DNA of 64,000 nucleotides from Acetobacter vaccinii (GTDB lineage: Bacteria > Pseudomonadota > Alphaproteobacteria > Acetobacterales > Acetobacteraceae). Positions 1 to 64,000 of this stretch are shown in pieces (within the stretch, counting starts at the first letter, position 1; each line of letters begins with the position of its first letter). The notes beneath the pieces are model-generated. The model saw nothing but the letters and a program-made list of their open reading frames with translations. It was not told the DNA's origin and ran no database searches. The stretch lies in assembly GCF_008365315.1 (NCBI RefSeq), contig NZ_CP043506.1, positions 2,345,001 through 2,409,000 of the forward strand. The letters are read 5' to 3'. A program made the position numbers and the translations under genes.

Positions 1-42
1 TGCTGCATGCATGATGCATGGATGGTTTCTGTGCATGGTGCG

Positions 43-2780
<2,738 letters not shown>

Positions 2781-2888
2781 TCACTGTCCTAACCGACAGA
2801 CCGTGCACAGAAATCATCCATGCACAACGTCATACACTCACTCTCTCAAAAACCAACCGGTCCACACCACCAAAGGGTGGTCTGGATG

Positions 2889-3006
2889 ACCTGGTGGCTA
2901 TGGCGGGGCGTGTTCCACCCGATCCCATCCCGAACTCGGCCGTGAAAAACCCCAGCGCCTATGATACTGCGGCTTAAGCCGCGGGAAAGTCGGTCGCCGC
3001 CAGGTC
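2889..3006 (+). rRNA. rrf: 5S ribosomal RNA
   Basis: Follows 23S by about 110 bases. The closing stem is formed by CCTGGTGGC at the 5' end and GCCGCCAGG at the 3' end. The internal CGATCCCATCCCGAACTCGG block is diagnostic of 5S rRNA. Ends are accurate to a few bases. Confidence 0.96.
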
Positions 3007-3037
3007 TTCCAAACCACCCTATCAATACATCCTCACC

Positions 3038-3125
<88 letters not shown>

Positions 3126-3140
3126 TAAAATCAATTTGTT

Positions 3141-3163
3141 AGCCCGCTCACAGAGCGGGCTTT
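3141..3163 (+). terminator. Intrinsic terminator after tRNA-fMet
   Basis: Stem AGCCCGCTC / GAGCGGGCT followed by TTT, 27 bases after the tRNA CCA. Probable end of the rrn transcript. A near-identical hairpin follows the truncated tRNA copy at 28264-28286. Confidence 0.85.
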
Positions 3164-3182
3164 CTGCGTTCTGCTCCACGCG

Positions 3183-3209
3183 CAGGATGCGTATAGGATG
3201 CAAACGGGA
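3183..3209 (+). repeat. Integrase arm-type repeat, left end
   Basis: A 27-base segment containing two copies of AGGATGC spaced by 5 bases. It matches 28031-28057 at 25 of 27 positions in the same orientation. It lies 69 bases inside the left tRNA junction, where arm-binding sites of P4-like integrases are expected. Function is inferred from position and repetition only. Confidence 0.55.
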
Positions 3210-3550
3210 GTCGTAGTAGGGCGTAAACGGCCCGCGAAATCACAGCTTCACGATCGCGTGATTTTGAGCGGCTGTAGCACCGGGAACGACTTCGGCAGGT
3301 AACTGATCTCACCATGTCGAACCATACGGCAGGCTGCTGCCGGGATCATCCCAGATACATCCGCGAAAAGAGGACTTCCCTAAGGTGCCGTGGCACCGGG
3401 AATCCTCTCTTTTTTGCTGTCTGGATGAATGCCGATACGGGGGAGGGACGATGACTCCGGTTGGTGCAAGAGGCAGTGTCATCGGGAAGCTATTATGCTG
3501 AGAACTCACGTGTCGTCAGCATTCTGTTCGACGACGCAGATGTAGATATT
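3210..3550. other. Intergenic stretch with a strong hairpin
   Basis: No convincing gene in either strand. It holds a long, nearly perfect hairpin at about 3369-3415 (AGAGGA...TCCTCT with an inner GGTGCC/GGCACC stem) followed by seven T residues on the + strand. This has the form of an intrinsic terminator, although no + strand gene precedes it. It may be the tail of a gene lost when the island formed. Confidence 0.5.
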
Positions 3551-3574
3551 CCTGCTGACCCCGGAGTCAGCAGG
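3551..3574 (-). terminator. Stem-loop downstream of the metallothionein gene
   Basis: Perfect 9-bp stem CCTGCTGAC / GTCAGCAGG with a 6-base loop, 12 bases after the metallothionein stop. There is no clear T-run on the minus strand, so it may stabilise the mRNA end rather than terminate by itself. Confidence 0.5.
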
Positions 3575-3585
3575 AACAGCCCAGA

Positions 3586-3756
3586 TCAGCCGTGACAGGC
3601 GCATCCGGCATGGTGGCATCCGGCTCCATCCTTGTGATGCGTCGCGCAGGCTTCGTCACAATAGATGCGACCATCTTTCTCGACGCCGTTGTTAACGCTG
3701 ACCACGCACACGCAGTCTGGGCAGGCACATTTTACGGATTCAACGGTAACGCTCAT
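3586..3756 (-). CDS. smtA: Bacterial metallothionein (SmtA/BmtA family), 56 aa
   Basis: A small Cys/His-rich protein that would sequester zinc (and cadmium or copper) in thiolate clusters in the cytoplasm. The translation starts MSVTVESVKCACPDCVCVV and ends GCHHAGCACHG. It has nine cysteines, in CxCxxCxC, YCxxxC and GCxxxGCxC arrangements typical of cyanobacterial SmtA and Pseudomonas BmtA, and the family's central IYCDEAC element. Length fits the family (about 55 aa). Its ATG overlaps the stop of the SmtB-like repressor gene by four bases (ATGA), so the two are one translationally coupled operon, preceded by AAGGAG. The repressor and its operator make de-repression by excess zinc likely. It lies right beside a zinc-starvation regulon, which is an unusual pairing. 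Confidence 0.88.
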   Translation of the reverse strand: MSVTVESVKCACPDCVCVVSVNNGVEKDGRIYCDEACATHHKDGAGCHHAGCACHG

Positions 3757-4079
3757 GGGTCTTCTCCTTCGGTAATGGCTTCGTCCACGTCATGCGGTTC
3801 AGTGACGTGTTCGATCATGTTGGTCAGCATCTGCCGGACATGACAGTCCGGCAGGTCATAGAACACCTGCTTGCCGTGACGTGTGCCTTTGAGCAGACGC
3901 GCACTGCGGAGCAGACGGAGATGATGCGACGTCAATGAAGGACTGAGGTCCAGCGTGTCCGCAATATCTCCAACGCTCATGGGCTGAGAGAGGCATGATG
4001 CGACAATCCGCAAGCGGTTCGGATCGCCAAGGAGGCGGAACATTTCTCCGAGTTCAGTGGCATGATCAGCAGTCAGCAT
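3753..4079 (-). CDS. ArsR/SmtB-family zinc-sensing repressor
   Basis: Winged-helix metalloregulator of 108 aa. Core HTH around residues 37-62 (SVGDIADTLDLSPSLTSHHL). The C-terminal alpha5 helix carries Asp78, His80, His91 and Glu94. This has exactly the DxH-x10-HxxE spacing of the Synechococcus SmtB alpha5 zinc site (D104, H106, H117, E120), so zinc (or cobalt) sensing is the best guess. The start at 4079 is chosen because the candidate operator lies immediately upstream. A longer in-frame start would place coding sequence over the operator. It is co-transcribed with the metallothionein gene through an ATGA overlap. By family logic it represses its own operon and is released from DNA by excess zinc. 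Confidence 0.85.
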   Translation of the reverse strand: MLTADHATELGEMFRLLGDPNRLRIVASCLSQPMSVGDIADTLDLSPSLTSHHLRLLRSARLLKGTRHGKQVFYDLPDCHVRQMLTNMIEHVTEPHDVDEAITEGEDP

Positions 4080-4093
4080 CGTTATTCCCAAAC

Positions 4094-4114
4094 ACATGAA
4101 CATGTATTCATATA
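4094..4114. promoter_or_regulatory. ArsR/SmtB-type operator
   Basis: Imperfect inverted repeat ATGAACA-TG-TATTCAT with an AT-rich flank, closely resembling the 12-2-12 operators of SmtB, ZiaR and CzrA (TGAACA...TATTCA). It sits 15 bases upstream of the repressor ATG on the minus strand, where it would block the promoter. Binding is inferred from the motif match. Confidence 0.7.
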
Positions 4115-4203
4115 TCGGTGTGAGGAGAGGGGTGCAAGCATTTTCGTCATAGGAATGATGGCGGAAAGCCGGAAAGAGGAAATGACGACGCGCGCGCCGC
4201 CGC

Positions 4204-5937
4204 TCACTGTGATGGAGCGAAAACCTGAAGATCAATCGTCACAGGATGGCGTTCCTGTAGCGTGATCCGATGCGTGACGGACACAATTGTTACTGACGGG
4301 ATATGGTCGCGCAGGAGGTCATAGAGCTGGTTTTCAGAAGCGGCATCAAGATTCGATGTCGATTCATCCAGAAACACCCATGCCGGCTGGTTCAGCAGGA
4401 CGCGACCAAACATCAGACGTTGCTGCTCTCCCGGCGACAGCCGTTCAGCCCATCTGGCCTCGGTATCCCGATCATCGATCAGGGCCGACAGGCCGACCTG
4501 CGCGAGGACGGAGTAAAGACGATCATCGGAAACGGTCTCGGGGGAGCGGGGATAGCATAGGGTGGCGCGCAGGGTTCCAAGAGGAAGGTATGGGCTTTGC
4601 GGAACGAACATCATCTCCTCCGCAGGCAGTCGTATTGTGCCGCTGGTGAACGGCCAGACACCGGCGAGCGTGCGTAAAAGAGTCGATTTTCCGAGACCTG
4701 ATGGCCCTAACAGGACAATATCATGTCCTTTGGGCAATGTTATGTTTACCGACGACAGAAGCACCGAATCATCCGGACGGTATATATCCAGATTATCAGT
4801 CACAATGTCGCACACGGTCGGCGTAATGTCGCGCGTGGTTTTCCCGATGCCGACGGACGCACGATCCATCGTGCGCTGGAAAGTGGCCAGACGAGTGACA
4901 TTGGCCCGCCACTCAGTAAGTGACGCGTAGGAGGACCAGATCCATCCGAGTGCGTCCTCGACGCGGGAAAAAGCCTGCACAAGCTGCATCAGCGTACCGA
5001 AGGTGATCTTGCCAGCGAAATAGCGGATTGATCCGACGAGAAGAGCAAAATTTCCTGATAATGTTCCCAGACCATCCGTCAGGAATCCAAGCCATTTGGC
5101 GCGTTTCATAATCCCGAGGCAGTTGTCGTAGATGACGTCGAATTTCCCGATCAGAAGACGCTTCTCATGATTGGCCCCATCACTGAGAGCGATGCTGGCC
5201 GCGTGATCGCGGATATGAACCAGACTGTACCGGAAGTCGGCTTCCGCTTTCTGCTGGGCGATCCGCAGTGGAATCAGGCGACGACCCGTCAGATGCGTGA
5301 CGGCCGACGCAAAGAGAGAATAAAGAAGGGCGATCCACAGGAAATAGCCTGGGATACGCACGCCGAATATCGAGATCGCACCTGACAGCACCCAGAGTAG
5401 GCCGACATAGCTGAACAAAGTGACAAGCCGTGACACGATGTCGAGGAACTGTGCCAAGGTGTCGCGCACGAAACCGTCGATATCTTCCTGGATGCGCTGA
5501 TCGGGATTATCGCCAACAGCGGTCAGACCGGTTTCCTCTATGGCAATCCGGAAAGCGACGTTCTGGTCAAGCCACTGACTGACCATACGATGTGTGAGCC
5601 AGCGCCGCCAGCGCAGTTGCAGCAATTGTTGCAGGTAGGTGGCGTACACCGCCGCCAGCAGGGTAGGAACGGCGATGATGAAGAAGCCGGGGATCAGCAT
5701 CGTCGGGGTGCGAACGAACCAGAACAGACCACGCAGGAAGGATGTGACGTCCCGCTGCTGCAGCGCGGTATAGAAAATATTCCGCGAAAACGATTGCAGC
5801 ACATCCGCTCCCACGAGCAGAAGGGTCAGCCCCAGTACGACGCCAAGCAAACCCCACGCAGACTTTCGTTCATCCGAGGTGAAATAGGGGCGGCTCAGGT
5901 ACCAGAGATCCGCGAGAGCAGCGCCTAGTCCTCTCAT
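4204..5937 (-). CDS. YddA/SbmA-like ABC transporter, fused permease-ATPase
   Basis: 577-residue half-transporter. An N-terminal SbmA/BacA-like membrane domain (several hydrophobic segments between residues 25 and 320) is followed by an ATP-binding domain with Walker A GPSGLGKST (about residue 413), signature LSPGEQQR and Walker B WVFLDES. The family (YddA, Rv1819c, ABCD-type) moves peptides, cobalamin or other bulky hydrophilic compounds. Direction and substrate cannot be read from sequence. The ATG overlaps the thrS stop by four bases (ATGA), making it the fourth gene of the DUF1826-zur-thrS operon and so probably zinc-repressed. A role in acquiring a metal-ligand complex or cobalamin during zinc shortage is speculation from context. 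Confidence 0.85.
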   Translation of the reverse strand: MRGLGAALADLWYLSRPYFTSDERKSAWGLLGVVLGLTLLLVGADVLQSFSRNIFYTALQQRDVTSFLRGLFWFVRTPTMLIPGFFIIAVPTLLAAVYATYLQQLLQLRWRRWLTHRMVSQWLDQNVAFRIAIEETGLTAVGDNPDQRIQEDIDGFVRDTLAQFLDIVSRLVTLFSYVGLLWVLSGAISIFGVRIPGYFLWIALLYSLFASAVTHLTGRRLIPLRIAQQKAEADFRYSLVHIRDHAASIALSDGANHEKRLLIGKFDVIYDNCLGIMKRAKWLGFLTDGLGTLSGNFALLVGSIRYFAGKITFGTLMQLVQAFSRVEDALGWIWSSYASLTEWRANVTRLATFQRTMDRASVGIGKTTRDITPTVCDIVTDNLDIYRPDDSVLLSSVNITLPKGHDIVLLGPSGLGKSTLLRTLAGVWPFTSGTIRLPAEEMMFVPQSPYLPLGTLRATLCYPRSPETVSDDRLYSVLAQVGLSALIDDRDTEARWAERLSPGEQQRLMFGRVLLNQPAWVFLDESTSNLDAASENQLYDLLRDHIPSVTIVSVTHRITLQERHPVTIDLQVFAPSQ

Positions 5938-7811
5938 GTGCCAAAGACCTGGGACAGGCGGGAGCGGGAGGCGTCAGCCAGCAGGTTGATGGCCGTTTCC
6001 ATAGCTATTGTTGGTGCATCCGGGTTTCCATACTCCCGGATGGAGACGGTTCCCGCCTGCGCTTCTTTCTTCCCGACGATCAGCAGTACGGGTACTTTCG
6101 CGAGACTGTGTTCACGGATCTTATAGGCAATTTTCTCGTTACGCAGATCGGGTACCACGCGGATGCCAAGCTGGCGGAGTGCTTTGATCAGATCGTCCGC
6201 GTAATCGTCTGCGGCGGCGGTGATTGTCGCCACAACGACCTGAACGGGAGCGAGCCAGAAGGGCAGATGGCCGGCATGGTGTTCAAGGAGAATGCCGATG
6301 AAACGTTCCAGCGAACCGAACAGGGCGCGGTGCAGCATGACGGGCGGATGCTTGTCCCCATCCGCGCCGACATAATGCGCGTCCAGACGCTGAGGCAGAT
6401 TGAGATCGACCTGCACGGTACCGCACTGCCAGTCTCGTCCGATTGCATCACGCAGTACGAATTCCAGCTTGGGGCCGTAAAAGGCGCCTTCCCCCGGATT
6501 GCGCGTGTAGGAAAGGCCCGAAGCTTCGACCCCGCGCCGTAACGCGTCCTCTGAGCGATCCCAGATCTCGTCCGATCCGACACGTTTTTCGGGCCGGTCG
6601 GAGAATTTGATACGGACATCGTTGAAGCCAAAATCTTTATAGATCGAAAGCACGAGATGGCAGATCCGCTGCGTCTCAGCTTCCATCTGCTCCGGCGTGC
6701 AGAAAATATGCGCGTCATCCTGCGTAAATGCCCGCACGCGCATGAGGCCATGCAGCGCCCCTGACGGTTCGAAGCGGTGGACCTTGCCGAATTCAGCCAT
6801 CCGCAGGGGCAGGTCACGATAACTCTTCAGGCCATGACGGAAAACCTGCACACCACCAGGGCAATTCATAGGTTTGAGAGCATAGGTGCGGCCTTCGGTT
6901 TCGGTGGTGAACATGTTCTCCCCGAATTTTTCCCAGTGGCCGGAAGCCTGCCAGAGAGACAGATCCATAATGTCGGGCGTATTGATCTCTACATAGTTCT
7001 CGTCCTGCTGGCGCGCGCGTAAATAAGCAAGAAGCGCCTGGAACAGTGTCCAGCCGTTTGGATGCCAGAATACTGCTCCCGGTGCTTCAGGCTGGAAATG
7101 GAACAGATCCATCTCACGCCCGAGACGGCGATGATCACGGCGTGCCGCTTCTTCCTGGCGCTGCTCCCACGCCGCAAGTTCGTCCGCATCACGACAGGCC
7201 GTGCCATGAATCCGCTGTAGCATCGGATTGTTCCGGTCACCTTTCCAGTAGGCACCGGCTGTGCCGAGAAGCCGAAAGGCGTGTCCGATCTGCTCGGTGC
7301 TAGCGAGATGTGGCCCCCGGCAGAGATCGACGAAGTTGCCCTGTCGGTAAAAGTTCAGGATAGCATCAGCAGGTAGGGACCGGATGATCTCCGCCTTGTA
7401 GGGCTGTCGGTTCTCCTGACACCAGGCAAGTGCGCTCTCACGCGTCCATTCTTCCCGGATGATCGCTTCGTCCCGATCGACAATCTCGTGCATACGGGCT
7501 TCGATCCGCACGAGATCATCATCTGTGAAAGGGCGCTCAACAGCGAAGTCATAGAAAAATCCCTGCTCCGTGGCTGGTCCTGTCGCAAGGGCGGTGCCGG
7601 GAAAGAGTTCGCTGACGGCCTGCGCCAGAACATGGGCGGTGTCATGCCGGATCAGGGAAAGCGCATCGGCGTCCGACCGGAAAACAGGCTCAGAAGGTCG
7701 GTCGCCTGACATGATTGCCGAAAGGTCGGAGAGAGCGCCGTCCACACGCCGGGCGAGAACGTCCTTTGGAGAATGTGATGCGGAACGGGAAGCGATGGTG
7801 GTCGATGACAT
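5934..7811 (-). CDS. thrS: Threonyl-tRNA synthetase paralogue with truncated TGS domain
   Basis: Charges tRNA-Thr. The editing domain is intact (His56/His60 in RHDTAH; Cys and His in VDLCRGPH). The class II core keeps all three catalytic zinc ligands (Cys of MNCPG, His of QDDAHIF, His of MLHRALFG), so it is not a zinc-free enzyme. The N-terminus is shorter than usual: only the second half of the TGS domain is recognisable (VDGALSDL then ADALSLIRHD). Start 7811 is preferred. An alternative ATG at 7856 overlaps the zur stop (ATGA) and adds 15 residues without restoring TGS. Zur-controlled second ThrRS genes are known in other bacteria, where they back up the housekeeping enzyme in low zinc. The housekeeping thrS should lie elsewhere in the genome. 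Confidence 0.9.
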   Translation of the reverse strand: MSSTTIASRSASHSPKDVLARRVDGALSDLSAIMSGDRPSEPVFRSDADALSLIRHDTAHVLAQAVSELFPGTALATGPATEQGFFYDFAVERPFTDDDLVRIEARMHEIVDRDEAIIREEWTRESALAWCQENRQPYKAEIIRSLPADAILNFYRQGNFVDLCRGPHLASTEQIGHAFRLLGTAGAYWKGDRNNPMLQRIHGTACRDADELAAWEQRQEEAARRDHRRLGREMDLFHFQPEAPGAVFWHPNGWTLFQALLAYLRARQQDENYVEINTPDIMDLSLWQASGHWEKFGENMFTTETEGRTYALKPMNCPGGVQVFRHGLKSYRDLPLRMAEFGKVHRFEPSGALHGLMRVRAFTQDDAHIFCTPEQMEAETQRICHLVLSIYKDFGFNDVRIKFSDRPEKRVGSDEIWDRSEDALRRGVEASGLSYTRNPGEGAFYGPKLEFVLRDAIGRDWQCGTVQVDLNLPQRLDAHYVGADGDKHPPVMLHRALFGSLERFIGILLEHHAGHLPFWLAPVQVVVATITAAADDYADDLIKALRQLGIRVVPDLRNEKIAYKIREHSLAKVPVLLIVGKKEAQAGTVSIREYGNPDAPTIAMETAINLLADASRSRLSQVFGT

Positions 7812-7852
7812 GGGAGAACCTTGACGAAGAAGGGCGATGAGAGGGCAGCGGC

Positions 7853-8359
7853 TCATTTGGGGGCGCGTGTCGGAAGATCGTTCTGTTGGGGGCGTTGCAA
7901 CGCGGACGAGAAAGAAGGACACGTACTGCACTGCGCGCAGACGCCCTGCACTTCCATCACCCGGTGCCTGACCTGGAATCCAAGGGTCTCGGCTGCGCTG
8001 TCGATCTGCTGGCACGATGACGTGGTTTCCACCGCCTGAGCGGCACCACATCGATCGCAGATACAGTAGACGAGGCGCGACGGATCGCCTGTCCGGATCC
8101 GCACGAAGGCATTTCGACTTTCGAGCCGCCCGACGAGCCCGTCAGCGATCAGCTTTTCCAGGGCTCTATAAATTGTAGGCGGGGCAACGCGACGGCGATC
8201 CGGATGACTGACACACCGGAGGATATCATAAGCCGATAACGGCAAATCTGTCTTAGTCAGCGCGTCGAGCACATCACTCAGCAAAGAGGTGGTCCGGCCA
8301 TTTGGGGTATTGGAAACCTGATGGACGCCGCGAGAAGGGTGCGTGACATGTTCTTTCAT
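7853..8359 (-). CDS. zur: Zur, Fur-family zinc uptake regulator
   Basis: 168 residues with the Fur fold: N-terminal winged helix (DILRCVSHPDRRRVAPPTIY with YRAL recognition region) and a dimerisation domain holding two CxxC pairs, CDRCG and CAQC, for the structural zinc. Fur proper would not be expected in this setting. The family assignment as Zur rests on the neighbouring COG0523, thrS, hisI and gamma-CA genes and on the Zur-type palindrome at 9101-9117. Start ATG overlaps the DUF1826 stop (ATGA). It lies in the operon it probably controls, so it is likely autoregulated: zinc-bound Zur represses both divergent operons. Confidence 0.88.
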   Translation of the reverse strand: MKEHVTHPSRGVHQVSNTPNGRTTSLLSDVLDALTKTDLPLSAYDILRCVSHPDRRRVAPPTIYRALEKLIADGLVGRLESRNAFVRIRTGDPSRLVYCICDRCGAAQAVETTSSCQQIDSAAETLGFQVRHRVMEVQGVCAQCSTCPSFSSALQRPQQNDLPTRAPK

Positions 8360-9063
8360 CGGGAAACCGTATCCATCACAAGGATTGGCCCCGGAATCGC
8401 ACCGTTTGGGTCACTGGCCGGGAGACGATGGAGGCAGCCAGGTTCGCCTTCAGCAGCTCCCTTGATAAACGCAACGGCGAAAGGCGACAGGGTACTGACG
8501 ATGCCGCTCTTCGGGTCCTGATTGCTGCACCATTCCGCCCCAGTGCGCCCATAGCCGCAGATCAGCCTGAGCGCATCAGGAGGAAGCTCGAATATTGCAT
8601 CACTACTGAGGGAGGCCATCAGTCGGATGTGCTGTCGGATGCCTCCCGTCAAAGCAGCGAACAGAGAGGATAGATCCACGACATCCGTCAGAATGACGGG
8701 AGGCCAATCCTGAAGCACAGCCGGGGTTGCAAGGTAATCCGCGATCTCCGAAGGCATGCCGGTGAGAGTGAGAGGAGACGGGGAGCCCGACCAGCCTGTG
8801 ACCGACTTCTCCCAAGCTGCTGGCACCCTGCGGCCCCATACGACCATATCAACATCGGGCCGTTGCAGATCCATCACGACGGCCGCGTGGGAACAGGCGA
8901 CTACATGGGGTGTGGGACAGCCAAGAGCGGCGTCTTCTGGTGTATCGACTTTCGCTGCGGGCCAACTCTCCATGAACAGCATGACACCGGGACTCTCCTG
9001 CGGCGCACGCGCTGACAGGGGCATGTTCATTGAGACGGGATGTTGCTGTGTGGAAGACGGCAT
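8356..9063 (-). CDS. DUF1826 family protein of the Zur regulon
   Basis: 235 residues, function unknown. The C-terminal half shows the family pattern LRLICGYGRTGAEW, a V-FIKG element, LHRLPAS and a final ILVMD strand. DUF1826 genes are often found beside COG0523 GTPases and Zur in Proteobacteria, which fits here. The Cys/His/Asp cluster that I recall just before the LRL strand in other members is replaced here (IFELPPDALRL), so a metal-binding function may have been lost; this comparison is from memory. It is the first gene of the leftward operon, 37 bases from the Zur palindrome. The ATG at 9063 has a poorly spaced ribosome binding site. Met12 or Met14 are possible alternatives. Confidence 0.72.
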   Translation of the reverse strand: MPSSTQQHPVSMNMPLSARAPQESPGVMLFMESWPAAKVDTPEDAALGCPTPHVVACSHAAVVMDLQRPDVDMVVWGRRVPAAWEKSVTGWSGSPSPLTLTGMPSEIADYLATPAVLQDWPPVILTDVVDLSSLFAALTGGIRQHIRLMASLSSDAIFELPPDALRLICGYGRTGAEWCSNQDPKSGIVSTLSPFAVAFIKGAAEGEPGCLHRLPASDPNGAIPGPILVMDTVSR

Positions 9064-9100
9064 GGCTCCAGCGCTTGACGAGAGGTGGGCGATGTTCGTA

Positions 9101-9117
9101 ATGTTATATTATAACAT
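9101..9117. promoter_or_regulatory. Zur box between divergent operons
   Basis: Perfect 17-base palindrome ATGTTATATTATAACAT (odd centre), matching the TGTTATA-n-TATAACA type Zur operators of Alphaproteobacteria. It lies 37 bases from the DUF1826 start and 29 bases from the folE start, so one bound Zur dimer pair would shut both promoters. The flanking AACAT extends the right arm. Motif recognition is from sequence. Occupancy is inferred. Confidence 0.88.
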
Positions 9118-9146
9118 AACATAGTCAATGTCGGGACGAGGGTTGA

Positions 9147-9758
9147 ATGGACACACTGATTGAAACGCCCCGGAAAATGCGGGCACGCCCGACACGGGCT
9201 CAGGCAGAAGAAGCCGTACGGACTCTGCTTGCCTGGACTGGTGATGATCCCGATCGCGAGGGGCTGGTCGGCACGCCCGATCGCGTGGTGCGGGCCTATG
9301 AGGAGTTTTTCGAGGGGTATCAGGATGATCCGGTTGCTCTTCTGGAGCGGACCTTCGCAGAGACCGGAAACTACAATGAAATGGTGGTACTGCGCGACAT
9401 CCGGCTGGAATCCCATTGTGAACATCATATCATTCCACTGATTGGTAAGGCGCATGTGGCTTACCTGCCTGACAGGCGGGTGGTCGGCATCAGCAAGCTG
9501 GCGCGTCTTGTAGACGTCTTCGCCCATCGCCTTCAGATTCAGGAAAAACTGACAGCCCAGATCGCCGACACGATCCAGAGCGTTCTGCAGCCGCGCGGCG
9601 TTGCGGTCGTGATCGACGCGGCGCACCAGTGCATGACCACACGTGGGGTGCATAAGCCGGGCGTGAGCATGGTCACCAGTCGCCTGCTAGGCGAGTTCGA
9701 GACCTCGGAACCCTTACGTCGCCAGTTCTTCGCTATGGCGGGAATAGGGGGCGTATGA
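9147..9758 (+). CDS. folE: GTP cyclohydrolase I (FolE1 type)
   Basis: Converts GTP to 7,8-dihydroneopterin triphosphate, first step of folate (and pterin) synthesis. 203 aa, normal length. The zinc ligands of the classical enzyme are all present: Cys91 and His94 in SHCEHH and Cys162 in [13 protein letters not shown]. So this is the zinc-dependent type, not the metal-flexible FolE2 that many Zur regulons carry. It is the first gene of the rightward operon, with GAGGG upstream of the ATG and the Zur palindrome before that. Its stop overlaps hisI (ATGA). A Zur-controlled extra copy of a zinc enzyme would raise its level or give a higher-affinity version in low zinc. That is inference. Confidence 0.93.
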
Positions 9759-10264
9759 TGGGCGAAGCTCTCCCTTCTGCATCAACAGCGTTCCAACCTC
9801 GTGTCTCTATCGAGCAGGTCGAGGAAGGAACCGATCTCGCCCCGCGTTTCGACGTCAGGGGACTGCTGACCGTGGTCACGACGGACGCAGAGAGTGGGGA
9901 TGTGATGATGGTCGGCGTCATGAACGCCGAGGCGCTCGCCCTCACCATCGAAACCCGCGAGGCGCATTACTGGAGCCGAAGTCGCCAGTGCCTCTGGAGG
10001 AAAGGGGCTACGAGCGGGCTGATCCAGCATGTCATCGAAATGCGGATCGACGACGATCAGGACGCGGTCTGGTTGCGCGTGCGCACTGCGGGCACAGGAG
10101 CGAACTGCCATGTGGGTTATCGAAGCTGTTTTTACCGGCGTGTCGATCTCCCTGCTGATGAAGTCGTTTCGGCGTCATTGGCTGAACTCGTCTTTTGCGA
10201 AACGCACAAGACCTTCGATCCGGTCGTCGTCTATGGCGACGTCCCGAACCCGACGCAGCTCTAG
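9755..10264 (+). CDS. hisI: Phosphoribosyl-AMP cyclohydrolase paralogue (HisI2-like)
   Basis: Third step of histidine synthesis, opening the PR-AMP ring. Family core is clear: [37 protein letters not shown], and [13 protein letters not shown]. In standard HisI the first of three catalytic zinc cysteines lies in a DCD motif. Here it reads Asp99-Asp100-Asp101, so that cysteine is replaced by Asp100, while Cys118 and Cys125 and the magnesium aspartates remain. Loss of zinc ligands is described for Zur-regulated HisI paralogues (Haas and co-workers, COG0523 comparative genomics). The N-terminal extension of about 30 residues is unusual. It overlaps folE by ATGA, and the COG0523 gene follows 13 bases later. 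Confidence 0.9.
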
Positions 10265-10277
10265 AGGAGAAACACCT

Positions 10278-11507
10278 ATGGACAACAGGCTTCCCGTCAC
10301 CGTGCTGTCCGGCTTTCTGGGCGCGGGCAAGACGACCCTGCTCAATCATGTTCTGAATAACCGCCAGGGCTATAAGGTCGCGGTCATCGTAAATGACATG
10401 AGCGAGGTCAATATCGACGCCGATCTGGTGCGAGAGGGCGGCAGCAATCTGTCGCGCACCGATGAGAAGCTGGTCGAAATGACCAATGGCTGCATCTGCT
10501 GCACCCTGCGCGATGATCTGTTGCAGGAAGTGCGGCGGCTCGCGGAGGAGCGGAAATTCGATTATCTGCTCATTGAATCCACAGGCATCGCAGAACCGCT
10601 GCCTGTCGCTGCGACGTTCGAATTCCGTGACGAGAATGATGTCAGCCTGAGCGATATCGCACGGCTGGATACGATGGTGACCGTCGTGGACGCGGTCAAT
10701 CTCCTGCGCGACTATTCCTCCAGCGACTTCCTGAAGGATCGGGGCGAAACAGCCGGGGAGGACGACGAGCGCGCTCTGGTCGATCTGCTTGTCCAGCAGA
10801 TCGAGTTTGCCGATGTCGTGGTCATCAACAAAGTCTCCACCGCCACGCCGGATCAGGTGGACGCGGCGCGGAAGATCATTCGTGCGCTGAATGCGGACGC
10901 CGACATCATTGAGACCGATATGGGACGGGTTCCTGTTGAACGGATCCTGAATACCGGTCGCTTCGATTACGACAAGGCGCACCAGCATCCGTTGTGGTTC
11001 AAGGAACTTTACGGGTTTGCCAATCATGTTCCTGAAACAGACGAATATGGCATCCGCAATTTCGTCTACCGGGCGCGGCGTCCGTTCGAGCCCGCGAAAT
11101 TCCAGGCCTTTCTTGACCGGAACTGGCCGGGTGTCGTGCGCGCCAAAGGTCATTTCTGGCTGGCCACGCGCCCGGACTGGGTAGGAGAAATGAGTCAGGC
11201 CGGAGCCCTTGTGCGGAGCGAAGCAATGGGGTTGTGGTGGGCCGCGATACCGAAAAACCAGTGGCCGGACAGCGATCAGTGGCGGGATTTTGTTCTGGGG
11301 AACTGGGATTCCGTCTATGGCGACCGGCGGCAGGAAATCGTCTTCATCGGCACGGCGGAGATGGATGAAGCAAGACTGTGCCGGGATCTTGACGCCTGTC
11401 TTGTGCCGGATCTTGGAGATACTCCTTTCGAGCCGTCACGCTACGCACGACTGCCCGATCCTTTTCCGGTCTGGCGTCGCCAGTCGGAAAGTCTTGAACC
11501 GGCCTGA
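10278..11507 (+). CDS. COG0523 (CobW/ZigA-type) metal-chaperone GTPase
   Basis: 409 residues. G3E-family GTPase with Walker [10 protein letters not shown] (12-20), the metal-binding GCICC motif (71-75), ESTGIAEP and the NKxS base-specificity element, then a CobW C-terminal domain from about residue 285. COG0523 members under Zur deliver zinc to selected enzymes during starvation (the ZNG1/ZigA role). A cobalt role as in CobW is not supported, since no cobalamin genes are nearby. Start ATG at 10278 follows GAGGAGA with good spacing. An upstream in-frame extension overlapping hisI is rejected. Adjacent FolE, HisI and the other enzymes are natural client candidates, which is inference. Confidence 0.93.
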
Positions 11508-11545
11508 TCGCGCAATCACACGTCATTCCTAAGGACTCTATTTCC

Positions 11546-12709
11546 ATGAAAACCCGAGCTGCCATTGCGTGGGAACCTAACATGCCGCTTGAGATCGATC
11601 TGGTTGATCTCGAAGGCCCGAAAGACGGTGAGGTTCTGGTTCGTATCGTGACCACGAGCCTGTGTCATACAGATATGTTCACCCTGTCAGGGCATGATCC
11701 GGAAGGACGCTTTCCGTGTATTCTCGGCCACGAAGGGGTGGGTATCGTCGAGGATGTGGGCAAAGGCGTGACCTCTGTTGCCCCGGGGGATCATGTCATT
11801 CCGCTCTATATTCCCGAAGACCCGAACTGCCCGATGATCCGCTCGGGCAAGACCAATCTTTGCTCGACCATCCGCGAGACACAGGCGCTCGGGCTGATGC
11901 CCGACGGCACCAGCCGTTTTTCATACAAGGGCCGCCAGATCTTTCATTACATGGGCACCAGCACGTTCAGCGAATACACCGTGTTGCCCGAAATTGCTGT
12001 GGCGAAGATCACCAAAGATGCGCCGCTTGCCAAAGCCAGCGTCATGGGGTGCGCCGTCCCGACAGGCATGGGCGCCGTGCGGAACGCCGCGAAGGTGGAA
12101 GCGGGCTCGACCGTGGCTGTCTTTGGTCTCGGCGCGATCGGTATGGCTGTTATACAGGGCGCTGTCATGGCTGGCGCTTCCCGGATCATCGGCATCGACA
12201 CCAATCCGGCGAAGTTTCTGCTGGCCCGAAATCTGGGTGCCACCGATCTTGTTAATCCGACCGATCATACCGATCCGATCCAGAAGGTGATCATCGAGAT
12301 GACGGGTGGCGGGGTGGATTATTCCTTCGAGGCGATCGGTCGCGTCGATGTCATGCGCGCGGCCCTTGAGTGCTGCCATAAAGGCTGGGGTGAATGCACG
12401 GTCATCGGTGTTGCCGGGGCTGGCGAGGAGATCTCGACGCGGCCTTTCCAGTTGATCACGGGGCGCGTCTGGCGGGGCACGGCTTTTGGGGGCGTAAAAG
12501 GGCGTTCGCAGTTACCCGGCATGGTCGATGAATGGCTTGCGGGCAAGTTCAGCGTTGATCCCTACATCACCCACAACATGACGCATGACCGGATCAATAC
12601 GGCATTTGATCTTCTTCATCGGGGAGAGGCCATTCGCTCTGTCATGCACTATCAGCCGGGCGAAACCCTGTCGAATGACCTGCCCGGCGAAATTCTGGCC
12701 GATCTTTAA
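11546..12709 (+). CDS. Class III alcohol dehydrogenase paralogue with degraded structural zinc site
   Basis: Zinc-dependent MDR dehydrogenase, 387 aa, most similar in pattern to S-(hydroxymethyl)glutathione dehydrogenase (FrmA/AdhC): [40 protein letters not shown] and [13 protein letters not shown]. Catalytic zinc ligands Cys40, His62 and Cys169 are kept. The structural zinc lobe, normally four cysteines in CxxCxxC-x7-C, reads Asp92, Cys95, Ile98, Cys106, so two of the four ligands are gone and this zinc is probably not bound. It lies between the COG0523 gene and gamma-CA in the Zur operon. A formaldehyde- or aldehyde-detoxifying enzyme needing one zinc fewer per subunit is the simplest reading. 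Confidence 0.9.
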
Positions 12710-12720
12710 GGAGACGAAAC

Positions 12721-13287
12721 GTGGCTATGCTGAGACCCAATCCGCGTGGTGATTTCCCCGTAGTTTCTGAAAGCGCCTTTGTCGACCCGACCGCGATCCT
12801 TTGCGGTCATGTGATTGTCGAGGACGATGTCTTCATCGGCCCCTATGCCGTTATTCGTGCCGATGAAGCCGATGAAAATGGCCATGTCGAGCCCATCCGG
12901 ATCGGGAGTGGATCGAACATTCAGGATGGTGTTGTCATCCACTCGAAAGATGGTGCGGCCGTGACAATCGGATCGCGCACTTCAATCGCCCATCGCTCGA
13001 TCATTCACGGTCCCTGCACCGTGGGAGACGAGGTATTCATCGGATTCAATTCCGTGATCTTCAACTGCACGGTCGAGCGTGGTTGTGTGGTGAGGCACAA
13101 CTCCGTTGTCGAGGACTGCGTGTTGCCAACGGGTTTTTACATTCCGTCCACAACGACGATTCATTCGAATACGGATCTGCTGACGATCCCGCAGGTCACG
13201 CAGGATGCGACCGCATTTTCTGAAAGCGTCGCGGAGATGAACGTCAGTCTGGCGCGGTCCTATCGACGCATTGCAAACGAACTCTAG
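12721..13287 (+). CDS. Gamma-class carbonic anhydrase (left-handed beta-helix)
   Basis: 188 aa, hexapeptide-repeat beta-helix enzyme interconverting CO2 and bicarbonate. Active-site histidines are in place: VIH in GVVIHSKDG, and two in SIAHRSIIHGPC. Gamma-CAs can use iron or cobalt as well as zinc, and gamma-CA paralogues are recurrent members of Zur/COG0523 clusters. The start is GTG at 12721, set by AAGGAG seven bases upstream. The gene begins 11 bases after the dehydrogenase stop and its 3' end overlaps the next gene. A generic acetyltransferase is a less likely reading given the three histidines. Confidence 0.88.
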   Translation: MAMLRPNPRGDFPVVSESAFVDPTAILCGHVIVEDDVFIGPYAVIRADEADENGHVEPIRIGSGSNIQDGVVIHSKDGAAVTIGSRTSIAHRSIIHGPCTVGDEVFIGFNSVIFNCTVERGCVVRHNSVVEDCVLPTGFYIPSTTTIHSNTDLLTIPQVTQDATAFSESVAEMNVSLARSYRRIANEL

Positions 13288-13843
13288 CCCCTCCGAACAA
13301 GCGAGGCGTTTGAGCAGGTCGGCATGCGTGGTTCTGGTGCTCATGTCCGGGCAACTGGTGTCACCGGGATACGCACAGGAAAAGGAGTTACCTGCTGCAG
13401 TGCGGCAGGTGATTCCTGATGATTGTGTCCATTACCGTCTGAACCCGTCCGGCCGTCTTGCCTTTCGGGTCTGGTCCTTGCCGCCTGCGAGTGACGGACA
13501 CCGTATATGGCTTCTTCCTTGCTCGGTTACTCCTGCCAACACGACGCAGGTGGTCGTCTGGGAAGATCGGACGGGCCACGCGGAGTTACTGATGTTTCGA
13601 CGTTGGGATCAGGATGTGTGGTCTTCGACGCCTTACCTGTTCAATGTGACCTATGACGAACGAACGGGTGTTTTGACCTCCTTGTACAGGGAGGATGCCT
13701 TGGGCGATTGCGGCACATGGACGGTCTGGCGTGCCGACTGGGGCCACTTCATCATGCGAAGCCTGGAAGCCAAGACGGTATGTGATGGACATGAAGGTCC
13801 ATACCGTCTGATTTATTCTTCAGAAGGAGATCATCCGTCATGA
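13271..13843 (+). CDS. Exported DUF1176-family protein
   Basis: 190 residues, unknown function. N-terminal signal peptide (RRLSRS then a hydrophobic run, cleavage near GYAQ) followed by the C-terminal half of a DUF1176 domain: DDCVHYRL, LLPCSV, TYDERTG, LGDCGTWTVW and a final CDG. Four cysteines suggest two disulfides in the periplasm. It is shorter than typical DUF1176 proteins (around 350 aa). It overlaps gamma-CA by 17 bases and cysS by ATGA, so it is co-translated with the zinc genes. The start is TTG at 13271. A GTG at 13328 would remove the positive n-region of the signal peptide and is less likely. Confidence 0.72.
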   Translation: MQTNSSPSEQARRLSRSACVVLVLMSGQLVSPGYAQEKELPAAVRQVIPDDCVHYRLNPSGRLAFRVWSLPPASDGHRIWLLPCSVTPANTTQVVVWEDRTGHAELLMFRRWDQDVWSSTPYLFNVTYDERTGVLTSLYREDALGDCGTWTVWRADWGHFIMRSLEAKTVCDGHEGPYRLIYSSEGDHPS

Positions 13844-15276
13844 CGCAGACAGGCGACGGCCAGAAGAATGCTCACCCTCTGCGGCTCACGAACACACTGT
13901 CTGGCAGCAAGCAGATTTTCGTACCGCGTGATCCGAACCGGGTCACGATGTATGTCTGTGGACCGACCGTCTATAACTACGCCCATCTTGGGAATGCGCG
14001 TTCGGCTGTAGTTTTCGATCTGCTGTATCGTATTTTACGACACTCCTACGGATGTGTCCTGTACGCCCGTAATTTCACCGATGTCGACGATAAGATCAAC
14101 GCCGAGGCGGTCCGCACGGGGCAACCGATCGGGGCGATCACCGATCGGTTTATCAGTGCCTATCATGCTGACATGGCGGCTCTCGGTGTTCTGCGGCCAG
14201 ATTTCGAGCCGCGTGTGACGGAGCACCTCTCCGACATCATCGCCCTGATCGACCGGTTACTTGAAGCAGGTCATGCCTATCAGGCGGCGGGACATGTTCT
14301 GTTCCACGTCCCGTCCTTCGCCGATTATGGCCGACTGTCGGGGCGGAGCCGCGAGGATGTCATTGCGGGAGCGAGAGTGGAGGTTGCGCCGTTCAAACGT
14401 GACCCGGCCGATTTTGTTCTATGGAAGCCGTCCTCGGATGACGCGCCGGGCTGGGAAAGTCCGTGGGGGCGGGGACGGCCTGGATGGCATATTGAATGCT
14501 CCGTAATGACGGAGCATTGTCTCGGTCTGCCGATCGATCTTCATGGCGGCGGTCAGGATCTGATTTTTCCGCATCATGAAAATGAGATCGCACAGAGTGT
14601 GAGCGCGCGAAACGGTGCTGCTTATTGCGATTTTTGGGTGCATAATGGCTTCGTTACCGTTGACGGGCGCAAAATGTCGAAGTCTCTCGGAAATGTTGTT
14701 CTCGCGCACGATCTTCTGAAACGCCACGATGGTCAGACGATCCGCCTTGCTCTTCTGTCCGCCCATTACCGCCAGCCCCTAGACTGGTCAGATAAACTTC
14801 TGACAGGGTCAGGTCGTGCGCTTTCACGTCTGAAGCGTCTGCTGGCGGACACAGTTGCGCCGGATGATGGGGATGCGGTGGAGGCGATCAGCCACAATCC
14901 TGTTGTCCTGGCCCTGGAAGACGATCTCAATACGCCGATGGCGCTCAGCGGGCTTTTCGGGATTGCCCGCAAACTTCGCCACACTGACCCCGGCGAGAAA
15001 CGCTCTCGGTTGAGACATGAACTCGTTGCCGCGTTATCACTGCTGGGCCTCGACCTCGAGAACGACGGTTTGGAAATCAGACGTCATGGGATCAATGCAA
15101 CACATGATGCGGTCGTGGCGGATATGGTGGCGCAACGTGATGCGGCGCGTCGTCGGAAAGATTATGAAGAAGCGGATCGTCTACGCGCTGCGTTGCAGGT
15201 GCAGGGTGTCGCCCTCGACGACACGCACGAAGAGACGCGGTGGGTGATGACTCGGCCTTCTTCTGATTACCCCTGA
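13840..15276 (+). CDS. cysS: Cysteinyl-tRNA synthetase paralogue
   Basis: 478 aa class I synthetase charging tRNA-Cys. HIGH motif as HLGNAR, KMSKS present (GRKMSKSLGN). Zinc ligands of the E. coli enzyme are conserved: Cys in YVCGPTVYN, Cys in GWHIECS, His and Glu in FPHHENE. So zinc binding is retained although the gene is in the Zur operon. The usual C-terminal tRNA-binding region is present but compact. It is the last gene of the seven-gene rightward operon, with an ATGA overlap with the DUF1176 gene. Second CysRS genes under Zur are known from COG0523 neighbourhoods. A housekeeping copy is expected elsewhere, which the window cannot show. Confidence 0.92.
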   Translation: MTQTGDGQKNAHPLRLTNTLSGSKQIFVPRDPNRVTMYVCGPTVYNYAHLGNARSAVVFDLLYRILRHSYGCVLYARNFTDVDDKINAEAVRTGQPIGAITDRFISAYHADMAALGVLRPDFEPRVTEHLSDIIALIDRLLEAGHAYQAAGHVLFHVPSFADYGRLSGRSREDVIAGARVEVAPFKRDPADFVLWKPSSDDAPGWESPWGRGRPGWHIECSVMTEHCLGLPIDLHGGGQDLIFPHHENEIAQSVSARNGAAYCDFWVHNGFVTVDGRKMSKSLGNVVLAHDLLKRHDGQTIRLALLSAHYRQPLDWSDKLLTGSGRALSRLKRLLADTVAPDDGDAVEAISHNPVVLALEDDLNTPMALSGLFGIARKLRHTDPGEKRSRLRHELVAALSLLGLDLENDGLEIRRHGINATHDAVVADMVAQRDAARRRKDYEEADRLRAALQVQGVALDDTHEETRWVMTRPSSDYP

Positions 15277-15917
15277 AAGTCTTACCTGCGTGGAGTGGTC
15301 ACCGCGAGAACAAAGGCGGCGGCGGTTGCAAAACCATGCGCGAAAGACGTCATTCAGAAGACTCTGGCCGGACGGGGCTGTTAGAAGCAGTTTTGGGGTG
15401 TCTGATGGCGGCGCACCGGACGGCGTCGCCGATGCCATTTTTCGATAGAGTCTTCTTAAGCGACGCAACGGCGCGCGCACTCATGACCGTTCCGAGAAGC
15501 GCGATACGGATCGTCATGGCATGAATTACACCGGCATCATTGGCTAAGCGACTGATCTCAATGAAGCCCCGCGCACCATGAGCTACAGTCACCATCAGGC
15601 CGTATAACTCAACTGCACCTTCGCTGGCGCCGAGTGCCTCGAATGGCATGATCGCATGACCGATGAGTACAGGTTCGACCCGCTCACCGGGAACTTTCTT
15701 CCGGTCGATCTCTTCGATAAAGCCGTGACAACACGTTCGTGGAGATCCAGAGACAATGTGCGTGATGACATCTACAACCGGCCCCTATCTCGGCTGTCAT
15801 CTTGAATCAGATCATCACCAATTTTGGAATCCCAACCGATTCATTCAGCGCAGAAAACGCTCTAGTTGCCATTTCCCTGTGATTGCCAGAAAAACAAAAA
15901 TCATCTTAAATCGGCTT
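15277..15917. other. Gap after the Zur operon, possible transposase scrap
   Basis: No supported gene over about 640 bases. On the minus strand around 15640-15755 a frame reads LSLDLHERVVTAL, which resembles the start of IS630-family transposases, but it does not continue convincingly. The upstream frame of the next gene is open here (from 15756) but lacks a ribosome binding site and family support. GC falls sharply from about 15800 onward. Confidence 0.3.
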
Positions 15918-17066
15918 ATGGGTAGTTTTTCACTGGATGAGACGCGCCAAAACGCACTACGAGCAATCTCTCCTATAGAGAAGTTGCAGGTGCCTTCGCG
16001 CAGTTCTGGAAAGCTGGTCGTGTTTAGGGGAATACCTTCCCACGATTACTACCTCGTTTTCTTTCTGTTCGTAGATCTTCTTGGTTTCAAATATTTAGGC
16101 CCATTTGAGAAGGTCGCATACATTATCCAGCTTGATTTCGAAGGACAACAATACAGCATTGTATACGCAAAGTTTGGAATGCGAATTGAATGTTCCGAAG
16201 GTGGTAATCCAGAGGCTGTCTATGCAGCGGTAAAGAGGGGAATTAAAGCTGCAAGACCTTACTACCTTTGGCGAGCAAAAGAGGCGTCCACTACTTCTAA
16301 CCTAAACCTTGAATCAAAGTGCCCTCAGCTTTGGGAGAAGTACGTTTTCCTAAAAGAGCAAAGTAAAATGCTCTTGGAAAAATTTGAATCCGAAAAAGAA
16401 AATCGTGTCGTAGAAAAAGGCTACGATGAAGAAGGCTCTTTAAATTGGACTACAATTTCTTTTCCTGCTTATGACTTTCGTAAGCAATCAGTTTGGCTGC
16501 ATGAAACCGCTGTAGATGCATTCTTCTGCTGGTGTGAGCAAGCTCTTGTCCATATTGCGGTCCTGATGTGTAAATTGACGACTGGAAAGGAAATCGCTGA
16601 TTTGCTTCGACGCGAATTTGGAGAAAAGTGCAAATTAGTTTTCGACCTATCAGTCTCTGATGACAAGTTAGTTTATGATGAAATTTTGGACTTGAGAACT
16701 GAATTGCGTAACTACGTCGCACACGGATCCTTTGGAAAAGATGGTTCGACTTTTCAGTTTCACTCGCGTGTTGGCTCGGTACCTCTGAAAATATTGGACA
16801 ACGACAATCGTTCCGAATTTCGGTTTGGAACTTATAACGTGAGGAACTGGGAGAATGACTATGCGCGAATAGAGCGTTTCCTGAGCCAACTGTGGTCAAT
16901 GGGTAGAGGGCCGGCAAGACAATACCTCGAAACTGGATTCCCATGCGTTCTCACGCTCGCAACGGATGGAACATATCAGCAGGCGATGAAAAGCGACGAA
17001 GAAATGGGGAAATTTATCGAGGTCTGGGCCCACATGATTGATGACTCAGCCAATATGGACTTTTGA
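15918..17066 (+). CDS. Orphan protein with HEPN-like RxxxxH motif
   Basis: 382 residues from the ATG at 15918. I do not recognise the family. Visible features are a charged, largely soluble sequence; a Trp/Cys-rich helical segment at about 190-225 (WLHETAVDAFFCWCEQALVH); and LRTELRNYVAHG at residues 260-270. There Arg264-x4-His269 matches the HEPN Rx4-6H active-site pattern, preceded by helices that predict HEPN-like packing. HEPN RNases occur in toxin-antitoxin, abortive-infection and CRISPR-linked systems, so a defence role is possible but unproven. It is AT-rich compared with the zinc genes and ParB, which suggests recent acquisition. An open frame extends upstream to 15756 without a good start. 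Confidence 0.5.
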   Translation: MGSFSLDETRQNALRAISPIEKLQVPSRSSGKLVVFRGIPSHDYYLVFFLFVDLLGFKYLGPFEKVAYIIQLDFEGQQYSIVYAKFGMRIECSEGGNPEAVYAAVKRGIKAARPYYLWRAKEASTTSNLNLESKCPQLWEKYVFLKEQSKMLLEKFESEKENRVVEKGYDEEGSLNWTTISFPAYDFRKQSVWLHETAVDAFFCWCEQALVHIAVLMCKLTTGKEIADLLRREFGEKCKLVFDLSVSDDKLVYDEILDLRTELRNYVAHGSFGKDGSTFQFHSRVGSVPLKILDNDNRSEFRFGTYNVRNWENDYARIERFLSQLWSMGRGPARQYLETGFPCVLTLATDGTYQQAMKSDEEMGKFIEVWAHMIDDSANMDF

Positions 17067-17388
17067 ATTTCTTTTCCTTGCATCTCTACTATTAGGTCGG
17101 AACGCAGCATCAGTCGGGTCTCGCACCACATGATAGATGGCTGTTTTCGGGAGTTTAGAGCCTGTTCGGAAAATTATGGGTGAGCATTTCAGCGTATGAG
17201 ATTGGCATCCGTGGATCCGTGGCGACGAAGATCGTGGCCGGTAACGCGGAAATCGTTATTCCGACTAGCGGTTCGTTTCCTGCATAGCGAACATGAGGTA
17301 ATCAGTATTTTTCAGATACTTGATTGCAGATAATATCTAAATATAAATTTATTCCAATTATTAATATATAAAAAGGGATATGTGTTCG
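17067..17388. other. AT-rich intergenic region
   Basis: No gene seen. From about 17280 the sequence becomes very AT-rich (TATCTAAATATAAATTTATT and TTAATATATAAAAAGG), a plausible promoter for the orphan gene at 17389. The block GAGCCTGTTCGGAAAATTATGG at 17158 has the look of a transposon end, but no partner end was found. Confidence 0.3.
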
Positions 17389-18696
17389 ATGAGCTTTAAA
17401 AAGCACTTTAAAGAAATTGGTCTAGCCTATCTCGGGGCGATTGAGGGGGCCGTCGGGTGCCCAATCGATGCAAATTATACTGGCAAAACCTATTTGATAT
17501 CCGATTTGAATGCCACCTTGCAAAGGTTCTACAGTGAGTGGTCTACAGAGAGCATTTCTGTCCGTTATGGTGAAGTGATAGATAAAAATATAGGTGGTGA
17601 AGATAAAAGCATAGGTAATTTAAATTCTGCAGCTTCTATTGATAATGGATTGAGAGAAAAGTGCAGAGATGATCCTGGTATTTTTTTAATAATGAACTTG
17701 AAAGATATAGAAAAAATCAGATCTTTGTTGATGTTTGCAGATGCGATATTTTTTTGGGACCCTTTTGAGGAGACATTTTCCCAGAAAAATCAAATTGATA
17801 GTGGTGTTGCTGGGTTGGGATTGTCTTTACTCGCACCGGTAAGATCCCTAATTGCAGAAGGATTATTAATTCCTGCACAAATTGGAATGACAAAATCATC
17901 TGAAAGTGAACAAGCGGAAGGCGTAGAATTTGATTCGCAACTGATGTGGCAAGGAGCTCTTAGCCCTAAAGAATTTGTAAATCGATTAACGGATACTTCT
18001 GAAAAGAAGTATGAATTGTCGGTTCCTGAAGGAATATTGGCGGCCAAAGGATACCGGGGGCATGCTGAAAACAAAATGGCAAGTTTAATTATGCCAGATG
18101 TTGTTATCCCAGTAATGGATTATGAAAGTATTTCTAAATATGAGGAATTTTGTAAAAATTCTGATCGTCATTTAACATATCGAGAATTAGAATATATTTA
18201 CCAAAGCCTTCCTTTTGAAACAGGTTTCATTCTTGATCCAACTAAGCTCACCAATGAAATTCTTTTGGATCTTCGTGAAAGAGATAGCATTTTTTGTGCA
18301 ATGCGAACGGCTATTCTAACTGCTATAGAAAATTATGAAAAACATATTGGCGAGGACGACGCTGCAAAGTTCATACAAGAGTTCAATGTTGAAATACAGT
18401 TGGCGTTTAGAGAACTGAAAGAAAAGGCTTTAGTCTCAAATACATGGAAAGAGTATGTAGATGAAAGTCGTTCATTTTCCACTCGTTTCCTTGCGAAATC
18501 AATACCTAATTTAGTAAACGGAACAGTTATCTCTGATATGATGGAGTCACTGACAAACTCTGGAATCACATCAATTGGCAATGTATTGGCTGCTTCATTG
18601 AAGACCTATTCTCGCTATAGAAATACAAAAATTTTCATGGATGTTGCTGCGTCTATTCGTGAAAGCCACAGTCAAAATGATATAGTGAGAGTTTAA
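17389..18696 (+). CDS. AT-rich orphan protein, unknown function
   Basis: 435 residues from the ATG at 17389 (AAGGG 11 bases upstream; another ATG three codons earlier at 17380 is spaced too closely). No signal peptide or clear membrane segment. The N-terminal half is moderately hydrophobic (LGLSLLAPVRSLI at about 142-154), and the C-terminal 150 residues look helical with many charged residues. No catalytic motif recognised. Base composition is far lower in GC than neighbouring genes, and codons end mostly in A/T, a strong sign of horizontal origin. It follows the HEPN-motif gene at a distance of 322 bases on the same strand, so the two may have entered together. Any shared function is conjecture. 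Confidence 0.55.
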   Translation: MSFKKHFKEIGLAYLGAIEGAVGCPIDANYTGKTYLISDLNATLQRFYSEWSTESISVRYGEVIDKNIGGEDKSIGNLNSAASIDNGLREKCRDDPGIFLIMNLKDIEKIRSLLMFADAIFFWDPFEETFSQKNQIDSGVAGLGLSLLAPVRSLIAEGLLIPAQIGMTKSSESEQAEGVEFDSQLMWQGALSPKEFVNRLTDTSEKKYELSVPEGILAAKGYRGHAENKMASLIMPDVVIPVMDYESISKYEEFCKNSDRHLTYRELEYIYQSLPFETGFILDPTKLTNEILLDLRERDSIFCAMRTAILTAIENYEKHIGEDDAAKFIQEFNVEIQLAFRELKEKALVSNTWKEYVDESRSFSTRFLAKSIPNLVNGTVISDMMESLTNSGITSIGNVLAASLKTYSRYRNTKIFMDVAASIRESHSQNDIVRV

Positions 18697-18914
18697 TAAA
18701 GAAGATGAGCATGAAGAGAAACTATTCTGGCTTTCTCTGATATTTCCTATAGCGGACATTCCGCCTCCCCTCCATTGCCGAAATTTTTCGGCCGATAATA
18801 GGGGGCGGGGTGGCGTGAGTGTAGCAGTCAGAGACAGAGGGCTGCGCGAATTTTCGTGACGGGTTGAGAGGGTAGGGGAGAGTCTCCTATCCGCCCGTCA
18901 TGGAGTTTTTCGCA

Positions 18915-20984
18915 ATGGCGACCGCTATTCCCAAAATCAGCCTGAGTTCGTCCCGCGACATCCCGTTCAACCGGCTGGTGCTGTCGCAGTCCAACGTGCG
19001 GCGGGTAAAGTCCGGCCTGTCGATCGAGGAACTGGCCCGCGACATCGAGCGTCGCGGGCTGCTGCAGAGCCTGAATGTCCGTCCCGTGCTTGATGGCGAA
19101 GGGGCCGAGACCGGCACTTACGAAGTCCCTGCCGGCGGACGGCGCTTTCGCGCGCTCGAACTGCTGGTGAAGCAGAAGAAACTGGCGAAGACCGCCCCCG
19201 TGCCCTGCGTCGTGCGCGAGGCCGGATCGGCCATTCTCGCCGAGGAGGATTCCCTGGCCGAGAATGTCCAGCGGCTGGCCCTGCATCCGCTGGACCAGTT
19301 TCGCGCCTTTCGCGACATGCTGGAAAAGGGCATGTCCGAAGATGAAATTGCCGCCGCGTTCTTCGTGACACCTGCTGTTGTCAAACAGCGCCTGCGGCTG
19401 ATGACCGTGTCCGACAAGCTGCTTGAGGTCTACGAGCAGGATGGCATGCGACTGGAACAGTTGATGGCCTTTTCCATCAGCGACGACCACGCGCGGCAGG
19501 AACAGGTCTGGGAGATCGTATTTCAGAACCATAACCGCGAACCCTATGTCATCCGCCGTATGTTGACCGAAAAGACCGTTCGGGCCTCGGACGCACGCGC
19601 CCGTTTCGTGGGGCTGAACGCCTATCTCGCAGCAGGTGGTGCTATCATGCGCGACCTGTTCGAAGCCGATGATGGTGGCTGGCTGCAGGATCCGGCCATT
19701 CTGGACAGGCTGGTCATGGAAAAACTGCATACAGCCGCTGAGGATATCCGCGCTGAGGGCTGGAAATGGGTCGAAACGTCCCTGTCGTTTCCATGGGGGC
19801 ACACACGGCAGTTCGCGGAAATTGATGGCACGGAAGTGCCACTCTCTGATGAAGAAACCGCCCGTCTCGAAGCCCTGCGTGTCGAGCAGGAAACCATAGA
19901 AGCAGAATACGCTCAGGCCGATGAATACCCTGACGAGGTCGATGCACGGCTGGGCGGGATTGAACAGGCGATCCTTGCCCTGGAGGAACGGCCTCTGGCG
20001 TTCGATCCTGCCGACATGGCGCGGGCAGGGGCTTTCGTCAGCCTCGCCAGCGATGGCACATTGCAGGTGGAGAGGGGGTTCGTGTTGCCCGAGGACATGC
20101 CGACCGAGCCCGACGATGCTGATGCCGGCGGTGCCGATAGATACGATCATGCCGCGTATGATGGGCGGGATGAACATATTGCTGGTTATGGCAGCGATGC
20201 CGGCGATACTACCGCTCCCGACGTTGAACCCGAGGAAGAAGACGGGATCAAACCACTGCCTGACCGGCTGCTGACCGAACTGACGGCCTGGCGCACGCTG
20301 GCGCTGCGGGACGCGTTTGCCAGCAATCCGCACATTGCCCTGACCGAATTCCTACACACGCTTGTGCGGGATGTTTACTGGCAGACACCGGGGGCTGACT
20401 GCCTGGAAGCCTATGTCCGGGAAATCCCGCTGCCCGTCCATTCGCCGGATATGCCGGGCAGCCTTCCAGCCCATGGGCTACGGCAGCGCAACGAGGGCTG
20501 GAAGCACGATCTGCCTGAGGACGAGGACGCACTGTGGCGCTGGATCGACGGGCTGGACGACACCAGTCGCATGGCATTGCTGGCGCACTGCCTGTCTTTC
20601 GGGGTTAACGCGCTTTATGAGCGTATGCCTTCGTATGGGGCCGTGTCGCAGCGCAGCGTGACCGAACGCCTCAAACGGGTAGACCGTCTGGCATTGGCCC
20701 TCAGCCTCGACATGGTGGCGGCGGGCTGGCAGCCGACGGTGGAGAACTATCTCGGCCGGGTGACCAAGGCGCGTATCCTGCAGGCGGTGCGGGAAGCGCG
20801 CGGTGACGATGCGGCTGACCGCATTGCCCACCTGAAGAAGCCCGACATGGCACGCGAGGCCGAGCGGCTGCTGGAAGGTTCGGGCTGGCTACCCGAAGCG
20901 TTGCGCACGATAGGGCGGCCAGATGACACATCTGCCGATATGACGGTAGCTGCTGAAGGCATCGAGGCCATCGCCGCCGAATAA
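18915..20984 (+). CDS. ParB/RepB/Spo0J-family protein, plasmid/ICE type
   Basis: 689 residues. The N-terminal ParB nuclease-like domain (residues 10-110) contains VRPV, the GGRRFRALE motif and AENVQR; an HTH region follows (EIAAAFFVTPAVVKQRLRLM). The long acidic linker and C-terminal region (350-689) is typical of the large ParB-like proteins of proteobacterial plasmids and integrative elements rather than of chromosomal ParB. No parA lies beside it. Start at 18915 (MATAIPK) is preferred because GGAG is properly placed. The ATG at 18900 has no site. It heads a block with DUF932, HU, Toprim and DUF2493 genes that is commonly conserved on such replicons. A strong terminator follows. Confidence 0.82.
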   Translation: MATAIPKISLSSSRDIPFNRLVLSQSNVRRVKSGLSIEELARDIERRGLLQSLNVRPVLDGEGAETGTYEVPAGGRRFRALELLVKQKKLAKTAPVPCVVREAGSAILAEEDSLAENVQRLALHPLDQFRAFRDMLEKGMSEDEIAAAFFVTPAVVKQRLRLMTVSDKLLEVYEQDGMRLEQLMAFSISDDHARQEQVWEIVFQNHNREPYVIRRMLTEKTVRASDARARFVGLNAYLAAGGAIMRDLFEADDGGWLQDPAILDRLVMEKLHTAAEDIRAEGWKWVETSLSFPWGHTRQFAEIDGTEVPLSDEETARLEALRVEQETIEAEYAQADEYPDEVDARLGGIEQAILALEERPLAFDPADMARAGAFVSLASDGTLQVERGFVLPEDMPTEPDDADAGGADRYDHAAYDGRDEHIAGYGSDAGDTTAPDVEPEEEDGIKPLPDRLLTELTAWRTLALRDAFASNPHIALTEFLHTLVRDVYWQTPGADCLEAYVREIPLPVHSPDMPGSLPAHGLRQRNEGWKHDLPEDEDALWRWIDGLDDTSRMALLAHCLSFGVNALYERMPSYGAVSQRSVTERLKRVDRLALALSLDMVAAGWQPTVENYLGRVTKARILQAVREARGDDAADRIAHLKKPDMAREAERLLEGSGWLPEALRTIGRPDDTSADMTVAAEGIEAIAAE

Positions 20985-21010
20985 AACGATGGGTTTTGGG
21001 ATTGTGAGAC

Positions 21011-21042
21011 AGCGGCTTCCGATGCCCGGAAGCCGCTTTTTT
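21011..21042 (+). terminator. Intrinsic terminator after the ParB-like gene
   Basis: Stem AGCGGCTTCC / GGAAGCCGCT with a short loop followed by six T residues, 27 bases past the ParB-like stop codon. Confidence 0.88.
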
Positions 21043-21119
21043 ATGTCAGGCACCCCGGAAAGAGGGAGAGGGCGGCTTCGCCTTTGGTGCCGAATAACCG
21101 GCATAGAGGAGAGTTTTCC

Positions 21120-22322
21120 ATGACCACGACCACCATCCTGCCCCCAGCACCCCGTGGCGCCGCGTCCGGTGGCTTCCGGATCGATCTTTCGCGTGGGGAG
21201 CGCAATGCCCGAGTATCGTCCGAATGGTTCTCGCGATCCGATGACGAACGCTATCTGTCGCTGTCCGACCTGCATGCCGCGACTCTGGCGCGGGCAGATC
21301 GGGCCACGGCCCGCACGGTGGAAAGCCGCGCCATTCGCGTGGAAGCGTCCCGCGACAATGCCGAACGCCTGACGCTGACCGTGCCGGGACAGAATGAGCC
21401 GATCGCACCCACACACTGGTCGTTCGGCCAGATGTGCAGCCTAGTCGGCGCGCCGTCGTCCTACCTGCGTAACCTTCCGGCCCCGCTGGCAGCGATCAAC
21501 CTGCAGCACGGCCTGCTGTCGCACCGCGCCGAACTGGTGAAAACACTGGAAACCGAAGACGGGCGCGTCGAGCTGCGCGCCGTAACCGGTCCTGATTATG
21601 GCCGCATCTGGGACCATGAACTGGTGGGTGCCGTGCGGAAGATCGCCGGCGACGGCACAGGCGATACCAACTGGAAGGTGCCCGGTGTGATTGACTGGGC
21701 GACCATGACCCATAATCCGTACGTGGACATCACGAAGGAAACCACGACGCTCTACGCATCTGATCGCGACGTATTCCTGTTCCTTGTGGACGATACGCAT
21801 CCGATCGAGGCGGGACGCCTGCCCAATGGCGATCCTGATCTCTATTTCCGGGGCTTCTACGCCTGGAATTCGGAAGTCGGCAGTAAAAGTCTTGGCATTG
21901 CGTCCTTCTACCTGCGCGGAGTGTGCCAGAACAGGATGCTCTGGGGTGTGGAAAATTTCGAACAGATCACCATCCGGCATAGCAAGTTTGCCGCTTCGCG
22001 TTTCGTGCATCAAGCCACGCCGGCGCTCCGGAGTTTCGCCACGGCCAGTCCGACCTCGTTCATCTCGGGCATTCAGGCCTCACGTCGCGCTCTGGTGGCG
22101 AAGAACGATGATGATCGTGAAACGTTCTTACGTCGTCGCGGGTTCTCGAAACCGGAAACCACGAAGATCATCGAAACGGTGCTGCACGAGGAAGGGCGCA
22201 AGCCCGAGAGCGTGTTCGATTTCGTGCAGGGCATTACCGCACTGGCACGGACGAAGACCAATCAGGACACACGCCTCGATCTGGAGGGAAGGGCGCGCAA
22301 GCTGATGGAGAAGGTCGGATGA
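21120..22322 (+). CDS. DUF932 family protein
   Basis: 400 residues, the family found on plasmids, phages and ICEs (phage/plasmid-like protein TIGR03299-like), function unknown. Recognisable blocks: HWSFGQMCSLVGAPSSYLRNLP, the central VTGPDYGRIWDHELV, LFLVDDTHPIE, FYAWNSEVGSKSLGIASFYLRGVCQNRMLWG, and a helical C-terminus. Start ATG at 21120 follows GAGGAGAG. A GTG 36 bases upstream is not supported. It is the second gene of the plasmid-like block, separated from the ParB-like gene by a terminator, so it probably has its own promoter in 21043-21119. Confidence 0.82.
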   Translation: MTTTTILPPAPRGAASGGFRIDLSRGERNARVSSEWFSRSDDERYLSLSDLHAATLARADRATARTVESRAIRVEASRDNAERLTLTVPGQNEPIAPTHWSFGQMCSLVGAPSSYLRNLPAPLAAINLQHGLLSHRAELVKTLETEDGRVELRAVTGPDYGRIWDHELVGAVRKIAGDGTGDTNWKVPGVIDWATMTHNPYVDITKETTTLYASDRDVFLFLVDDTHPIEAGRLPNGDPDLYFRGFYAWNSEVGSKSLGIASFYLRGVCQNRMLWGVENFEQITIRHSKFAASRFVHQATPALRSFATASPTSFISGIQASRRALVAKNDDDRETFLRRRGFSKPETTKIIETVLHEEGRKPESVFDFVQGITALARTKTNQDTRLDLEGRARKLMEKVG

Positions 22323-22359
22323 AGCCGGTCATCATCAGAAACTGGCGTGATGGGGAAGG

Positions 22360-22384
22360 GGCGGCGGACGAGGTCCGCCGCCTT
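22360..22384 (+). terminator. Hairpin after the DUF932 gene
   Basis: Ten-base perfect stem GGCGGCGGAC / GTCCGCCGCC, loop GAG, then TTT. It lies between the convergent DUF932 and HU genes and may end transcripts from both sides. Confidence 0.75.
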
Positions 22385-22399
22385 TCACCTGTCAGCAGG

Positions 22400-22675
22400 T
22401 CAGTCGTTCAGGCTGTCCTTGAGCGCCTTGGCAGGCGTGAAGGCCAGCTTGCGCGAGGCCGCAATCTGGATGGTCGCGCCCGTGGCCGGGTTGCGGCCTT
22501 CGCGGGCGGCGACTTCTTTCACCTTGAACTTGCCGAAGTTCGGCAGGGTGATGTCGTCACCCGCTTTGGCAGCGGCGGTCATGGTGTCGATCAGGGCGTC
22601 CAGCACCTTGCGGGTATCGGTCTTGCTCGTGTCAGTGGTGGTGGCGATATGATCGACCAGATCGGCAATCTTCAT
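22400..22675 (-). CDS. HU-family DNA-binding protein
   Basis: 91 residues, normal HU length, nucleoid protein that bends DNA. Motifs: the N-terminal helices, ITLPNFGKFKV, and the DNA-arm sequence AAREGRNPATGATIQIAA with the conserved RNPxTG. It is convergent to DUF932 and divergent from the Toprim gene. An element-borne HU copy is common in this type of plasmid/ICE block, where it can assist replication or integrase-mediated recombination. Confidence 0.93.
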   Translation of the reverse strand: MKIADLVDHIATTTDTSKTDTRKVLDALIDTMTAAAKAGDDITLPNFGKFKVKEVAAREGRNPATGATIQIAASRKLAFTPAKALKDSLND

Positions 22676-22767
22676 GGAACTATCCTTCGTTATCTGTCGG
22701 GCCGGAACCCGCTGCTCCTGCCGTTACGGGGGAATTATGGCGTCTTCAAGCCTGCAGGGAGGGTGCG

Positions 22768-23847
22768 ATGACAGACATGCCGCCATGGGATGCCGCCGAT
22801 CTGGCCCGCAGGCTGGCGGAGAACGCAGAAGCGGTGTGCCGTCATTACCTCTCGGCCGGGCGACGGCATGGCAATTACTGGCTGGTCGGCGATGTCCACA
22901 ACACGCCGGGACGGTCGCTCTATGTCCGTCTGCATGGGGGACCGGATGGACGTGGCCGTGCGGGAAAATGGACGGATGGCGCAACAGGGCAGCATGGCGA
23001 TCTGCTCGACATCATCCGCGAAAGCCTCGGGCTGCTGGATTTTGGTGATGTCGCCGACGAGGCCCGGCGCTTTCTCTGCCTGCCGCAACCACAGCCACGA
23101 CCAGCCTCTGATCGCGGTCGTTCCGATGCGTTCGGGCATGACGCTTCCCCGCAGGCATCAGGAACCGCTGATGCGGCACGAAGGCTCTGGGCCATGTCCC
23201 GCCCAATTGCCGGGACGCAGGCGGAAACCTGGCTGCGCCATCGTGACCTCACCCGCCTGACGGACCTGTCCTCGCTGCGTTTCCATCCTGACTGCTACTA
23301 CCGCGCCGATACTGACAGTCCGACCGAGACCTGGCCTGCCATGATCGCCGCTGTGACCGACCTTCAAGGCCGCGTGACCGGCGTGCATCGCACCTGGCTG
23401 GCGCGCGACGGACGCGGCAAGGCCCCTGTCGAAATCCCCCGCCGGGCGATGGGCGACCTGCTCGGCCATGCCGTGCGCTTTGGCACGGTGTCTGACGTTC
23501 TGGCGGCAGGCGAGGGGATCGAGACGGTGCTGTCGCTCCACGAAATCATGCCCGATCTGGCACTGGCCGCGTGCCTGTCCTCGGCGCATCTCGCCGCCAT
23601 GGCGTTTCCGCCTGCCCTGCGCCGCCTTTATGTGCTGCGCGATGACGACCCGGCCGGCGACCATGCGGTGACGACCCTGCTCGCCCGGACGCAGGAGGCC
23701 GGGATCGAGTGCCTTTTGCTGTCACCGCGTCTGGCGGATTTCAACGATGATCTGCGCTATCTCGGGTGCGGGGCGATGCGGGCGATCCTGCATCCCCAGC
23801 TTGCCCCGCAGGACGTGGCGCAGTTCCTGCATCCGTTCACGCACTGA
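22768..23847 (+). CDS. Toprim-domain primase-like protein
   Basis: 359 residues. The N-terminal region (1-100) resembles the DUF7146/zinc-ribbon-like part of plasmid primases. The C-terminal Toprim domain shows AAGEGIETVLSLHE (catalytic Glu) and LYVLRDDDPAGDHA (the DxD). Central VTGVHRTWL is also typical. It is likely a replication or conjugative-transfer primase of the plasmid-like block. It starts with ATG after AGGGAGGG. No helicase domain is present. The divergent HU gene shares the 92-base intergenic region. Confidence 0.82.
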   Translation: MTDMPPWDAADLARRLAENAEAVCRHYLSAGRRHGNYWLVGDVHNTPGRSLYVRLHGGPDGRGRAGKWTDGATGQHGDLLDIIRESLGLLDFGDVADEARRFLCLPQPQPRPASDRGRSDAFGHDASPQASGTADAARRLWAMSRPIAGTQAETWLRHRDLTRLTDLSSLRFHPDCYYRADTDSPTETWPAMIAAVTDLQGRVTGVHRTWLARDGRGKAPVEIPRRAMGDLLGHAVRFGTVSDVLAAGEGIETVLSLHEIMPDLALAACLSSAHLAAMAFPPALRRLYVLRDDDPAGDHAVTTLLARTQEAGIECLLLSPRLADFNDDLRYLGCGAMRAILHPQLAPQDVAQFLHPFTH

Positions 23848-23980
23848 GGCGGGCCGGGAAGGGGGTGTGCGGGTTAACTTCTTTCCGGTGTGGTGCGGGG
23901 CTGTCCCGTTTCCGGATAGGGCGCGCCCGCGGCCTTTTCTGGAGGGGAGCGGGCGTCAGTCAGGCCGGGCCTGCAATGGC

Positions 23981-24043
23981 GGAGACGGCTATTTTCCGCC
24001 GCGCGTGCCGCGCTTTGCATCGCGAAGCAAAATAGCCGTCTCC
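23981..24043. repeat. Large stem-loop between Toprim and DUF2493 genes
   Basis: Perfect 15-bp outer stem GGAGACGGCTATTTT / AAAATAGCCGTCTCC enclosing 33 bases that themselves fold (GCTTTGC / GCGAAGC type inner stem, and GCGCG runs). It sits in a 314-base gap, after the Toprim gene and 119 bases before the DUF2493 start. It is followed at about 24067-24095 by another GC-rich inverted repeat. There is no T-run, so it is not a plain terminator. Candidate roles are a structured 5' leader, small RNA, replication or transfer site, or a mobile repeat. Confidence 0.7.
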
Positions 24044-24161
24044 CTGCCATCCTCCACTGCGTTCCGGCCGCGCGTTGCGCGGTTCCGGCCCGGCCTTCGT
24101 CTGCCGCTTTCCGCCCCCGGAAAGGCCGCGAGAGGCGCGGCCAGAACCGGAGGACAGACCT

Positions 24162-25097
24162 ATGACCCGCACACAGGACGATTTCGAACCCGCACACGCC
24201 ACCTCTTCCACCGCCCACGTGCTGGCCGAGCTTCAGCTTTACGGCCACCGTCCCTTCGAGGATGAGCCGGACCCGAGGCCCTTGCCCGACGCCAGCCAGA
24301 TCGAGGGCGCGGTGGCTGACATCTTCGACGCCCTGTCAGCCACTCTGACCGACACAAGGCTGGAACCCGATCTCGAACCGCTGCTCTGGTCTACCGTCAA
24401 TGTCTTTCACCGCATGGTCGGGCAGGTGGAGCGCGATCTCGACCGTAACGAGGCGGCGCAGAAACGCAGCCAGCAGGAACAGGATGGCAGCGAGATCCGC
24501 TCGGTGGAACTGGAACGCCTCATCGCCGAGGGACTGACCCTGCTGGAGCGACGCAACGCCTACGAGATCTTCCGTGACCTCGCCTGCGACCAGTTCGAAC
24601 GCCTGACGATGTCGCCCTGGCGGCCCCGCTCCGGCTCGCTGGTCAGCCGCAGCACCCTGACGGCGTCCATGATTGACAGTCGTGATTTCCTCAACGCCCG
24701 CCGCAAGGCCGAAACAGAACTGCTCGTGCCTCCCGGACCAAAGGTCGCGGTGACCGGTGGTCTCGATTACGAGGACCATCACCTGATCTGGAACCGGCTG
24801 GACAAGGTGCGCGAGAAGCATCCCGACATGGTGCTGCTGCATGGTGGTTCACCGAAGGGCGCGGAATTCATCGCCTCCCGCTGGGCCGATCATCGGCAGG
24901 TCGCGCAGATCGCTTTTAAGCCGGACTGGAACCGGCACGGCAAGGCCGCCCCGTTCCGGCGCAACGACGCCCTGCTGAAAGTCCTGCCCGTAGGCGTCAT
25001 GGTGTTTCCGGGATCGGGCATTCAGGACAATCTGGCTGACAAGGCCAAACAGATGGGCATCCCGGTCTGGCGGTTCCGCAAGGACAGTGGCGCGTAA
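24162..25097 (+). CDS. DUF2493 (YspA-like, SLOG-fold) protein
   Basis: 311 residues. The C-terminal third holds the DUF2493 Rossmann-like fold: VAVTGGLDYEDHHLIWNRLD, MVLLHGGSPKGAEFIASRWA, and FPGSGIQDNLADKAKQMGIP. This predicts nucleotide or ADP-ribose-type ligand binding. The N-terminal 190 residues are helical and are the extended form seen on proteobacterial plasmids. Start ATG at 24162 follows GGAGGA. It is the last intact gene of the plasmid-like block; the IS3 copy begins 265 bases later. Function is unknown. It is conserved with the Toprim and DUF932 genes on related elements. Confidence 0.82.
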   Translation: MTRTQDDFEPAHATSSTAHVLAELQLYGHRPFEDEPDPRPLPDASQIEGAVADIFDALSATLTDTRLEPDLEPLLWSTVNVFHRMVGQVERDLDRNEAAQKRSQQEQDGSEIRSVELERLIAEGLTLLERRNAYEIFRDLACDQFERLTMSPWRPRSGSLVSRSTLTASMIDSRDFLNARRKAETELLVPPGPKVAVTGGLDYEDHHLIWNRLDKVREKHPDMVLLHGGSPKGAEFIASRWADHRQVAQIAFKPDWNRHGKAAPFRRNDALLKVLPVGVMVFPGSGIQDNLADKAKQMGIPVWRFRKDSGA

Positions 25098-25362
25098 GCG
25101 CCATTGTCTTTTTCGATGCATCCCGAAAACGATGAGTACCACAAACGATTTTTCGCGTAGCGCCGATCGCTCAGAACTGTCCGTCGGGCTCTCTGTTGCC
25201 CGCGCTACCGGTTGAAGCAAACGGGATGGACCGCGCCCCGGAAGGCCCCACCCGGAGAGATCGGATGCGGGGCGTGACCTCTTTCCCCGTTCCGGCTGCG
25301 GGGACGATGGATGAGGGAGGCGATGGTCCCCTTCCTCGTCGGTGAACAGGTCGAAACAGCAG
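25098..25362. other. Interrupted end of the plasmid-like block
   Basis: Not convincingly coding. A short open frame begins near 25308 (MREAMVPFLVGEQVETAV) and runs straight into the IS end, so it may be the start of a gene cut by the insertion. Family not recognised. Confidence 0.3.
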
Positions 25363-25403
25363 TGAACTGCCCCGGGTTTACCGGAGAGCGATTTGTTCAG
25401 TAA

Positions 25404-26309
25404 TCAGGCAGCGATATCAAGCCCGCTCTGATCTTCATAGAAGGCGCGTTCGGCTTCGGCGGGCGGCCTGTAGCCGATTGGTGCTAATAGGCGTCGATTA
25501 TTATACCAGTCCACCCATCTGAGGGTTTCCCATTCGACCTGCGCCATGGATTTCCATGGCCCCAGATGATGGATGACCTCGGCCTTGTATAAACCGTTGA
25601 TGGTCTCTGCCAGCGCATTGTCGTAGCTGTCACCGACCGTGCCGACTGAGGCGTCTATGTCAGCCAGCGCCAAGCGTTCGGTATATCGGATCTACAGATA
25701 TTGTGAGCCACGGTCCGAATGATGGATCAGCACCTTATTTCCCGCAGGCTTTCGTTGCCAGATGGCCTGTTCAAGGGCGTCGAGCACGAACTGGGTGGTC
25801 ATGGAAGTCGAGACTTTCCAACCCACGATCCTGCGGGCGAACACATCGATGACGAAAGCCACATAGACCATGCCATTCCAGGTCTGGACATAGGTGAAGT
25901 CCGAAACCCAGAGCTGGTTGGGGGCCTCGGCCCGGAACTGCCGGTTAACCCTGTCATTGGGACAGGGGCGCGCCGTATCCGGACGGGTCGTGATGACCTT
26001 CCGGCCCCGGATGACACCCTTCAGACCCATCTTGCGCATCAGGCGCTCAACAGTGCAACGCGCCACCTGTCGCCCTTCACGGTGCAGGCTATGCCACACC
26101 TTGCGCGCACCATAAACAGCACGGTTGTCCTGCCAGATCCGGCGGATATGTTCCATCAGTTCCCTATCGCGCCGGGCACGCGGGCTGGCCGTGGCCGGAT
26201 CTCTTGCTATGGCCGCCTGCTGGTAAAACGTGGACGGGGCAATCGGCAGAACGCGACAGATTGGCTCGACCCCGTAATCGGCACGGCAGGTTTCAATAAA
26301 CGCGATCAT
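25404..26309 (-). pseudogene. IS3 transposase orfB, nonsense mutation
   Basis: DDE integrase-core transposase subunit, 301 codons in the intact copy at 34171-35076. Here the TCG serine codon after HHSDRGSQYL is TAG (complement at about 25692-25694), which splits the frame. The remaining sequence, including WVSDFTYV, the second catalytic Asp in HHSDRG and the DDE glutamate region NALAETING, is otherwise unchanged, so the lesion is recent. The intact copy elsewhere in the window could act in trans. Confidence 0.88.
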
Positions 26310-26647
26310 TTGCGAAACGGGCGGTCGAGCTCCGCCTGAGCAAAATAGGCCGAGGCCTTCTTGAGGATCTCATTGGCCTGACGCAGTTCACGGACCTCAC
26401 GCTCCAACGCCTTGATCCGTGCCGTCTCGGCCGTGGTTGGCCCCGGCTGCGCACCCGCGTCCCGCCGGGCCTGCTTCCACCAGTCATGCAGGCTGTCGCC
26501 CGAACAGCCAAGCTTGCCACCAATCTCGCGACAGGCCGCTGATAGGCTCGGGTAATCCGAGCGATGCTCGTCCAGAAGGCGCACCGCGCGCTCACGGAAC
26601 TCAGGCGAATAACGTGATGTCTTCTTCTTCTCTACCATAGGGCTCAT
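26306..26647 (-). CDS. IS3-family transposase orfA
   Basis: 113 residues: HTH domain ([15 protein letters not shown]) and a C-terminal leucine-zipper-like coiled coil ([19 protein letters not shown]) used for multimerisation. Its stop overlaps orfB start (ATGA). In IS3 elements OrfA and an OrfAB fusion made by frameshifting cooperate. Intact here, although orfB is broken. Confidence 0.9.
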
Positions 26648-26689
26648 CCTCCGAGAATTTTACTCTCCGGTAAACCCGGGGCAGTTCAG

Positions 26690-26836
26690 CCGCTGGGCAT
26701 TGCGCTGATTGGTGGCCTGCTCGTCAGCCAGGCCCAGACCATGTTCACCACGCCCGCGCTTTATCTGTTGGTAGAAAAGGCGGCGGCTTTCCTCTCCTTC
26801 ATCCGAACAAAGCGCCTGGCGCGAAAATATCCATAG
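26690..26836 (+). pseudogene. RND efflux permease, C-terminal remnant
   Basis: A 48-codon open stretch abutting the IS right end reads [18 protein letters not shown] followed by [13 protein letters not shown] and a natural stop. This is the last transmembrane helix of AcrB/MdtB-type inner-membrane pumps. The rest of the gene (about 1000 codons) is missing, evidently removed with the IS insertion. It indicates that island A once carried an efflux operon. Confidence 0.8.
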
Positions 26837-26840
26837 CGGC

Positions 26841-28019
26841 TTAATCGACTGAGGTTGGTGACGTGACACGGCTTGTCGCGAGAGCTGCAGAGATTTTGAG
26901 GTCGATCCCTTTGACCGCACGCTGGATAGGCTCCCTCTTGAGGTGGGCGTAACGTGCGGTCGATTTAAGATCGCGATGGCCCAGAAGTTTTCCGATCATG
27001 ATTAGATCCTCGCCGAGTTCAAGCGCGTCGGATGCAAAGGAATGACGAAGATCGTGAATGCGGACGTCCTCCAGCCCGGCTTCCTTGCGGATGCGTCGCC
27101 AGGGCTTCTCCAGATCGGTTAGATGGCCACCGTCCTTCCGGCCAGTAATGACATACGGATTGCCCGCGATCATGGGGATGCTCTTCAGCAGGCCCACCGC
27201 ACTCTCGCCCAGCTGAACGGTGCGAGCGCCATTTTTGCTGTCGGGTAGCCTGATTACTCCTTCGTCCAGAAAGACATATTCCCATTTCAGGCGCTGGATC
27301 TCTCGAAGACGGCAACCAGTTAAAAGCAGGAGTTGAAAGGCATTGACGGCTTCCGGAATCGTGGAACGGGCATCGTCGAGTGCTTTGCCGAGGCGCTGAT
27401 GTTCCTCTGCTGCGAGGTAGCGCTCGCGCTTCTGCTCCTTATAGCGTTTCACGCCCCTGCATGGATTGACGTTGTCTGTCCGCACACCCCAGAGGATTGC
27501 CAGAGAGAACATTTTCGACAGCACCCCCAGAGTCCGGTTGGCCTGATACGGGATATGCCGATAGGTGTGGTGGAATGTGACGACATCAGAATGCGTGACA
27601 GCGGCCATCTTCCGGCTGCCAATTTTTTTCGTAATGAACAGGTCAATCGCGCGTTGATATTCGGCTTGTGTGGTTGATTTCAGATGCGTCTTCACATGCC
27701 GTTCAACGAAAATCTTGCAGAACTGGCTGACGGTGGGGGAGGTCCGCTCTTCGCCACGTTCGCTGTTTGGATCGTTGCCGTCTTTCACACGGGCGAGGAT
27801 TTTGATCGCTTCATCGCGGGCTTTGTCTGCCGTCCAGGGACCGTGATGGCCGATCGTATAACGTCGGAACCGCCCATTGGCTCGGTAATGAACCACGTAG
27901 CTCATCCGGCCCGAAGGCCAGACCCGCAAGGCGAAGCCGGCGACCTGATCGTCCCAGACGATGTAGTCCTTTTCGGCAGGCTGGAGGGTGGCGATTATGC
28001 GCTTTGATATCCGGGGCAT
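26841..28019 (-). CDS. int: Tyrosine-type integrase of island A
   Basis: 392 residues from the ATG at 28019, set by GGAGGA six bases upstream. An N-terminal arm-binding domain (DUF4102-like: DYIVWDDQVAGFALRVWPSGRMS) and SAM-like core-binding domain precede the catalytic domain with Arg of TGCRLREIQ, HDLRHSFA, LGHRDLKSTARYAH (second His/Arg box and Tyr). P4-like integrases of this form target tRNA 3' ends. It lies 174 bases inside the right att repeat and reads inward. The arm-type repeat 28031-28057 is directly upstream. It appears intact, so excision remains conceivable. Confidence 0.93.
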   Translation of the reverse strand: MPRISKRIIATLQPAEKDYIVWDDQVAGFALRVWPSGRMSYVVHYRANGRFRRYTIGHHGPWTADKARDEAIKILARVKDGNDPNSERGEERTSPTVSQFCKIFVERHVKTHLKSTTQAEYQRAIDLFITKKIGSRKMAAVTHSDVVTFHHTYRHIPYQANRTLGVLSKMFSLAILWGVRTDNVNPCRGVKRYKEQKRERYLAAEEHQRLGKALDDARSTIPEAVNAFQLLLLTGCRLREIQRLKWEYVFLDEGVIRLPDSKNGARTVQLGESAVGLLKSIPMIAGNPYVITGRKDGGHLTDLEKPWRRIRKEAGLEDVRIHDLRHSFASDALELGEDLIMIGKLLGHRDLKSTARYAHLKREPIQRAVKGIDLKISAALATSRVTSPTSVD

Positions 28020-28030
28020 GGCTTCCTCCA

Positions 28031-28057
28031 CAGGATGCATATAGGATGCAAATGGGA
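28031..28057 (+). repeat. Integrase arm-type repeat, right end
   Basis: 27 bases containing two AGGATGC units spaced by 5 bases, matching 3183-3209 at 25 of 27 positions. It lies just upstream of the integrase start, so it may also regulate int. From 28058 to 28192 I see no gene. Confidence 0.55.
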
Positions 28058-28192
28058 TTGAAACGTCAGCGTGAGTAAGCGTAGGCAGAAGAGCCAAAAT
28101 GAACGACTTATTCAATTAAAATAATAGGATAGTAGTGGTTCTTCGGGATGCGTCGGGGAATTTCGTGGTGGGGCGTAGCTCTTACCTACAAA

Positions 28193-28248
28193 CTCATAAC
28201 CTGAAGGCCGCAGGTTCAAATCCTGCCCCCGCAACCAAAATTTCCAAA
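28193..28248 (+). repeat. att repeat, right copy (truncated tRNA-fMet)
   Basis: Identical over 56 bases to tRNA-fMet positions 3070-3125, starting at the anticodon stem. The 5' half of the tRNA is absent (replaced by unrelated sequence with only a short GTAGCTC match), so this is not a functional tRNA. It marks the right junction of island A and the left junction of island B. Confidence 0.88.
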
Positions 28249-28263
28249 CGAAATCAAGTAGTT

Positions 28264-28286
28264 AGCCCGCTCTCCGAGCGGGCTTT
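28264..28286 (+). terminator. Terminator after the truncated tRNA copy
   Basis: AGCCCGCTC / GAGCGGGCT stem with TTT, a near-copy of the hairpin after the real tRNA-fMet. It is followed by the direct repeat GGAATCATATAGGAATCATC (28309-28328). No gene lies between it and 28484. Confidence 0.8.
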
Positions 28287-28483
28287 CTGCGTTCCAGACC
28301 CACAACTGGAATCATATAGGAATCATCAGGAAGCGAATTCACGCGTAGTTCCGAGACGCAGAAGGCACGCCGCCAGAGGGCCGGGAAGGGCAAGAATCGG
28401 GCCAAGCTGTTTAGGTCTACTTCCGTTCTCCTTGCTTTTCACGGTGTCCTGACGTAACCAGAAATGCGAACGGTTCTCACTTT

Positions 28484-29008
28484 GTGAGTCGGAATTCAGG
28501 ACAGCGACGGGTGAGCACGGCAACCTACAAACATAGCGCGCAGGCGCACGGCGAAATGGTGAGCTACGCCTGGCGTCTGACGGGAAGCCGTGATCAGGCA
28601 GAAGAGGTTGTCCAGGAGGCTTATGTCCGGCTGGCCGAAGCTGCTGCCAAGCAGCTACTGGAAAAACCGGCGGCTTATCTGCGACGCGTAGTGCATAATC
28701 TGGCCCTTGACCATATCCGGTCACGGAAAAGGCGCGAGCGGATATTTGTCGCGGATTCAGATACAAATCTGGCCGAAATGGCATCGACGGAAGCTTCGCC
28801 AGAACAACAGACTCTCTCTCGTATGGAAATTTTCCGGCTTCAGGAAGCGTTGTCTGAGTTGCCGGATAACATACGGATAGCTGTCGAAATGCACCGCCTG
28901 GGTGGTGCAAAACTACGGGAAATCGCGGAAGCGCTGGACGTTTCCACGACGCAGGCTCATTATTTCATACGTAAGGGTGTGGCGCACTGCCTGACGAAGT
29001 TGGGCTGA
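28484..29008 (+). CDS. ECF sigma factor, FecI type
   Basis: About 174 residues (a GTG at 28511 with a better-placed AGGA would give 165). Sigma-70 region 2 (AWRLTGSRDQAEEVVQEAYVRL) and region 4 (LSELPDNIRIAVEMHRL with LREIAEALDVSTTQAHYFIRKG). FecI-type factors switch on an adjacent receptor gene when its ligand is sensed. It is followed in the same direction by a FecR-like sensor and a TonB-dependent receptor. No Fur box was identified with confidence upstream. Confidence 0.88.
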   Translation: MSRNSGQRRVSTATYKHSAQAHGEMVSYAWRLTGSRDQAEEVVQEAYVRLAEAAAKQLLEKPAAYLRRVVHNLALDHIRSRKRRERIFVADSDTNLAEMASTEASPEQQTLSRMEIFRLQEALSELPDNIRIAVEMHRLGGAKLREIAEALDVSTTQAHYFIRKGVAHCLTKLG

Positions 29009-29123
29009 TTTTCTCGTATGCCAAGATGTTTTTCCCGAAAAAATCCCGTGTCCGATAGTCTCTTCATAATAAGAGGGAGATGGATCGGTCTGCCTACGGG
29101 TATGCCTTCCCGCATGTCCGTTT

Positions 29124-30146
29124 GTGTTTGGGGGCCTCGTGGTGGAGACCGATGATCTGGAAAATCTGACGCCCGAAGAAAGTGAGGCCCTGGATTGGGT
29201 AATTTCGCTCCAGGAAGAGGGTGAAAATCAGACAATCCGTCAGAAGTTCAATATCTGGTTACACGCGACAGAAGAGAATGCGCGTGCCTGGGCCAAAATC
29301 TCACGGGTTTACGGCGGTATAGGCGAAACGAAGCCAGCATTTGAAGACACATGGCGTCCGGCCTTGAACGAGGCTGCGTCTTCTATGGTCGTTGGGCAGG
29401 TCGCGTCCGGGCGAACTGTGCGTCGCAGACGATTGTATGGGGTAACAGCCCTTGCCGCGAGTGTGGCGGTAAGTTGGTTCATTGTTGGTTCTGATGTGCG
29501 CCTCTTTTTTCAGGCGGATCAGGTGACGGGTATAGGCCAGTTACGAACTGTGTCTCTGCCCGATGGAAGCACTGTGACTCTTGCTCCCCGTTCCGCGATC
29601 GCATTCACGTCCGATGCGCATTCACGCACTGTTCGACTTCTGCAAGGGGAAGCGTGGTTTGATGTAAGACATTCCGCAGAGCAACCCTTCCACGTCGTCG
29701 CGCATGATCTGGACGTCATGGATGTCGGTACGAAATTCGACGTGCAGGAAGCAGAACGGGAAACAGAGGTTTCTGTAGAAAGCGGTGTGGTCAGGGTAAT
29801 GTCTGTTAACCCACCAGCGATATCCGAAGATATTGTCGCCGGACAAACTGTTGCGATCTCTGCTGACCATCTTGTGAGACGGGGCAATGCCGACCCGACT
29901 ATGATCGCGGGATGGCGTGACGGGGTGCTCACTGTTCAGAACCGGACAATATCCGATGTCGTGGAGGCAATCCGTCCGTGGCATCGAGGGCTACTCATTC
30001 TTTCGGGGAGCAGGCTCGGCAACCGCCGTGTAACGGGTGTCTACGATCTGCGGCATCCGCAGGCAGCGATCAAGGCTTTGGCCGATGCCTACGGGATTAA
30101 AATTACCAGAATATCGCCGTGGCTTGTGATTCTTTCTGAAAGCTAA
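29124..30146 (+). CDS. FecR-family anti-sigma/signal relay protein
   Basis: About 340 residues. N-terminal cytoplasmic DUF4880-like segment (EALDWVISLQEEGENQTI), one transmembrane helix around residue 95-115 (VTALAASVAVSWFIVG), periplasmic FecR domain (VSLPDGSTVTLAPRSAI, GEAWFDVRH, VMDVGTKFDVQ) and C-terminal secretin/TonB-like region. It relays receptor occupancy to the sigma factor. The start is uncertain: GTG at 29124, 29139 or 29142. Confidence 0.87.
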   Translation: MFGGLVVETDDLENLTPEESEALDWVISLQEEGENQTIRQKFNIWLHATEENARAWAKISRVYGGIGETKPAFEDTWRPALNEAASSMVVGQVASGRTVRRRRLYGVTALAASVAVSWFIVGSDVRLFFQADQVTGIGQLRTVSLPDGSTVTLAPRSAIAFTSDAHSRTVRLLQGEAWFDVRHSAEQPFHVVAHDLDVMDVGTKFDVQEAERETEVSVESGVVRVMSVNPPAISEDIVAGQTVAISADHLVRRGNADPTMIAGWRDGVLTVQNRTISDVVEAIRPWHRGLLILSGSRLGNRRVTGVYDLRHPQAAIKALADAYGIKITRISPWLVILSES

Positions 30147-30322
30147 CGCCTTGTTCTGACAGCACTATATAAATCAGTCTGTATTTTATTTTTCAGAAAT
30201 TTCAAAAAAAGACCCCCTCAACAGTCAGTAGAAACATAGGGCATGCAGTTGCGTCGCGTTCGCATAAAATGCGCAACGCAGCAAGCGCCATCGGGCTGTA
30301 GCATAGAGAAGGTCATCAGGTG

Positions 30323-32857
30323 ATGGGTGCAAAATCCGGCGACGCACGGATGCGGAAATATATTGGAAATTCCAAGGTCTTTTTACTGACATCGGCTTTA
30401 GGCGGAATTGCAGTTTCGCCACTGCACGCGCAAACGACGGCGGCAAAAGAGTTTCACATACCTGCGCAATCTTTGCCCGCAGCGCTGACACAGTTTGGTC
30501 GTCAGGCTGGTTTGCAGGTGAGTATTCCAGCGTCATTGGTCGAAGGTAAGACGTCCCATGCGGTCAATGGAACAATGTCGCCTTCGCAGTCTTTGGCGCA
30601 AATTCTGAGTGGCACAGGACTGACATATCGCGTCAATGCTAACGTCGTTACCTTGGTACCCGCCACTGCCAACATCACCCTCGGTCCTGTTCGGGTAGGC
30701 GGACAAATCTCTAAACAAGACCCGACTGGCCCAGGTGTCGGATACGTCGCCACAACTACAATGGCTAGCACCAAAACGGATACACCAATCACCGAAATAC
30801 CTAATTCTATCTATGTTGTTACAAAGCAGATAATGCAGGATCAGCAGCCGCAAAATGTGCAACAGGCATTGCGTTATACGCCCGGCGTTTTTGCAGAAAC
30901 TTTTGGCACGGCGGGAAATGGTGCAGCTAAAGGACCATCCAACGGCATCATGCAACGAGGTTTTGCCACTACGGAGTTTATCGACGGCCTGATGACAACA
31001 TCATCTAGCGCAGGGGAAACCGCTTTTGTTGAGCGCATTGAAGCGGTCAATGGTCCGGCTTCAGTGATGTACGGACAAGTCACGCCGGGTGGAATGCTTT
31101 CAATAGATTTGAAAAAACCCACAGATACACCGTTACATTCGGCATCGTTAGGGTTTGGGAACTGGGGGCGTTATGAAGCAACATTTGATATTAGTGATAA
31201 GCTTACTGAATCTGGGAACGTAAGGTACCGTATTGCGGCTATCGGTGTCACACAAGGAAGCCAAACAAACTATATCGATTACCACCGGGTCGGTGTCCTG
31301 CCTTCTATTACATGGGATATTGATAGGAAAACGTCCCTTACCCTCTTGGGAATGTATATGTATACCCCAGGAGACGGTATTTCTGCAGAATATCCTATTT
31401 CTGGCACTCTCATTTCCAACGGCCAGACTAGGATACCCCGAAGTGCATTTTTGGGCCTGCCTGGATGGAACACTGCAGGCAATAAAGATGCGATGTTTGA
31501 ATACCAATTTAAGCATAATTTTAATAAATACATTAATTTTAGTCAGGTATTCCGCTGGGAAAACAGCCAATATAATATGAAGACCTCGTATTTGAATACG
31601 GGAACAAGCACTGGACAAAGCAATGTCACTGCGTGGACCCCTTGGCTCTTCAATACTAACCAAACGACATCAAGCCTCGATACTCGCCTGTTCGGAAAAT
31701 TTAAAACCGGTCCGGTTAGTCACACGTGGGTCATTGGAAATGATTTTCGTAACTTTAATTACCCACAATATTTTCAGTATGATTTGGGATCTAGTAATTT
31801 AATTAATTCGTATAATCCGCAAGAGTATTATAGTAATTTATCCTATTGTTTCAGTTTTTCAAGTAAATCGTGCTTCACATTCGGTGATCGTCAAGCTCTA
31901 AGTTATTTTCAAGATGGTCTGTATTTTCAAGACCAGATAAAATGGAAAGGCCTTTCTATTTTGCTGGGAGGCCGTCAAGACTGGGTCAATTATTCTCGGA
32001 AAAGCGTCATAAATTATAATATTTACGGAACAAAAATGTCTACTAATAACGATGCGGGTAGTGAACCGCAAAGCGCGTTCACTTGGCGTGCGGGCCTTAT
32101 CTATAATTTCGATTTCGGCCTTGCTCCTTACTTCAGTTATTCCACATCGTTCGTTCCTCAGGCAGGATCAACAAATTATCTTGGTCAGCCATTTGCTCCA
32201 TTGACTGGTAAACAATTTGAGGCTGGGCTTAAGTACAAATTTCCGCATAAGGACATTCTTTTAACAGCTTCTGCATTTCATATTGACGAAGATCACTATC
32301 TCATTAGTGACCTAACTCATTCAGGCTTTAGTGCTGACGCTGGTCGAGTTGTATCTCAGGGTTTCGAGGTATCCGCGAATGCTAATATTACACGCGATTT
32401 AAGACTGGTTGCGTCTTATAGCTATACGGATATAAGATTTGGAAAGAGTAACGTAACAGATCAGCGCTACAATCCTTATACTAAATCATATTATGGAAAT
32501 GCTCTCTCAGAAGAAGGGATGTCGGTTCCACAAGTGCCGCGTAATATGTTTTCTATTTTTGCCGATTATACGATACCGCAGAATGTAGCTAAAGGGTTTG
32601 GTCTCAATTGGGGATTGAGATATGTCGGAGCTACATATGTTGATAATGTTGAATCATTTAAAACGCCATCTTATGTTTTGTTTGATCTCGGAGCCCACTA
32701 CGATTTCGGTGCAGTATCGTCTTCTCTTCGTGGGTTGAAAGCACAAATCGCTGTTTCGAATTTGACAAACAAATATTATTTAACAGCATGCTCGACTGCC
32801 GTTTGTTACCTTGGTCAAGGTAGGCGCGTGTATGGAAATCTAACCTATAATTGGTGA
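30323..32857 (+). CDS. TonB-dependent siderophore receptor with STN signalling domain
   Basis: About 844 residues (ATG at 30323). Signal peptide ending near SPLHAQ, then an STN domain (FHIPAQSLPAALTQFGRQAG) that contacts FecR. Plug domain with IMQRGF, VERIEAVNGPASVMYGQ and PGGMLSI; 22-stranded barrel ending in the typical terminal YGNLTYNW. The pattern fits hydroxamate or ferrichrome-type receptors (FhuA/FpvA-like), but the ligand cannot be assigned. With the preceding sigma/FecR pair it forms a self-contained cell-surface signalling uptake unit. It is AT-richer than its regulators, especially 31.5-32.8 kb. Confidence 0.9.
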   Translation: MGAKSGDARMRKYIGNSKVFLLTSALGGIAVSPLHAQTTAAKEFHIPAQSLPAALTQFGRQAGLQVSIPASLVEGKTSHAVNGTMSPSQSLAQILSGTGLTYRVNANVVTLVPATANITLGPVRVGGQISKQDPTGPGVGYVATTTMASTKTDTPITEIPNSIYVVTKQIMQDQQPQNVQQALRYTPGVFAETFGTAGNGAAKGPSNGIMQRGFATTEFIDGLMTTSSSAGETAFVERIEAVNGPASVMYGQVTPGGMLSIDLKKPTDTPLHSASLGFGNWGRYEATFDISDKLTESGNVRYRIAAIGVTQGSQTNYIDYHRVGVLPSITWDIDRKTSLTLLGMYMYTPGDGISAEYPISGTLISNGQTRIPRSAFLGLPGWNTAGNKDAMFEYQFKHNFNKYINFSQVFRWENSQYNMKTSYLNTGTSTGQSNVTAWTPWLFNTNQTTSSLDTRLFGKFKTGPVSHTWVIGNDFRNFNYPQYFQYDLGSSNLINSYNPQEYYSNLSYCFSFSSKSCFTFGDRQALSYFQDGLYFQDQIKWKGLSILLGGRQDWVNYSRKSVINYNIYGTKMSTNNDAGSEPQSAFTWRAGLIYNFDFGLAPYFSYSTSFVPQAGSTNYLGQPFAPLTGKQFEAGLKYKFPHKDILLTASAFHIDEDHYLISDLTHSGFSADAGRVVSQGFEVSANANITRDLRLVASYSYTDIRFGKSNVTDQRYNPYTKSYYGNALSEEGMSVPQVPRNMFSIFADYTIPQNVAKGFGLNWGLRYVGATYVDNVESFKTPSYVLFDLGAHYDFGAVSSSLRGLKAQIAVSNLTNKYYLTACSTAVCYLGQGRRVYGNLTYNW

Positions 32858-33054
32858 AACTTCATCGTTCCCAACTATAGCGTCCGTTTCTCTTTAAATC
32901 CAAATCTTGCCCTTCGAATCAGTTCAAAGTCGTTGGATGCTCCTGTGCAATATCCGTGAGAACTTAATGTAAATACAACGTGGGGCCGCCTGACAGGTGC
33001 GGCATGTTTTGCCGTACCCGGTCGGTGGCTCCCCAGTCGAGAGGACCGTCGCTC

Positions 33055-33791
33055 ATGCCACTGGACATCTGGCATTCCGAGGCCGATCTGGCCATCCTCA
33101 GAACCCTCCCGGCCTCCGCTCTTGCCGGGGCCTTCATGCGGCGCTGGTCCCGCTATGTCAGCGATTATCGCGACATTCTGCTGCGGGGCGGTGCCAGCGG
33201 CAATCCCTCGCTCCTGTGGGCGGCGTTCCGGGACCGATGGAGGTTACAGTTTTGTCCATAATCCGGACATTCCCATCACCCGGAAACCCGTCATCTGGCG
33301 CAGGGAAGACACAACACGGATCATCAGCCTGACGGATGCGCCACGCGGCTTTACTGATCTCCGCTCGCTGGATTTCGAAGCAATGGGCCGCGTCCTGTTC
33401 GACAGCGAGGATGATGCGGGACGCTCCATCACCGTGACGGGCTCCTTCGGGACGTTTTCCTTCCTGCTGGATGATCCGGCCGCCGCAAAGCGTCCCGCCG
33501 TGGTCATCCCGCTGGACCCCCATTACCGAAGTCGCTGGTATGAGGCTGGCCGCTTCGTCTCCCACCATCTTGGTTTCAGGCTGCCGTCGCGTGTGCCCCC
33601 GGTCATCACGCCCTTTCGGTCCCTGTATCTGATCCGCTGCCTGCATGCCTATGATCTGCATCGGGCGGGTGCCGATGAACGCCGCATTGCTGCCGTCCTC
33701 ATCAATCCCCGCGCTCTGACCATGTCCTGGAACGAATGGTGTGACCATACATGGCGCAGGACTGCCAAGGACTGGCGCGACGAAGGCATCG
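33055..33791 (+). pseudogene. DUF2285/DUF6499 plasmid-type gene, frameshifted and cut by IS
   Basis: The N-terminal part (MPLDIWHSEADLAILRTL) reads in one frame up to about 33250. The rest (VHNPDIPITRKPVIWRRED onward, with LTDAPRGFTDL, VIPLDPHY and LIRCLHAYDLHRAG) is in another. The second part matches the DUF2285 pattern common on alphaproteobacterial plasmids, next to an N-terminal DUF6499-like domain. The IS3 copy 2 removes the last few codons. Related genes normally sit near plasmid replication modules, so this may be a displaced piece of the block in island A. Confidence 0.7.
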
Positions 33792-33832
33792 TGAACTGCC
33801 CCGGGTTTACCGGAGAGTAAAATTCTCGGAGG

Positions 33833-34174
33833 ATGAGCCCTATGGTAGAGAAGAAGAAGACATCACGTTATTCGCCTGAGTTCCGTGAGCGCGCGGTGCG
33901 CCTTCTGGACGAGCATCGCTCGGATTACCCGAGCCTATCAGCGGCCTGTCGCGAGATTGGTGGCAAGCTTGGCTGTTCGGGCGACAGCCTGCATGACTGG
34001 TGGAAGCAGGCCCGGCGGGACGCGGGTGCGCAGCCGGGGCCAACCACGGCCGAGACGGCACGGATCAAGGCGTTGGAGCGTGAGGTCCGTGAACTGCGTC
34101 AGGCCAATGAGATCCTCAAGAAGGCCTCGGCCTATTTTGCTCAGGCGGAGCTCGACCGCCCGTTTCGCAAATGA
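33833..34174 (+). CDS. IS3-family transposase orfA
   Basis: 113 residues, identical in translation to the orfA of copy 1: HTH region [15 protein letters not shown] and a leucine-rich coiled coil near the C-terminus. The stop overlaps orfB by ATGA. Confidence 0.93.
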   Translation: MSPMVEKKKTSRYSPEFRERAVRLLDEHRSDYPSLSAACREIGGKLGCSGDSLHDWWKQARRDAGAQPGPTTAETARIKALEREVRELRQANEILKKASAYFAQAELDRPFRK

Positions 34175-35076
34175 TCGCGTTTATTGAAACCTGCCGTGCC
34201 GATTACGGGGTCGAGCCAATCTGTCGCGTTCTGCCGATTGCCCCGTCCACGTTTTACCAGCAGGCGGCCATAGCAAGAGATCCGGCCACGGCCAGCCCGC
34301 GTGCCCGGCGCGATAGGGAACTGATGGAACATATCCGCCGGATCTGGCAGGACAACCGTGCTGTTTATGGTGCGCGCAAGGTGTGGCATAGCCTGCACCG
34401 TGAAGGGCGACAGGTGGCGCGTTGCACTGTTGAGCGCCTGATGCGCAAGATGGGTCTGAAGGGTGTCATCCGGGGCCGGAAGGTCATCACGACCCGTCCG
34501 GATACGGCGCGCCCCTGTCCCAATGACAGGGTTAACCGGCAGTTCCGGGCCGAGGCCCCCAACCAGCTCTGGGTTTCGGACTTCACCTATGTCCAGACCT
34601 GGAATGGCATGGTCTATGTGGCTTTCGTCATCGATGTGTTCGCCCGCAGGATCGTGGGTTGGAAAGTCTCGACTTCCATGACCACCCAGTTCGTGCTCGA
34701 CGCCCTTGAACAGGCCATCTGGCAACGAAAGCCTGCGGGAAATAAGGTGCTGATCCATCATTCGGACCGTGGCTCACAATATCTGTCGATCCGATATACC
34801 GAACGCTTGGCGCTGGCTGACATAGACGCCTCAGTCGGCACGGTCGGTGACAGCTACGACAATGCGCTGGCAGAGACCATCAACGGTTTATACAAGGCCG
34901 AGGTCATCCATCATCTGGGGCCATGGAAATCCATGGCGCAGGTCGAATGGGAAACCCTCAGATGGGTGGACTGGTATAATAATCGACGCCTATTAGCACC
35001 AATCGGCTACAGGCCGCCCGCCGAAGCCGAACGCGCCTTCTATGAAGATCAGAGCGGGCTTGATATCGCTGCCTGA
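34171..35076 (+). CDS. IS3-family transposase orfB (DDE integrase core)
   Basis: 301 residues. HTH_21-like N-terminal region (VYGARKVWHSL), then the rve core with catalytic Asp in WVSDFTYV, Asp in HHSDRGSQYLS and Glu in NALAETINGLYK; C-terminal WVDWYNNRRLL is standard for IS3 OrfB. The serine codon mutated to a stop in copy 1 is intact here (TCG). Confidence 0.94.
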   Translation: MIAFIETCRADYGVEPICRVLPIAPSTFYQQAAIARDPATASPRARRDRELMEHIRRIWQDNRAVYGARKVWHSLHREGRQVARCTVERLMRKMGLKGVIRGRKVITTRPDTARPCPNDRVNRQFRAEAPNQLWVSDFTYVQTWNGMVYVAFVIDVFARRIVGWKVSTSMTTQFVLDALEQAIWQRKPAGNKVLIHHSDRGSQYLSIRYTERLALADIDASVGTVGDSYDNALAETINGLYKAEVIHHLGPWKSMAQVEWETLRWVDWYNNRRLLAPIGYRPPAEAERAFYEDQSGLDIAA

Positions 35077-35123
35077 TTACTGAACAAATCGCTCTCCGGT
35101 AAACCCGGGGCAGTTCAGCACAC

Positions 35124-35318
35124 CTAACCACTGGTAACGATGTCGCCGATACGAAGGCTGACAAGATCGCAGCCTCTGAGTTTGCTATCGAGAGCAAGAT
35201 CAAACAAAGCTCTGTCTCTGACACGCTGTTCGCTCCCCAGCCAAAACCGAATAGCCCAGACGTGCTTTTCTGTGAGCGCCCGCTTGGCGCAAACCATTTT
35301 TCCTGCATTCCAAGACAC
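35124..35318 (-). pseudogene. Tyrosine recombinase N-terminal fragment
   Basis: 64 codons reading KRALTEKHVWAIRFWL, then RDRALFDLALDSKLRGCDLV and SLRIGDIV before a stop six bases from the IS end. This is the start of a small tyrosine recombinase family common on proteobacterial plasmids. The catalytic domain is missing. It may be the remains of the integrase of island B or of a plasmid resolvase. Confidence 0.65.
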
Positions 35319-35549
35319 GGACGCCTTCAGTGTAGGCGATGGAAATCGCGTTTTTTTTCATGATACTTTCTCCTGATCAACTGTTGCTCATGCAGCAATC
35401 AGAAGTCTGGAGGAGGATATCGGCGGATAACGAGAACTATTGCCGACCGTCCGCTTTACGGAAACTGGAACGGCTCTTCTTATGACCGAGATGAGGCGAC
35501 TGCCGCCTGTCTGCTCTTGCATCACTGAGCGGACGGGCAGATTAGGGGG

Positions 35550-37073
35550 GATAGTGTTGAAAAACTCATGGTGAAGAGTGAAAGTGTTGCCAAGCCACTT
35601 CGACATAAGTGCAGCTTTCTTGCCTCAGGTGGATAAGGCAGGCGCTCCGGGAGGTATCAGTTTCGCCATTTTGCGGAGATTTTGAGCAGCTGCGGCGAGA
35701 TGGAACTCATCACGGGCACCGTTTGGTCCTCTGAGCCTCAACCGATCGATCTTCAAAATGCGCTTGAGGTGAGCAAACAGCATTTCAACCTTCTTTCGTT
35801 CTCGTCTGGAGATAATATAGGCGTCGGTTAAAGCAATGTCGCGGGCCATATCACGAGCGCCTTCATGAATAGAGCGCAGAACCTTACGATTGGGCTGATT
35901 GGGGCAGCATTTTGGTTTGAGAGTGCATACGTCGCACGCCAGTTTCGACGAACGGTATCGAAGTAGGTTGTCGGGAGGGGCATTTGGTTGATCCGAGTTG
36001 ATCTTGCGCCACTGCTGCTTCAGTTGCTGTCCTCCAGGACAGATGTAAAGATCGTGCACGTGGTCATATGTGAAATCTCGACGTTCGAAAGTCCCGTCCT
36101 GCCGGGCAGATTTGTCGAAGACCGGAATGTGAGGTTCGATGCCACGCTCATGAACCAGCCACGCAAGATTTTCAGCGGATCCATAAGCTGTATCCGCCGC
36201 AAGCCTTTCGGGCCATATTCCAAATGTTTCCTGCGTACGCTCTATCATTCGGCGTTGCGCCGTAACCTCGGCCTGCCGGATGGCTGTCGTGGTTTCTACA
36301 TCCATGATGACAGCCGATTTAAGGTCGATGAGGTAATTTGTGCAGTAGGCATAATAAGCAAGGCCACCGCTTGCAGCGTTCCAACGTGCCGCAGGATCGA
36401 CCGGAGAGATATATTTTGGTTGCACGGGCGTAGCAGACCCAAATGCAGCATCGTCCAGCACCGAGAAATACTCCCGCACAGCACGTTGGGCTGCCTCGAT
36501 CGGCAGTTTATCTGGGCCCGGAACACTACGCTGCCGATTAGCGTCAGCCTTGATCGTGCTGGCATCGACCGCAAAGCCTTCACCGCCCACCAGTCCCTTG
36601 GCGATACACTGCCGGACGGTCATTTCGAACATTTGGCGAAGCAGATCACTCTCCCGGAAGCGTCCGTGCCGGTTTTTCGAGAATGTCGAATGATCAGGCA
36701 CAGGGCCGTTGAGACCAAGGCCACAGAACCACCGGTAGGCCAGGTTAAGATGGACTTCTTCACATAGCCGTCGCTCGGATCGAATACCCATCACGTAGCC
36801 AACGATTAACATCCTGATGATCAGCTCGGGATCGATTGAAGGCCGTCCCGTGCCGCTGTAAAATGGACGAAGATGCTCACGCAGGCCGTCCAGATCGACA
36901 AAGCGATCAATTGAACGCAAAAGATGGCCAGCTGGCACATGGTCTTCAAGACGGAACTCGTAGAACAGTGCCTCCTGTATTTTCGTTCGATCACCCATCA
37001 TTTGCAGGTTCCTCCTGCGAAGAGTGAATCAGTGCTTCACTCTCAAAGCAAGCGCGACTTTTTCAACACTATC
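35550..37073 (-). mobile_element. IS1182-family element
   Basis: 1524 bases with 15-base perfect inverted ends GATAGTGTTGAAAAA / TTTTTCAACACTATC. Both outer flanks are runs of G (at least GGGG), compatible with a short target duplication. It contains one transposase gene. The flanking 35388-35549 and 37074-37259 stretches hold no recognisable gene. Confidence 0.88.
35625..37001 (-). CDS. IS1182-family transposase
   Basis: 458 residues. N-terminal DUF772-like domain (FYSGTGRPSIDPELIIRMLIVGYVMGIRSERRL) and DDE_Tnp_1_6-type C-terminal domain (CxxCxLKPKC cysteine cluster, RRERKKVEMLFAHLKRIL with catalytic Glu). Full length for the family and apparently intact. Preceded by AGGAACCTGCAA before the ATG. 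Confidence 0.93.
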   Translation of the reverse strand: MMGDRTKIQEALFYEFRLEDHVPAGHLLRSIDRFVDLDGLREHLRPFYSGTGRPSIDPELIIRMLIVGYVMGIRSERRLCEEVHLNLAYRWFCGLGLNGPVPDHSTFSKNRHGRFRESDLLRQMFEMTVRQCIAKGLVGGEGFAVDASTIKADANRQRSVPGPDKLPIEAAQRAVREYFSVLDDAAFGSATPVQPKYISPVDPAARWNAASGGLAYYAYCTNYLIDLKSAVIMDVETTTAIRQAEVTAQRRMIERTQETFGIWPERLAADTAYGSAENLAWLVHERGIEPHIPVFDKSARQDGTFERRDFTYDHVHDLYICPGGQQLKQQWRKINSDQPNAPPDNLLRYRSSKLACDVCTLKPKCCPNQPNRKVLRSIHEGARDMARDIALTDAYIISRRERKKVEMLFAHLKRILKIDRLRLRGPNGARDEFHLAAAAQNLRKMAKLIPPGAPALST

Positions 37074-37259
37074 GGGGGAGGACGGCACGTCTCTTTTCGT
37101 ACAAAAGATATAGAAAAGCGGACGTTTAAGAAGCCAGAGGGATCCTAGATGAAGAGCAAAAGCCAGTCATTCATGATCAGGATACACCGTGATCCCAAAG
37201 ACATTTGATGTTAAGATTGTCAGTGATAACAAGGGATAAAACAGGGCTCTGGTCAGAAA

Positions 37260-38150
37260 GTGTCACGAGAAAATTTTAGCGAACTACTTTCTTTTCTGGC
37301 AGTTGCCCAAGAACGGAGCTTCACAAAGGCGGCGGCCCGCAGAGGTGTTACGCCATCCGCAATAAGTCACACCATGCGTCTTCTGGAGGAACGACTGGGT
37401 GTCACCCTTCTGACGAGAACAACGCGGCGTGTCGTTCCCACGCCTGCGGGAGACTATCTCCTGCAAAATATTCAGCCGCTTTTCGACGAAATCGAGAACC
37501 GGATGGTCAGTCTTGATGAATTCCGTAAATGCCCCAGAGGCAATCTCCGGATTACAGTGACAGATGAATCTCTGGGATTCTTTCTTCGACCCCGTATTGC
37601 AGATTTTCTAAAGAACTACCCTGAAATCTCCCTTGAGATCTCAACGGATCTGCGCCTGATTGATATCGTGGATGAAGGCTTCGATGCAGGCGTGCGCCTT
37701 GGAGAACTGGTGACACAGGGCATGATTTCAGTACCTGTATCCCCTGATATCCCATTTGCGGTTGTTGGGTCTCCGACCTATTTCAAAAGTCATGTCACCC
37801 CCAAAATTCCGGCCCGTCTGCAAGAGCACAACTGTATCGGTGTTCGCCTGCCAACCCACGGAAAGATTTATCCGTGGCGCTTCAGACAGAAGGGAAAAGA
37901 CCTGAAGTTTCAGCCCATCGGCAAATTTGTATGCAACAATGTGTTCAGTGCGCGAGATGCTTGCCTAGACGGCATTGGCCTCGCCTATATTCCTAAAATT
38001 GTTGCAGAAGAACATATCCAGAATGGCAAACTGATATCAGTTCTGGAGCCATTCTGTCCGACGCATCTGGGGTTTCATCTCTTCTACCCCCGACACCATC
38101 GCCATTCGATGCCTCTGTCGCTGTTTGTCGAGGAAATGAAAGTAAAATGA
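37260..38150 (+). CDS. LysR-family transcriptional regulator
   Basis: 296 residues. N-terminal winged HTH (LLSFLAVAQERSFTKAAARRGVTPSAISHTM) and periplasmic-binding-like effector domain ending FHLFYPRHHRHSMPLSLFVEEM. This is the CrgA/AaeR-type subgroup that often controls efflux or oxidoreductase genes. The start is GTG at 37260. Downstream, convergent, is the arginase-like gene. Its target is not evident from the sequence; the MFS or oxidoreductase genes to the right are candidates. Confidence 0.88.
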   Translation: MSRENFSELLSFLAVAQERSFTKAAARRGVTPSAISHTMRLLEERLGVTLLTRTTRRVVPTPAGDYLLQNIQPLFDEIENRMVSLDEFRKCPRGNLRITVTDESLGFFLRPRIADFLKNYPEISLEISTDLRLIDIVDEGFDAGVRLGELVTQGMISVPVSPDIPFAVVGSPTYFKSHVTPKIPARLQEHNCIGVRLPTHGKIYPWRFRQKGKDLKFQPIGKFVCNNVFSARDACLDGIGLAYIPKIVAEEHIQNGKLISVLEPFCPTHLGFHLFYPRHHRHSMPLSLFVEEMKVK

Positions 38151-38192
38151 GAAAGCCTGCTCTTACGAATACAGGCTTTCTGGCGCTAAGGT

Positions 38193-39068
38193 TTAACTGC
38201 CGATAAGAGGAAGCTGTTTGAGCATTTCCTGCAGGTTTACCGCATCCCAAGGCATGTGTTCGGCAATTGTCATACCGACCACTTCTTTTTTGCTCGCCAC
38301 TTCCTGAAACAGTTTCAGAACATCAGGAATGTTGAGCTTGCCTTCGGCAACGTCTCCAAAATCATGCTTGTCACGACCCGGCTTTGCAAACAGTAGAGAA
38401 CGGAAGTTGTGCGGATCCAGCACATCCAGATCCAGATGAATGGCAAGCACTTCGATCTGACTGTTTTTTAGCCATTCCATGACCGGCTGTGCGCCATCCC
38501 GCACCTGCTGGGGTGAACATGTCCGCAATCCATGGTCCGCAATAAACTGGGCTTCGAACGGAAGTGGATCGTGGATGCCTGCAATCATCACATTCTTTGC
38601 AGGAACCGGCTTTGTTACTGCTTTCGTCAGGTCGGGGTCGCCATGGCCTAACAGAGCCCCCAGAACGTGCGCATGTGCGTTCGTATACTGCTTTGGAGTC
38701 TGAACGTCTGGATGGGTGTCAATCCAGAGCACACCCAGTTTATCGCCATAACGTTCTGAAAGCCATGAAAAAGGCACGAGCGAGACAAGGCAGTCCCCAC
38801 CCAGCACCGCCAGTGACTTCGGTTGATGGCGTTCAATGATTTTTCGAGCGTTCTGCATCTGTTTCAGCAGAACACTGCGTCCACGCATTTCATCCTCGAC
38901 TGGCAGAGGAACGTCAGTCGGAGCGTCAACCGGAACTTCCTCAACAGGGCCAGCAGAAGGAGGAGCCAGCCAGGCCAGAAGTTTTGAGCCAAGATAATAG
39001 GGAGGATTATCGCCGCCCTGCCACTGCGGGAAAATAAGCCGCAAAGTTTGGGAATTCTGATCCGCCAT
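38193..39068 (-). CDS. Arginase/agmatinase-fold protein with altered metal motif
   Basis: 291 residues (ATG 39068 after AGGAAG). Ureohydrolase fold with the manganese motifs LGGDC, IDTHPDVQT and HLDLDVLDP. In arginases and agmatinases the first motif is GGDH, whose His binds manganese. Here it is Cys, so the site would hold one metal or bind differently, and the substrate is uncertain. Many proteins annotated only as arginase family share this change. It is convergent with the LysR gene and divergent from the MFS gene. The upstream frame can be extended to 39245, but the Shine-Dalgarno supports 39068. Confidence 0.8.
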   Translation of the reverse strand: MADQNSQTLRLIFPQWQGGDNPPYYLGSKLLAWLAPPSAGPVEEVPVDAPTDVPLPVEDEMRGRSVLLKQMQNARKIIERHQPKSLAVLGGDCLVSLVPFSWLSERYGDKLGVLWIDTHPDVQTPKQYTNAHAHVLGALLGHGDPDLTKAVTKPVPAKNVMIAGIHDPLPFEAQFIADHGLRTCSPQQVRDGAQPVMEWLKNSQIEVLAIHLDLDVLDPHNFRSLLFAKPGRDKHDFGDVAEGKLNIPDVLKLFQEVASKKEVVGMTIAEHMPWDAVNLQEMLKQLPLIGS

Positions 39069-39514
39069 GGAAGACTTCCTGTAAGGTAAGTGCACGCGGT
39101 CTGTCTCGGCACCAATCAGACAGCTCGCCATCACGCAAGATGTGATGGCGATTATCTTTCTTCTTTCGTAAAAAATCCGAGATTTCCTGAACCACTTCAT
39201 GCAACGGAGTATTTCATGAGAGGGATGAAATTGATAGATAAACATTACTGAAATTTATTCACAAACATTTTGATGAAAAACTCTATAGTCATGAAAACCC
39301 TTCGATCTTAAGACAAGAAAATCTCTAAAAAGGCCAAGGTTGTATCCACGCCGTGTGGATTGCTCCTATCTGAATTCATATGGGAATAGGTGCCATAAAT
39401 GAATATAATTACTTCATATTCAGTAAATACTCACTTCCATTTTGTATGTATGTTTAGTGCGGAATCTCGGAATATAGTTTTCCAACCTGAAGTTTCAGCA
39501 AAAATGTTCCTATC
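39069..39514. promoter_or_regulatory. Divergent intergenic region with an inverted repeat at 39400-39422
   Basis: Separates the arginase-like gene and the MFS gene. It contains TGAATAT-n9-ATATTCA (39400-39422), a perfect 7-base inverted repeat in AT-rich sequence, suitable as an operator for the neighbouring LysR or another regulator. No gene was found in the region. Binding is not established. Confidence 0.35.
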
Positions 39515-40693
39515 ATGCAGCATTTGATTTCTCGGGAGCTTTCTTCTGGTCGCCAGAGACTGGCCGTCCTGTCTCTGGCATTGGGATCATTTGCGTCAGT
39601 CACCACCGAATTTCTTCCTGTAGGTATCCTGCCTGATATTTCGAGAACATTTTCTATAAGTTCCGGAACGGCGGGGCTTACCATGACAGTTCCGGGCATG
39701 ATGGCAGCACTTTCTGCTCCCGGAGTCATGCTATTTTCCGGACGCACAGATCGTCGCAGGATTATTTTATGGCTTTCCCTTATTCTGCTCGCAGGTTGCC
39801 TGATTGCCACCATTGCACCGACATTTGGAGTGATGCTGCTCAGCCGGGCACTGGTCGGTATCAGTCTTGGTGCATTCTGGGCCATGGGCCTCTCTGTCGC
39901 AGTAGAACTTGTTGCTAAGAAAAAAGCGCATAAGGCAGCAGCAGCTGTTTTTGCAGGGGTCACGGCAGCCATGATCCTTGGGGTTCCAAAGGGATCTCTT
40001 GTAGCCGAGTACTCATCCTGGCGCGGTGCATTCGTGGCCGCAGCAATTATCGCCATTGCCGCTTTAGTCATGCAGTGGAGAGTGCTTCCAACTGTTCCAG
40101 CGGAAAGTCCTGTCCGGCTCACTGATTTCAAAGCATTCGTCAGACTACCCGAAGCACGGAAAAGTATCGTTATGATTGCCGCTGTTTTTGCGGCCCACTT
40201 TGCAGCGTATACTTACCTGACTCCTCTCATTCACGAAGCAGGTATTCCTTCGGCGGCTGTGACGGTCTTGTTATTGGCTTATGGTGCTATCGGGTTTGCT
40301 TCTAACCTTGTGGCCAGCCGCTTTTTGGAAAATAATCTCAAAGCAACGCTTTTTGCTTCGAAAATATCACTGGCAATACCCTTTCTGCTCCTGCCGGTGC
40401 TGGTGATCTTTCCAAAGTTTGAAACGGTGCTTATTCTTCTCTGGACCGTCGCTTGGGGAGCTCTGCCACTGTGCCTGAATACCTGGCACCGCAGTATCGA
40501 GACCGAACATTCGGAAGCTGCCGCCGCCATGTTCACTTTTACCGCGCAGGTTGCCATTGCGATCGGTTCAAGTCTTGGAGGCGCGATAGTCGATCACTTC
40601 GGGCTGAGAGCCAATTTCTGGATGAGCGCTTTGATTGTTATTCTGAGCGCTTTCTATCTGGCTACTCACAGAAAAGGCAGAGTGATTTTGTGA
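39515..40693 (+). CDS. MFS transporter, DHA1 type (sugar/drug efflux-like)
   Basis: 392 residues with 12 hydrophobic segments. Motif after TM2 reads FSGRTDRRRI (MFS motif A variant), and TM4 holds LLSRALVGISLGAFWAMG, as in SotB/YdhP-type arabinose or drug exporters. Inner-membrane proton-driven efflux is the family role; the substrate is unknown. It starts 446 bases after the divergent arginase-like gene and is followed 114 bases later by the quinone-oxidoreductase-like gene on the same strand. Confidence 0.88.
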   Translation: MQHLISRELSSGRQRLAVLSLALGSFASVTTEFLPVGILPDISRTFSISSGTAGLTMTVPGMMAALSAPGVMLFSGRTDRRRIILWLSLILLAGCLIATIAPTFGVMLLSRALVGISLGAFWAMGLSVAVELVAKKKAHKAAAAVFAGVTAAMILGVPKGSLVAEYSSWRGAFVAAAIIAIAALVMQWRVLPTVPAESPVRLTDFKAFVRLPEARKSIVMIAAVFAAHFAAYTYLTPLIHEAGIPSAAVTVLLLAYGAIGFASNLVASRFLENNLKATLFASKISLAIPFLLLPVLVIFPKFETVLILLWTVAWGALPLCLNTWHRSIETEHSEAAAAMFTFTAQVAIAIGSSLGGAIVDHFGLRANFWMSALIVILSAFYLATHRKGRVIL

Positions 40694-40807
40694 GTTTCAT
40701 GCACTGAGAGAATACGTCTGCAAGAGAGGACGGTTCAAAAATTACGAAAACGATCAACAGCAATCCGCCTGTCAACATCGAACGTTTTTCAGCATGAGGG
40801 AAGCATC

Positions 40808-41779
40808 ATGAAGGCTTTGGTTTGCGCGTCTTTTGGAACAGCCCCCTCAATGGCTATTGAGGAACGTCCTACACCTTTGCCTCGGCCAGGTTATACTTTG
40901 ATCAAAATGCATGCCGCGACGGTCAATCAACTTTCGGGGCAAATTCGTCGAGGTCTTTTCAACAAAGCCAAGGTGCCTCTCGTTCTGAGCAATGACGGCG
41001 CAGGTACGGTAGAGGATAGCGACCTCTTTCAATCTGGGACACGTGTTGCAATTTACGGCGGTGGTCAATTAGGAATCACGGAAGACGGTTTGCAACAGGA
41101 ATATGTATCTGTCAAAAACAGCCATGTCTTCGAGTTGCCTGATACTATCAGTTTGGACGAAGGCGCGGCGCTCCCTATCAATTATGTGACTGCGTATCAG
41201 GCCGTAACCCGCGTCGGACGCATAGAAGTAGGGCAGACAGTCCTGATTTCAGGAGCAGCCGGGGCAGTCGGTCATGCCTTGATCCAGCTTTCGCGAGTTC
41301 TGAGAGCGAAGCCCGTGGCAGTCGTCTCCAACTCCCTGAAGGCAGAAGCTGCCCGTAAGAGTGGAGCGGCGGCGGTCGTAGATCTCTCAATTGAGATTCT
41401 GTCGGATGTTGTATCTTCCCTTACGGCTGGTCAGGGAGCCGACCTCGCATTTGATCCAGTTGGCGGCCCTCTGCTCAGGGAACTGATAAAATCTGTGCGT
41501 GAACGGGGTTCAGTTGTATCCATCGGGTTTGCTGGCGGTGCTGAAGCCTGTCTGGATCTGGCTGAAATTGTCGTTCATGAGAAACGCCTTCTCGGATACG
41601 ACGCATGGCTGGAAACGGACGAGGCCGTGTCCGATGCATTCAGCATTATTCGTTTTTTTGTTGAGAAGGATGCTGTTCGCCCAGTCATTGATAGTGCATG
41701 GACACTAGAGGAATTTGAGCAAGCTTATAAGCGTCTCGCATCCCGGCAGGCTATGGTAGCTATTCTTCTCAAAGCGTAA
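40808..41779 (+). CDS. Zinc-free MDR quinone oxidoreductase-like enzyme
   Basis: 323 residues. GroES-like N-terminal domain and NADPH-binding Rossmann domain with ISGAAGAVGHALIQLSRV. The cysteine and histidine ligands of zinc-containing MDR enzymes are absent, placing it with quinone reductases/enoyl reductases (QOR type). Likely reduces a quinone or reactive carbonyl with NAD(P)H in the cytoplasm. Same strand as the MFS gene, with which it may be co-transcribed. Confidence 0.86.
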   Translation: MKALVCASFGTAPSMAIEERPTPLPRPGYTLIKMHAATVNQLSGQIRRGLFNKAKVPLVLSNDGAGTVEDSDLFQSGTRVAIYGGGQLGITEDGLQQEYVSVKNSHVFELPDTISLDEGAALPINYVTAYQAVTRVGRIEVGQTVLISGAAGAVGHALIQLSRVLRAKPVAVVSNSLKAEAARKSGAAAVVDLSIEILSDVVSSLTAGQGADLAFDPVGGPLLRELIKSVRERGSVVSIGFAGGAEACLDLAEIVVHEKRLLGYDAWLETDEAVSDAFSIIRFFVEKDAVRPVIDSAWTLEEFEQAYKRLASRQAMVAILLKA

Positions 41780-42248
41780 AAGTAAAGCTCTCTAGGGGCT
41801 TCGAAATCAAATTTGTTTTCTCATCAGAATAATTGAAGCACGTCTGCTATGTGGAAAGCTAATCAGAGGCATGTATGTCTGACATGAGGGCGAATTCAGA
41901 CCGTCTTGTTTCTATCTTTTATACCAGTCAATCAACGTTTAGCCTCTGATGCGGAGGTCCGGGTCATCAAGCCGATGTGGAACCGTCGTGGAAGCAGTGC
42001 TGTATGACTTTGGTGAACGGCTCCGAGAGTGACGGAGACTAACCAACTGTAGGCGAAGCATCGAAATTGGTTATTTCCCGCCAAACAATGTCCGTTTCAA
42101 CCGGACGCTGACTTTTGTCGTGGTTTGTTTGGACGATGGCTCTGCCCCAAACGCGGTCTATCGCGGCTCACCTGACAATGGCGGCTTTCTGTCCGCTACG
42201 ATGACTACTTTGATGTCTGACTTGTAGGCGACGGCCGTTATTGATGGG
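41780..42248. other. Non-coding gap
   Basis: 469 bases with stop codons in all frames. No RNA or transposon end recognised. Short decayed coding sequence is possible, for example around 41950-42200, but no family can be named. Confidence 0.4.
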
Positions 42249-43100
42249 CTAAAGATCGTAAGTCAGACGGAATGCGTCTTTGTAGCTCTCGATTTTCGCT
42301 CTAACGGGTGCATTAAAATGTACGCCCGTGACATATCGATTATTACCGGAAAGTTCGGTTAAAATCTTACGGCGTGTCTTTGCGGCCAAGCCGGGATTGT
42401 GATCAAAAGCAAATGTGACGTCAGGCCGCGCTACCTGAATATGGGGCAAATGCAGCACATCGCCCCAGATCAGGAGAGAGTCGTTTTCACTTTCCAAAAG
42501 ATAGCCGGAATGCCCTGGTAAATGGACGGCTGTGATCCCGGGGAGCAGAACATCTCCGTCCTCGAAAAGTGTTATCTGCTGCTGGTAAGCAGCAAGGACA
42601 TTGCGAGCAACGTCGAACAGGCGCTGATGTGCAACAGGTGCAGCATCGCGTCTCTCTTCGTTTCGGCAGAAATTCAACTCTACCTGATGAAGGAAAAACT
42701 TTTCAACGTTGCGGAAATGTTTTGTAGCAAGAGGCCCTGCCAGACCGCCGACATGATCACTGTGTCCATGTGTGAGAAGGATCGTGTCAATCTGCCGGGG
42801 GTCATAACCTGCGGTGATCAGCGCAGGAATCAGTCGGCCGCCCCATCCGTTGAGGTTTCCAGCACCATCATCGATAAGAATGGTCCGCGCACCGGCCTCA
42901 ATAACAAACGCATTGATGTTCATGTGCGGTGAAGGTGAAGTGTCTGCCGCGCCCAGAAGCGACAACGCCTCATCTTGATCAATCCCATCAAGAAGATCGA
43001 GCGAGGCGTCCAGAGAGCCGTCACTCAGAGCCGTTACGGCGAACTCTCCGACACGGTAACGGCTGATTTCAGGTGCCTGAAACATTCGTTCTGATGACAT
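42249..43100 (-). CDS. Metallo-beta-lactamase-fold hydrolase
   Basis: 283 residues. Metal-binding motif LTHGHSDHVGG (HxHxDH), later His in LPGHSGY, Asp in IWGDVLH and the C-terminal His in GVHFNAP. It belongs to the broad cytosolic group of MBL-fold enzymes that includes lactonases such as AiiA-like proteins. Substrate not deducible. No signal peptide. It is downstream of the SDR gene on the same strand with a 92-base gap, so they may form an operon with the LysR gene upstream. Confidence 0.85.
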   Translation of the reverse strand: MSSERMFQAPEISRYRVGEFAVTALSDGSLDASLDLLDGIDQDEALSLLGAADTSPSPHMNINAFVIEAGARTILIDDGAGNLNGWGGRLIPALITAGYDPRQIDTILLTHGHSDHVGGLAGPLATKHFRNVEKFFLHQVELNFCRNEERRDAAPVAHQRLFDVARNVLAAYQQQITLFEDGDVLLPGITAVHLPGHSGYLLESENDSLLIWGDVLHLPHIQVARPDVTFAFDHNPGLAAKTRRKILTELSGNNRYVTGVHFNAPVRAKIESYKDAFRLTYDL

Positions 43101-43192
43101 GAGCTTATCCCTGGCTTGCTCATCTGGTATCGGACAGACGATGGGTGTCTGCCCGATACCATCCGGCGCAATCTCTGCCGTGCTTTATCTGA

Positions 43193-43975
43193 TCACGCGA
43201 CGCCGTTCAGTTTGCAAAGAATGGCATGCCGAGCTGCTTTGACCGTTTCAGGTGTGGTGCGGTTGTCGATAGCCTGCTGCTTTGTTGCGGCATCGCCCCC
43301 AACGACCATATCTTCGCTTTGCATGAGAGCGTCGACACCCTGCTGCGCCACAACATGCAAATCATTTTTTGGCCCATGATCGATCTTGCTGGTGGCCATG
43401 CCGGCATTCTTGTGAAAACGCGTGTTTGTGGCACCCGGGAGCAGGGCTGTGACACTGACGCCTGTATCGCGAAGCTCTTCTCGCAGGGATTCTGAAAACA
43501 TAAAGCCGAATGCCTTGGAAGGACCATAGACAGTTTCGTAAGGTGTCGGTGTGGTTGCCGAGAGGGAGGACACAATCATGATCCGGCCGACCTTGTTGGG
43601 CACCATGTGCTGCACTACACGCTTAGCCAGATGCACCGTCCCGGAGATGTTGATGGCAATGACCCGGAAATCATCTTCGAGCTTGTTATCAACAAAGGCT
43701 CCGCCCAGGCCGATGCCAACATTGAGAACGGCAATATCGACGTTTCGTCCGAGATCTTTCGTAAACTGCCAGAACCCTTCGACGCCGTCATAGGTCGCAG
43801 CATCCGCCTGAAATGCATAGATTGCTACACCGATCTTTTCGAGTTCTGTTTTGGCGTCGTGGATTTTATCACTGGCCCCTGAAATGGCGAGGTCATAACC
43901 CATGCCGCCGAGGATACGTGCAATCTCGAAACCAATACCCGAAGACGATCCGCTGATCATGGCAAGTTTGCTCAT
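43193..43975 (-). CDS. Short-chain dehydrogenase/reductase
   Basis: 260 residues. Cofactor motif SGSSSGIGFEIA near the N-terminus, NVGIG in place of NNAG, catalytic Ser in VSSLSA and YETVYGPSKAF (YxxxK). Tetrameric cytosolic NAD(P)-dependent oxidoreductase, substrate unknown. 144 bases downstream of the LysR gene, same direction. Confidence 0.88.
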   Translation of the reverse strand: MSKLAMISGSSSGIGFEIARILGGMGYDLAISGASDKIHDAKTELEKIGVAIYAFQADAATYDGVEGFWQFTKDLGRNVDIAVLNVGIGLGGAFVDNKLEDDFRVIAINISGTVHLAKRVVQHMVPNKVGRIMIVSSLSATTPTPYETVYGPSKAFGFMFSESLREELRDTGVSVTALLPGATNTRFHKNAGMATSKIDHGPKNDLHVVAQQGVDALMQSEDMVVGGDAATKQQAIDNRTTPETVKAARHAILCKLNGVA

Positions 43976-44119
43976 CTATCTCAACTTTTCCCAAAATTTT
44001 ATAAAACGGGACGACACACAGTTGGTCATGCCTGTCGCCACTTGTTTGTGGAGTTAAGCGCGAAATCAGTGAAAATCTATGCCTTAGGCGGAGAGCTAAA
44101 ATCAACGAAGTGATCGTTT

Positions 44120-45064
44120 TTATTCACCTGTTACGTTCTGATCAGGTTTTTGCCCCTGTATCAGGCGAATAAGAGCCCGTAATGCTTCAGGAAGCTGTCG
44201 CCGGCTGGGATAATAAATAAAGAGTGGCGGTCCCATGGAGGCCCATTCGGGCAGGACCTTGACGAGCGACCCGTTTGCGATCTGCACTGCCGCCCGGCTT
44301 TCAAGGTTGTAACTGATCCCCCCATCGCGTTCGGCGATCTCGATAGATAGAACGGTTTCGTTGACGATCACTGACCAGTCCGTGTCCAAAAAGACTTTCT
44401 CCTGGTCGCGTTCCAGCTCCCAGTGGTAGATTTTTCCGCTTCCTATCCGGATCCCTATACAGCGATGCTGGTGTAGGTCGGCCGGGCCTCGAAGGGGTGG
44501 AGCTGAAGCAAGATAGGCAGGCGATGCGACTGTCACCCATCGTAGATCGGGACAGAGCGGGACCGCGATCATGTCTTCCGGTATTGTGCCACCATAGCGA
44601 ACACCCGCGTCAAAACCCTGTTCGATGATGTCCACCACGGCGTCCTCCACCGCGACTTCCAGACGGACGTCGGGATAAAGGGTCGCATAGCGCGCAATGA
44701 CCGGGGCCAGAACAAGCCGAGCGGCGTCAGTTGGTACGTTCAGACGTAACTGCCCAGCGGGTCGGTCCCGAAAACGATTGAGCGCTTCGAGCCCATTGGT
44801 GATTTCAGAGAGTCCTGACGTGACATGCGAGAGCAATTCCCGTCCAGCTGGTGTTAGCGTGACGCTGCGATTGGTCCGGTTGAAGAGACGTACACCCAGA
44901 CGCTTTTCCAGTCCGCGGATAGCGTGGCTCAAGGCCGATGGAGAAAGATCCAGTTCTGCTGCAGTTTTGCGAAAGCCGCCTGTTTTGGCGATGGCGCAGA
45001 ACAGGTTGAGATCTCCCAGATCTCCACGTGAAAGATGCATGATGCGTTTCGCTCGTTCGTTCAT
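44120..45064 (-). CDS. LysR-family transcriptional regulator
   Basis: About 314 residues from the ATG at 45064. An ATG at 45040 also fits, and an in-frame ATG at 45106 is less likely because it runs into the divergent promoter. HTH region LNLFCAIAKTGGFRKTAAELDLSPSALSHAI and substrate-binding domain ending FIYYPSRRQLPEALRALI. It is divergent from a decayed SDR gene at 45186, the classical LysR arrangement, so its main target may now be non-functional. The SDR and MBL genes downstream are possible alternative targets. Confidence 0.86.
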   Translation of the reverse strand: MNERAKRIMHLSRGDLGDLNLFCAIAKTGGFRKTAAELDLSPSALSHAIRGLEKRLGVRLFNRTNRSVTLTPAGRELLSHVTSGLSEITNGLEALNRFRDRPAGQLRLNVPTDAARLVLAPVIARYATLYPDVRLEVAVEDAVVDIIEQGFDAGVRYGGTIPEDMIAVPLCPDLRWVTVASPAYLASAPPLRGPADLHQHRCIGIRIGSGKIYHWELERDQEKVFLDTDWSVIVNETVLSIEIAERDGGISYNLESRAAVQIANGSLVKVLPEWASMGPPLFIYYPSRRQLPEALRALIRLIQGQKPDQNVTGE

Positions 45065-45185
45065 GTCTGTTGAGTATAAACATACAGCATGTGCCGTTTG
45101 ACTCAATTACAGGCCTTATGAGGTTGCGCTAAGATCCTTAGATCAATCGCCTTTCCTGGCCACCCAGACAGAAGGAGCAACGTGA

Positions 45186-46039
45186 ATGTCGGAAAGAATT
45201 CGGAAAATCGTCGCAAAGGATCGTGTCGCAGTCATCACCGGTGCAGCAAAAGGCATTGGTGCTGCTCTCGCCTGAGAATTTGCGGCCCGCGGTATGCGTC
45301 TGGCGCTTCTTGATCAGGACGGAGACGCATTGGGGGCGTTGGCGTCCGCGCTACCCGTTGACGTACTGACTGTCGTAGGCGACGTGACCGATAATACGGT
45401 GCTTCTGCGCCTGCGTGACGAGACGTTAACCCGCTTTGGGGACGTTGGATTACTGGTGAATAATGTTGGTGTGCTAAGCAAAGCCGGTCCATGGGCTTCA
45501 CCCGATGAATGGGACCGGACTCTGAACGTCAATTTTCGCGCCGTCCTCAGTACACAACATTTATTTGCGCCGTATATGATCGCCGCAAATCGTCCATCGG
45601 CCGTGGTGAATCTTGGCTCCAAGGAAGGGATCACTACGCCGCCTGGCCACGCCGCCTATTCTGTCGCCAAGGCGGCAGTAAAGGTGCTCACGGAGCAGTT
45701 GGCCCATCAACTTCTGGTCTCCACAGGAGGGACTGTTTCGGCCCATCTTCTGGTGCCAGGTTTATACATGGACCCCCATGAATTTCCACGACAAGGACGG
45801 GCCTCATGACCGTAAACCGGAGGCCGCATGGGCAGCGGAACAGGTGGTAGATTATTTTCTGCAGCGGCTATTCAGGGAGGACTTCTACATCTTGTGTCCG
45901 GACAACGAAGTCACATCCGAAATGGGATATGCGCCGCATCCAGTGGTCGGCCGACGACATGATTCACAACCGTCCCGCACTCTCACGTTGGCATCCGGCT
46001 TGGGCGCAAAAATTTACGCAATGGATGAGGAAAGCGTGA
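45186..46039 (+). pseudogene. Short-chain dehydrogenase, decayed
   Basis: Good start (AAGGAG, ATG 45186) and clear SDR sequence, VAVITGAAKGIGAALA, LLVNNVGV, HAAYSVAKAAVKVL. It is broken by TGA right after the cofactor motif (Ala-stop-Glu, where CGA Arg is expected), a frameshift near 45775 where the reading moves to MNFHDKDGPHDRKPE, and an extra G near 45928 that must be removed to read RRIQWSADDMIHNRPAL and then SRWHPAWAQKF. At least three lesions, so this is a true pseudogene and not a sequencing slip alone. Confidence 0.85.
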
Positions 46040-46361
46040 GCTTTCGGATGATCAGTTCCGGGCATCGCGGGCTCTGAGCTTGACCCGCTTGCAGATTGGT
46101 TCTCTGGTCTGATCGCCTTGCAATTCGAGGCCGTGCACGCCTCAACTAAAGTGTCTGCTATTAAGAATGGTAGACACAGACCTTATATGACAGATATGAG
46201 AGCGGAAGCGGGTATAGCTCTGGATGCATAAGCTTTACGCTTTATGAGGGGTGGGGGCATTTATTTCAGTAAGAGGTCATGCGTGTGCCGAAAAAAGTTC
46301 ATTAAAACAGCCTATTAATCCCGATTTGCTCTCAACTTGCGGTTGCCGTAAGCTGAGAAGC

Positions 46362-46380
46362 AATCCTGCCCCCGCAACCA
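46362..46380 (+). repeat. tRNA-fMet 3'-end remnant (att of island B)
   Basis: AATCCTGCCCCCGCAACCA, identical to the last 19 bases of tRNA-fMet (3096-3114); no tRNA structure precedes it. A further partial echo, CGCAACCACTTGC, at 46373-46385 recurs at 46515-46527. From 46040 to 46361 I see no gene. Confidence 0.65.
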
Positions 46381-46394
46381 CTTGCAGTTTCTGA

Positions 46395-46427
46395 AACCCC
46401 GCTAAGTCAACGGCTTAGCGGGGTTTT
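46395..46427 (+). terminator. Intrinsic terminator following the att remnant
   Basis: Twelve-base stem AACCCCGCTAAG / CTTAGCGGGGTT, 7-base loop, then TTTT. Its position 15 bases after the tRNA-end remnant suggests that it is the original terminator of the rrn operon, displaced by the islands. Confidence 0.85.
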
Positions 46428-46599
46428 GCTATGCGTAAATTGAGGCCCTCTTCTGGGGAACTGTTTAATTACAGAGACTTAGGGGGGTAAGTTCAAAGCG
46501 GGGGTATCATACCGCGCAACCACTTGCGATTATCCGCATTGACGTGAACTGCTGTTACAATCAGGCTCAGAAGCGAATGTAATTTTAGCTTCTGGATTG

Positions 46600-46655
46600 A
46601 TGACGGACCTTATTCGAGACCTTATCCTTCGCTGGAGGGACGATCCCGCAGGTAC
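46600..46655 (+). pseudogene. Start of an unknown small gene cut by an IS
   Basis: ATG followed by TDLIRDLILRWRDDPAGT, after which the IS3-family element begins. The amphipathic start looks genuine but is too short to assign. The 170 bases before it hold no gene. Confidence 0.3.
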
Positions 46656-46681
46656 TGACGTGCCCCCTTTTTTGTATTCAC

Positions 46682-47572
46682 TCAAAAGGAGAGTTCCCGT
46701 TTTTTATGGCTTTGGGTTGATGGGATGACAAGTGTCTCGGGGGCATGCCCCCGAGACACTTGTCTGGCGACCTGATCCGGTGTCCTGCCATCAAGCTGGG
46801 AATGGGGGCGCACTGTATTATAGTCTTCCCGCCAGTCAGCCAGAACCTGTCGGGCATGGCTGAGGGACGTGAACAGCGTCTCGTTGAGGCATTCATCTCT
46901 CAACCGGCCGTTGAAACTTTCGACAAAGCCGTTCTGTTGCGGTTTCCCGGGGGCGATATAGTGCCATTCAACCTTCATCTCATCCGCCCATTTCAGGATG
47001 GCATGGGATGTGAACTCCGTACCGTTGTCGCTGACAATCATGAGGGGTTTGCCATATCGTTCTACCAGGGCCGTCAGTTCCCGCGCCACCCGTCCACCTG
47101 ATAATGACGTGTCGGCAACCAATGCCAGGTTCTTGCGGCTGAAATCGTCGATAACAGCCAGAATGCGGAACCGGCGGCCACAGATCAGGGCATCCGAGAC
47201 AAAATCCAGGCTCCAGCGCTGCCCGGGTTCCTGAGGGATGGTCATGGGAGAACGCGTCCCCAGTGCCCTCTTGCGGCCACCCCGATGGCGGACTTTCAGC
47301 CCTTCCTCTTGGTAAAGGCGGAACAGCTTCTTGTGATCGGGGCTGAATCCTTCCCGCGCCAGAAGATAACCCAGGCGGCGATAGCCAAAGCGGCGTCGTT
47401 GGTCCGCCAGTTCCCGTAGGCGCTGGCGCAGGGCAGCATCGTCCGCTCCGGTAGAAACATACCGCGCGACACGCCTGGCAACACCAACAAGCGCACAGGC
47501 TCGGCGTTCACTCAGGGCTAGAGCTTCCTGAATGTGTCGGACCGCCTGCCGTTTCGCGACAGGCGTTACCAC
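46682..47572 (-). CDS. IS3-family transposase orfB
   Basis: 296 residues. HTH_21 region ([16 protein letters not shown]) and rve domain with [24 protein letters not shown] and the Glu in [18 protein letters not shown]. Looks intact. Overlaps orfA by 7 bases in a different frame, so the active protein is probably a frameshift fusion. Confidence 0.92.
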
Positions 47573-47832
47573 TTTTTTCCAACAATGTCCTTCAGCGCCG
47601 CATTATCCAGCATGGCATCCGCCAGTAGACGTTTCAGGCGGCTGTTTTCATCTTCCAGCGCCTTCAGTCGTTTGGCCTCGGATACCTCAAGGCCACCATA
47701 ACGGGTCTTCCATTTGTAGAAGGTCGCGTCACTGATCCCGTGTTTACGGCAAAGATCAGAGACCTTCAGCCCGGACTCCTGTTCCTTCAGGATACCTATG
47801 ATCTGCTCTTCCGTAAAACGACTGCGCTTCAT
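47566..47832 (-). CDS. IS3-family transposase orfA
   Basis: 88 residues: HTH ([20 protein letters not shown], then [15 protein letters not shown]) and a C-terminal leucine zipper ([20 protein letters not shown]). Typical of IS407-like IS3 members. Confidence 0.93.
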
Positions 47833-47934
47833 CCGTCCGTATCCTTCTCGATCGGACTCTACTTTTAAATGGTTACATTTCCGGGGAGCAGGTCAATAAA
47901 AAAAACCTGTCCTCTCTCAAGGTCTGATTACTGC

Positions 47935-49146
47935 TTATCGTACTGCCCGAAAATCCGCGGTCATCTCTGTTTGCAGGGATGGGCCTCTGGCAATAATCTG
48001 CATGTCCATCGCCGGGTCTGGCGGCGTTAGAGTGCGTAGAGCCTCTAATCCTTGATGGAATAGCCTTATAGTTACGGATGATCCACTGGGTGAGCGCCAG
48101 AGTTCAAAGGCCAGAGTTGTGTCGGGTGCAGTGGGGTCGGGCTGGTCGGTAAAGGACCAATCCAATCCGTAGAGTGTGGCCAACACATCCAGATTGGTGT
48201 CATGCCCAGAGAGAACTAGCAGTTTAGTCTGCTCTGTAACCACGGGCAGGGCGGGACTGGGTTTGCCTGCCAAAACATCCTGCACGACCGATGCCATGGT
48301 AGCCCCTTTGTGAGCCGCCAGCGTTGGAAGACGGCGGATCAGCCAGCTTTCCTGCGTATGGAGGGGGAAAACCTGTTTAATCAGGGCTGCCGGGTTTTGC
48401 TGTTCAAAAGGCTCAGCATGCACAGGCATGCCTTGAATGTATTCCAGAAGTAGATTTTCTGCCGCTGTTCCTCCTGTTGCAATACCCCCTTCCAGATGGG
48501 GTTTATCCTTTTTCCATACGAGCATAGCTGTATTGGTGCTAAGGCAATGTGGCTTGTCTATAGAGCAGGCTGTGGGTGCTAAAACAGCCTGCAACATGTT
48601 CATGCTATTGGCGACAGAGGAGGGGATAGAGCTGAGCCTTTGGTTGAACTCACGCGTAATGGCGTTCTGCTCCTGTATACTCAGGGGTGTGGTCGGACCA
48701 GCAAAAATGGGGTCTTCCTGTTCAGCCTCAAGTGAGAGGGACTGCAGTTTGCAGGAGGGGGCCAGATGTTTGGCCCATATATCTCCACTCTCACGCGTAC
48801 GGTGGTCCTTGGCATCGGCCCATATGGTTATGCTTCCCGGTGTCGGGCAGTCTGCAGCGGGGAGCAGACCCGCCTGAACGTAGTGCTGGCGCACCATGTC
48901 AACCATCAGTGCCAGTGCCTGTTTACCGTGTTCCGTTAGCTCTCCTGGGGCGACAGGCCACTGAGCCCACACATGACCAGTCTGGTTTTGCAGCACTTGT
49001 GGAGCCTTGGTTGGGCTGCGTATGCCGTGGCGGGCAACCAGAACGACCCGTTCCAGAACGGCCTCTTGCTGTGTAGCTGGGGTTGGAGGGGCGGCAAGGG
49101 CCGGTGTGCTGGCAAGCAGTGCACATAACAGGGCGAGATGTCTCAT
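47935..49146 (-). CDS. Periplasmic histidine acid phosphatase (phytase/AppA-like)
   Basis: 403 residues. Signal peptide of about 19 residues ending PALAAP. Catalytic RHGIRSP at residues 39-45 (RHGxRxP, phosphohistidine nucleophile His40) and proton-donor HD in LVLSGHDTNLD. Members hydrolyse phytate, glucose-1-phosphate or other phosphomonoesters at acid pH, which suits acetic acid bacteria. Its ATG overlaps the stop of the TonB-dependent receptor gene (ATGA), so enzyme and receptor are made together. This points to uptake of a phosphorylated ligand, perhaps ferric phytate, or of its product. Which substrate is unproven. Confidence 0.9.
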   Translation of the reverse strand: MRHLALLCALLASTPALAAPPTPATQQEAVLERVVLVARHGIRSPTKAPQVLQNQTGHVWAQWPVAPGELTEHGKQALALMVDMVRQHYVQAGLLPAADCPTPGSITIWADAKDHRTRESGDIWAKHLAPSCKLQSLSLEAEQEDPIFAGPTTPLSIQEQNAITREFNQRLSSIPSSVANSMNMLQAVLAPTACSIDKPHCLSTNTAMLVWKKDKPHLEGGIATGGTAAENLLLEYIQGMPVHAEPFEQQNPAALIKQVFPLHTQESWLIRRLPTLAAHKGATMASVVQDVLAGKPSPALPVVTEQTKLLVLSGHDTNLDVLATLYGLDWSFTDQPDPTAPDTTLAFELWRSPSGSSVTIRLFHQGLEALRTLTPPDPAMDMQIIARGPSLQTEMTADFRAVR

Positions 49147-51626
49147 GGAATGGTCACCGCAAGGTTGAAGAACACGCTACGTCCAGGGTTGCGCCAGTAA
49201 AGAGGGGCATCACCATAGCTCTGATTGCCCGCAAAATTGCTGATAGCCTGGTTATTGAACAGATTGCCAATTTTAAGGCTGGGTGTAATTTCGCGGAAGA
49301 TGCTACCCGCGTTGCGGATGCGCCAGCCCATAGCTAGGTCGGCAGTGACATTGCCGCTAATTTTATACTGGTTGGCAAATTGAGTGTTGCCCGCGGCATT
49401 GGTAGTGCTGTCCAGACCCCAGTGTTCGCCTACATATTTGCCAATAATGGAAAAATAAGCCCCGCGTTCGTTCTCGTAGAGCAGGCCAAAAGAGGCTAGC
49501 ATGTTGGGGCTGGAGGCAACGCTCACATCGGTGTTTTTGTATTTGGCACTGTTTACACTATAATTTCCGTAAACAGACAGACCATAGCCGATAACATATT
49601 GTGCTTCCAACTCGATCCCTTTGTAGATGGCGCCACCACTGTTAACATAGGTTGAGGTGGTGCCATAACCGGGAACAGAAATCTGTGCTGCTGCAATGTA
49701 GTTTGAAAAATCAATGTAGTAGGCATCAGCCGCTACCATCCATTTTTTATCCCGGTAAACAGAACCGATCTGATAGTTCATGGTTGTTTCGGGCTTTACA
49801 TTACCAACATCTCCAACCTGAAAGACAGAGATGGGGGGGGCCAGAAAACCACGGGCAATCTGCCCATAAACGCTCCACTGATTGATAATACGTTGGTTTA
49901 TGGCAATGGATGGCTGCCAGGATGTAAAGGTTTGTGTAGCCTGCAGCGGTTGTTTGGTAGATTTGTTCAGCGCTGCATCGTAATCCCGGTGGAAGTAGGA
50001 GTATTTGATGCCGGGTTTGATGGTCATACCCGGAAGGGGGTGTATATCCAGTTCCAGATAAGGCTGAAGTGTAGTGTTAGTATCTGAAATATTGTAGCTG
50101 TACGGGCTCCCTGTTTTGCCAGGGACAGGGATGGACCCCTTGGAAAGGTCTACAGCATAACTGATGCGCCTGTCTTTCTGCACATCGGCCCAAATACCAA
50201 GCTGCACGTCCACATAGTGTGTTTTTGCAGTCAGGTTCAGGGTGTCACCATAATTGCGAAAGTGAGCATCAGCATATTTACCGGGAATATCCGATTTATA
50301 CGTTGCTACTTTTTTGCCTGCAGCGTTGTAAAAGGTCACGCCATTGGCATCGAGCGAGCGTTGGCTGGAATCTGTTGATTCCGTATATTCATGCTCAAAC
50401 CCTGTCGTATAAACTGAGTTTTTTAGGCTCAGCCAGTCGTTCAATCGGGTTTTGAGAGCAATATAGCTAAAGTCAGATGTATAGGTGCTGGGGTTGTAGC
50501 CATAATAGCACTGTCTGGTTGGGTCTTTGCATAGGCCGTAGTTGTTGCCGTATTTGGCATAATCTTCCAGTGTTGCCCCTTGAGTAGTGTACTGCCATTC
50601 CTTGTTGTAGGTCGTCTGGATCGTCAGGCTTGTTTCATCCGCGAGTTTGATTTCATCCTTGAAGAGAATGTTACTCCGTCTTTCATAAGAGTTGGTCAGG
50701 TAGCCATCTGTTTCTTCATGCTGCATATCCAGAACGGCTTTGCCAAAGCGGGTTTTGCCACTATCCAGTTCCAGCCCACCTGCACGGGTGTTGAAACTTC
50801 CATATGTGCCATAAAGCTGGGCCCCAGCTTTGCTCGGTGGTGTTTTGGAACGGAAACCTACTGTACCGCCAAAGGTTGCATTGCCAATGGTTGAGGCTGT
50901 GCCAGGGCCACGGTCAATCTGTGCCTCCCCCAGAAAGTGTGAGATGAATAAAGATGATGTTGTGTGGTGTAGGTCGGAGGCATCGCCAAATGGGATGCCA
51001 TCATATGTCATGTTGTACTGTCCATCCTGAAAGCCACGCAGGCTCATGGTTTCGGCTTTGCCCATGCCCGGACCATTGGGATTTTGGGTCCATATGCTGG
51101 GTTGGAACTTGATAATATCGTCCACACTGGCCAGTGGAATAATGTTGTTATTAATAAAATTGCTTTGGATGCGCGATGTAGGTTCCGTAATATCCAACGG
51201 CACGACTGCGGGGGACAGGCGCATGGCCCGGCCAAGAACAGTAATGTGCTCTTCTGTATTCTGTTCTTTTTTTGTGTTGGCGCTATGCGCTCTGACTTTG
51301 GTGGGGGCTGAACTGGATTTGCGGACGATCAGCATGTTTTTTTGGTGTGCATCAACATCCAGGCCCGTGCCCTGCAACAGGTGAGTCAGGGCTGCATCGG
51401 GCTCCATAGTTCCATAAACCGGGGTGGTGATGGCTTTGGCGGCCAAGGAGCTATCTAGTGCAACCTGCTGTCCGGACTGACGACTAAAGGTTACAACGGC
51501 CTGATCAAGAGGTCCGGCCGGAATGGCAAAATGAACCGGAGCTGCCAAAGCGTAGGAAGAAGAAAGAACGGATACGCTGCACATACACAGCGCAAGAGAG
51601 GAAACATGGGTAGAAAAAAATCGCAC
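49143..51626 (-). CDS. TonB-dependent receptor with STN domain, coupled to phosphatase
   Basis: 827 residues. Signal peptide (cleavage near ALAAP), STN domain (FAIPAGPLDQAVVTFSRQSG), plug with MSLRGFQDGQYNMTYDG, IDRGPGTASTIGNATFGGTV, and a long barrel ending in FFNLAVTIP. It is closer in pattern to the receptors for non-siderophore ligands (thiamin, carbohydrate, phytate-like) than to FhuA-type proteins, although the call is soft. FecR and ECF sigma genes lie upstream on the same strand, and the phosphatase overlaps its stop. Outer membrane. Confidence 0.88.
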   Translation of the reverse strand: MRFFSTHVSSLALCMCSVSVLSSSYALAAPVHFAIPAGPLDQAVVTFSRQSGQQVALDSSLAAKAITTPVYGTMEPDAALTHLLQGTGLDVDAHQKNMLIVRKSSSAPTKVRAHSANTKKEQNTEEHITVLGRAMRLSPAVVPLDITEPTSRIQSNFINNNIIPLASVDDIIKFQPSIWTQNPNGPGMGKAETMSLRGFQDGQYNMTYDGIPFGDASDLHHTTSSLFISHFLGEAQIDRGPGTASTIGNATFGGTVGFRSKTPPSKAGAQLYGTYGSFNTRAGGLELDSGKTRFGKAVLDMQHEETDGYLTNSYERRSNILFKDEIKLADETSLTIQTTYNKEWQYTTQGATLEDYAKYGNNYGLCKDPTRQCYYGYNPSTYTSDFSYIALKTRLNDWLSLKNSVYTTGFEHEYTESTDSSQRSLDANGVTFYNAAGKKVATYKSDIPGKYADAHFRNYGDTLNLTAKTHYVDVQLGIWADVQKDRRISYAVDLSKGSIPVPGKTGSPYSYNISDTNTTLQPYLELDIHPLPGMTIKPGIKYSYFHRDYDAALNKSTKQPLQATQTFTSWQPSIAINQRIINQWSVYGQIARGFLAPPISVFQVGDVGNVKPETTMNYQIGSVYRDKKWMVAADAYYIDFSNYIAAAQISVPGYGTTSTYVNSGGAIYKGIELEAQYVIGYGLSVYGNYSVNSAKYKNTDVSVASSPNMLASFGLLYENERGAYFSIIGKYVGEHWGLDSTTNAAGNTQFANQYKISGNVTADLAMGWRIRNAGSIFREITPSLKIGNLFNNQAISNFAGNQSYGDAPLYWRNPGRSVFFNLAVTIP

Positions 51627-51722
51627 GGTAGTCGCCCTGCTTGTGACGGAACATACCGTTAAGAGTCGAAACTGCTTCCTTTTCCGTCATTTTTATTTGT
51701 TACACAAATAAGACAGATACGG

Positions 51723-52661
51723 TTAATGCAGAAAAAGTGTTTGTGGGGATTGTGTTAATTTAGCACCCAGAATGGTTTGTGCCGCTATGGCAAAAACTTC
51801 CGGCTGGTTCAGGTTAAAAACGCCTGTTAGTTTGCGGTTTGCAAGCTCAGGTGAGACATGCATCTGCTTTTGGTTGTAGCGGTTGAATGTGCTGGCAATG
51901 CTGGTAATGCTCTCGTCACGGGCTTCTAGGCGGCCAATGCTCCATGCGTTCTGAGCTTCCATTTCCTCAGGCAATAAACTGCGCACTTCGGGGGGAAGGT
52001 CCCCGGTCAGGCTAATCTGTGCACCAGCGCTTAAAGTCCACCACTCATCTGAGTGGTGTTTGCGCAGTCGCACGGTGCCCGATATGCTTGTGGCTGTAAC
52101 CTGTGTTGGGGAGCAGGATAAAAGCAGGCGGCCCTGTGGGGCAAAAATAAGGTTGCCTGCTTTGACAATCATACCTGTGCGCCCCAGCACGCAGCAGCGC
52201 CCCTCTACAAGGCGGCTGCTCTGCAAACCCATTTTGAGTTTGGAGTAGCAATCCAGGGTAATGGTGCCAAAAGCTGTGTGTAAAGGAGCCGAAACAGCAT
52301 TGGATGTTGCATAAAGGCTATTGGCCTTGCCCTGCTGTTTGGGAATGGCAAGCAGCAGGACAGATGCGGCTGCGGCCACAAAAAAGCGGCGGCGGGGTAG
52401 GGCAGGGAAAGGCGTGGGGTGGGTCATTGGGTGTGCCGCAGGACCATGCACGACTGCCACTCTGCCACTTGCCTGCCAGATAGCCTTTGCACGCAGGAAA
52501 GCTCCCTTGTGTCGTCTATCCTGATCAAGCCAGTGTTGCAGTGCCTGCTGTTCGCTTGCGGAAAGGGGGCCTTTGTCTAATCTGGCCGTCCATCCTGCTG
52601 CCGCCTCTTCAAGGTTGGCGCTTGCGAGAGTGGGCGAGACGCGGGCGTCTCTCCTCATCAA
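51723..52661 (-). CDS. FecR-family regulator, divergent member
   Basis: 312 residues. DUF4880-like start (AAAGWTARLDKGPLSASEQQALQHWL), a hydrophobic membrane segment around 92-106 (FFVAAAASVLLLAIP), degenerate FecR domain, and a C-terminal STN-like half (KLTGVFNLNQPEVFAIAAQTIL). Its start overlaps the sigma gene by 53 bases, suggesting translational coupling, so an internal start after residue 15 is also possible. Relays signals from the receptor downstream. Confidence 0.82.
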   Translation of the reverse strand: MMRRDARVSPTLASANLEEAAAGWTARLDKGPLSASEQQALQHWLDQDRRHKGAFLRAKAIWQASGRVAVVHGPAAHPMTHPTPFPALPRRRFFVAAAASVLLLAIPKQQGKANSLYATSNAVSAPLHTAFGTITLDCYSKLKMGLQSSRLVEGRCCVLGRTGMIVKAGNLIFAPQGRLLLSCSPTQVTATSISGTVRLRKHHSDEWWTLSAGAQISLTGDLPPEVRSLLPEEMEAQNAWSIGRLEARDESITSIASTFNRYNQKQMHVSPELANRKLTGVFNLNQPEVFAIAAQTILGAKLTQSPQTLFLH

Positions 52662-53184
52662 CTATCATCTCCCTCTCTGATTCCGAATATTCTTTGGACA
52701 GAAAAATAAGCGCGCGGGCAAGCTGTTTTTCTACTATGTTTTCAGAAATGTTTAATTGCGTGGCGCATTCTCGCTGGCTCAGCCCACGCGCTCTGCGCAG
52801 AATGAAAATATCTCTACAACGGGCTGGTAGTTTCGCGATGGCTTTTTCCAAAAAGCGCATTTCCTGGCGGGCATGAACAACCTGCTCGGCTGACGGCATG
52901 GCGTCTGGCACGGTATCGGCCTGTATGAGGGCAAGGCTGGTAACTGGCACCACGCGGGCGCGCCGGTAATGCTGCATCACCAGATTGCGGCAGATAGACA
53001 TAAAATACGCCTGTGGGTTGGTAATGCCCGGCCAGTCGGCCTCTGCTATGGTTACATAGGCTTCGTGGATAATGTCATCTGTATCAATATCCTCATAGCG
53101 GCGGAGCCTGGAGCGGATATGGTTTTCGTGCGGGAGAATATGAGTGGCCAGCCAGATGCTGCACTGGTCTGCATTGTTGAACAA
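52609..53184 (-). CDS. ECF sigma factor, FecI type
   Basis: 191 residues. Region 2 (DIIHEAYVTIAEADWPGITNP, YFMSICRNLVMQHYRR) and region 4 (IAKLPARCRDIFILRRARGLSQRECA). The basic tail beyond residue 165 overlaps the FecR gene. First gene of the sigma-FecR-receptor-phosphatase operon. The gap 53185-53384 upstream holds its promoter; no Fur or Pho box was recognised with confidence. Confidence 0.88.
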   Translation of the reverse strand: MFNNADQCSIWLATHILPHENHIRSRLRRYEDIDTDDIIHEAYVTIAEADWPGITNPQAYFMSICRNLVMQHYRRARVVPVTSLALIQADTVPDAMPSAEQVVHARQEMRFLEKAIAKLPARCRDIFILRRARGLSQRECATQLNISENIVEKQLARALIFLSKEYSESEREMIVDEERRPRLAHSRKRQP

Positions 53185-53384
53185 TCGAACCCTCTGCCCG
53201 CCAGTGTGGTTGATTGGCAGGCATGTAGCAAGTGCATGAGTTGAGTGGTGTGACAGTTACATGACAAAGGACTTGGTTGTCGTTGATCCTCTCGGTTGGT
53301 GCGTTGTTGTCGCTGTTACTAATTGTCCTGACCTATGCGTTGATATCAGTCAGTGCCAGATGTTCGGTGTATTAGGTTCAGGAC

Positions 53385-53990
53385 TCATTCTTTAAGATAG
53401 AAGATGAAGCTTGCCGCGATATGGACTGCGGACATGAAAGTTTGAATGTCGCGATCGTATCTGTTTGCAACACGTCGCCAGTCTTTCACTTTGCGAACAT
53501 TTTTTCGATCAGATGGCGCTTTTTGTACAAATCCAAATTGTAGAATGGCTTTGATTTCCGGTTTTTTCGGGAGAATACAGGCACTGATATTACGTTCTCC
53601 AAGTGATAACCTGATCCGGTTGCTGTCATAGCCTCTGCCCCCGATAACTTCTCCTGTCCGTCAGGGTGATCTGCCAGCAGCACGTCTGCCCTTTGAAGTC
53701 ACTGATCTGACCTGCTATCAGATGCAGGCGAACAGGTCTCCCCTGACCATCGTATACAGCGTGGAGTTTTGAGCAGGGATGCTGATGTCCGGTGTGCTTT
53801 GAGATATGTCGCATCAATCTTCAGGCGGATCGAACGGCCAGCCTACTCTGTCAAGCTGACGTAGTACTCATGAACCAGAGGAAAAAACGGCTCTATCCGC
53901 TCCATCTGGCTCTCATACAGAAAAAACACTCACTCACAGTTCCACTTTCCATCGGTAAGCCTGTGAATCACAACCGTTCGCTCAGTTCAA
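53385..53990 (-). pseudogene. IS5-family transposase remnant
   Basis: Pieces in different frames: SQMERIEPFFPLVH near 53900, SKLHAVYDGQGRPVRLHLIAG and QISDFKG near 53700-53790, KRHLIEKMFAK then VKDWRRVANRYDRDIQTFMS near 53420-53530. These are the usual order of blocks in IS5/IS427 transposases, with at least two frameshifts and an internal deletion. The block AGGTTCAGGACTCATT at 53374 may be one IS end. It separates the phosphatase operon from the hydrolase gene. Confidence 0.8.
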
Positions 53991-54193
53991 TAAATCAATA
54001 GGTCCGGAGCCTAACCAATTGGCCTACAAAACCGATCATTTCAGGAAACTCTACGCGGAATATGTTGTTATAGTGGTTGCGTCCTTTTGAATTGAAGATG
54101 AGAATTCGCAATGCATTGAGAGGGTTTCTGTATAGAAATAAATATTAATTTCTCCGCTATGAAGTTTCGAATAATAAATCCAGGAATAAAATC

Positions 54194-55297
54194 ATGAAAA
54201 TCAAGTCGCTTCTTAATATGGTATTGCCTGCTGTTTTCCTTTTTCCTTCAATTGGACAGGCTTGTTCAAGCTTGGCGATCACAGATAAAAGTGGCCATGT
54301 TTTCCATGGGCGCACGTTGGAATTCCCAGAAGACTTACCTTCTTGGCTGACCTACTATCCTGCCCAGACAGCATTCCAAAAAAAGTCACCTAATGGTGGT
54401 GCTGGTGCACATTATCAGGCGCTCTATCCTATTCTGGCGATTACAACGTCAGTTTATCAGGATGGCGATGATCATAACATGCTTGAGGGCATGAACGGTG
54501 CGGGCCTGTCTTTCAGCGCCAACATGGTGCCTGAAGCCACACTCACTCCCCTAGCCGCATCCGATTACCATGACTCTATCCCAGTAACATCATTAGGAGA
54601 GTGGGCACTCGCCAATTTTGCAACGGTAGATGATGTCAGAAAAGCCGTGAATAAAGGGCATTTTTGGTCTCCCGTTCTGGCTAAATTGGGGGGAGTAAAA
54701 TCACCCTTTCATTTTGCGTTTTACGACAAAAAAGGAGGAAGTATTGTCGTAGAAGCGCGTGATGGAAAATTTCACGTTTATGACAATCCCACAAAGGTCA
54801 TGACAAACGGTCCAGACTTTCCGTGGCATCTCCAAAACATGAATAACTACACGCAATTGACCAATAAAGACAGATCGTCCGCTATTTTGGGAGGTATGAA
54901 AGTTGTTCAGCCCGATAGTGGCATTGCGGCTTCCGACTTGCCATCGTCAGATACGTCTGTCGGGCGTTTTGTTCGTGGCGTTTACTACACCAGCTACGCC
55001 CCCCTGGCTCAGTCGACGGGAGATGCAATCAATATTCTTGCACACATCATGAATCGCTTTGATCGTATGAAGAATATTACCACCGATACACTAGGGGGCG
55101 AGACCCAGAAGGAATCAGGAAAAACTGTTACTGAATATACTGTCTGGACAGCACTCTCCGATCTTAGTGATGGCGTTATGTTCGTCCGAGGATATACAGA
55201 TATCAGCTACAAGAAATTTTCACTCCAGGATTTCAATAATACTACAAAGCCCGTCTTTGAAAAAATTAATAACCGGGATCTGGCAGCGCCTTATTAA
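54194..55297 (+). CDS. Exported choloylglycine hydrolase-family (Ntn) amidase
   Basis: 367 residues. Signal peptide ends at GQA with Cys24 as the new N-terminus (ACSSLAIT). In this Ntn family (penicillin V acylase, bile salt hydrolase, N-acyl homoserine lactone acylases) the exposed Cys is the nucleophile. Other family signs are HGRTLEFP, MNGAGLSFS and the Trp/Asn blocks FPWHLQNMNNY and YTVWTALSDLSDG. Cleaves a linear amide bond in the periplasm; the substrate may be an acylated signal, bile-acid-like compound or beta-lactam, not decidable here. It stands alone between two IS5 remnants, suggesting mobilisation. GGAATAAA before ATG is a weak Shine-Dalgarno. Confidence 0.87.
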   Translation: MKIKSLLNMVLPAVFLFPSIGQACSSLAITDKSGHVFHGRTLEFPEDLPSWLTYYPAQTAFQKKSPNGGAGAHYQALYPILAITTSVYQDGDDHNMLEGMNGAGLSFSANMVPEATLTPLAASDYHDSIPVTSLGEWALANFATVDDVRKAVNKGHFWSPVLAKLGGVKSPFHFAFYDKKGGSIVVEARDGKFHVYDNPTKVMTNGPDFPWHLQNMNNYTQLTNKDRSSAILGGMKVVQPDSGIAASDLPSSDTSVGRFVRGVYYTSYAPLAQSTGDAINILAHIMNRFDRMKNITTDTLGGETQKESGKTVTEYTVWTALSDLSDGVMFVRGYTDISYKKFSLQDFNNTTKPVFEKINNRDLAAPY

Positions 55298-55374
55298 GCG
55301 TTAATCTGATTTATGGTATGGAATGGCGCGTTTCGAAGCTGGAATTAATTGAAACGCGTCCGCTCCAAGAATAG

Positions 55375-55800
55375 TTTTTGGGTGTGTAGGCTGCATTGTG
55401 AGTGAATGCTGGCTTAAATTTTGATGGAACCCAAAGCTTGATGGCCGCGAGGTTGAGAAAGGCGAGTAACGGTAGCCTTGTCGTAGCGTATGCCGAGACG
55501 CCGAAATTGCTTTAGCGTGTTGAACATCCGTTCGATATGGTTGTGATCCCTGTAACAACGTAAATCACAGGAAATACCCTCTGTACTGCTCGAATACAGC
55601 AGGATTCCTGGAAACATTTCAAAAAAGTAGGCTCTCCCGTATCCTGTCACTCTCACACTCCTTGTCAGCCAGCAGCCGGCGCAGTGTCGCAACCGGCAGG
55701 GCCATCAGATCACCATGCAATTCACCGGTCTCGTTGCTCTGATGTCCACATCCTGAGTTTGAAACACGCATAAACCCGGTTGAAAAACCATCACATCGAA
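55375..55800 (-). pseudogene. IS5-family transposase remnant
   Basis: C-terminal transposase blocks: DLRCYRDHNHIERMFNTLKQ followed by FRRLGIRYDKATVTRLS, and in the next frame FLNLAAIKLWVPS. Upstream pieces (TGELHGDLMALPVATLRRLLADKE) are in other frames. At least one frameshift and no recognisable N-terminus. A different IS5 subgroup from the remnant at 53385. From 55801 to 55925 nothing is seen. Confidence 0.75.
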
Positions 55801-55925
55801 TTTCCAAACGGGCGCTTACGAGGCATTCGGTGAGAATGAGGCGCCGTAACTTGAGAAAGGGTGGAAAAGCTATTGATTAAAGAGGTTATACTCTGATTTT
55901 GGTAACTGATATTTCACGGGATTGG

Positions 55926-56378
55926 TCATCGCATCAGGTCGTCAGCGAAGCGTCGTAGAAGCACCTGCAACTGATCAAGGTCAGCATCTGTCCAGTCGAC
56001 AAGAATACGGTTCGCCAGTCTTTCGCGGGCAGCATTCAGCATGTTGACCATTTCTAGTCCCTTGCCAGTCACGGTTGCTTCGCGAACACGCTTGTCAGTT
56101 GCGGAAGGGTGACGCTCGATCAGGCCAAGTTCTTCTAGCTTGCTCATTTGCCGGCTGATCGTGGTGTGGTCACGACCGGTCCGGTCGGCCAGATCAACGA
56201 CACCGATAGGGCCATAGCGCCAGACACGTGCCAGAAGTGGAAAAAGAGCTCGATCTAGTGGAATCCCTGCTTCTTCGATCAGCCGATCATCACGGCGAGG
56301 CCGGTTGATTTCATCAACTAGATCAATCATCGCGGCATGCAGTCCGCGTAGGATCTCGGGGTCGTGTGCATTATTCAC
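55926..56378 (-). CDS. MarR-family repressor
   Basis: 150 residues from GTG at 56378 (an ATG at 56330 gives a shorter form). Winged HTH: YGPIGVVDLADRTGRDHTTISRQMSKLEELG followed by the wing DKRVREATVT. Divergent from the FAD monooxygenase gene with only 67 bases between, so it probably represses that gene until an aromatic or phenolic ligand binds. The Shine-Dalgarno is weak. The frame is open further upstream, but that overlaps the monooxygenase. Confidence 0.87.
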   Translation of the reverse strand: MNNAHDPEILRGLHAAMIDLVDEINRPRRDDRLIEEAGIPLDRALFPLLARVWRYGPIGVVDLADRTGRDHTTISRQMSKLEELGLIERHPSATDKRVREATVTGKGLEMVNMLNAARERLANRILVDWTDADLDQLQVLLRRFADDLMR

Positions 56379-56445
56379 GTTTATCGTTGCCTTGGGAGCC
56401 AACCTCAGATACGTGAATATTACACATTGATTCGCGGAGTAGCCA

Positions 56446-57960
56446 GTGTCTTTTGATACAGACGTCCTGATCGTGGGTAGCGGAGCCGCAGGCCTGACAC
56501 TTGCAATCGACCTTGCCCGTCGTGGGGTTTCGTTTTGCCTGATCGAGCAGAATGCGCAGCCGTTCAGCGGGTCGCGCGGCAAGGGCATCCAGCCACGGAC
56601 ACTGGAGATTTTCGAGGATCTCGGTTTCGTCAACCGCGTAGCAGCAGCAGGCGGACCCTATCCGCCGCTTTGCCAGTATCGTCCGGATGGAACTCATACG
56701 GTGTCGCTTCTGACGGAAACAGAAGCATTCCCAACTCCAGCCGAACCTTATGCCGCACCGCTGATGCTGCCGCAGTTCGCAACCGAAGCTGTCATGCGGG
56801 AGCGGCTTGCCGAGCTCGGTCATCACCCTTGCTTTAGCGCACGGCTGGCCAGCTTTGAGCAGGACTTCCATGGTGTAACGGCGCAAATTGAACAGGAAAC
56901 AGGCGAGCATGTTATCCGTGCCCGCTTCCTCGTCGGCACCGACGGCGGTCGTAGCTTCGTGCGTCATGCCTTGGCTATCGATTTTCCAGGAGAAACACTG
57001 GGCGTGCGCGCGATCGTTGCCGATGTTCGGCTGGAGGGTCTTGAGCGGTTCGATTGGCACCACTTCCAACTTGGCTCACCCGAGACACAGGTGATGATCT
57101 GCCCGCTGGCTGGCACGGAGCTGTTCCAGATTCAAGCGCCCGTAGCGCTGGAAGGAGAGGTCGACCTGTCTCCGGCTGGATTGACCGAGCTCATCCGAAA
57201 CCGGACCCGCCGAGGAAACATCACTGTCCACTCGGTATCCTGGTCCTCGGTCTATACGATGAACGCACGTCTGGCCGATCACTACCGGGTCGGGCGTGTC
57301 TTCATCGCGGGGGACGCCGCGCATGTTCACCCGCCAACTGGCGGCCAGGGTCTCAATACCAGCGTTCAGGATGTCTATAATCTCGGTTGGAAGCTGGCAG
57401 CCGTGCTCGCAGGGGCGCCCGAAGCGCTGCTCGACAGCTACGAGGCGGAGCGCCGACCGATCGCATTGAATATGCTGCGTCTCTCGACGAGGCTGCTCGG
57501 TGAGGCAAAGCAAGGTACCATGCGACGTGACCGCGAAGCGCGACAGCTTGACCTGGGTTATCGCGGCTCACCGTTAAGCATGCCCGGTCTGGTGGGTGGA
57601 AAAGTGCAAGCTGGCGATCGCGCTCCTGATGCGCCCTGCCGAGGACAGGCGGGACAGCGGACACGGCTGTTCATGCTTTTTCAGGGAGCGCACTGGACTT
57701 TGCTTGGCTATGAGGTGCGGGATCGGCCGTCGGCTATTATCGGTGTTCGTATCGTCATCGTGGGTGCCGAGCATGAACTCGTCGACGATGACGGTCATAT
57801 CGCGGAAGCGTACGGGATCGAAGCAGGTCAATGGGTGCTCGTACGTCCGGATGGCTACATAGCCGGGATATTTCCCTCTGACGGACTGGAGCCGCAGCTT
57901 TCGCGCTACCTTGCCCATACGCTGCCGTCTCATTTGCCCAACACCCATGAAGGACCATGA
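56446..57960 (+). CDS. FAD-dependent aromatic monooxygenase (PheA/TfdB type)
   Basis: 504 residues from GTG at 56446 (GGAG six bases before). FAD motifs of class A flavoprotein hydroxylases: VLIVGSGAAGLTLAIDLAR, GTDGGRSFVR (DG motif) and FIAGDAAHVHPPTGGQGLNT with catalytic-loop residues. A thioredoxin-like C-terminal domain is short. Hydroxylates an aromatic ring using NAD(P)H and O2, or a polyketide-like substrate; the substrate is unknown. MarR control is likely. Confidence 0.9.
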   Translation: MSFDTDVLIVGSGAAGLTLAIDLARRGVSFCLIEQNAQPFSGSRGKGIQPRTLEIFEDLGFVNRVAAAGGPYPPLCQYRPDGTHTVSLLTETEAFPTPAEPYAAPLMLPQFATEAVMRERLAELGHHPCFSARLASFEQDFHGVTAQIEQETGEHVIRARFLVGTDGGRSFVRHALAIDFPGETLGVRAIVADVRLEGLERFDWHHFQLGSPETQVMICPLAGTELFQIQAPVALEGEVDLSPAGLTELIRNRTRRGNITVHSVSWSSVYTMNARLADHYRVGRVFIAGDAAHVHPPTGGQGLNTSVQDVYNLGWKLAAVLAGAPEALLDSYEAERRPIALNMLRLSTRLLGEAKQGTMRRDREARQLDLGYRGSPLSMPGLVGGKVQAGDRAPDAPCRGQAGQRTRLFMLFQGAHWTLLGYEVRDRPSAIIGVRIVIVGAEHELVDDDGHIAEAYGIEAGQWVLVRPDGYIAGIFPSDGLEPQLSRYLAHTLPSHLPNTHEGP

Positions 57961-58451
57961 TCGCGTGCTGCCTGACCTTGCTGGACTGTGCACCATTGCT
58001 GGGATTACATTGCGGTTCATGCAACAAAAGGTCAAAAAATCCGATATATATTCTATGACGATACATACACTTGAGAACGTAATGAAGCCTGCTTCCTCAC
58101 CAAACGCGCATTTGATATTGGGCAGGGGTTCACTCGGTTCATTCATTTCATGAGACCCTGAGATATATCTTAAAAAGATATGACGCCCATCAGTGTTCTT
58201 AAAAAGGGGCCCCAGGTGCGCCTGATTGGTCGCACCAAAGGTAACATCATGTAAACTTACGATGCCGTAAGCGACCGTAATACGTCATAATACCGACAGG
58301 TTCCGTGACGCAAATAATAGAACCATGAGCAATCTTATAACTTCTTGAAATGGAGAACTGGATTGCAGTTTACAATTTTGAAACATTGTCATGGAACATA
58401 CTCAAAATGAAAATGATTTCATTTGAGAGTGATAATTTCCAGAATTGGACA
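57961..58451. other. Non-coding gap between convergent genes
   Basis: No gene supported. An open frame at 57911-58153 on the + strand lacks codon bias or homology signals. A small hairpin GGTGCG / CGCACC at 58215-58236 lies between the convergent monooxygenase and receptor genes and may act in transcript ending. Confidence 0.4.
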
Positions 58452-60977
58452 TTAAAAAGCGCCGCGAAATGTGAACAAAAACTTCCTGGGGTTCCCAAGT
58501 GTATTGACCGCACCACCGACGGAACTAAAATAATACTGATCAAACATATTTGTGATATTTGCACCTAGAGATATTTTTGGTGTGAACGCATATGAGATGC
58601 GGGCATCGGCAATAGCATAGCCTGGTGCGTGAATATATACTGTTGAGCAGCAGTAATAGTAAGTCTTTGTCTGCGCATAAATCGACGCACCTACAGTCCA
58701 ATGTTTCAAACGCCCAGGAAGAATATAATCCGTGGATAGCTTAAAAAGATGCTTTGGTGTGATGCCAACAGAATAATCATTACTGGAATTACTTTTGCCG
58801 CGCTGCAAATCATCATATGTGTATCCAACGAGCATCGTCCAGCCCGGAGCAAGCTGACCATGGGCTTGTATCTCGACACCCTGACTCTGGACTTTGCCAG
58901 AAGACAGATAGAAGCTGGTGTGTTGAGGGTCCTGAACTGCGTTATTTGTCTCGGTTGTACGGAACAGCGCTATTGAAGCAGTCAGGCGCCCATCAAAATG
59001 CTCGCTTTTCAGACCAACTTCATATTGTTCACCTTCGATCGGACGAATGAGATCACCAGATACGGTATAATCACCACTCTGTGGCTTATAGATCGAGGTA
59101 TAGCTTGCGTAGGCGGAAATATTCTTGCTGATATCATAGATCACACCTGCAAATGGTGAGAATTTTGGACCCAATCGAGCGTTTGAGTTGCTGCTCCCCC
59201 AATAGTTAAGATTTGGGTCATCTGGAACTGTCTGGCGTGAATGCCACCAAGTCGCACGTCCGCCGCCTAGCAGAGTCAATCGTTTCGTAATGCTGAGCCG
59301 CAGATTGCCATAAAGACCGACCTGCTGAGTGTTGATGGTGCCTATGGAATGTGGGCCGTTATCAAATGTGGAAAGCGGAGCAAAAATTGAATTGTCATAT
59401 ATATTGACGTTTGAGACATCACAATACTCGTCATACCCTCCATTCATATTGCAAAGAGGTTCATCGTAGTACGTGTGTTGGTTCATATAGTTCGCTCCGA
59501 CCGTGATCCGATGCTTTCTACCCAACAAAGAAAACGGTCCAGACAGATAGAAATCAAGCGCATGTTGTTTTTCGTTCTGATTGTATTTATAATTATAGGC
59601 CTCACCTGTATTTGTGGATTGATCGTCAATCAGATTTACAATGCCATTTAAATAATCAGTCTTTATATCATAGTGATTATAAGACAATTTTGCGATCCAG
59701 CCGTTTTTGAATGCCTGGGATAACTCCAGAAACTCCCCCAATCGTTTGTTACGGTAATGATTCCACGGCGCCCCCATGTAAGCAGAACGGGAAAAATGGG
59801 GAAATGAATAATCCGATGAAACATAAGGCACACCATACATCAGGCGTCCATCAGTGTCCGTGTAGCTAACTCCGGCACGTGCGGTCAGGCCGGGTGCCAG
59901 GTCGGCCTCAAGGGTACTATAAAACTGCTGGTCATGCTGCCAGGTTGTATCCTGCATTTCATGCTGATATTGCTCAAAACCGACGGCCCGAAAACGGATT
60001 GTGCCAGATTTGTTCAAGGGTGATCCGACATCCAGTAATCCCCGTACATTGTCATAGGTTCCGGCTGAGAGAAGGCCGGAAAGCTGGAAATTGTCGGGAG
60101 CGCGTTTACGGACCAGATTGATGACACCGCCATCACCGCCGAAACCGTTGAATAACCCAGCTGGCCCGCGAAGAATTTCTACACGATCGTACATAGCAAG
60201 ACTGTCCGGCGCGAGACCCACACCACCTGCAGGAATGACTGTCGGCACACCATCCAACTGAATGGCAGTCAGTGGGAAACCTCTTGCGGAATACATAGTG
60301 TCATTTGGATTAACCACAGCAACCGTCATTCCTGGCGTGGCCTGGATCACGTCATCGACGGTCAGCATATTGCGGGTTTGGATTTCATCCTGCGTGATGA
60401 CAGTTACCGATTGCGGAATTTCTCGGAGGCTCACGGCGTCCTTGGAGCCTATGGTCGTTGGTGGATTCAGACGGCGTGCCACAGAATCGCTGATTGGGCC
60501 GCGCAGATTGCCACCAAGCTCCGGGGACAGATGACCTAACACGCGAATGGGGCCAAGTGTGATGGCGGAGGAGGCTTTACGCACAATCACAGTATTGCCG
60601 CTTATCCGGGCAGCAAGACCCGTATCCGTGAGGAGAGAAGTCAATGCTACGTCAGTTGTCATGGTGCCACTTACACCGGGTGAGCGAACGTTTCGCGTGA
60701 GTTCCCCTGCGGCGATGGTTTGGAGATGAGTAATGCGGGAGAAGGCAGCCAACGCTCCATCCATGGACTGTGCGGGGATCGCAAATGAAAAGCTCTTTGT
60801 TTCTGATGCTGAACCAGAGCGTGGAACGGCCGAACTTTGAGTCTCCTGTGCGTTTGCGACAACGGAGATGAGTCCCGAAGCACAGCACAGCGCGGTTGTC
60901 AGGAGCAGTCGCACGACACTGTTTCTTGCGTGTGTCTTATAAATTCCGCGTCCGTTCGATGTCTGGTACACCTGCAT
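58452..60977 (-). CDS. TonB-dependent siderophore receptor with STN domain
   Basis: 841 residues. Signal peptide to VVANAQ, STN domain (FAIPAQSMDGALAAFSRITH), plug domain (SLREIPQSVTVITQDEI, then VDRVEILRGP-type block YDRVEILRGPAGLFNGFGG) and a 22-strand barrel ending KFLFTFRGAF with the terminal aromatic. Matches the FpvA/FhuE class for ferric siderophores. Its FecR and ECF genes are upstream on the same strand. Outer membrane, powered by TonB/ExbBD, which are not in the window. Confidence 0.92.
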   Translation of the reverse strand: MQVYQTSNGRGIYKTHARNSVVRLLLTTALCCASGLISVVANAQETQSSAVPRSGSASETKSFSFAIPAQSMDGALAAFSRITHLQTIAAGELTRNVRSPGVSGTMTTDVALTSLLTDTGLAARISGNTVIVRKASSAITLGPIRVLGHLSPELGGNLRGPISDSVARRLNPPTTIGSKDAVSLREIPQSVTVITQDEIQTRNMLTVDDVIQATPGMTVAVVNPNDTMYSARGFPLTAIQLDGVPTVIPAGGVGLAPDSLAMYDRVEILRGPAGLFNGFGGDGGVINLVRKRAPDNFQLSGLLSAGTYDNVRGLLDVGSPLNKSGTIRFRAVGFEQYQHEMQDTTWQHDQQFYSTLEADLAPGLTARAGVSYTDTDGRLMYGVPYVSSDYSFPHFSRSAYMGAPWNHYRNKRLGEFLELSQAFKNGWIAKLSYNHYDIKTDYLNGIVNLIDDQSTNTGEAYNYKYNQNEKQHALDFYLSGPFSLLGRKHRITVGANYMNQHTYYDEPLCNMNGGYDEYCDVSNVNIYDNSIFAPLSTFDNGPHSIGTINTQQVGLYGNLRLSITKRLTLLGGGRATWWHSRQTVPDDPNLNYWGSSNSNARLGPKFSPFAGVIYDISKNISAYASYTSIYKPQSGDYTVSGDLIRPIEGEQYEVGLKSEHFDGRLTASIALFRTTETNNAVQDPQHTSFYLSSGKVQSQGVEIQAHGQLAPGWTMLVGYTYDDLQRGKSNSSNDYSVGITPKHLFKLSTDYILPGRLKHWTVGASIYAQTKTYYYCCSTVYIHAPGYAIADARISYAFTPKISLGANITNMFDQYYFSSVGGAVNTLGNPRKFLFTFRGAF

Positions 60978-61163
60978 TGCCTTTCGCCATCCTACCGCAT
61001 GATGCTCAACAAGTGATGTTCACTCGCAATTGCATCTCTTATTCGTAGAGACGACGAGATTCGACGGTTTCGGAAAATACGCTTCATTTTTTTAAAAAAA
61101 TGAGGGTGCGTGGGGAGCAATCTATCAATCGTTATATTTTAATGAGGTCTGCCCCTCTGGGGA

Positions 61164-62132
61164 TCAATACAGCACCGTCACCCATGGTGTCAGATGCAAA
61201 CCGCGCAATCCCAGAGCCTCCTGAAGCGCAGGTAACGTCTTGCTCCCCGTTCCCACCATAAACGTGCCGGAGATAGGGCGGTCGCGACCGCTGAATGCCG
61301 CCAGCACAAGGTGGCTTCCCTCGTAGCGGTTAAGTTCAGCAATAACTTCCCGTAGGGGGCGCTGTTGGAAAACGAGGGTTCCCGTGCGCCAAGAGGCGAT
61401 GGTCGAAGGATCGACCTCCTGCGCTCCGCCCAACCCTCTGGGACCATAAGTAACACCCTGACCGATGTTCAGGCGAAGATGATCGGGCGGTAACGTCGAG
61501 GAGGACCCGACGGAAACATCAACGATCCCCTCCTGCACTGCGACGGTCGTGGTTTGATCCAGATGGCGCACGTCGAAGCGGGTCCCGACATCGGTTATCC
61601 GCCCATTGCCTGATAACACACGGAATGGATGTTGGGCGTCATGGTGGACCGCGAACCATGCTTCTCCATGCAACAGGGTTACGCCACGCCCGTCGCTTTC
61701 AGGCAGCAGCTTAAGTGCCGTGTCGGTGTCGAGGATGACTGTCGTGCCATCAGCCAAGGCAATGGTTCTCCGTTCGCCGTGTCCTGTCAGGTAGTCCGCA
61801 CGAAAACGATCCATCCATGATGATGGCATCTGAACAAAGACCATCAGTGCAATGGCAGCCATCCCAATGGCGAGAACACTCTGGCGCAGGCGACGGGCGC
61901 GACGGAGCGACGGAACGGTTGCTTGAACGGGCGGTCGTGCCAGCGTCATCCTGATATCGGCGGCAAAGGTCTGAACCTCCTCCCATGCAGCCTCATGATC
62001 CGGGCTTTGAGCGCACCATTCGCAGAAGGCGCGTCGATCCGCCTCGGTTACGCTGTCACCATGCAGGCGATGATACCATTCATTGGCCTGATCAAAGAGA
62101 TCACCTGAAAAGTGGTCATTATTATTCCGCAT
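61164..62132 (-). CDS. FecR-family sensor
   Basis: 322 residues. DUF4880 region (ANEWYHRLHGDSVTEADRRAF), membrane helix at about 88-104 (SVLAIGMAAIALMVFVQ), FecR domain (IALADGTTVILDTDTAL, GEAWFAVHHD, ITDVGTRFDVRHL) and C-terminal half ending GLHLTPWVTVLY. Controls the adjacent sigma factor. 186 bases separate it from the receptor start. Confidence 0.9.
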   Translation of the reverse strand: MRNNNDHFSGDLFDQANEWYHRLHGDSVTEADRRAFCEWCAQSPDHEAAWEEVQTFAADIRMTLARPPVQATVPSLRRARRLRQSVLAIGMAAIALMVFVQMPSSWMDRFRADYLTGHGERRTIALADGTTVILDTDTALKLLPESDGRGVTLLHGEAWFAVHHDAQHPFRVLSGNGRITDVGTRFDVRHLDQTTTVAVQEGIVDVSVGSSSTLPPDHLRLNIGQGVTYGPRGLGGAQEVDPSTIASWRTGTLVFQQRPLREVIAELNRYEGSHLVLAAFSGRDRPISGTFMVGTGSKTLPALQEALGLRGLHLTPWVTVLY

Positions 62133-62247
62133 ATCTACCTGTCAGACCGGCAGCGCGGCCGGATACCGCCTGCTTTACCTGGGAAGCGCCATGAAACTCA
62201 AGGGTGAGTGCTTACCCATAGCCTCAACTTACGTCATGAGGCTGGCC

Positions 62248-62751
62248 TCATTCGCGCTCGCGAGCGTAGCGGCGGCAGGCCTTCATGCCATCTCGAAGGT
62301 GATATTCGACTGCCTTGAGGTCCATACCCCGTTCGTCGGCGATCTGACGATAGCTCCGCCCATCCAGATGGAAGCGGACAAAAATCTCACGGGTGACAAG
62401 GGGAAGAGCAGCGACCGCCTCGTTCAGGATTGCCTGACGGTCAGTTTCCGCCTGCTTCGTTTCGGCATTAGGTGTCGATGAAGGGTGATCGGGATCAAGC
62501 TCACCGCCATCGCGTCCCCACTCGCGGAAGGTACGACGATTGTAGTCGATCGTGATGTTGGCCGCGGCCTTGAAGAGAAGATGTGCCGGTTTTTCAACGG
62601 CTTCGGGGGCAGACAACCGGACGAGCCTGAGGAATGCATCCTGCACCACGTCGCCGACTTGTTCAGGATCGGTGCATCTCTTCCTAGCCAGCGCCTCCAG
62701 CTTGCGACGCTCGTTTAGAAAGAGATCAGAGAGGGTTTTGCTCCAGGACAT
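62248..62751 (-). CDS. ECF sigma factor, FecI type
   Basis: 167 residues. Region 2 (KRCTDPEQVGDVVQDAFLRLVR) and region 4 (AVAALPLVTREIFVRFHLDG, SYRQIADERGMDLKAVEYHL). Starts the third sigma-FecR-receptor set of the window. It has little residue identity with the other two ECF factors, so the three sets were acquired separately rather than duplicated here. Confidence 0.9.
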   Translation of the reverse strand: MSWSKTLSDLFLNERRKLEALARKRCTDPEQVGDVVQDAFLRLVRLSAPEAVEKPAHLLFKAAANITIDYNRRTFREWGRDGGELDPDHPSSTPNAETKQAETDRQAILNEAVAALPLVTREIFVRFHLDGRSYRQIADERGMDLKAVEYHLRDGMKACRRYARERE

Positions 62752-62974
62752 TCGATAACATAACTCACTCGGGCTGACGTAATGTCTTGACGGTCCCCTC
62801 CACCGGAACGCGGTAGAGGGTCAAATTACGCAGTGTACGTTAGCTGAGTTAAGAACTAATCTCAATACGTGACGTCACCCAACTGGGTTTTCATGTGTTG
62901 TGGGCGGTACCCTTTAACAGCTGCTTTTTGACGCCCGGTGGCCTGCTGCCGGTTTCGCGGACATGAAGATAAGA

Positions 62975-63232
62975 TCGTGTTCAAGGTGATGGATGTGCTT
63001 ATGATGGCGATCTGGCAACGTGGAAAAGTGATGCCTTGCTTCACCATTCGGATCAGGGATCGCAATATACAAATAACAGTTCCAGCGGCTCCTGGCTGAC
63101 AATAGGATCGCCTGCAAAGTCTATCGCAGCCGAGATGAAGCCAAGCCGCCGTCCCGGACTATATAGAACGCTTCTACAATCCACGCAGACGGCTTTCAAA
63201 ATTGGGATGCACAAGCCCAATGGAGTTTGAGG
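62975..63232 (+). pseudogene. IS3-family orfB C-terminal remnant
   Basis: Broken reading of the rve domain end: MDVLMMAIWQRGK, then in the next frame LLHHSDQGSQYT, later CKVYRSRDEAK, YIERFYNPRR and SKLG-MEFEV-like pieces in shifted frames. At least three frameshifts. A different IS3 lineage from the intact elements in this window. From 62752 to 62974 no gene is recognised. Confidence 0.78.
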
Positions 63233-63238
63233 TCAGTA

Positions 63239-64000
63239 CTATACTAACTTGACCTGCTGTCCATGAGCAGCAGGTCCCCAAACGTGGCGATGACCAGGTG
63301 CATCATTCAGAAGTGCTTTTGTATACGGATCAGAGGGACTCTCGAAAATTGCCTGAACCGAGCCTTGCTCCACGACCTGACCACGACGCAGCACGACGAC
63401 ATGGTCAGATATTTCCCGGACCATTTCAAGGTCATGAGAGATGCAGAGATAACTGACTCCAAGCTCGTTCTGTAATTGCGCCAGAAGCGAAAGAATCTGT
63501 AATTGTACGGACGCATCAAGTGCCGAGACCGGCTCGTCCAGCACAACCAGTTCCGGTTTGATCGCCAATGCACGGGCGATAGCAACACGCTGGCGCTGGC
63601 CGCCGGAAAGCGCCGTAGGCTGGTTCGTGCGCACTCGTTCCGGGAGGCCGACATTATCAAGCAGTTCACGGACCCGCATCTGGCGTGTCACACGGTCGCC
63701 CAGAGAGAAGGCATACAACGGCTCGGCAATGATTTCCTCTATCGAAAGGCGCGGATCAAGAGAGGCATAAGGATTCTGATGGACAATCTGGACTCGCCGA
63801 CGAAACTGCTTCAGCGCCTTGCCGGTCAGTCCGAGTATTTCCTGACCGTCAAAACGTACACTGCCCGCCGTGGCGGTCTCGAGCCGCATGATGATGCGTG
63901 CGGTCGTGGACTTGCCGGAGCCGGACTCCCCTACAATGCTCGTTGTGCCATGACGGGGTACCTCAAAGGACACTTCGTCCACGGCCTTTCGTATTCCATC
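63239..64000 (-). CDS. Oligopeptide/dipeptide-type ABC transporter ATPase (partial)
   Basis: At least 254 codons; the 5' end runs off the right edge of the window. Walker A VGESGSGKST, Q-loop HQNPYASLDPRLS, signature LSGGQRQRVAIARAL, Walker B LVVLDEPVSALD and H-loop SHDL. The NPY/DPR block plus the C-terminal DPYTKALL is typical of DppF/OppF/GsiA-type ATPases for peptide, nickel or glutathione import. It may be the second half of a fused two-domain ATPase. Partners lie outside the window. Confidence 0.9.
   Translation of the reverse strand, partial: DGIRKAVDEVSFEVPRHGTTSIVGESGSGKSTTARIIMRLETATAGSVRFDGQEILGLTGKALKQFRRRVQIVHQNPYASLDPRLSIEEIIAEPLYAFSLGDRVTRQMRVRELLDNVGLPERVRTNQPTALSGGQRQRVAIARALAIKPELVVLDEPVSALDASVQLQILSLLAQLQNELGVSYLCISHDLEMVREISDHVVVLRRGQVVEQGSVQAIFESPSDPYTKALLNDAPGHRHVWGPAAHGQQVKLV

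Follow-up and report, generated by a model that had tools for sequence, protein, structure and literature searches.

A predicted zinc-starvation regulon inside an integrated element at tRNA-fMet of Acetobacter vaccinii

In the 64,000-nt stretch of Acetobacter vaccinii DNA analysed here (the window), a block of zinc-related genes lies close to the end of an rRNA operon, which raises the question of whether a whole zinc-economy gene set can be the cargo of a mobile element. A preliminary description had proposed exactly this; what it observed is confirmed, and its interpretation is partly supported. With a probability of roughly 0.78, we favour the explanation that the element at positions 3070-28294 descends from an integrative and conjugative element (ICE), was inserted by its integrase at the 3' end of the rrn-linked tRNA-fMet and carries a zinc-starvation regulon as its main cargo. 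The element boundaries, the gene order, the second copies of four enzymes, the promoter box, the ligand losses, the mosaic structure and the plasmid relatives presented below were all established from sequence.

Gene content and predicted control of the zinc block

The zinc block (3586-15276, both strands) comprises a metallothionein/SmtB pair and two divergent operons arranged around one Zur-type box, and every gene of it named in the preliminary description was found in its expected place. At the tRNA end, a prokaryotic metallothionein (PF02069, 3586-3756) and an SmtB/ArsR-type repressor (PF01022, 3753-4082), both on the minus strand, would buffer zinc excess. The minus-strand operon, DUF1826-zur-thrS2-ABC, encodes a DUF1826 protein (PF08856, 8356-9063), a Zur-like FUR-family regulator (7853-8359), a second threonyl-tRNA synthetase (thrS2, 5934-7811) and an ABC transporter in which an ABC_membrane_2/SbmA-like domain is fused to an ATPase (4204-5937). 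The Pfam families of the latter (ABC_membrane_2, SbmA/BacA) rule out a zinc importer of the ZnuABC type. The open frame of thrS2 extends to 8051, but its start is probably at 7811, matching the annotated copy on an A. pasteurianus plasmid. The plus-strand operon contains folE (9147-9758), a second GTP cyclohydrolase I gene 68% identical to the other genomic copy; hisI2 (9755-10264), for a phosphoribosyl-AMP cyclohydrolase; a COG0523 (ZigA-type) GTPase gene (10278-11507, start set from annotated relatives); frmA2 (11546-12709), for a class III alcohol dehydrogenase; and genes for a gamma-class carbonic anhydrase (gamma-CA)-like hexapeptide protein (12721-13287), a DUF1176 protein (PF06674, 13271-13843) and a second cysteinyl-tRNA synthetase (cysS2, 13840-15276). 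Gene spacing is tight in both operons, and COG0523 has a FUR-family regulator and paralogues of zinc enzymes as neighbours, as in Zur regulon clusters.

The divergent promoter contains a Zur-box-like inverted repeat, ATGTTATA-T-TATAACAT (9101-9117), overlapped by a weaker inverted repeat, the two together spanning 9101-9122. Allowing at most one mismatch, three such sites occur genome-wide, one of them upstream of another COG0523 gene, and the box agrees with five published P. denitrificans Zur sites at 11-13 of 15 positions; judged by its letters, it is a Zur box. The FUR hit of the 7853-8359 product (27.8 bits, just over the Pfam cut-off) and its genomic context suggest that this protein is Zur. 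Given the weakness of this hit and the presence of a second, possibly native Zur candidate at C1:586198, it is only a candidate binder of the box. We infer zinc-responsive control of both operons: with sufficient zinc, a Zur-type repressor would keep the divergent promoter (~9100) down, and under starvation it would lose its zinc, allowing expression of both operons. The COG0523 GTPase would then steer scarce zinc to its clients, and the second copies of ThrRS, CysRS, FolE, HisI, FrmA and gamma-CA would top up or replace the housekeeping enzymes.

The four enzymes searched for elsewhere in the genome (thrS, cysS, hisI and folE) all have other copies there, as the mobile-cargo proposal had anticipated, so that neither thrS nor cysS of the island is the sole copy. 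We also considered that the other cysS might be broken by an internal TGA, and rejected this since that codon terminates a frame of 464 aa. At the residues that we take to be the zinc ligands of these enzymes, ThrRS2, CysRS2 and FolE, the last with the residues of the zinc-dependent type, retain theirs. Ligand loss in every paralogue is therefore rejected, and replacement is not the mechanism of these three. By comparison with the canonical enzymes, FrmA2 is devoid of two of the four structural-zinc cysteines, and in HisI2 one zinc Cys is replaced by Asp. Both look zinc-frugal and may spare zinc. The ligand count excludes a Paracoccus seriniphilus protein whose HisI annotation was not borne out by its sequence.

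The newest point of our analysis is that FrmA2 belongs to a ligand-depleted group of class III alcohol dehydrogenases. At least two of the four structural-zinc cysteines are missing in all 120 homologues among the matches listed. Because the frmA2 product is a class III alcohol dehydrogenase, and because hxlAB and a further frmA (with all four Cys where its sequence was read) lie ~4.4 kb away from the cluster on two Gluconobacter plasmids, the operon might be seen as a formaldehyde or metal-detoxification island with the zinc enzymes as bystanders. We consider this highly improbable: no fghA was found among the zinc-block genes, and in annotated records the close FrmA2 relatives, on plasmids, lie near zinc genes (5/5) whereas canonical four-Cys FrmA controls lie beside fghA (3/3). 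Literature searches for a link of Zur to glutathione-dependent formaldehyde dehydrogenase, or of the alphaproteobacterial Zur regulon and COG0523 to alcohol dehydrogenase, retrieved nothing, and the matches for class III alcohol dehydrogenase with Zur concern, in the portions available, FrmR and a variant only. As a point against the explanation that we favour, neither alcohol dehydrogenase nor HisI nor DUF1826 comes up in the main text of the zinc RNA-seq paper on P. denitrificans, and the accessible part of a paper on a rhizobial zinc transporter (PMC12183173) names neither alcohol dehydrogenase nor COG0523.

An integrated element at tRNA-fMet

The zinc block sits inside an integrated element. 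Its integration target is a tRNA-Met(CAT) gene (3038-3114, plus strand) at the end of the rrn operon, behind the 23S and 5S rRNA genes, for which we adopted the initiator label (tRNA-fMet) from the preliminary description. The 3' half of this tRNA and an adjoining terminator-like sequence (3070-3171) recur in the same orientation at 28193-28294, the two copies sharing 94% identity over 102 nt and not differing at all in the 45 nt from the tRNA 3' half; two matches to this 45-mer occurred in none of 100 shuffled sequences. A repeat with an adjoining integrase had thus been rightly recognised, although its size had been given as 56 bases. The element is bounded by this direct repeat of the tRNA 3' end, and a tyrosine integrase gene (26841-28115, minus strand) adjoins the distal copy. 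We surveyed 30 loci with integrase matches, 23 of them at ≥55% identity. A tRNA-fMet tail lacking the 5' half adjoins 19 of these 23 relatives, which points to an integrase family that targets tRNA-fMet, and none of the seven remaining matches (six weaker ones and a 66-residue fragment). Judged from coordinates, the four relatives without a tail comprise three at contig edges and a single broken gene, near which no tail occurs. In two relatives (G008 and G002), an intact tRNA is joined to a flank resembling the sequence past the distal repeat of the window, in keeping with the uninterrupted tRNA-fMet that had been predicted for strains lacking the block. However, these matches reach only 79-83% and other integrases come next, so these sites may not be truly empty, and what looks like the flank may belong to the left end of a different element.

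The zinc block is followed on the plus strand by two genes without Pfam hits (15756-18696, G+C 40.6%), also present in A. fabarum, and then by an element backbone recognised by Pfam (18900-25097) that consists of ParB-like (18900-20984), DUF932 (21084-22322), DUF7146/Toprim (22768-23847) and SLOG/YspA (24075-25097) genes. An IS3-family transposase remnant (25692-26309, minus strand) separates the backbone from the integrase. Neither relaxase nor type IV secretion genes were recognised among the Pfam-scanned genes of the window. The A. fabarum relative shares the left part of the element in two blocks (96.4% and 99.3% DNA identity), past which it has a partial conjugation set (TraG-, TrbB- and TrbC-like genes) that is degenerate, including a toprim-TraG fusion. 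Its contig stops before any integrase, and a relaxase was identified neither there nor in the window's element. The element may have been transferred by conjugation in the past, but the copy in the window, with no conjugation gene recognised, is probably no longer self-transmissible.

Relatives of the block on chromosomes and plasmids

A zinc cluster of the close type has a patchy distribution in Acetobacter (7 of 49 genomes). In Novacetimonas hansenii, it lies beside the tRNA-fMet end in the same orientation, on a 21.7-kb contig with no backbone, integrase or other visible element gene. This case comes close to the preliminary description's own refuting result, although a distal repeat could not be seen because the contig breaks off within the tRNA and is open at its other end. 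Together with another COG0523 gene of the A. vaccinii genome ~9.8 kb downstream of its second rrn-fMet, it might indicate that an older zinc cluster arrived next to tRNA-fMet independently and that an integrase element was inserted later, its repeats enclosing both by accident. We find this quite unlikely: a fresh insertion at the tRNA 3' end should push earlier neighbours to the far side of the new distal repeat, except where they arrived with the incoming element itself, and A. fabarum has cluster and backbone in identical order. Close to the other rrn, a second and weak candidate for DUF1826 matched no Pfam family.

Plasmids provided 26 matching records, of which four from Acetobacter and three from Gluconobacter cover ≥59% of the block. 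Such copies, and the mosaic structure of the block, in which the 7800-9000 tract (zur and DUF1826) is 97-99% similar to the A. pomorum copy but 84-96% to that of A. fabarum whereas both ends are ~99-100% similar to A. fabarum, are also compatible with a plasmid module that was recombined by homology into chromosomal elements, these being passive hosts. As the primary account we regard this as possible but rather doubtful, given that the block including its ends (metallothionein and cysS2) is common to two chromosomal elements in place. None of the five plasmid copies read carries cysS2 or metallothionein/SmtB; they stop at frmA remnants (two in Acetobacter) or gamma-CA (three in Gluconobacter). 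A plasmid origin would not exclude the ICE-derived element that we favour. The metallothionein/SmtB pair is also absent from the N. hansenii copy read; excess and starvation modules are adjacent only in the window and A. fabarum, several other Acetobacter contigs ending too early to show them. This qualifies the idea of a complete mobile zinc package.

Zinc frugality could be a transferable trait of acetic acid bacteria, a proposal whose chances we judge to be about even: a regulon borne by integrases and plasmids, with its own repressor, zinc chaperone and zinc-frugal enzymes. These would include HisI2, with its altered metal site, and FrmA2, as a so far unrecognised glutathione-dependent formaldehyde dehydrogenase without structural zinc in zinc-starvation regulons across Alphaproteobacteria. 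An adaptation usually seen as a fixed regulon would then be exchangeable cargo: among bacteria associated with food and insects, its plasmid copies are matched by chromosomal ones. If FrmA2 uses one zinc per subunit and HisI2 another metal, they would be new cases of enzymes remodelled for zinc saving, and the FrmA2 loops could help to spot zinc-starvation gene clusters by sequence. Literature searches for Acetobacter with COG0523 found nothing, and none of the papers listed for Acetobacter with integrative and conjugative element had a term in title or abstract.

Comparison with known systems

Trb-type ICEs combine a tyrosine integrase, a tRNA 3'-end target and a ParB/DUF932/toprim backbone. 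The window shares these three features, to which the A. fabarum relative adds the TraG-, TrbB- and TrbC-like genes, but, unlike Trb-type ICEs, its own copy has no recognised conjugation gene. Zinc-regulon clusters, including plasmid- and island-borne ones, are already published, and the set in the window is a variant of them, which qualifies the remark that no described island of this kind was known. As far as the consulted parts of the respective papers go, VSP-II of Vibrio cholerae is likewise an island gained by horizontal transfer that holds an integrase and genes under Zur control, although the latter serve chemotaxis and congregation and are not zinc-enzyme paralogues (PMC8248653). The lineage-specific ZnGI island of M. 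avium paratuberculosis also has COG0523 genes, induced by zinc starvation together with ribosomal-protein paralogues, but differs in its enzymes, and the word "integrase" is absent from the main text describing it (PMC4298942, seen in part). The closest precedent in gene content is the set of COG0523/Zur clusters of Haas et al. 2009 (PMC2770081), where, in the portion available to us, COG0523 is accompanied by zur, by DUF1826 and by ThrRS, CysRS, HisI and gamma-CA paralogues that are predicted to be controlled by Zur. The K. pneumoniae plasmid pLVPK carries a cluster of this kind. The main text of that work does not name Acetobacter or Gluconobacter. Its nine enzyme families, in the same portion, exclude alcohol dehydrogenase, and its HisI paralogues are said to keep their zinc residues. 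The window differs from the clusters presented there in its FrmA and HisI, both depleted of ligands, in its integrase/tRNA-fMet element and in its metallothionein/SmtB pair.

Gene content, second copies and the Zur-box-like site

The window starts with 23S and 5S rRNA genes followed by tRNA-Met(CAT), beyond which lies the zinc block (3586-15276). Its minus strand encodes a metallothionein, an SmtB/ArsR repressor, an ABC_membrane_2/SbmA-like ABC protein, ThrRS, a FUR-family protein and DUF1826, and its plus strand FolE, HisI, a COG0523 protein, a class III alcohol dehydrogenase (ADH), a gamma-CA-like protein, DUF1176 and CysRS. With the starts of the parts list, neighbouring plus-strand genes overlap or lie at most 40 bp apart, so that FolE to CysRS can be read as one operon, and DUF1826 to the ABC gene as another. 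The preliminary description had proposed a search for housekeeping thrS, cysS, hisI and folE elsewhere in the genome (3.08 Mb, 3 contigs), and all four are indeed present, their products being 55% (ThrRS), 48% (CysRS), 45% (HisI) and 68% (FolE) identical to the zinc-block copies. The genome also encodes three FUR-family proteins, of which the one at C1:586198, near an apparent ABC ATPase gene (by eye), may be the native Zur.

The divergent promoter of the block contains a Zur-box-like site, ATGTTATA-T-TATAACAT. This repeat recurs at the same position in the eight other loci read, identical in four and altered in four (three from Gluconobacter and one from A. cibinongensis). Sites with 0 or 1 mismatch occur at only three places in the whole genome: the zinc block, C1:1172822 and C1:512855. 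At C1:1172822 (locus L115) a one-mismatch box precedes another COG0523 gene (78% identical), itself downstream of a second rrn tRNA-fMet at a distance of about 9.8 kb. The perfect site at C1:512855 (locus L170) lies between two genes assigned by eye, one for a TonB-dependent receptor and one for an antiporter-like protein; the former is a candidate zinc receptor. Allowing up to 3 mismatches, the whole genome yields 7 hits per strand versus 5 for a reversed-pattern control, so that only the best sites are distinctive. Compared with five P. denitrificans sites from the table of PMC5387054 (a sixth, weak one excepted), the box agrees at 11 to 13 of 15 positions.

Zinc ligands of the block-encoded enzymes

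The ligand-depleted FrmA2 and HisI2 (2 denotes the zinc-block copy) are the parts of the block most worth testing. In alignments, by which alone they were checked, the residues that we take to be zinc ligands are kept in ThrRS2, CysRS2 and FolE. HisI2 carries DDDQD versus DCDGD in the other HisI copy, and the PDB homologue 1zps has Cys where HisI2 has Asp. This Asp is present in all 120 matches listed of 7959 passing, the query's own entry included (119 counted by pattern and one by eye).

In FrmA2, the class III ADH, a 16-residue stretch replaces the canonical structural-zinc loop ECxxCxxC...NLC. Among the best 120 of 7697 passing homologues (78-92% identical), 118 have two loop Cys, two have one and none has the four-Cys loop (117 scored by pattern, three by eye). 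All 12 of the plasmid FrmA frames that were read contain the catalytic motifs CHTD and GHE; the third motif, as written for the search, is matched in 7 of them. Of six plasmid records (H4-H9) matching FrmA2 at about 80-82% identity, five are annotated, all from Rhodobacterales and not independent. In each of these, zinc-starvation genes lie within the 6-8 kb read around frmA: all five have DUF1826, four have COG0523-type or unnamed GTP-binding proteins and three have metal/zinc ABC transporters. Controls picked from the plasmid matches H10-H40 have four Cys in 4 of 4 cases, with fghA adjoining in the three annotated. As a counter-example, two Gluconobacter plasmids (L019 and L020, 7600-10000) hold a second frmA next to hxlA/hxlB, at a distance of about 4.4 kb from the zinc block, and that of L019 has the canonical four-Cys loop.

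Boundaries and nature of the element

The zinc-starvation gene block is real and well bounded, and the integrative element that carries it (3070-28294) is probably decayed. The 3' half of the tRNA and a terminator-like stretch are repeated at 28193-28294 (94% over 102 nt, 45 nt identical), adjoined by the minus-strand integrase gene (26841-28115). Window 3000-3114 has 100% matches at five places in its own genome, its own included. Past the tRNA end, agreement extends for more than one base only at the window's own site and in the distal repeat; the one other rrn tRNA-fMet of this genome that was read, in L115, has a different terminator. We examined 30 integrase-family loci, 23 at no less than 55% identity and seven others. 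The 45-nt tRNA tail adjoins the integrase gene in 19 of the 23, where the 5' half of the tRNA is absent (7-10 of 32 positions matching); judging from coordinates, the remaining four comprise three at a contig edge and one broken gene without a tail in reach. None of the seven others (six weaker matches and a 66-residue fragment at 82%) has the tail beside the integrase.

In two relatives (G008 and G002) a complete tRNA is directly joined to sequence 79-83% like window 28193-28407, and a third (G006) matches the window flank over a shorter stretch. Since another integrase and tail follow in G008 and G002, the flank-like sequence may represent a neighbouring element's left end; either way, as judged from sequence, this tRNA-flank junction is the one split here by the zinc element. 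A FecI-FecR-TonB receptor set lies directly to the right of the distal repeat (28484-32857), and several other Acetobacter genomes have related sets close to tRNA-fMet tails, possibly as part of neighbouring elements.

A. fabarum LMG 24244 shares the left part of the element, from metallothionein to toprim, as two blocks with 96.4% and 99.3% DNA identity and a 0.55-kb deletion at gamma-CA/DUF1176. Beyond it, A. fabarum encodes a TraG-like coupling protein, a T2SSE ATPase (TrbB-like), a TrbC-like protein and LuxI/LuxR. We infer that the zinc element is a conjugative element that has lost its transfer genes. The A. fabarum toprim and TraG pieces lie in one fused frame, so this copy is degenerate too, and the rest of its contig has no integrase match. 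In the window, an IS3 remnant separates the integrase from the SLOG gene. One IS3-family element is present in two copies, marked by ALIL frameshift pseudoknots of equal score on opposite strands (26235-26351 and 34129-34245), and the zinc element contains one of these copies in truncated form. Two genes without Pfam match (15756-18696, 40.6% G+C), common to A. fabarum, separate the zinc block from the backbone genes. The LuxI-type autoinducer synthase and LuxR-type regulator of A. fabarum (L117:5371-6738) lie on the element, whose transfer may be under quorum control. A second A. fabarum element (L118/L119, contig C12), with a 98% identical integrase and a ParB relative, sits at another rrn tRNA-fMet and has as cargo HmaA/HmaB/HmaC-type genes for anti-phage defence together with an AcrB-type pump; no part of it matched the zinc block.

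Distribution and comparison with known zinc clusters

The zinc block belongs to a family with several vehicles. The DUF1826 protein has matches at E 1e-3 in 20 of 49 Acetobacter genomes: seven at 76% or more (A. vaccinii included, and one disrupted), five at 41-46% and eight weak; in a sample of the family, E 1e-50 is reached by 6 of 347. Scanning species genomes gave 14 loci (five Acetobacter, one Novacetimonas, eight Gluconobacter), all with the same zinc gene order as far as each extends. Among 26 plasmid records matching the block, seven cover at least 59% of it, four from Acetobacter (about 94.5%) and three from Gluconobacter (about 85%); the five of these that were read were typed as conjugative (1), mobilizable (3) and non-mobilizable (1). 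One of these five, pSH1 of A. pomorum, appears to have its thrS and ABC genes broken into pieces. Identity to A. fabarum is 98.7-100% between 3300 and about 7800 of the window and 100% beyond 12600 wherever the two align, whereas 7800-9000 is 97-99% like A. pomorum versus 84-96% like A. fabarum; the block is a recombinational mosaic. Against the element reading stands N. hansenii JCM 7643, where the genes from thrS2 to cysS2, oriented as in the window but lacking metallothionein, SmtB and ABC genes, adjoin the last 40 nt of a tRNA-fMet; its contig has no backbone or integrase match and ends in the tRNA, and therefore neither proves nor excludes an element there.

In the literature searched, outside which most subscription papers lie, we found no class III ADH reported as part of a Zur regulon. 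The main text of the P. denitrificans RNA-seq paper (PMC5387054) does not contain the terms alcohol dehydrogenase, HisI or DUF1826. The available sections of a Zur review (PMC6103462) count alcohol dehydrogenases (adhA, adhP), thrS2 and hisI2 among the members of Zur regulons; they mention zinc-free alcohol dehydrogenase paralogues, without naming a class III enzyme. COG0523/Zur zinc clusters, one of them on pLVPK, were described by Haas et al. 2009 (PMC2770081), who report conserved zinc residues in HisI, CysRS and ThrRS paralogues, and zinc-responsive genes have island precedents in VSP-II (PMC8248653) and ZnGI (PMC4298942). Zinc-regulon clusters are thus already known, and the block on an integrative element is a new variant of them.
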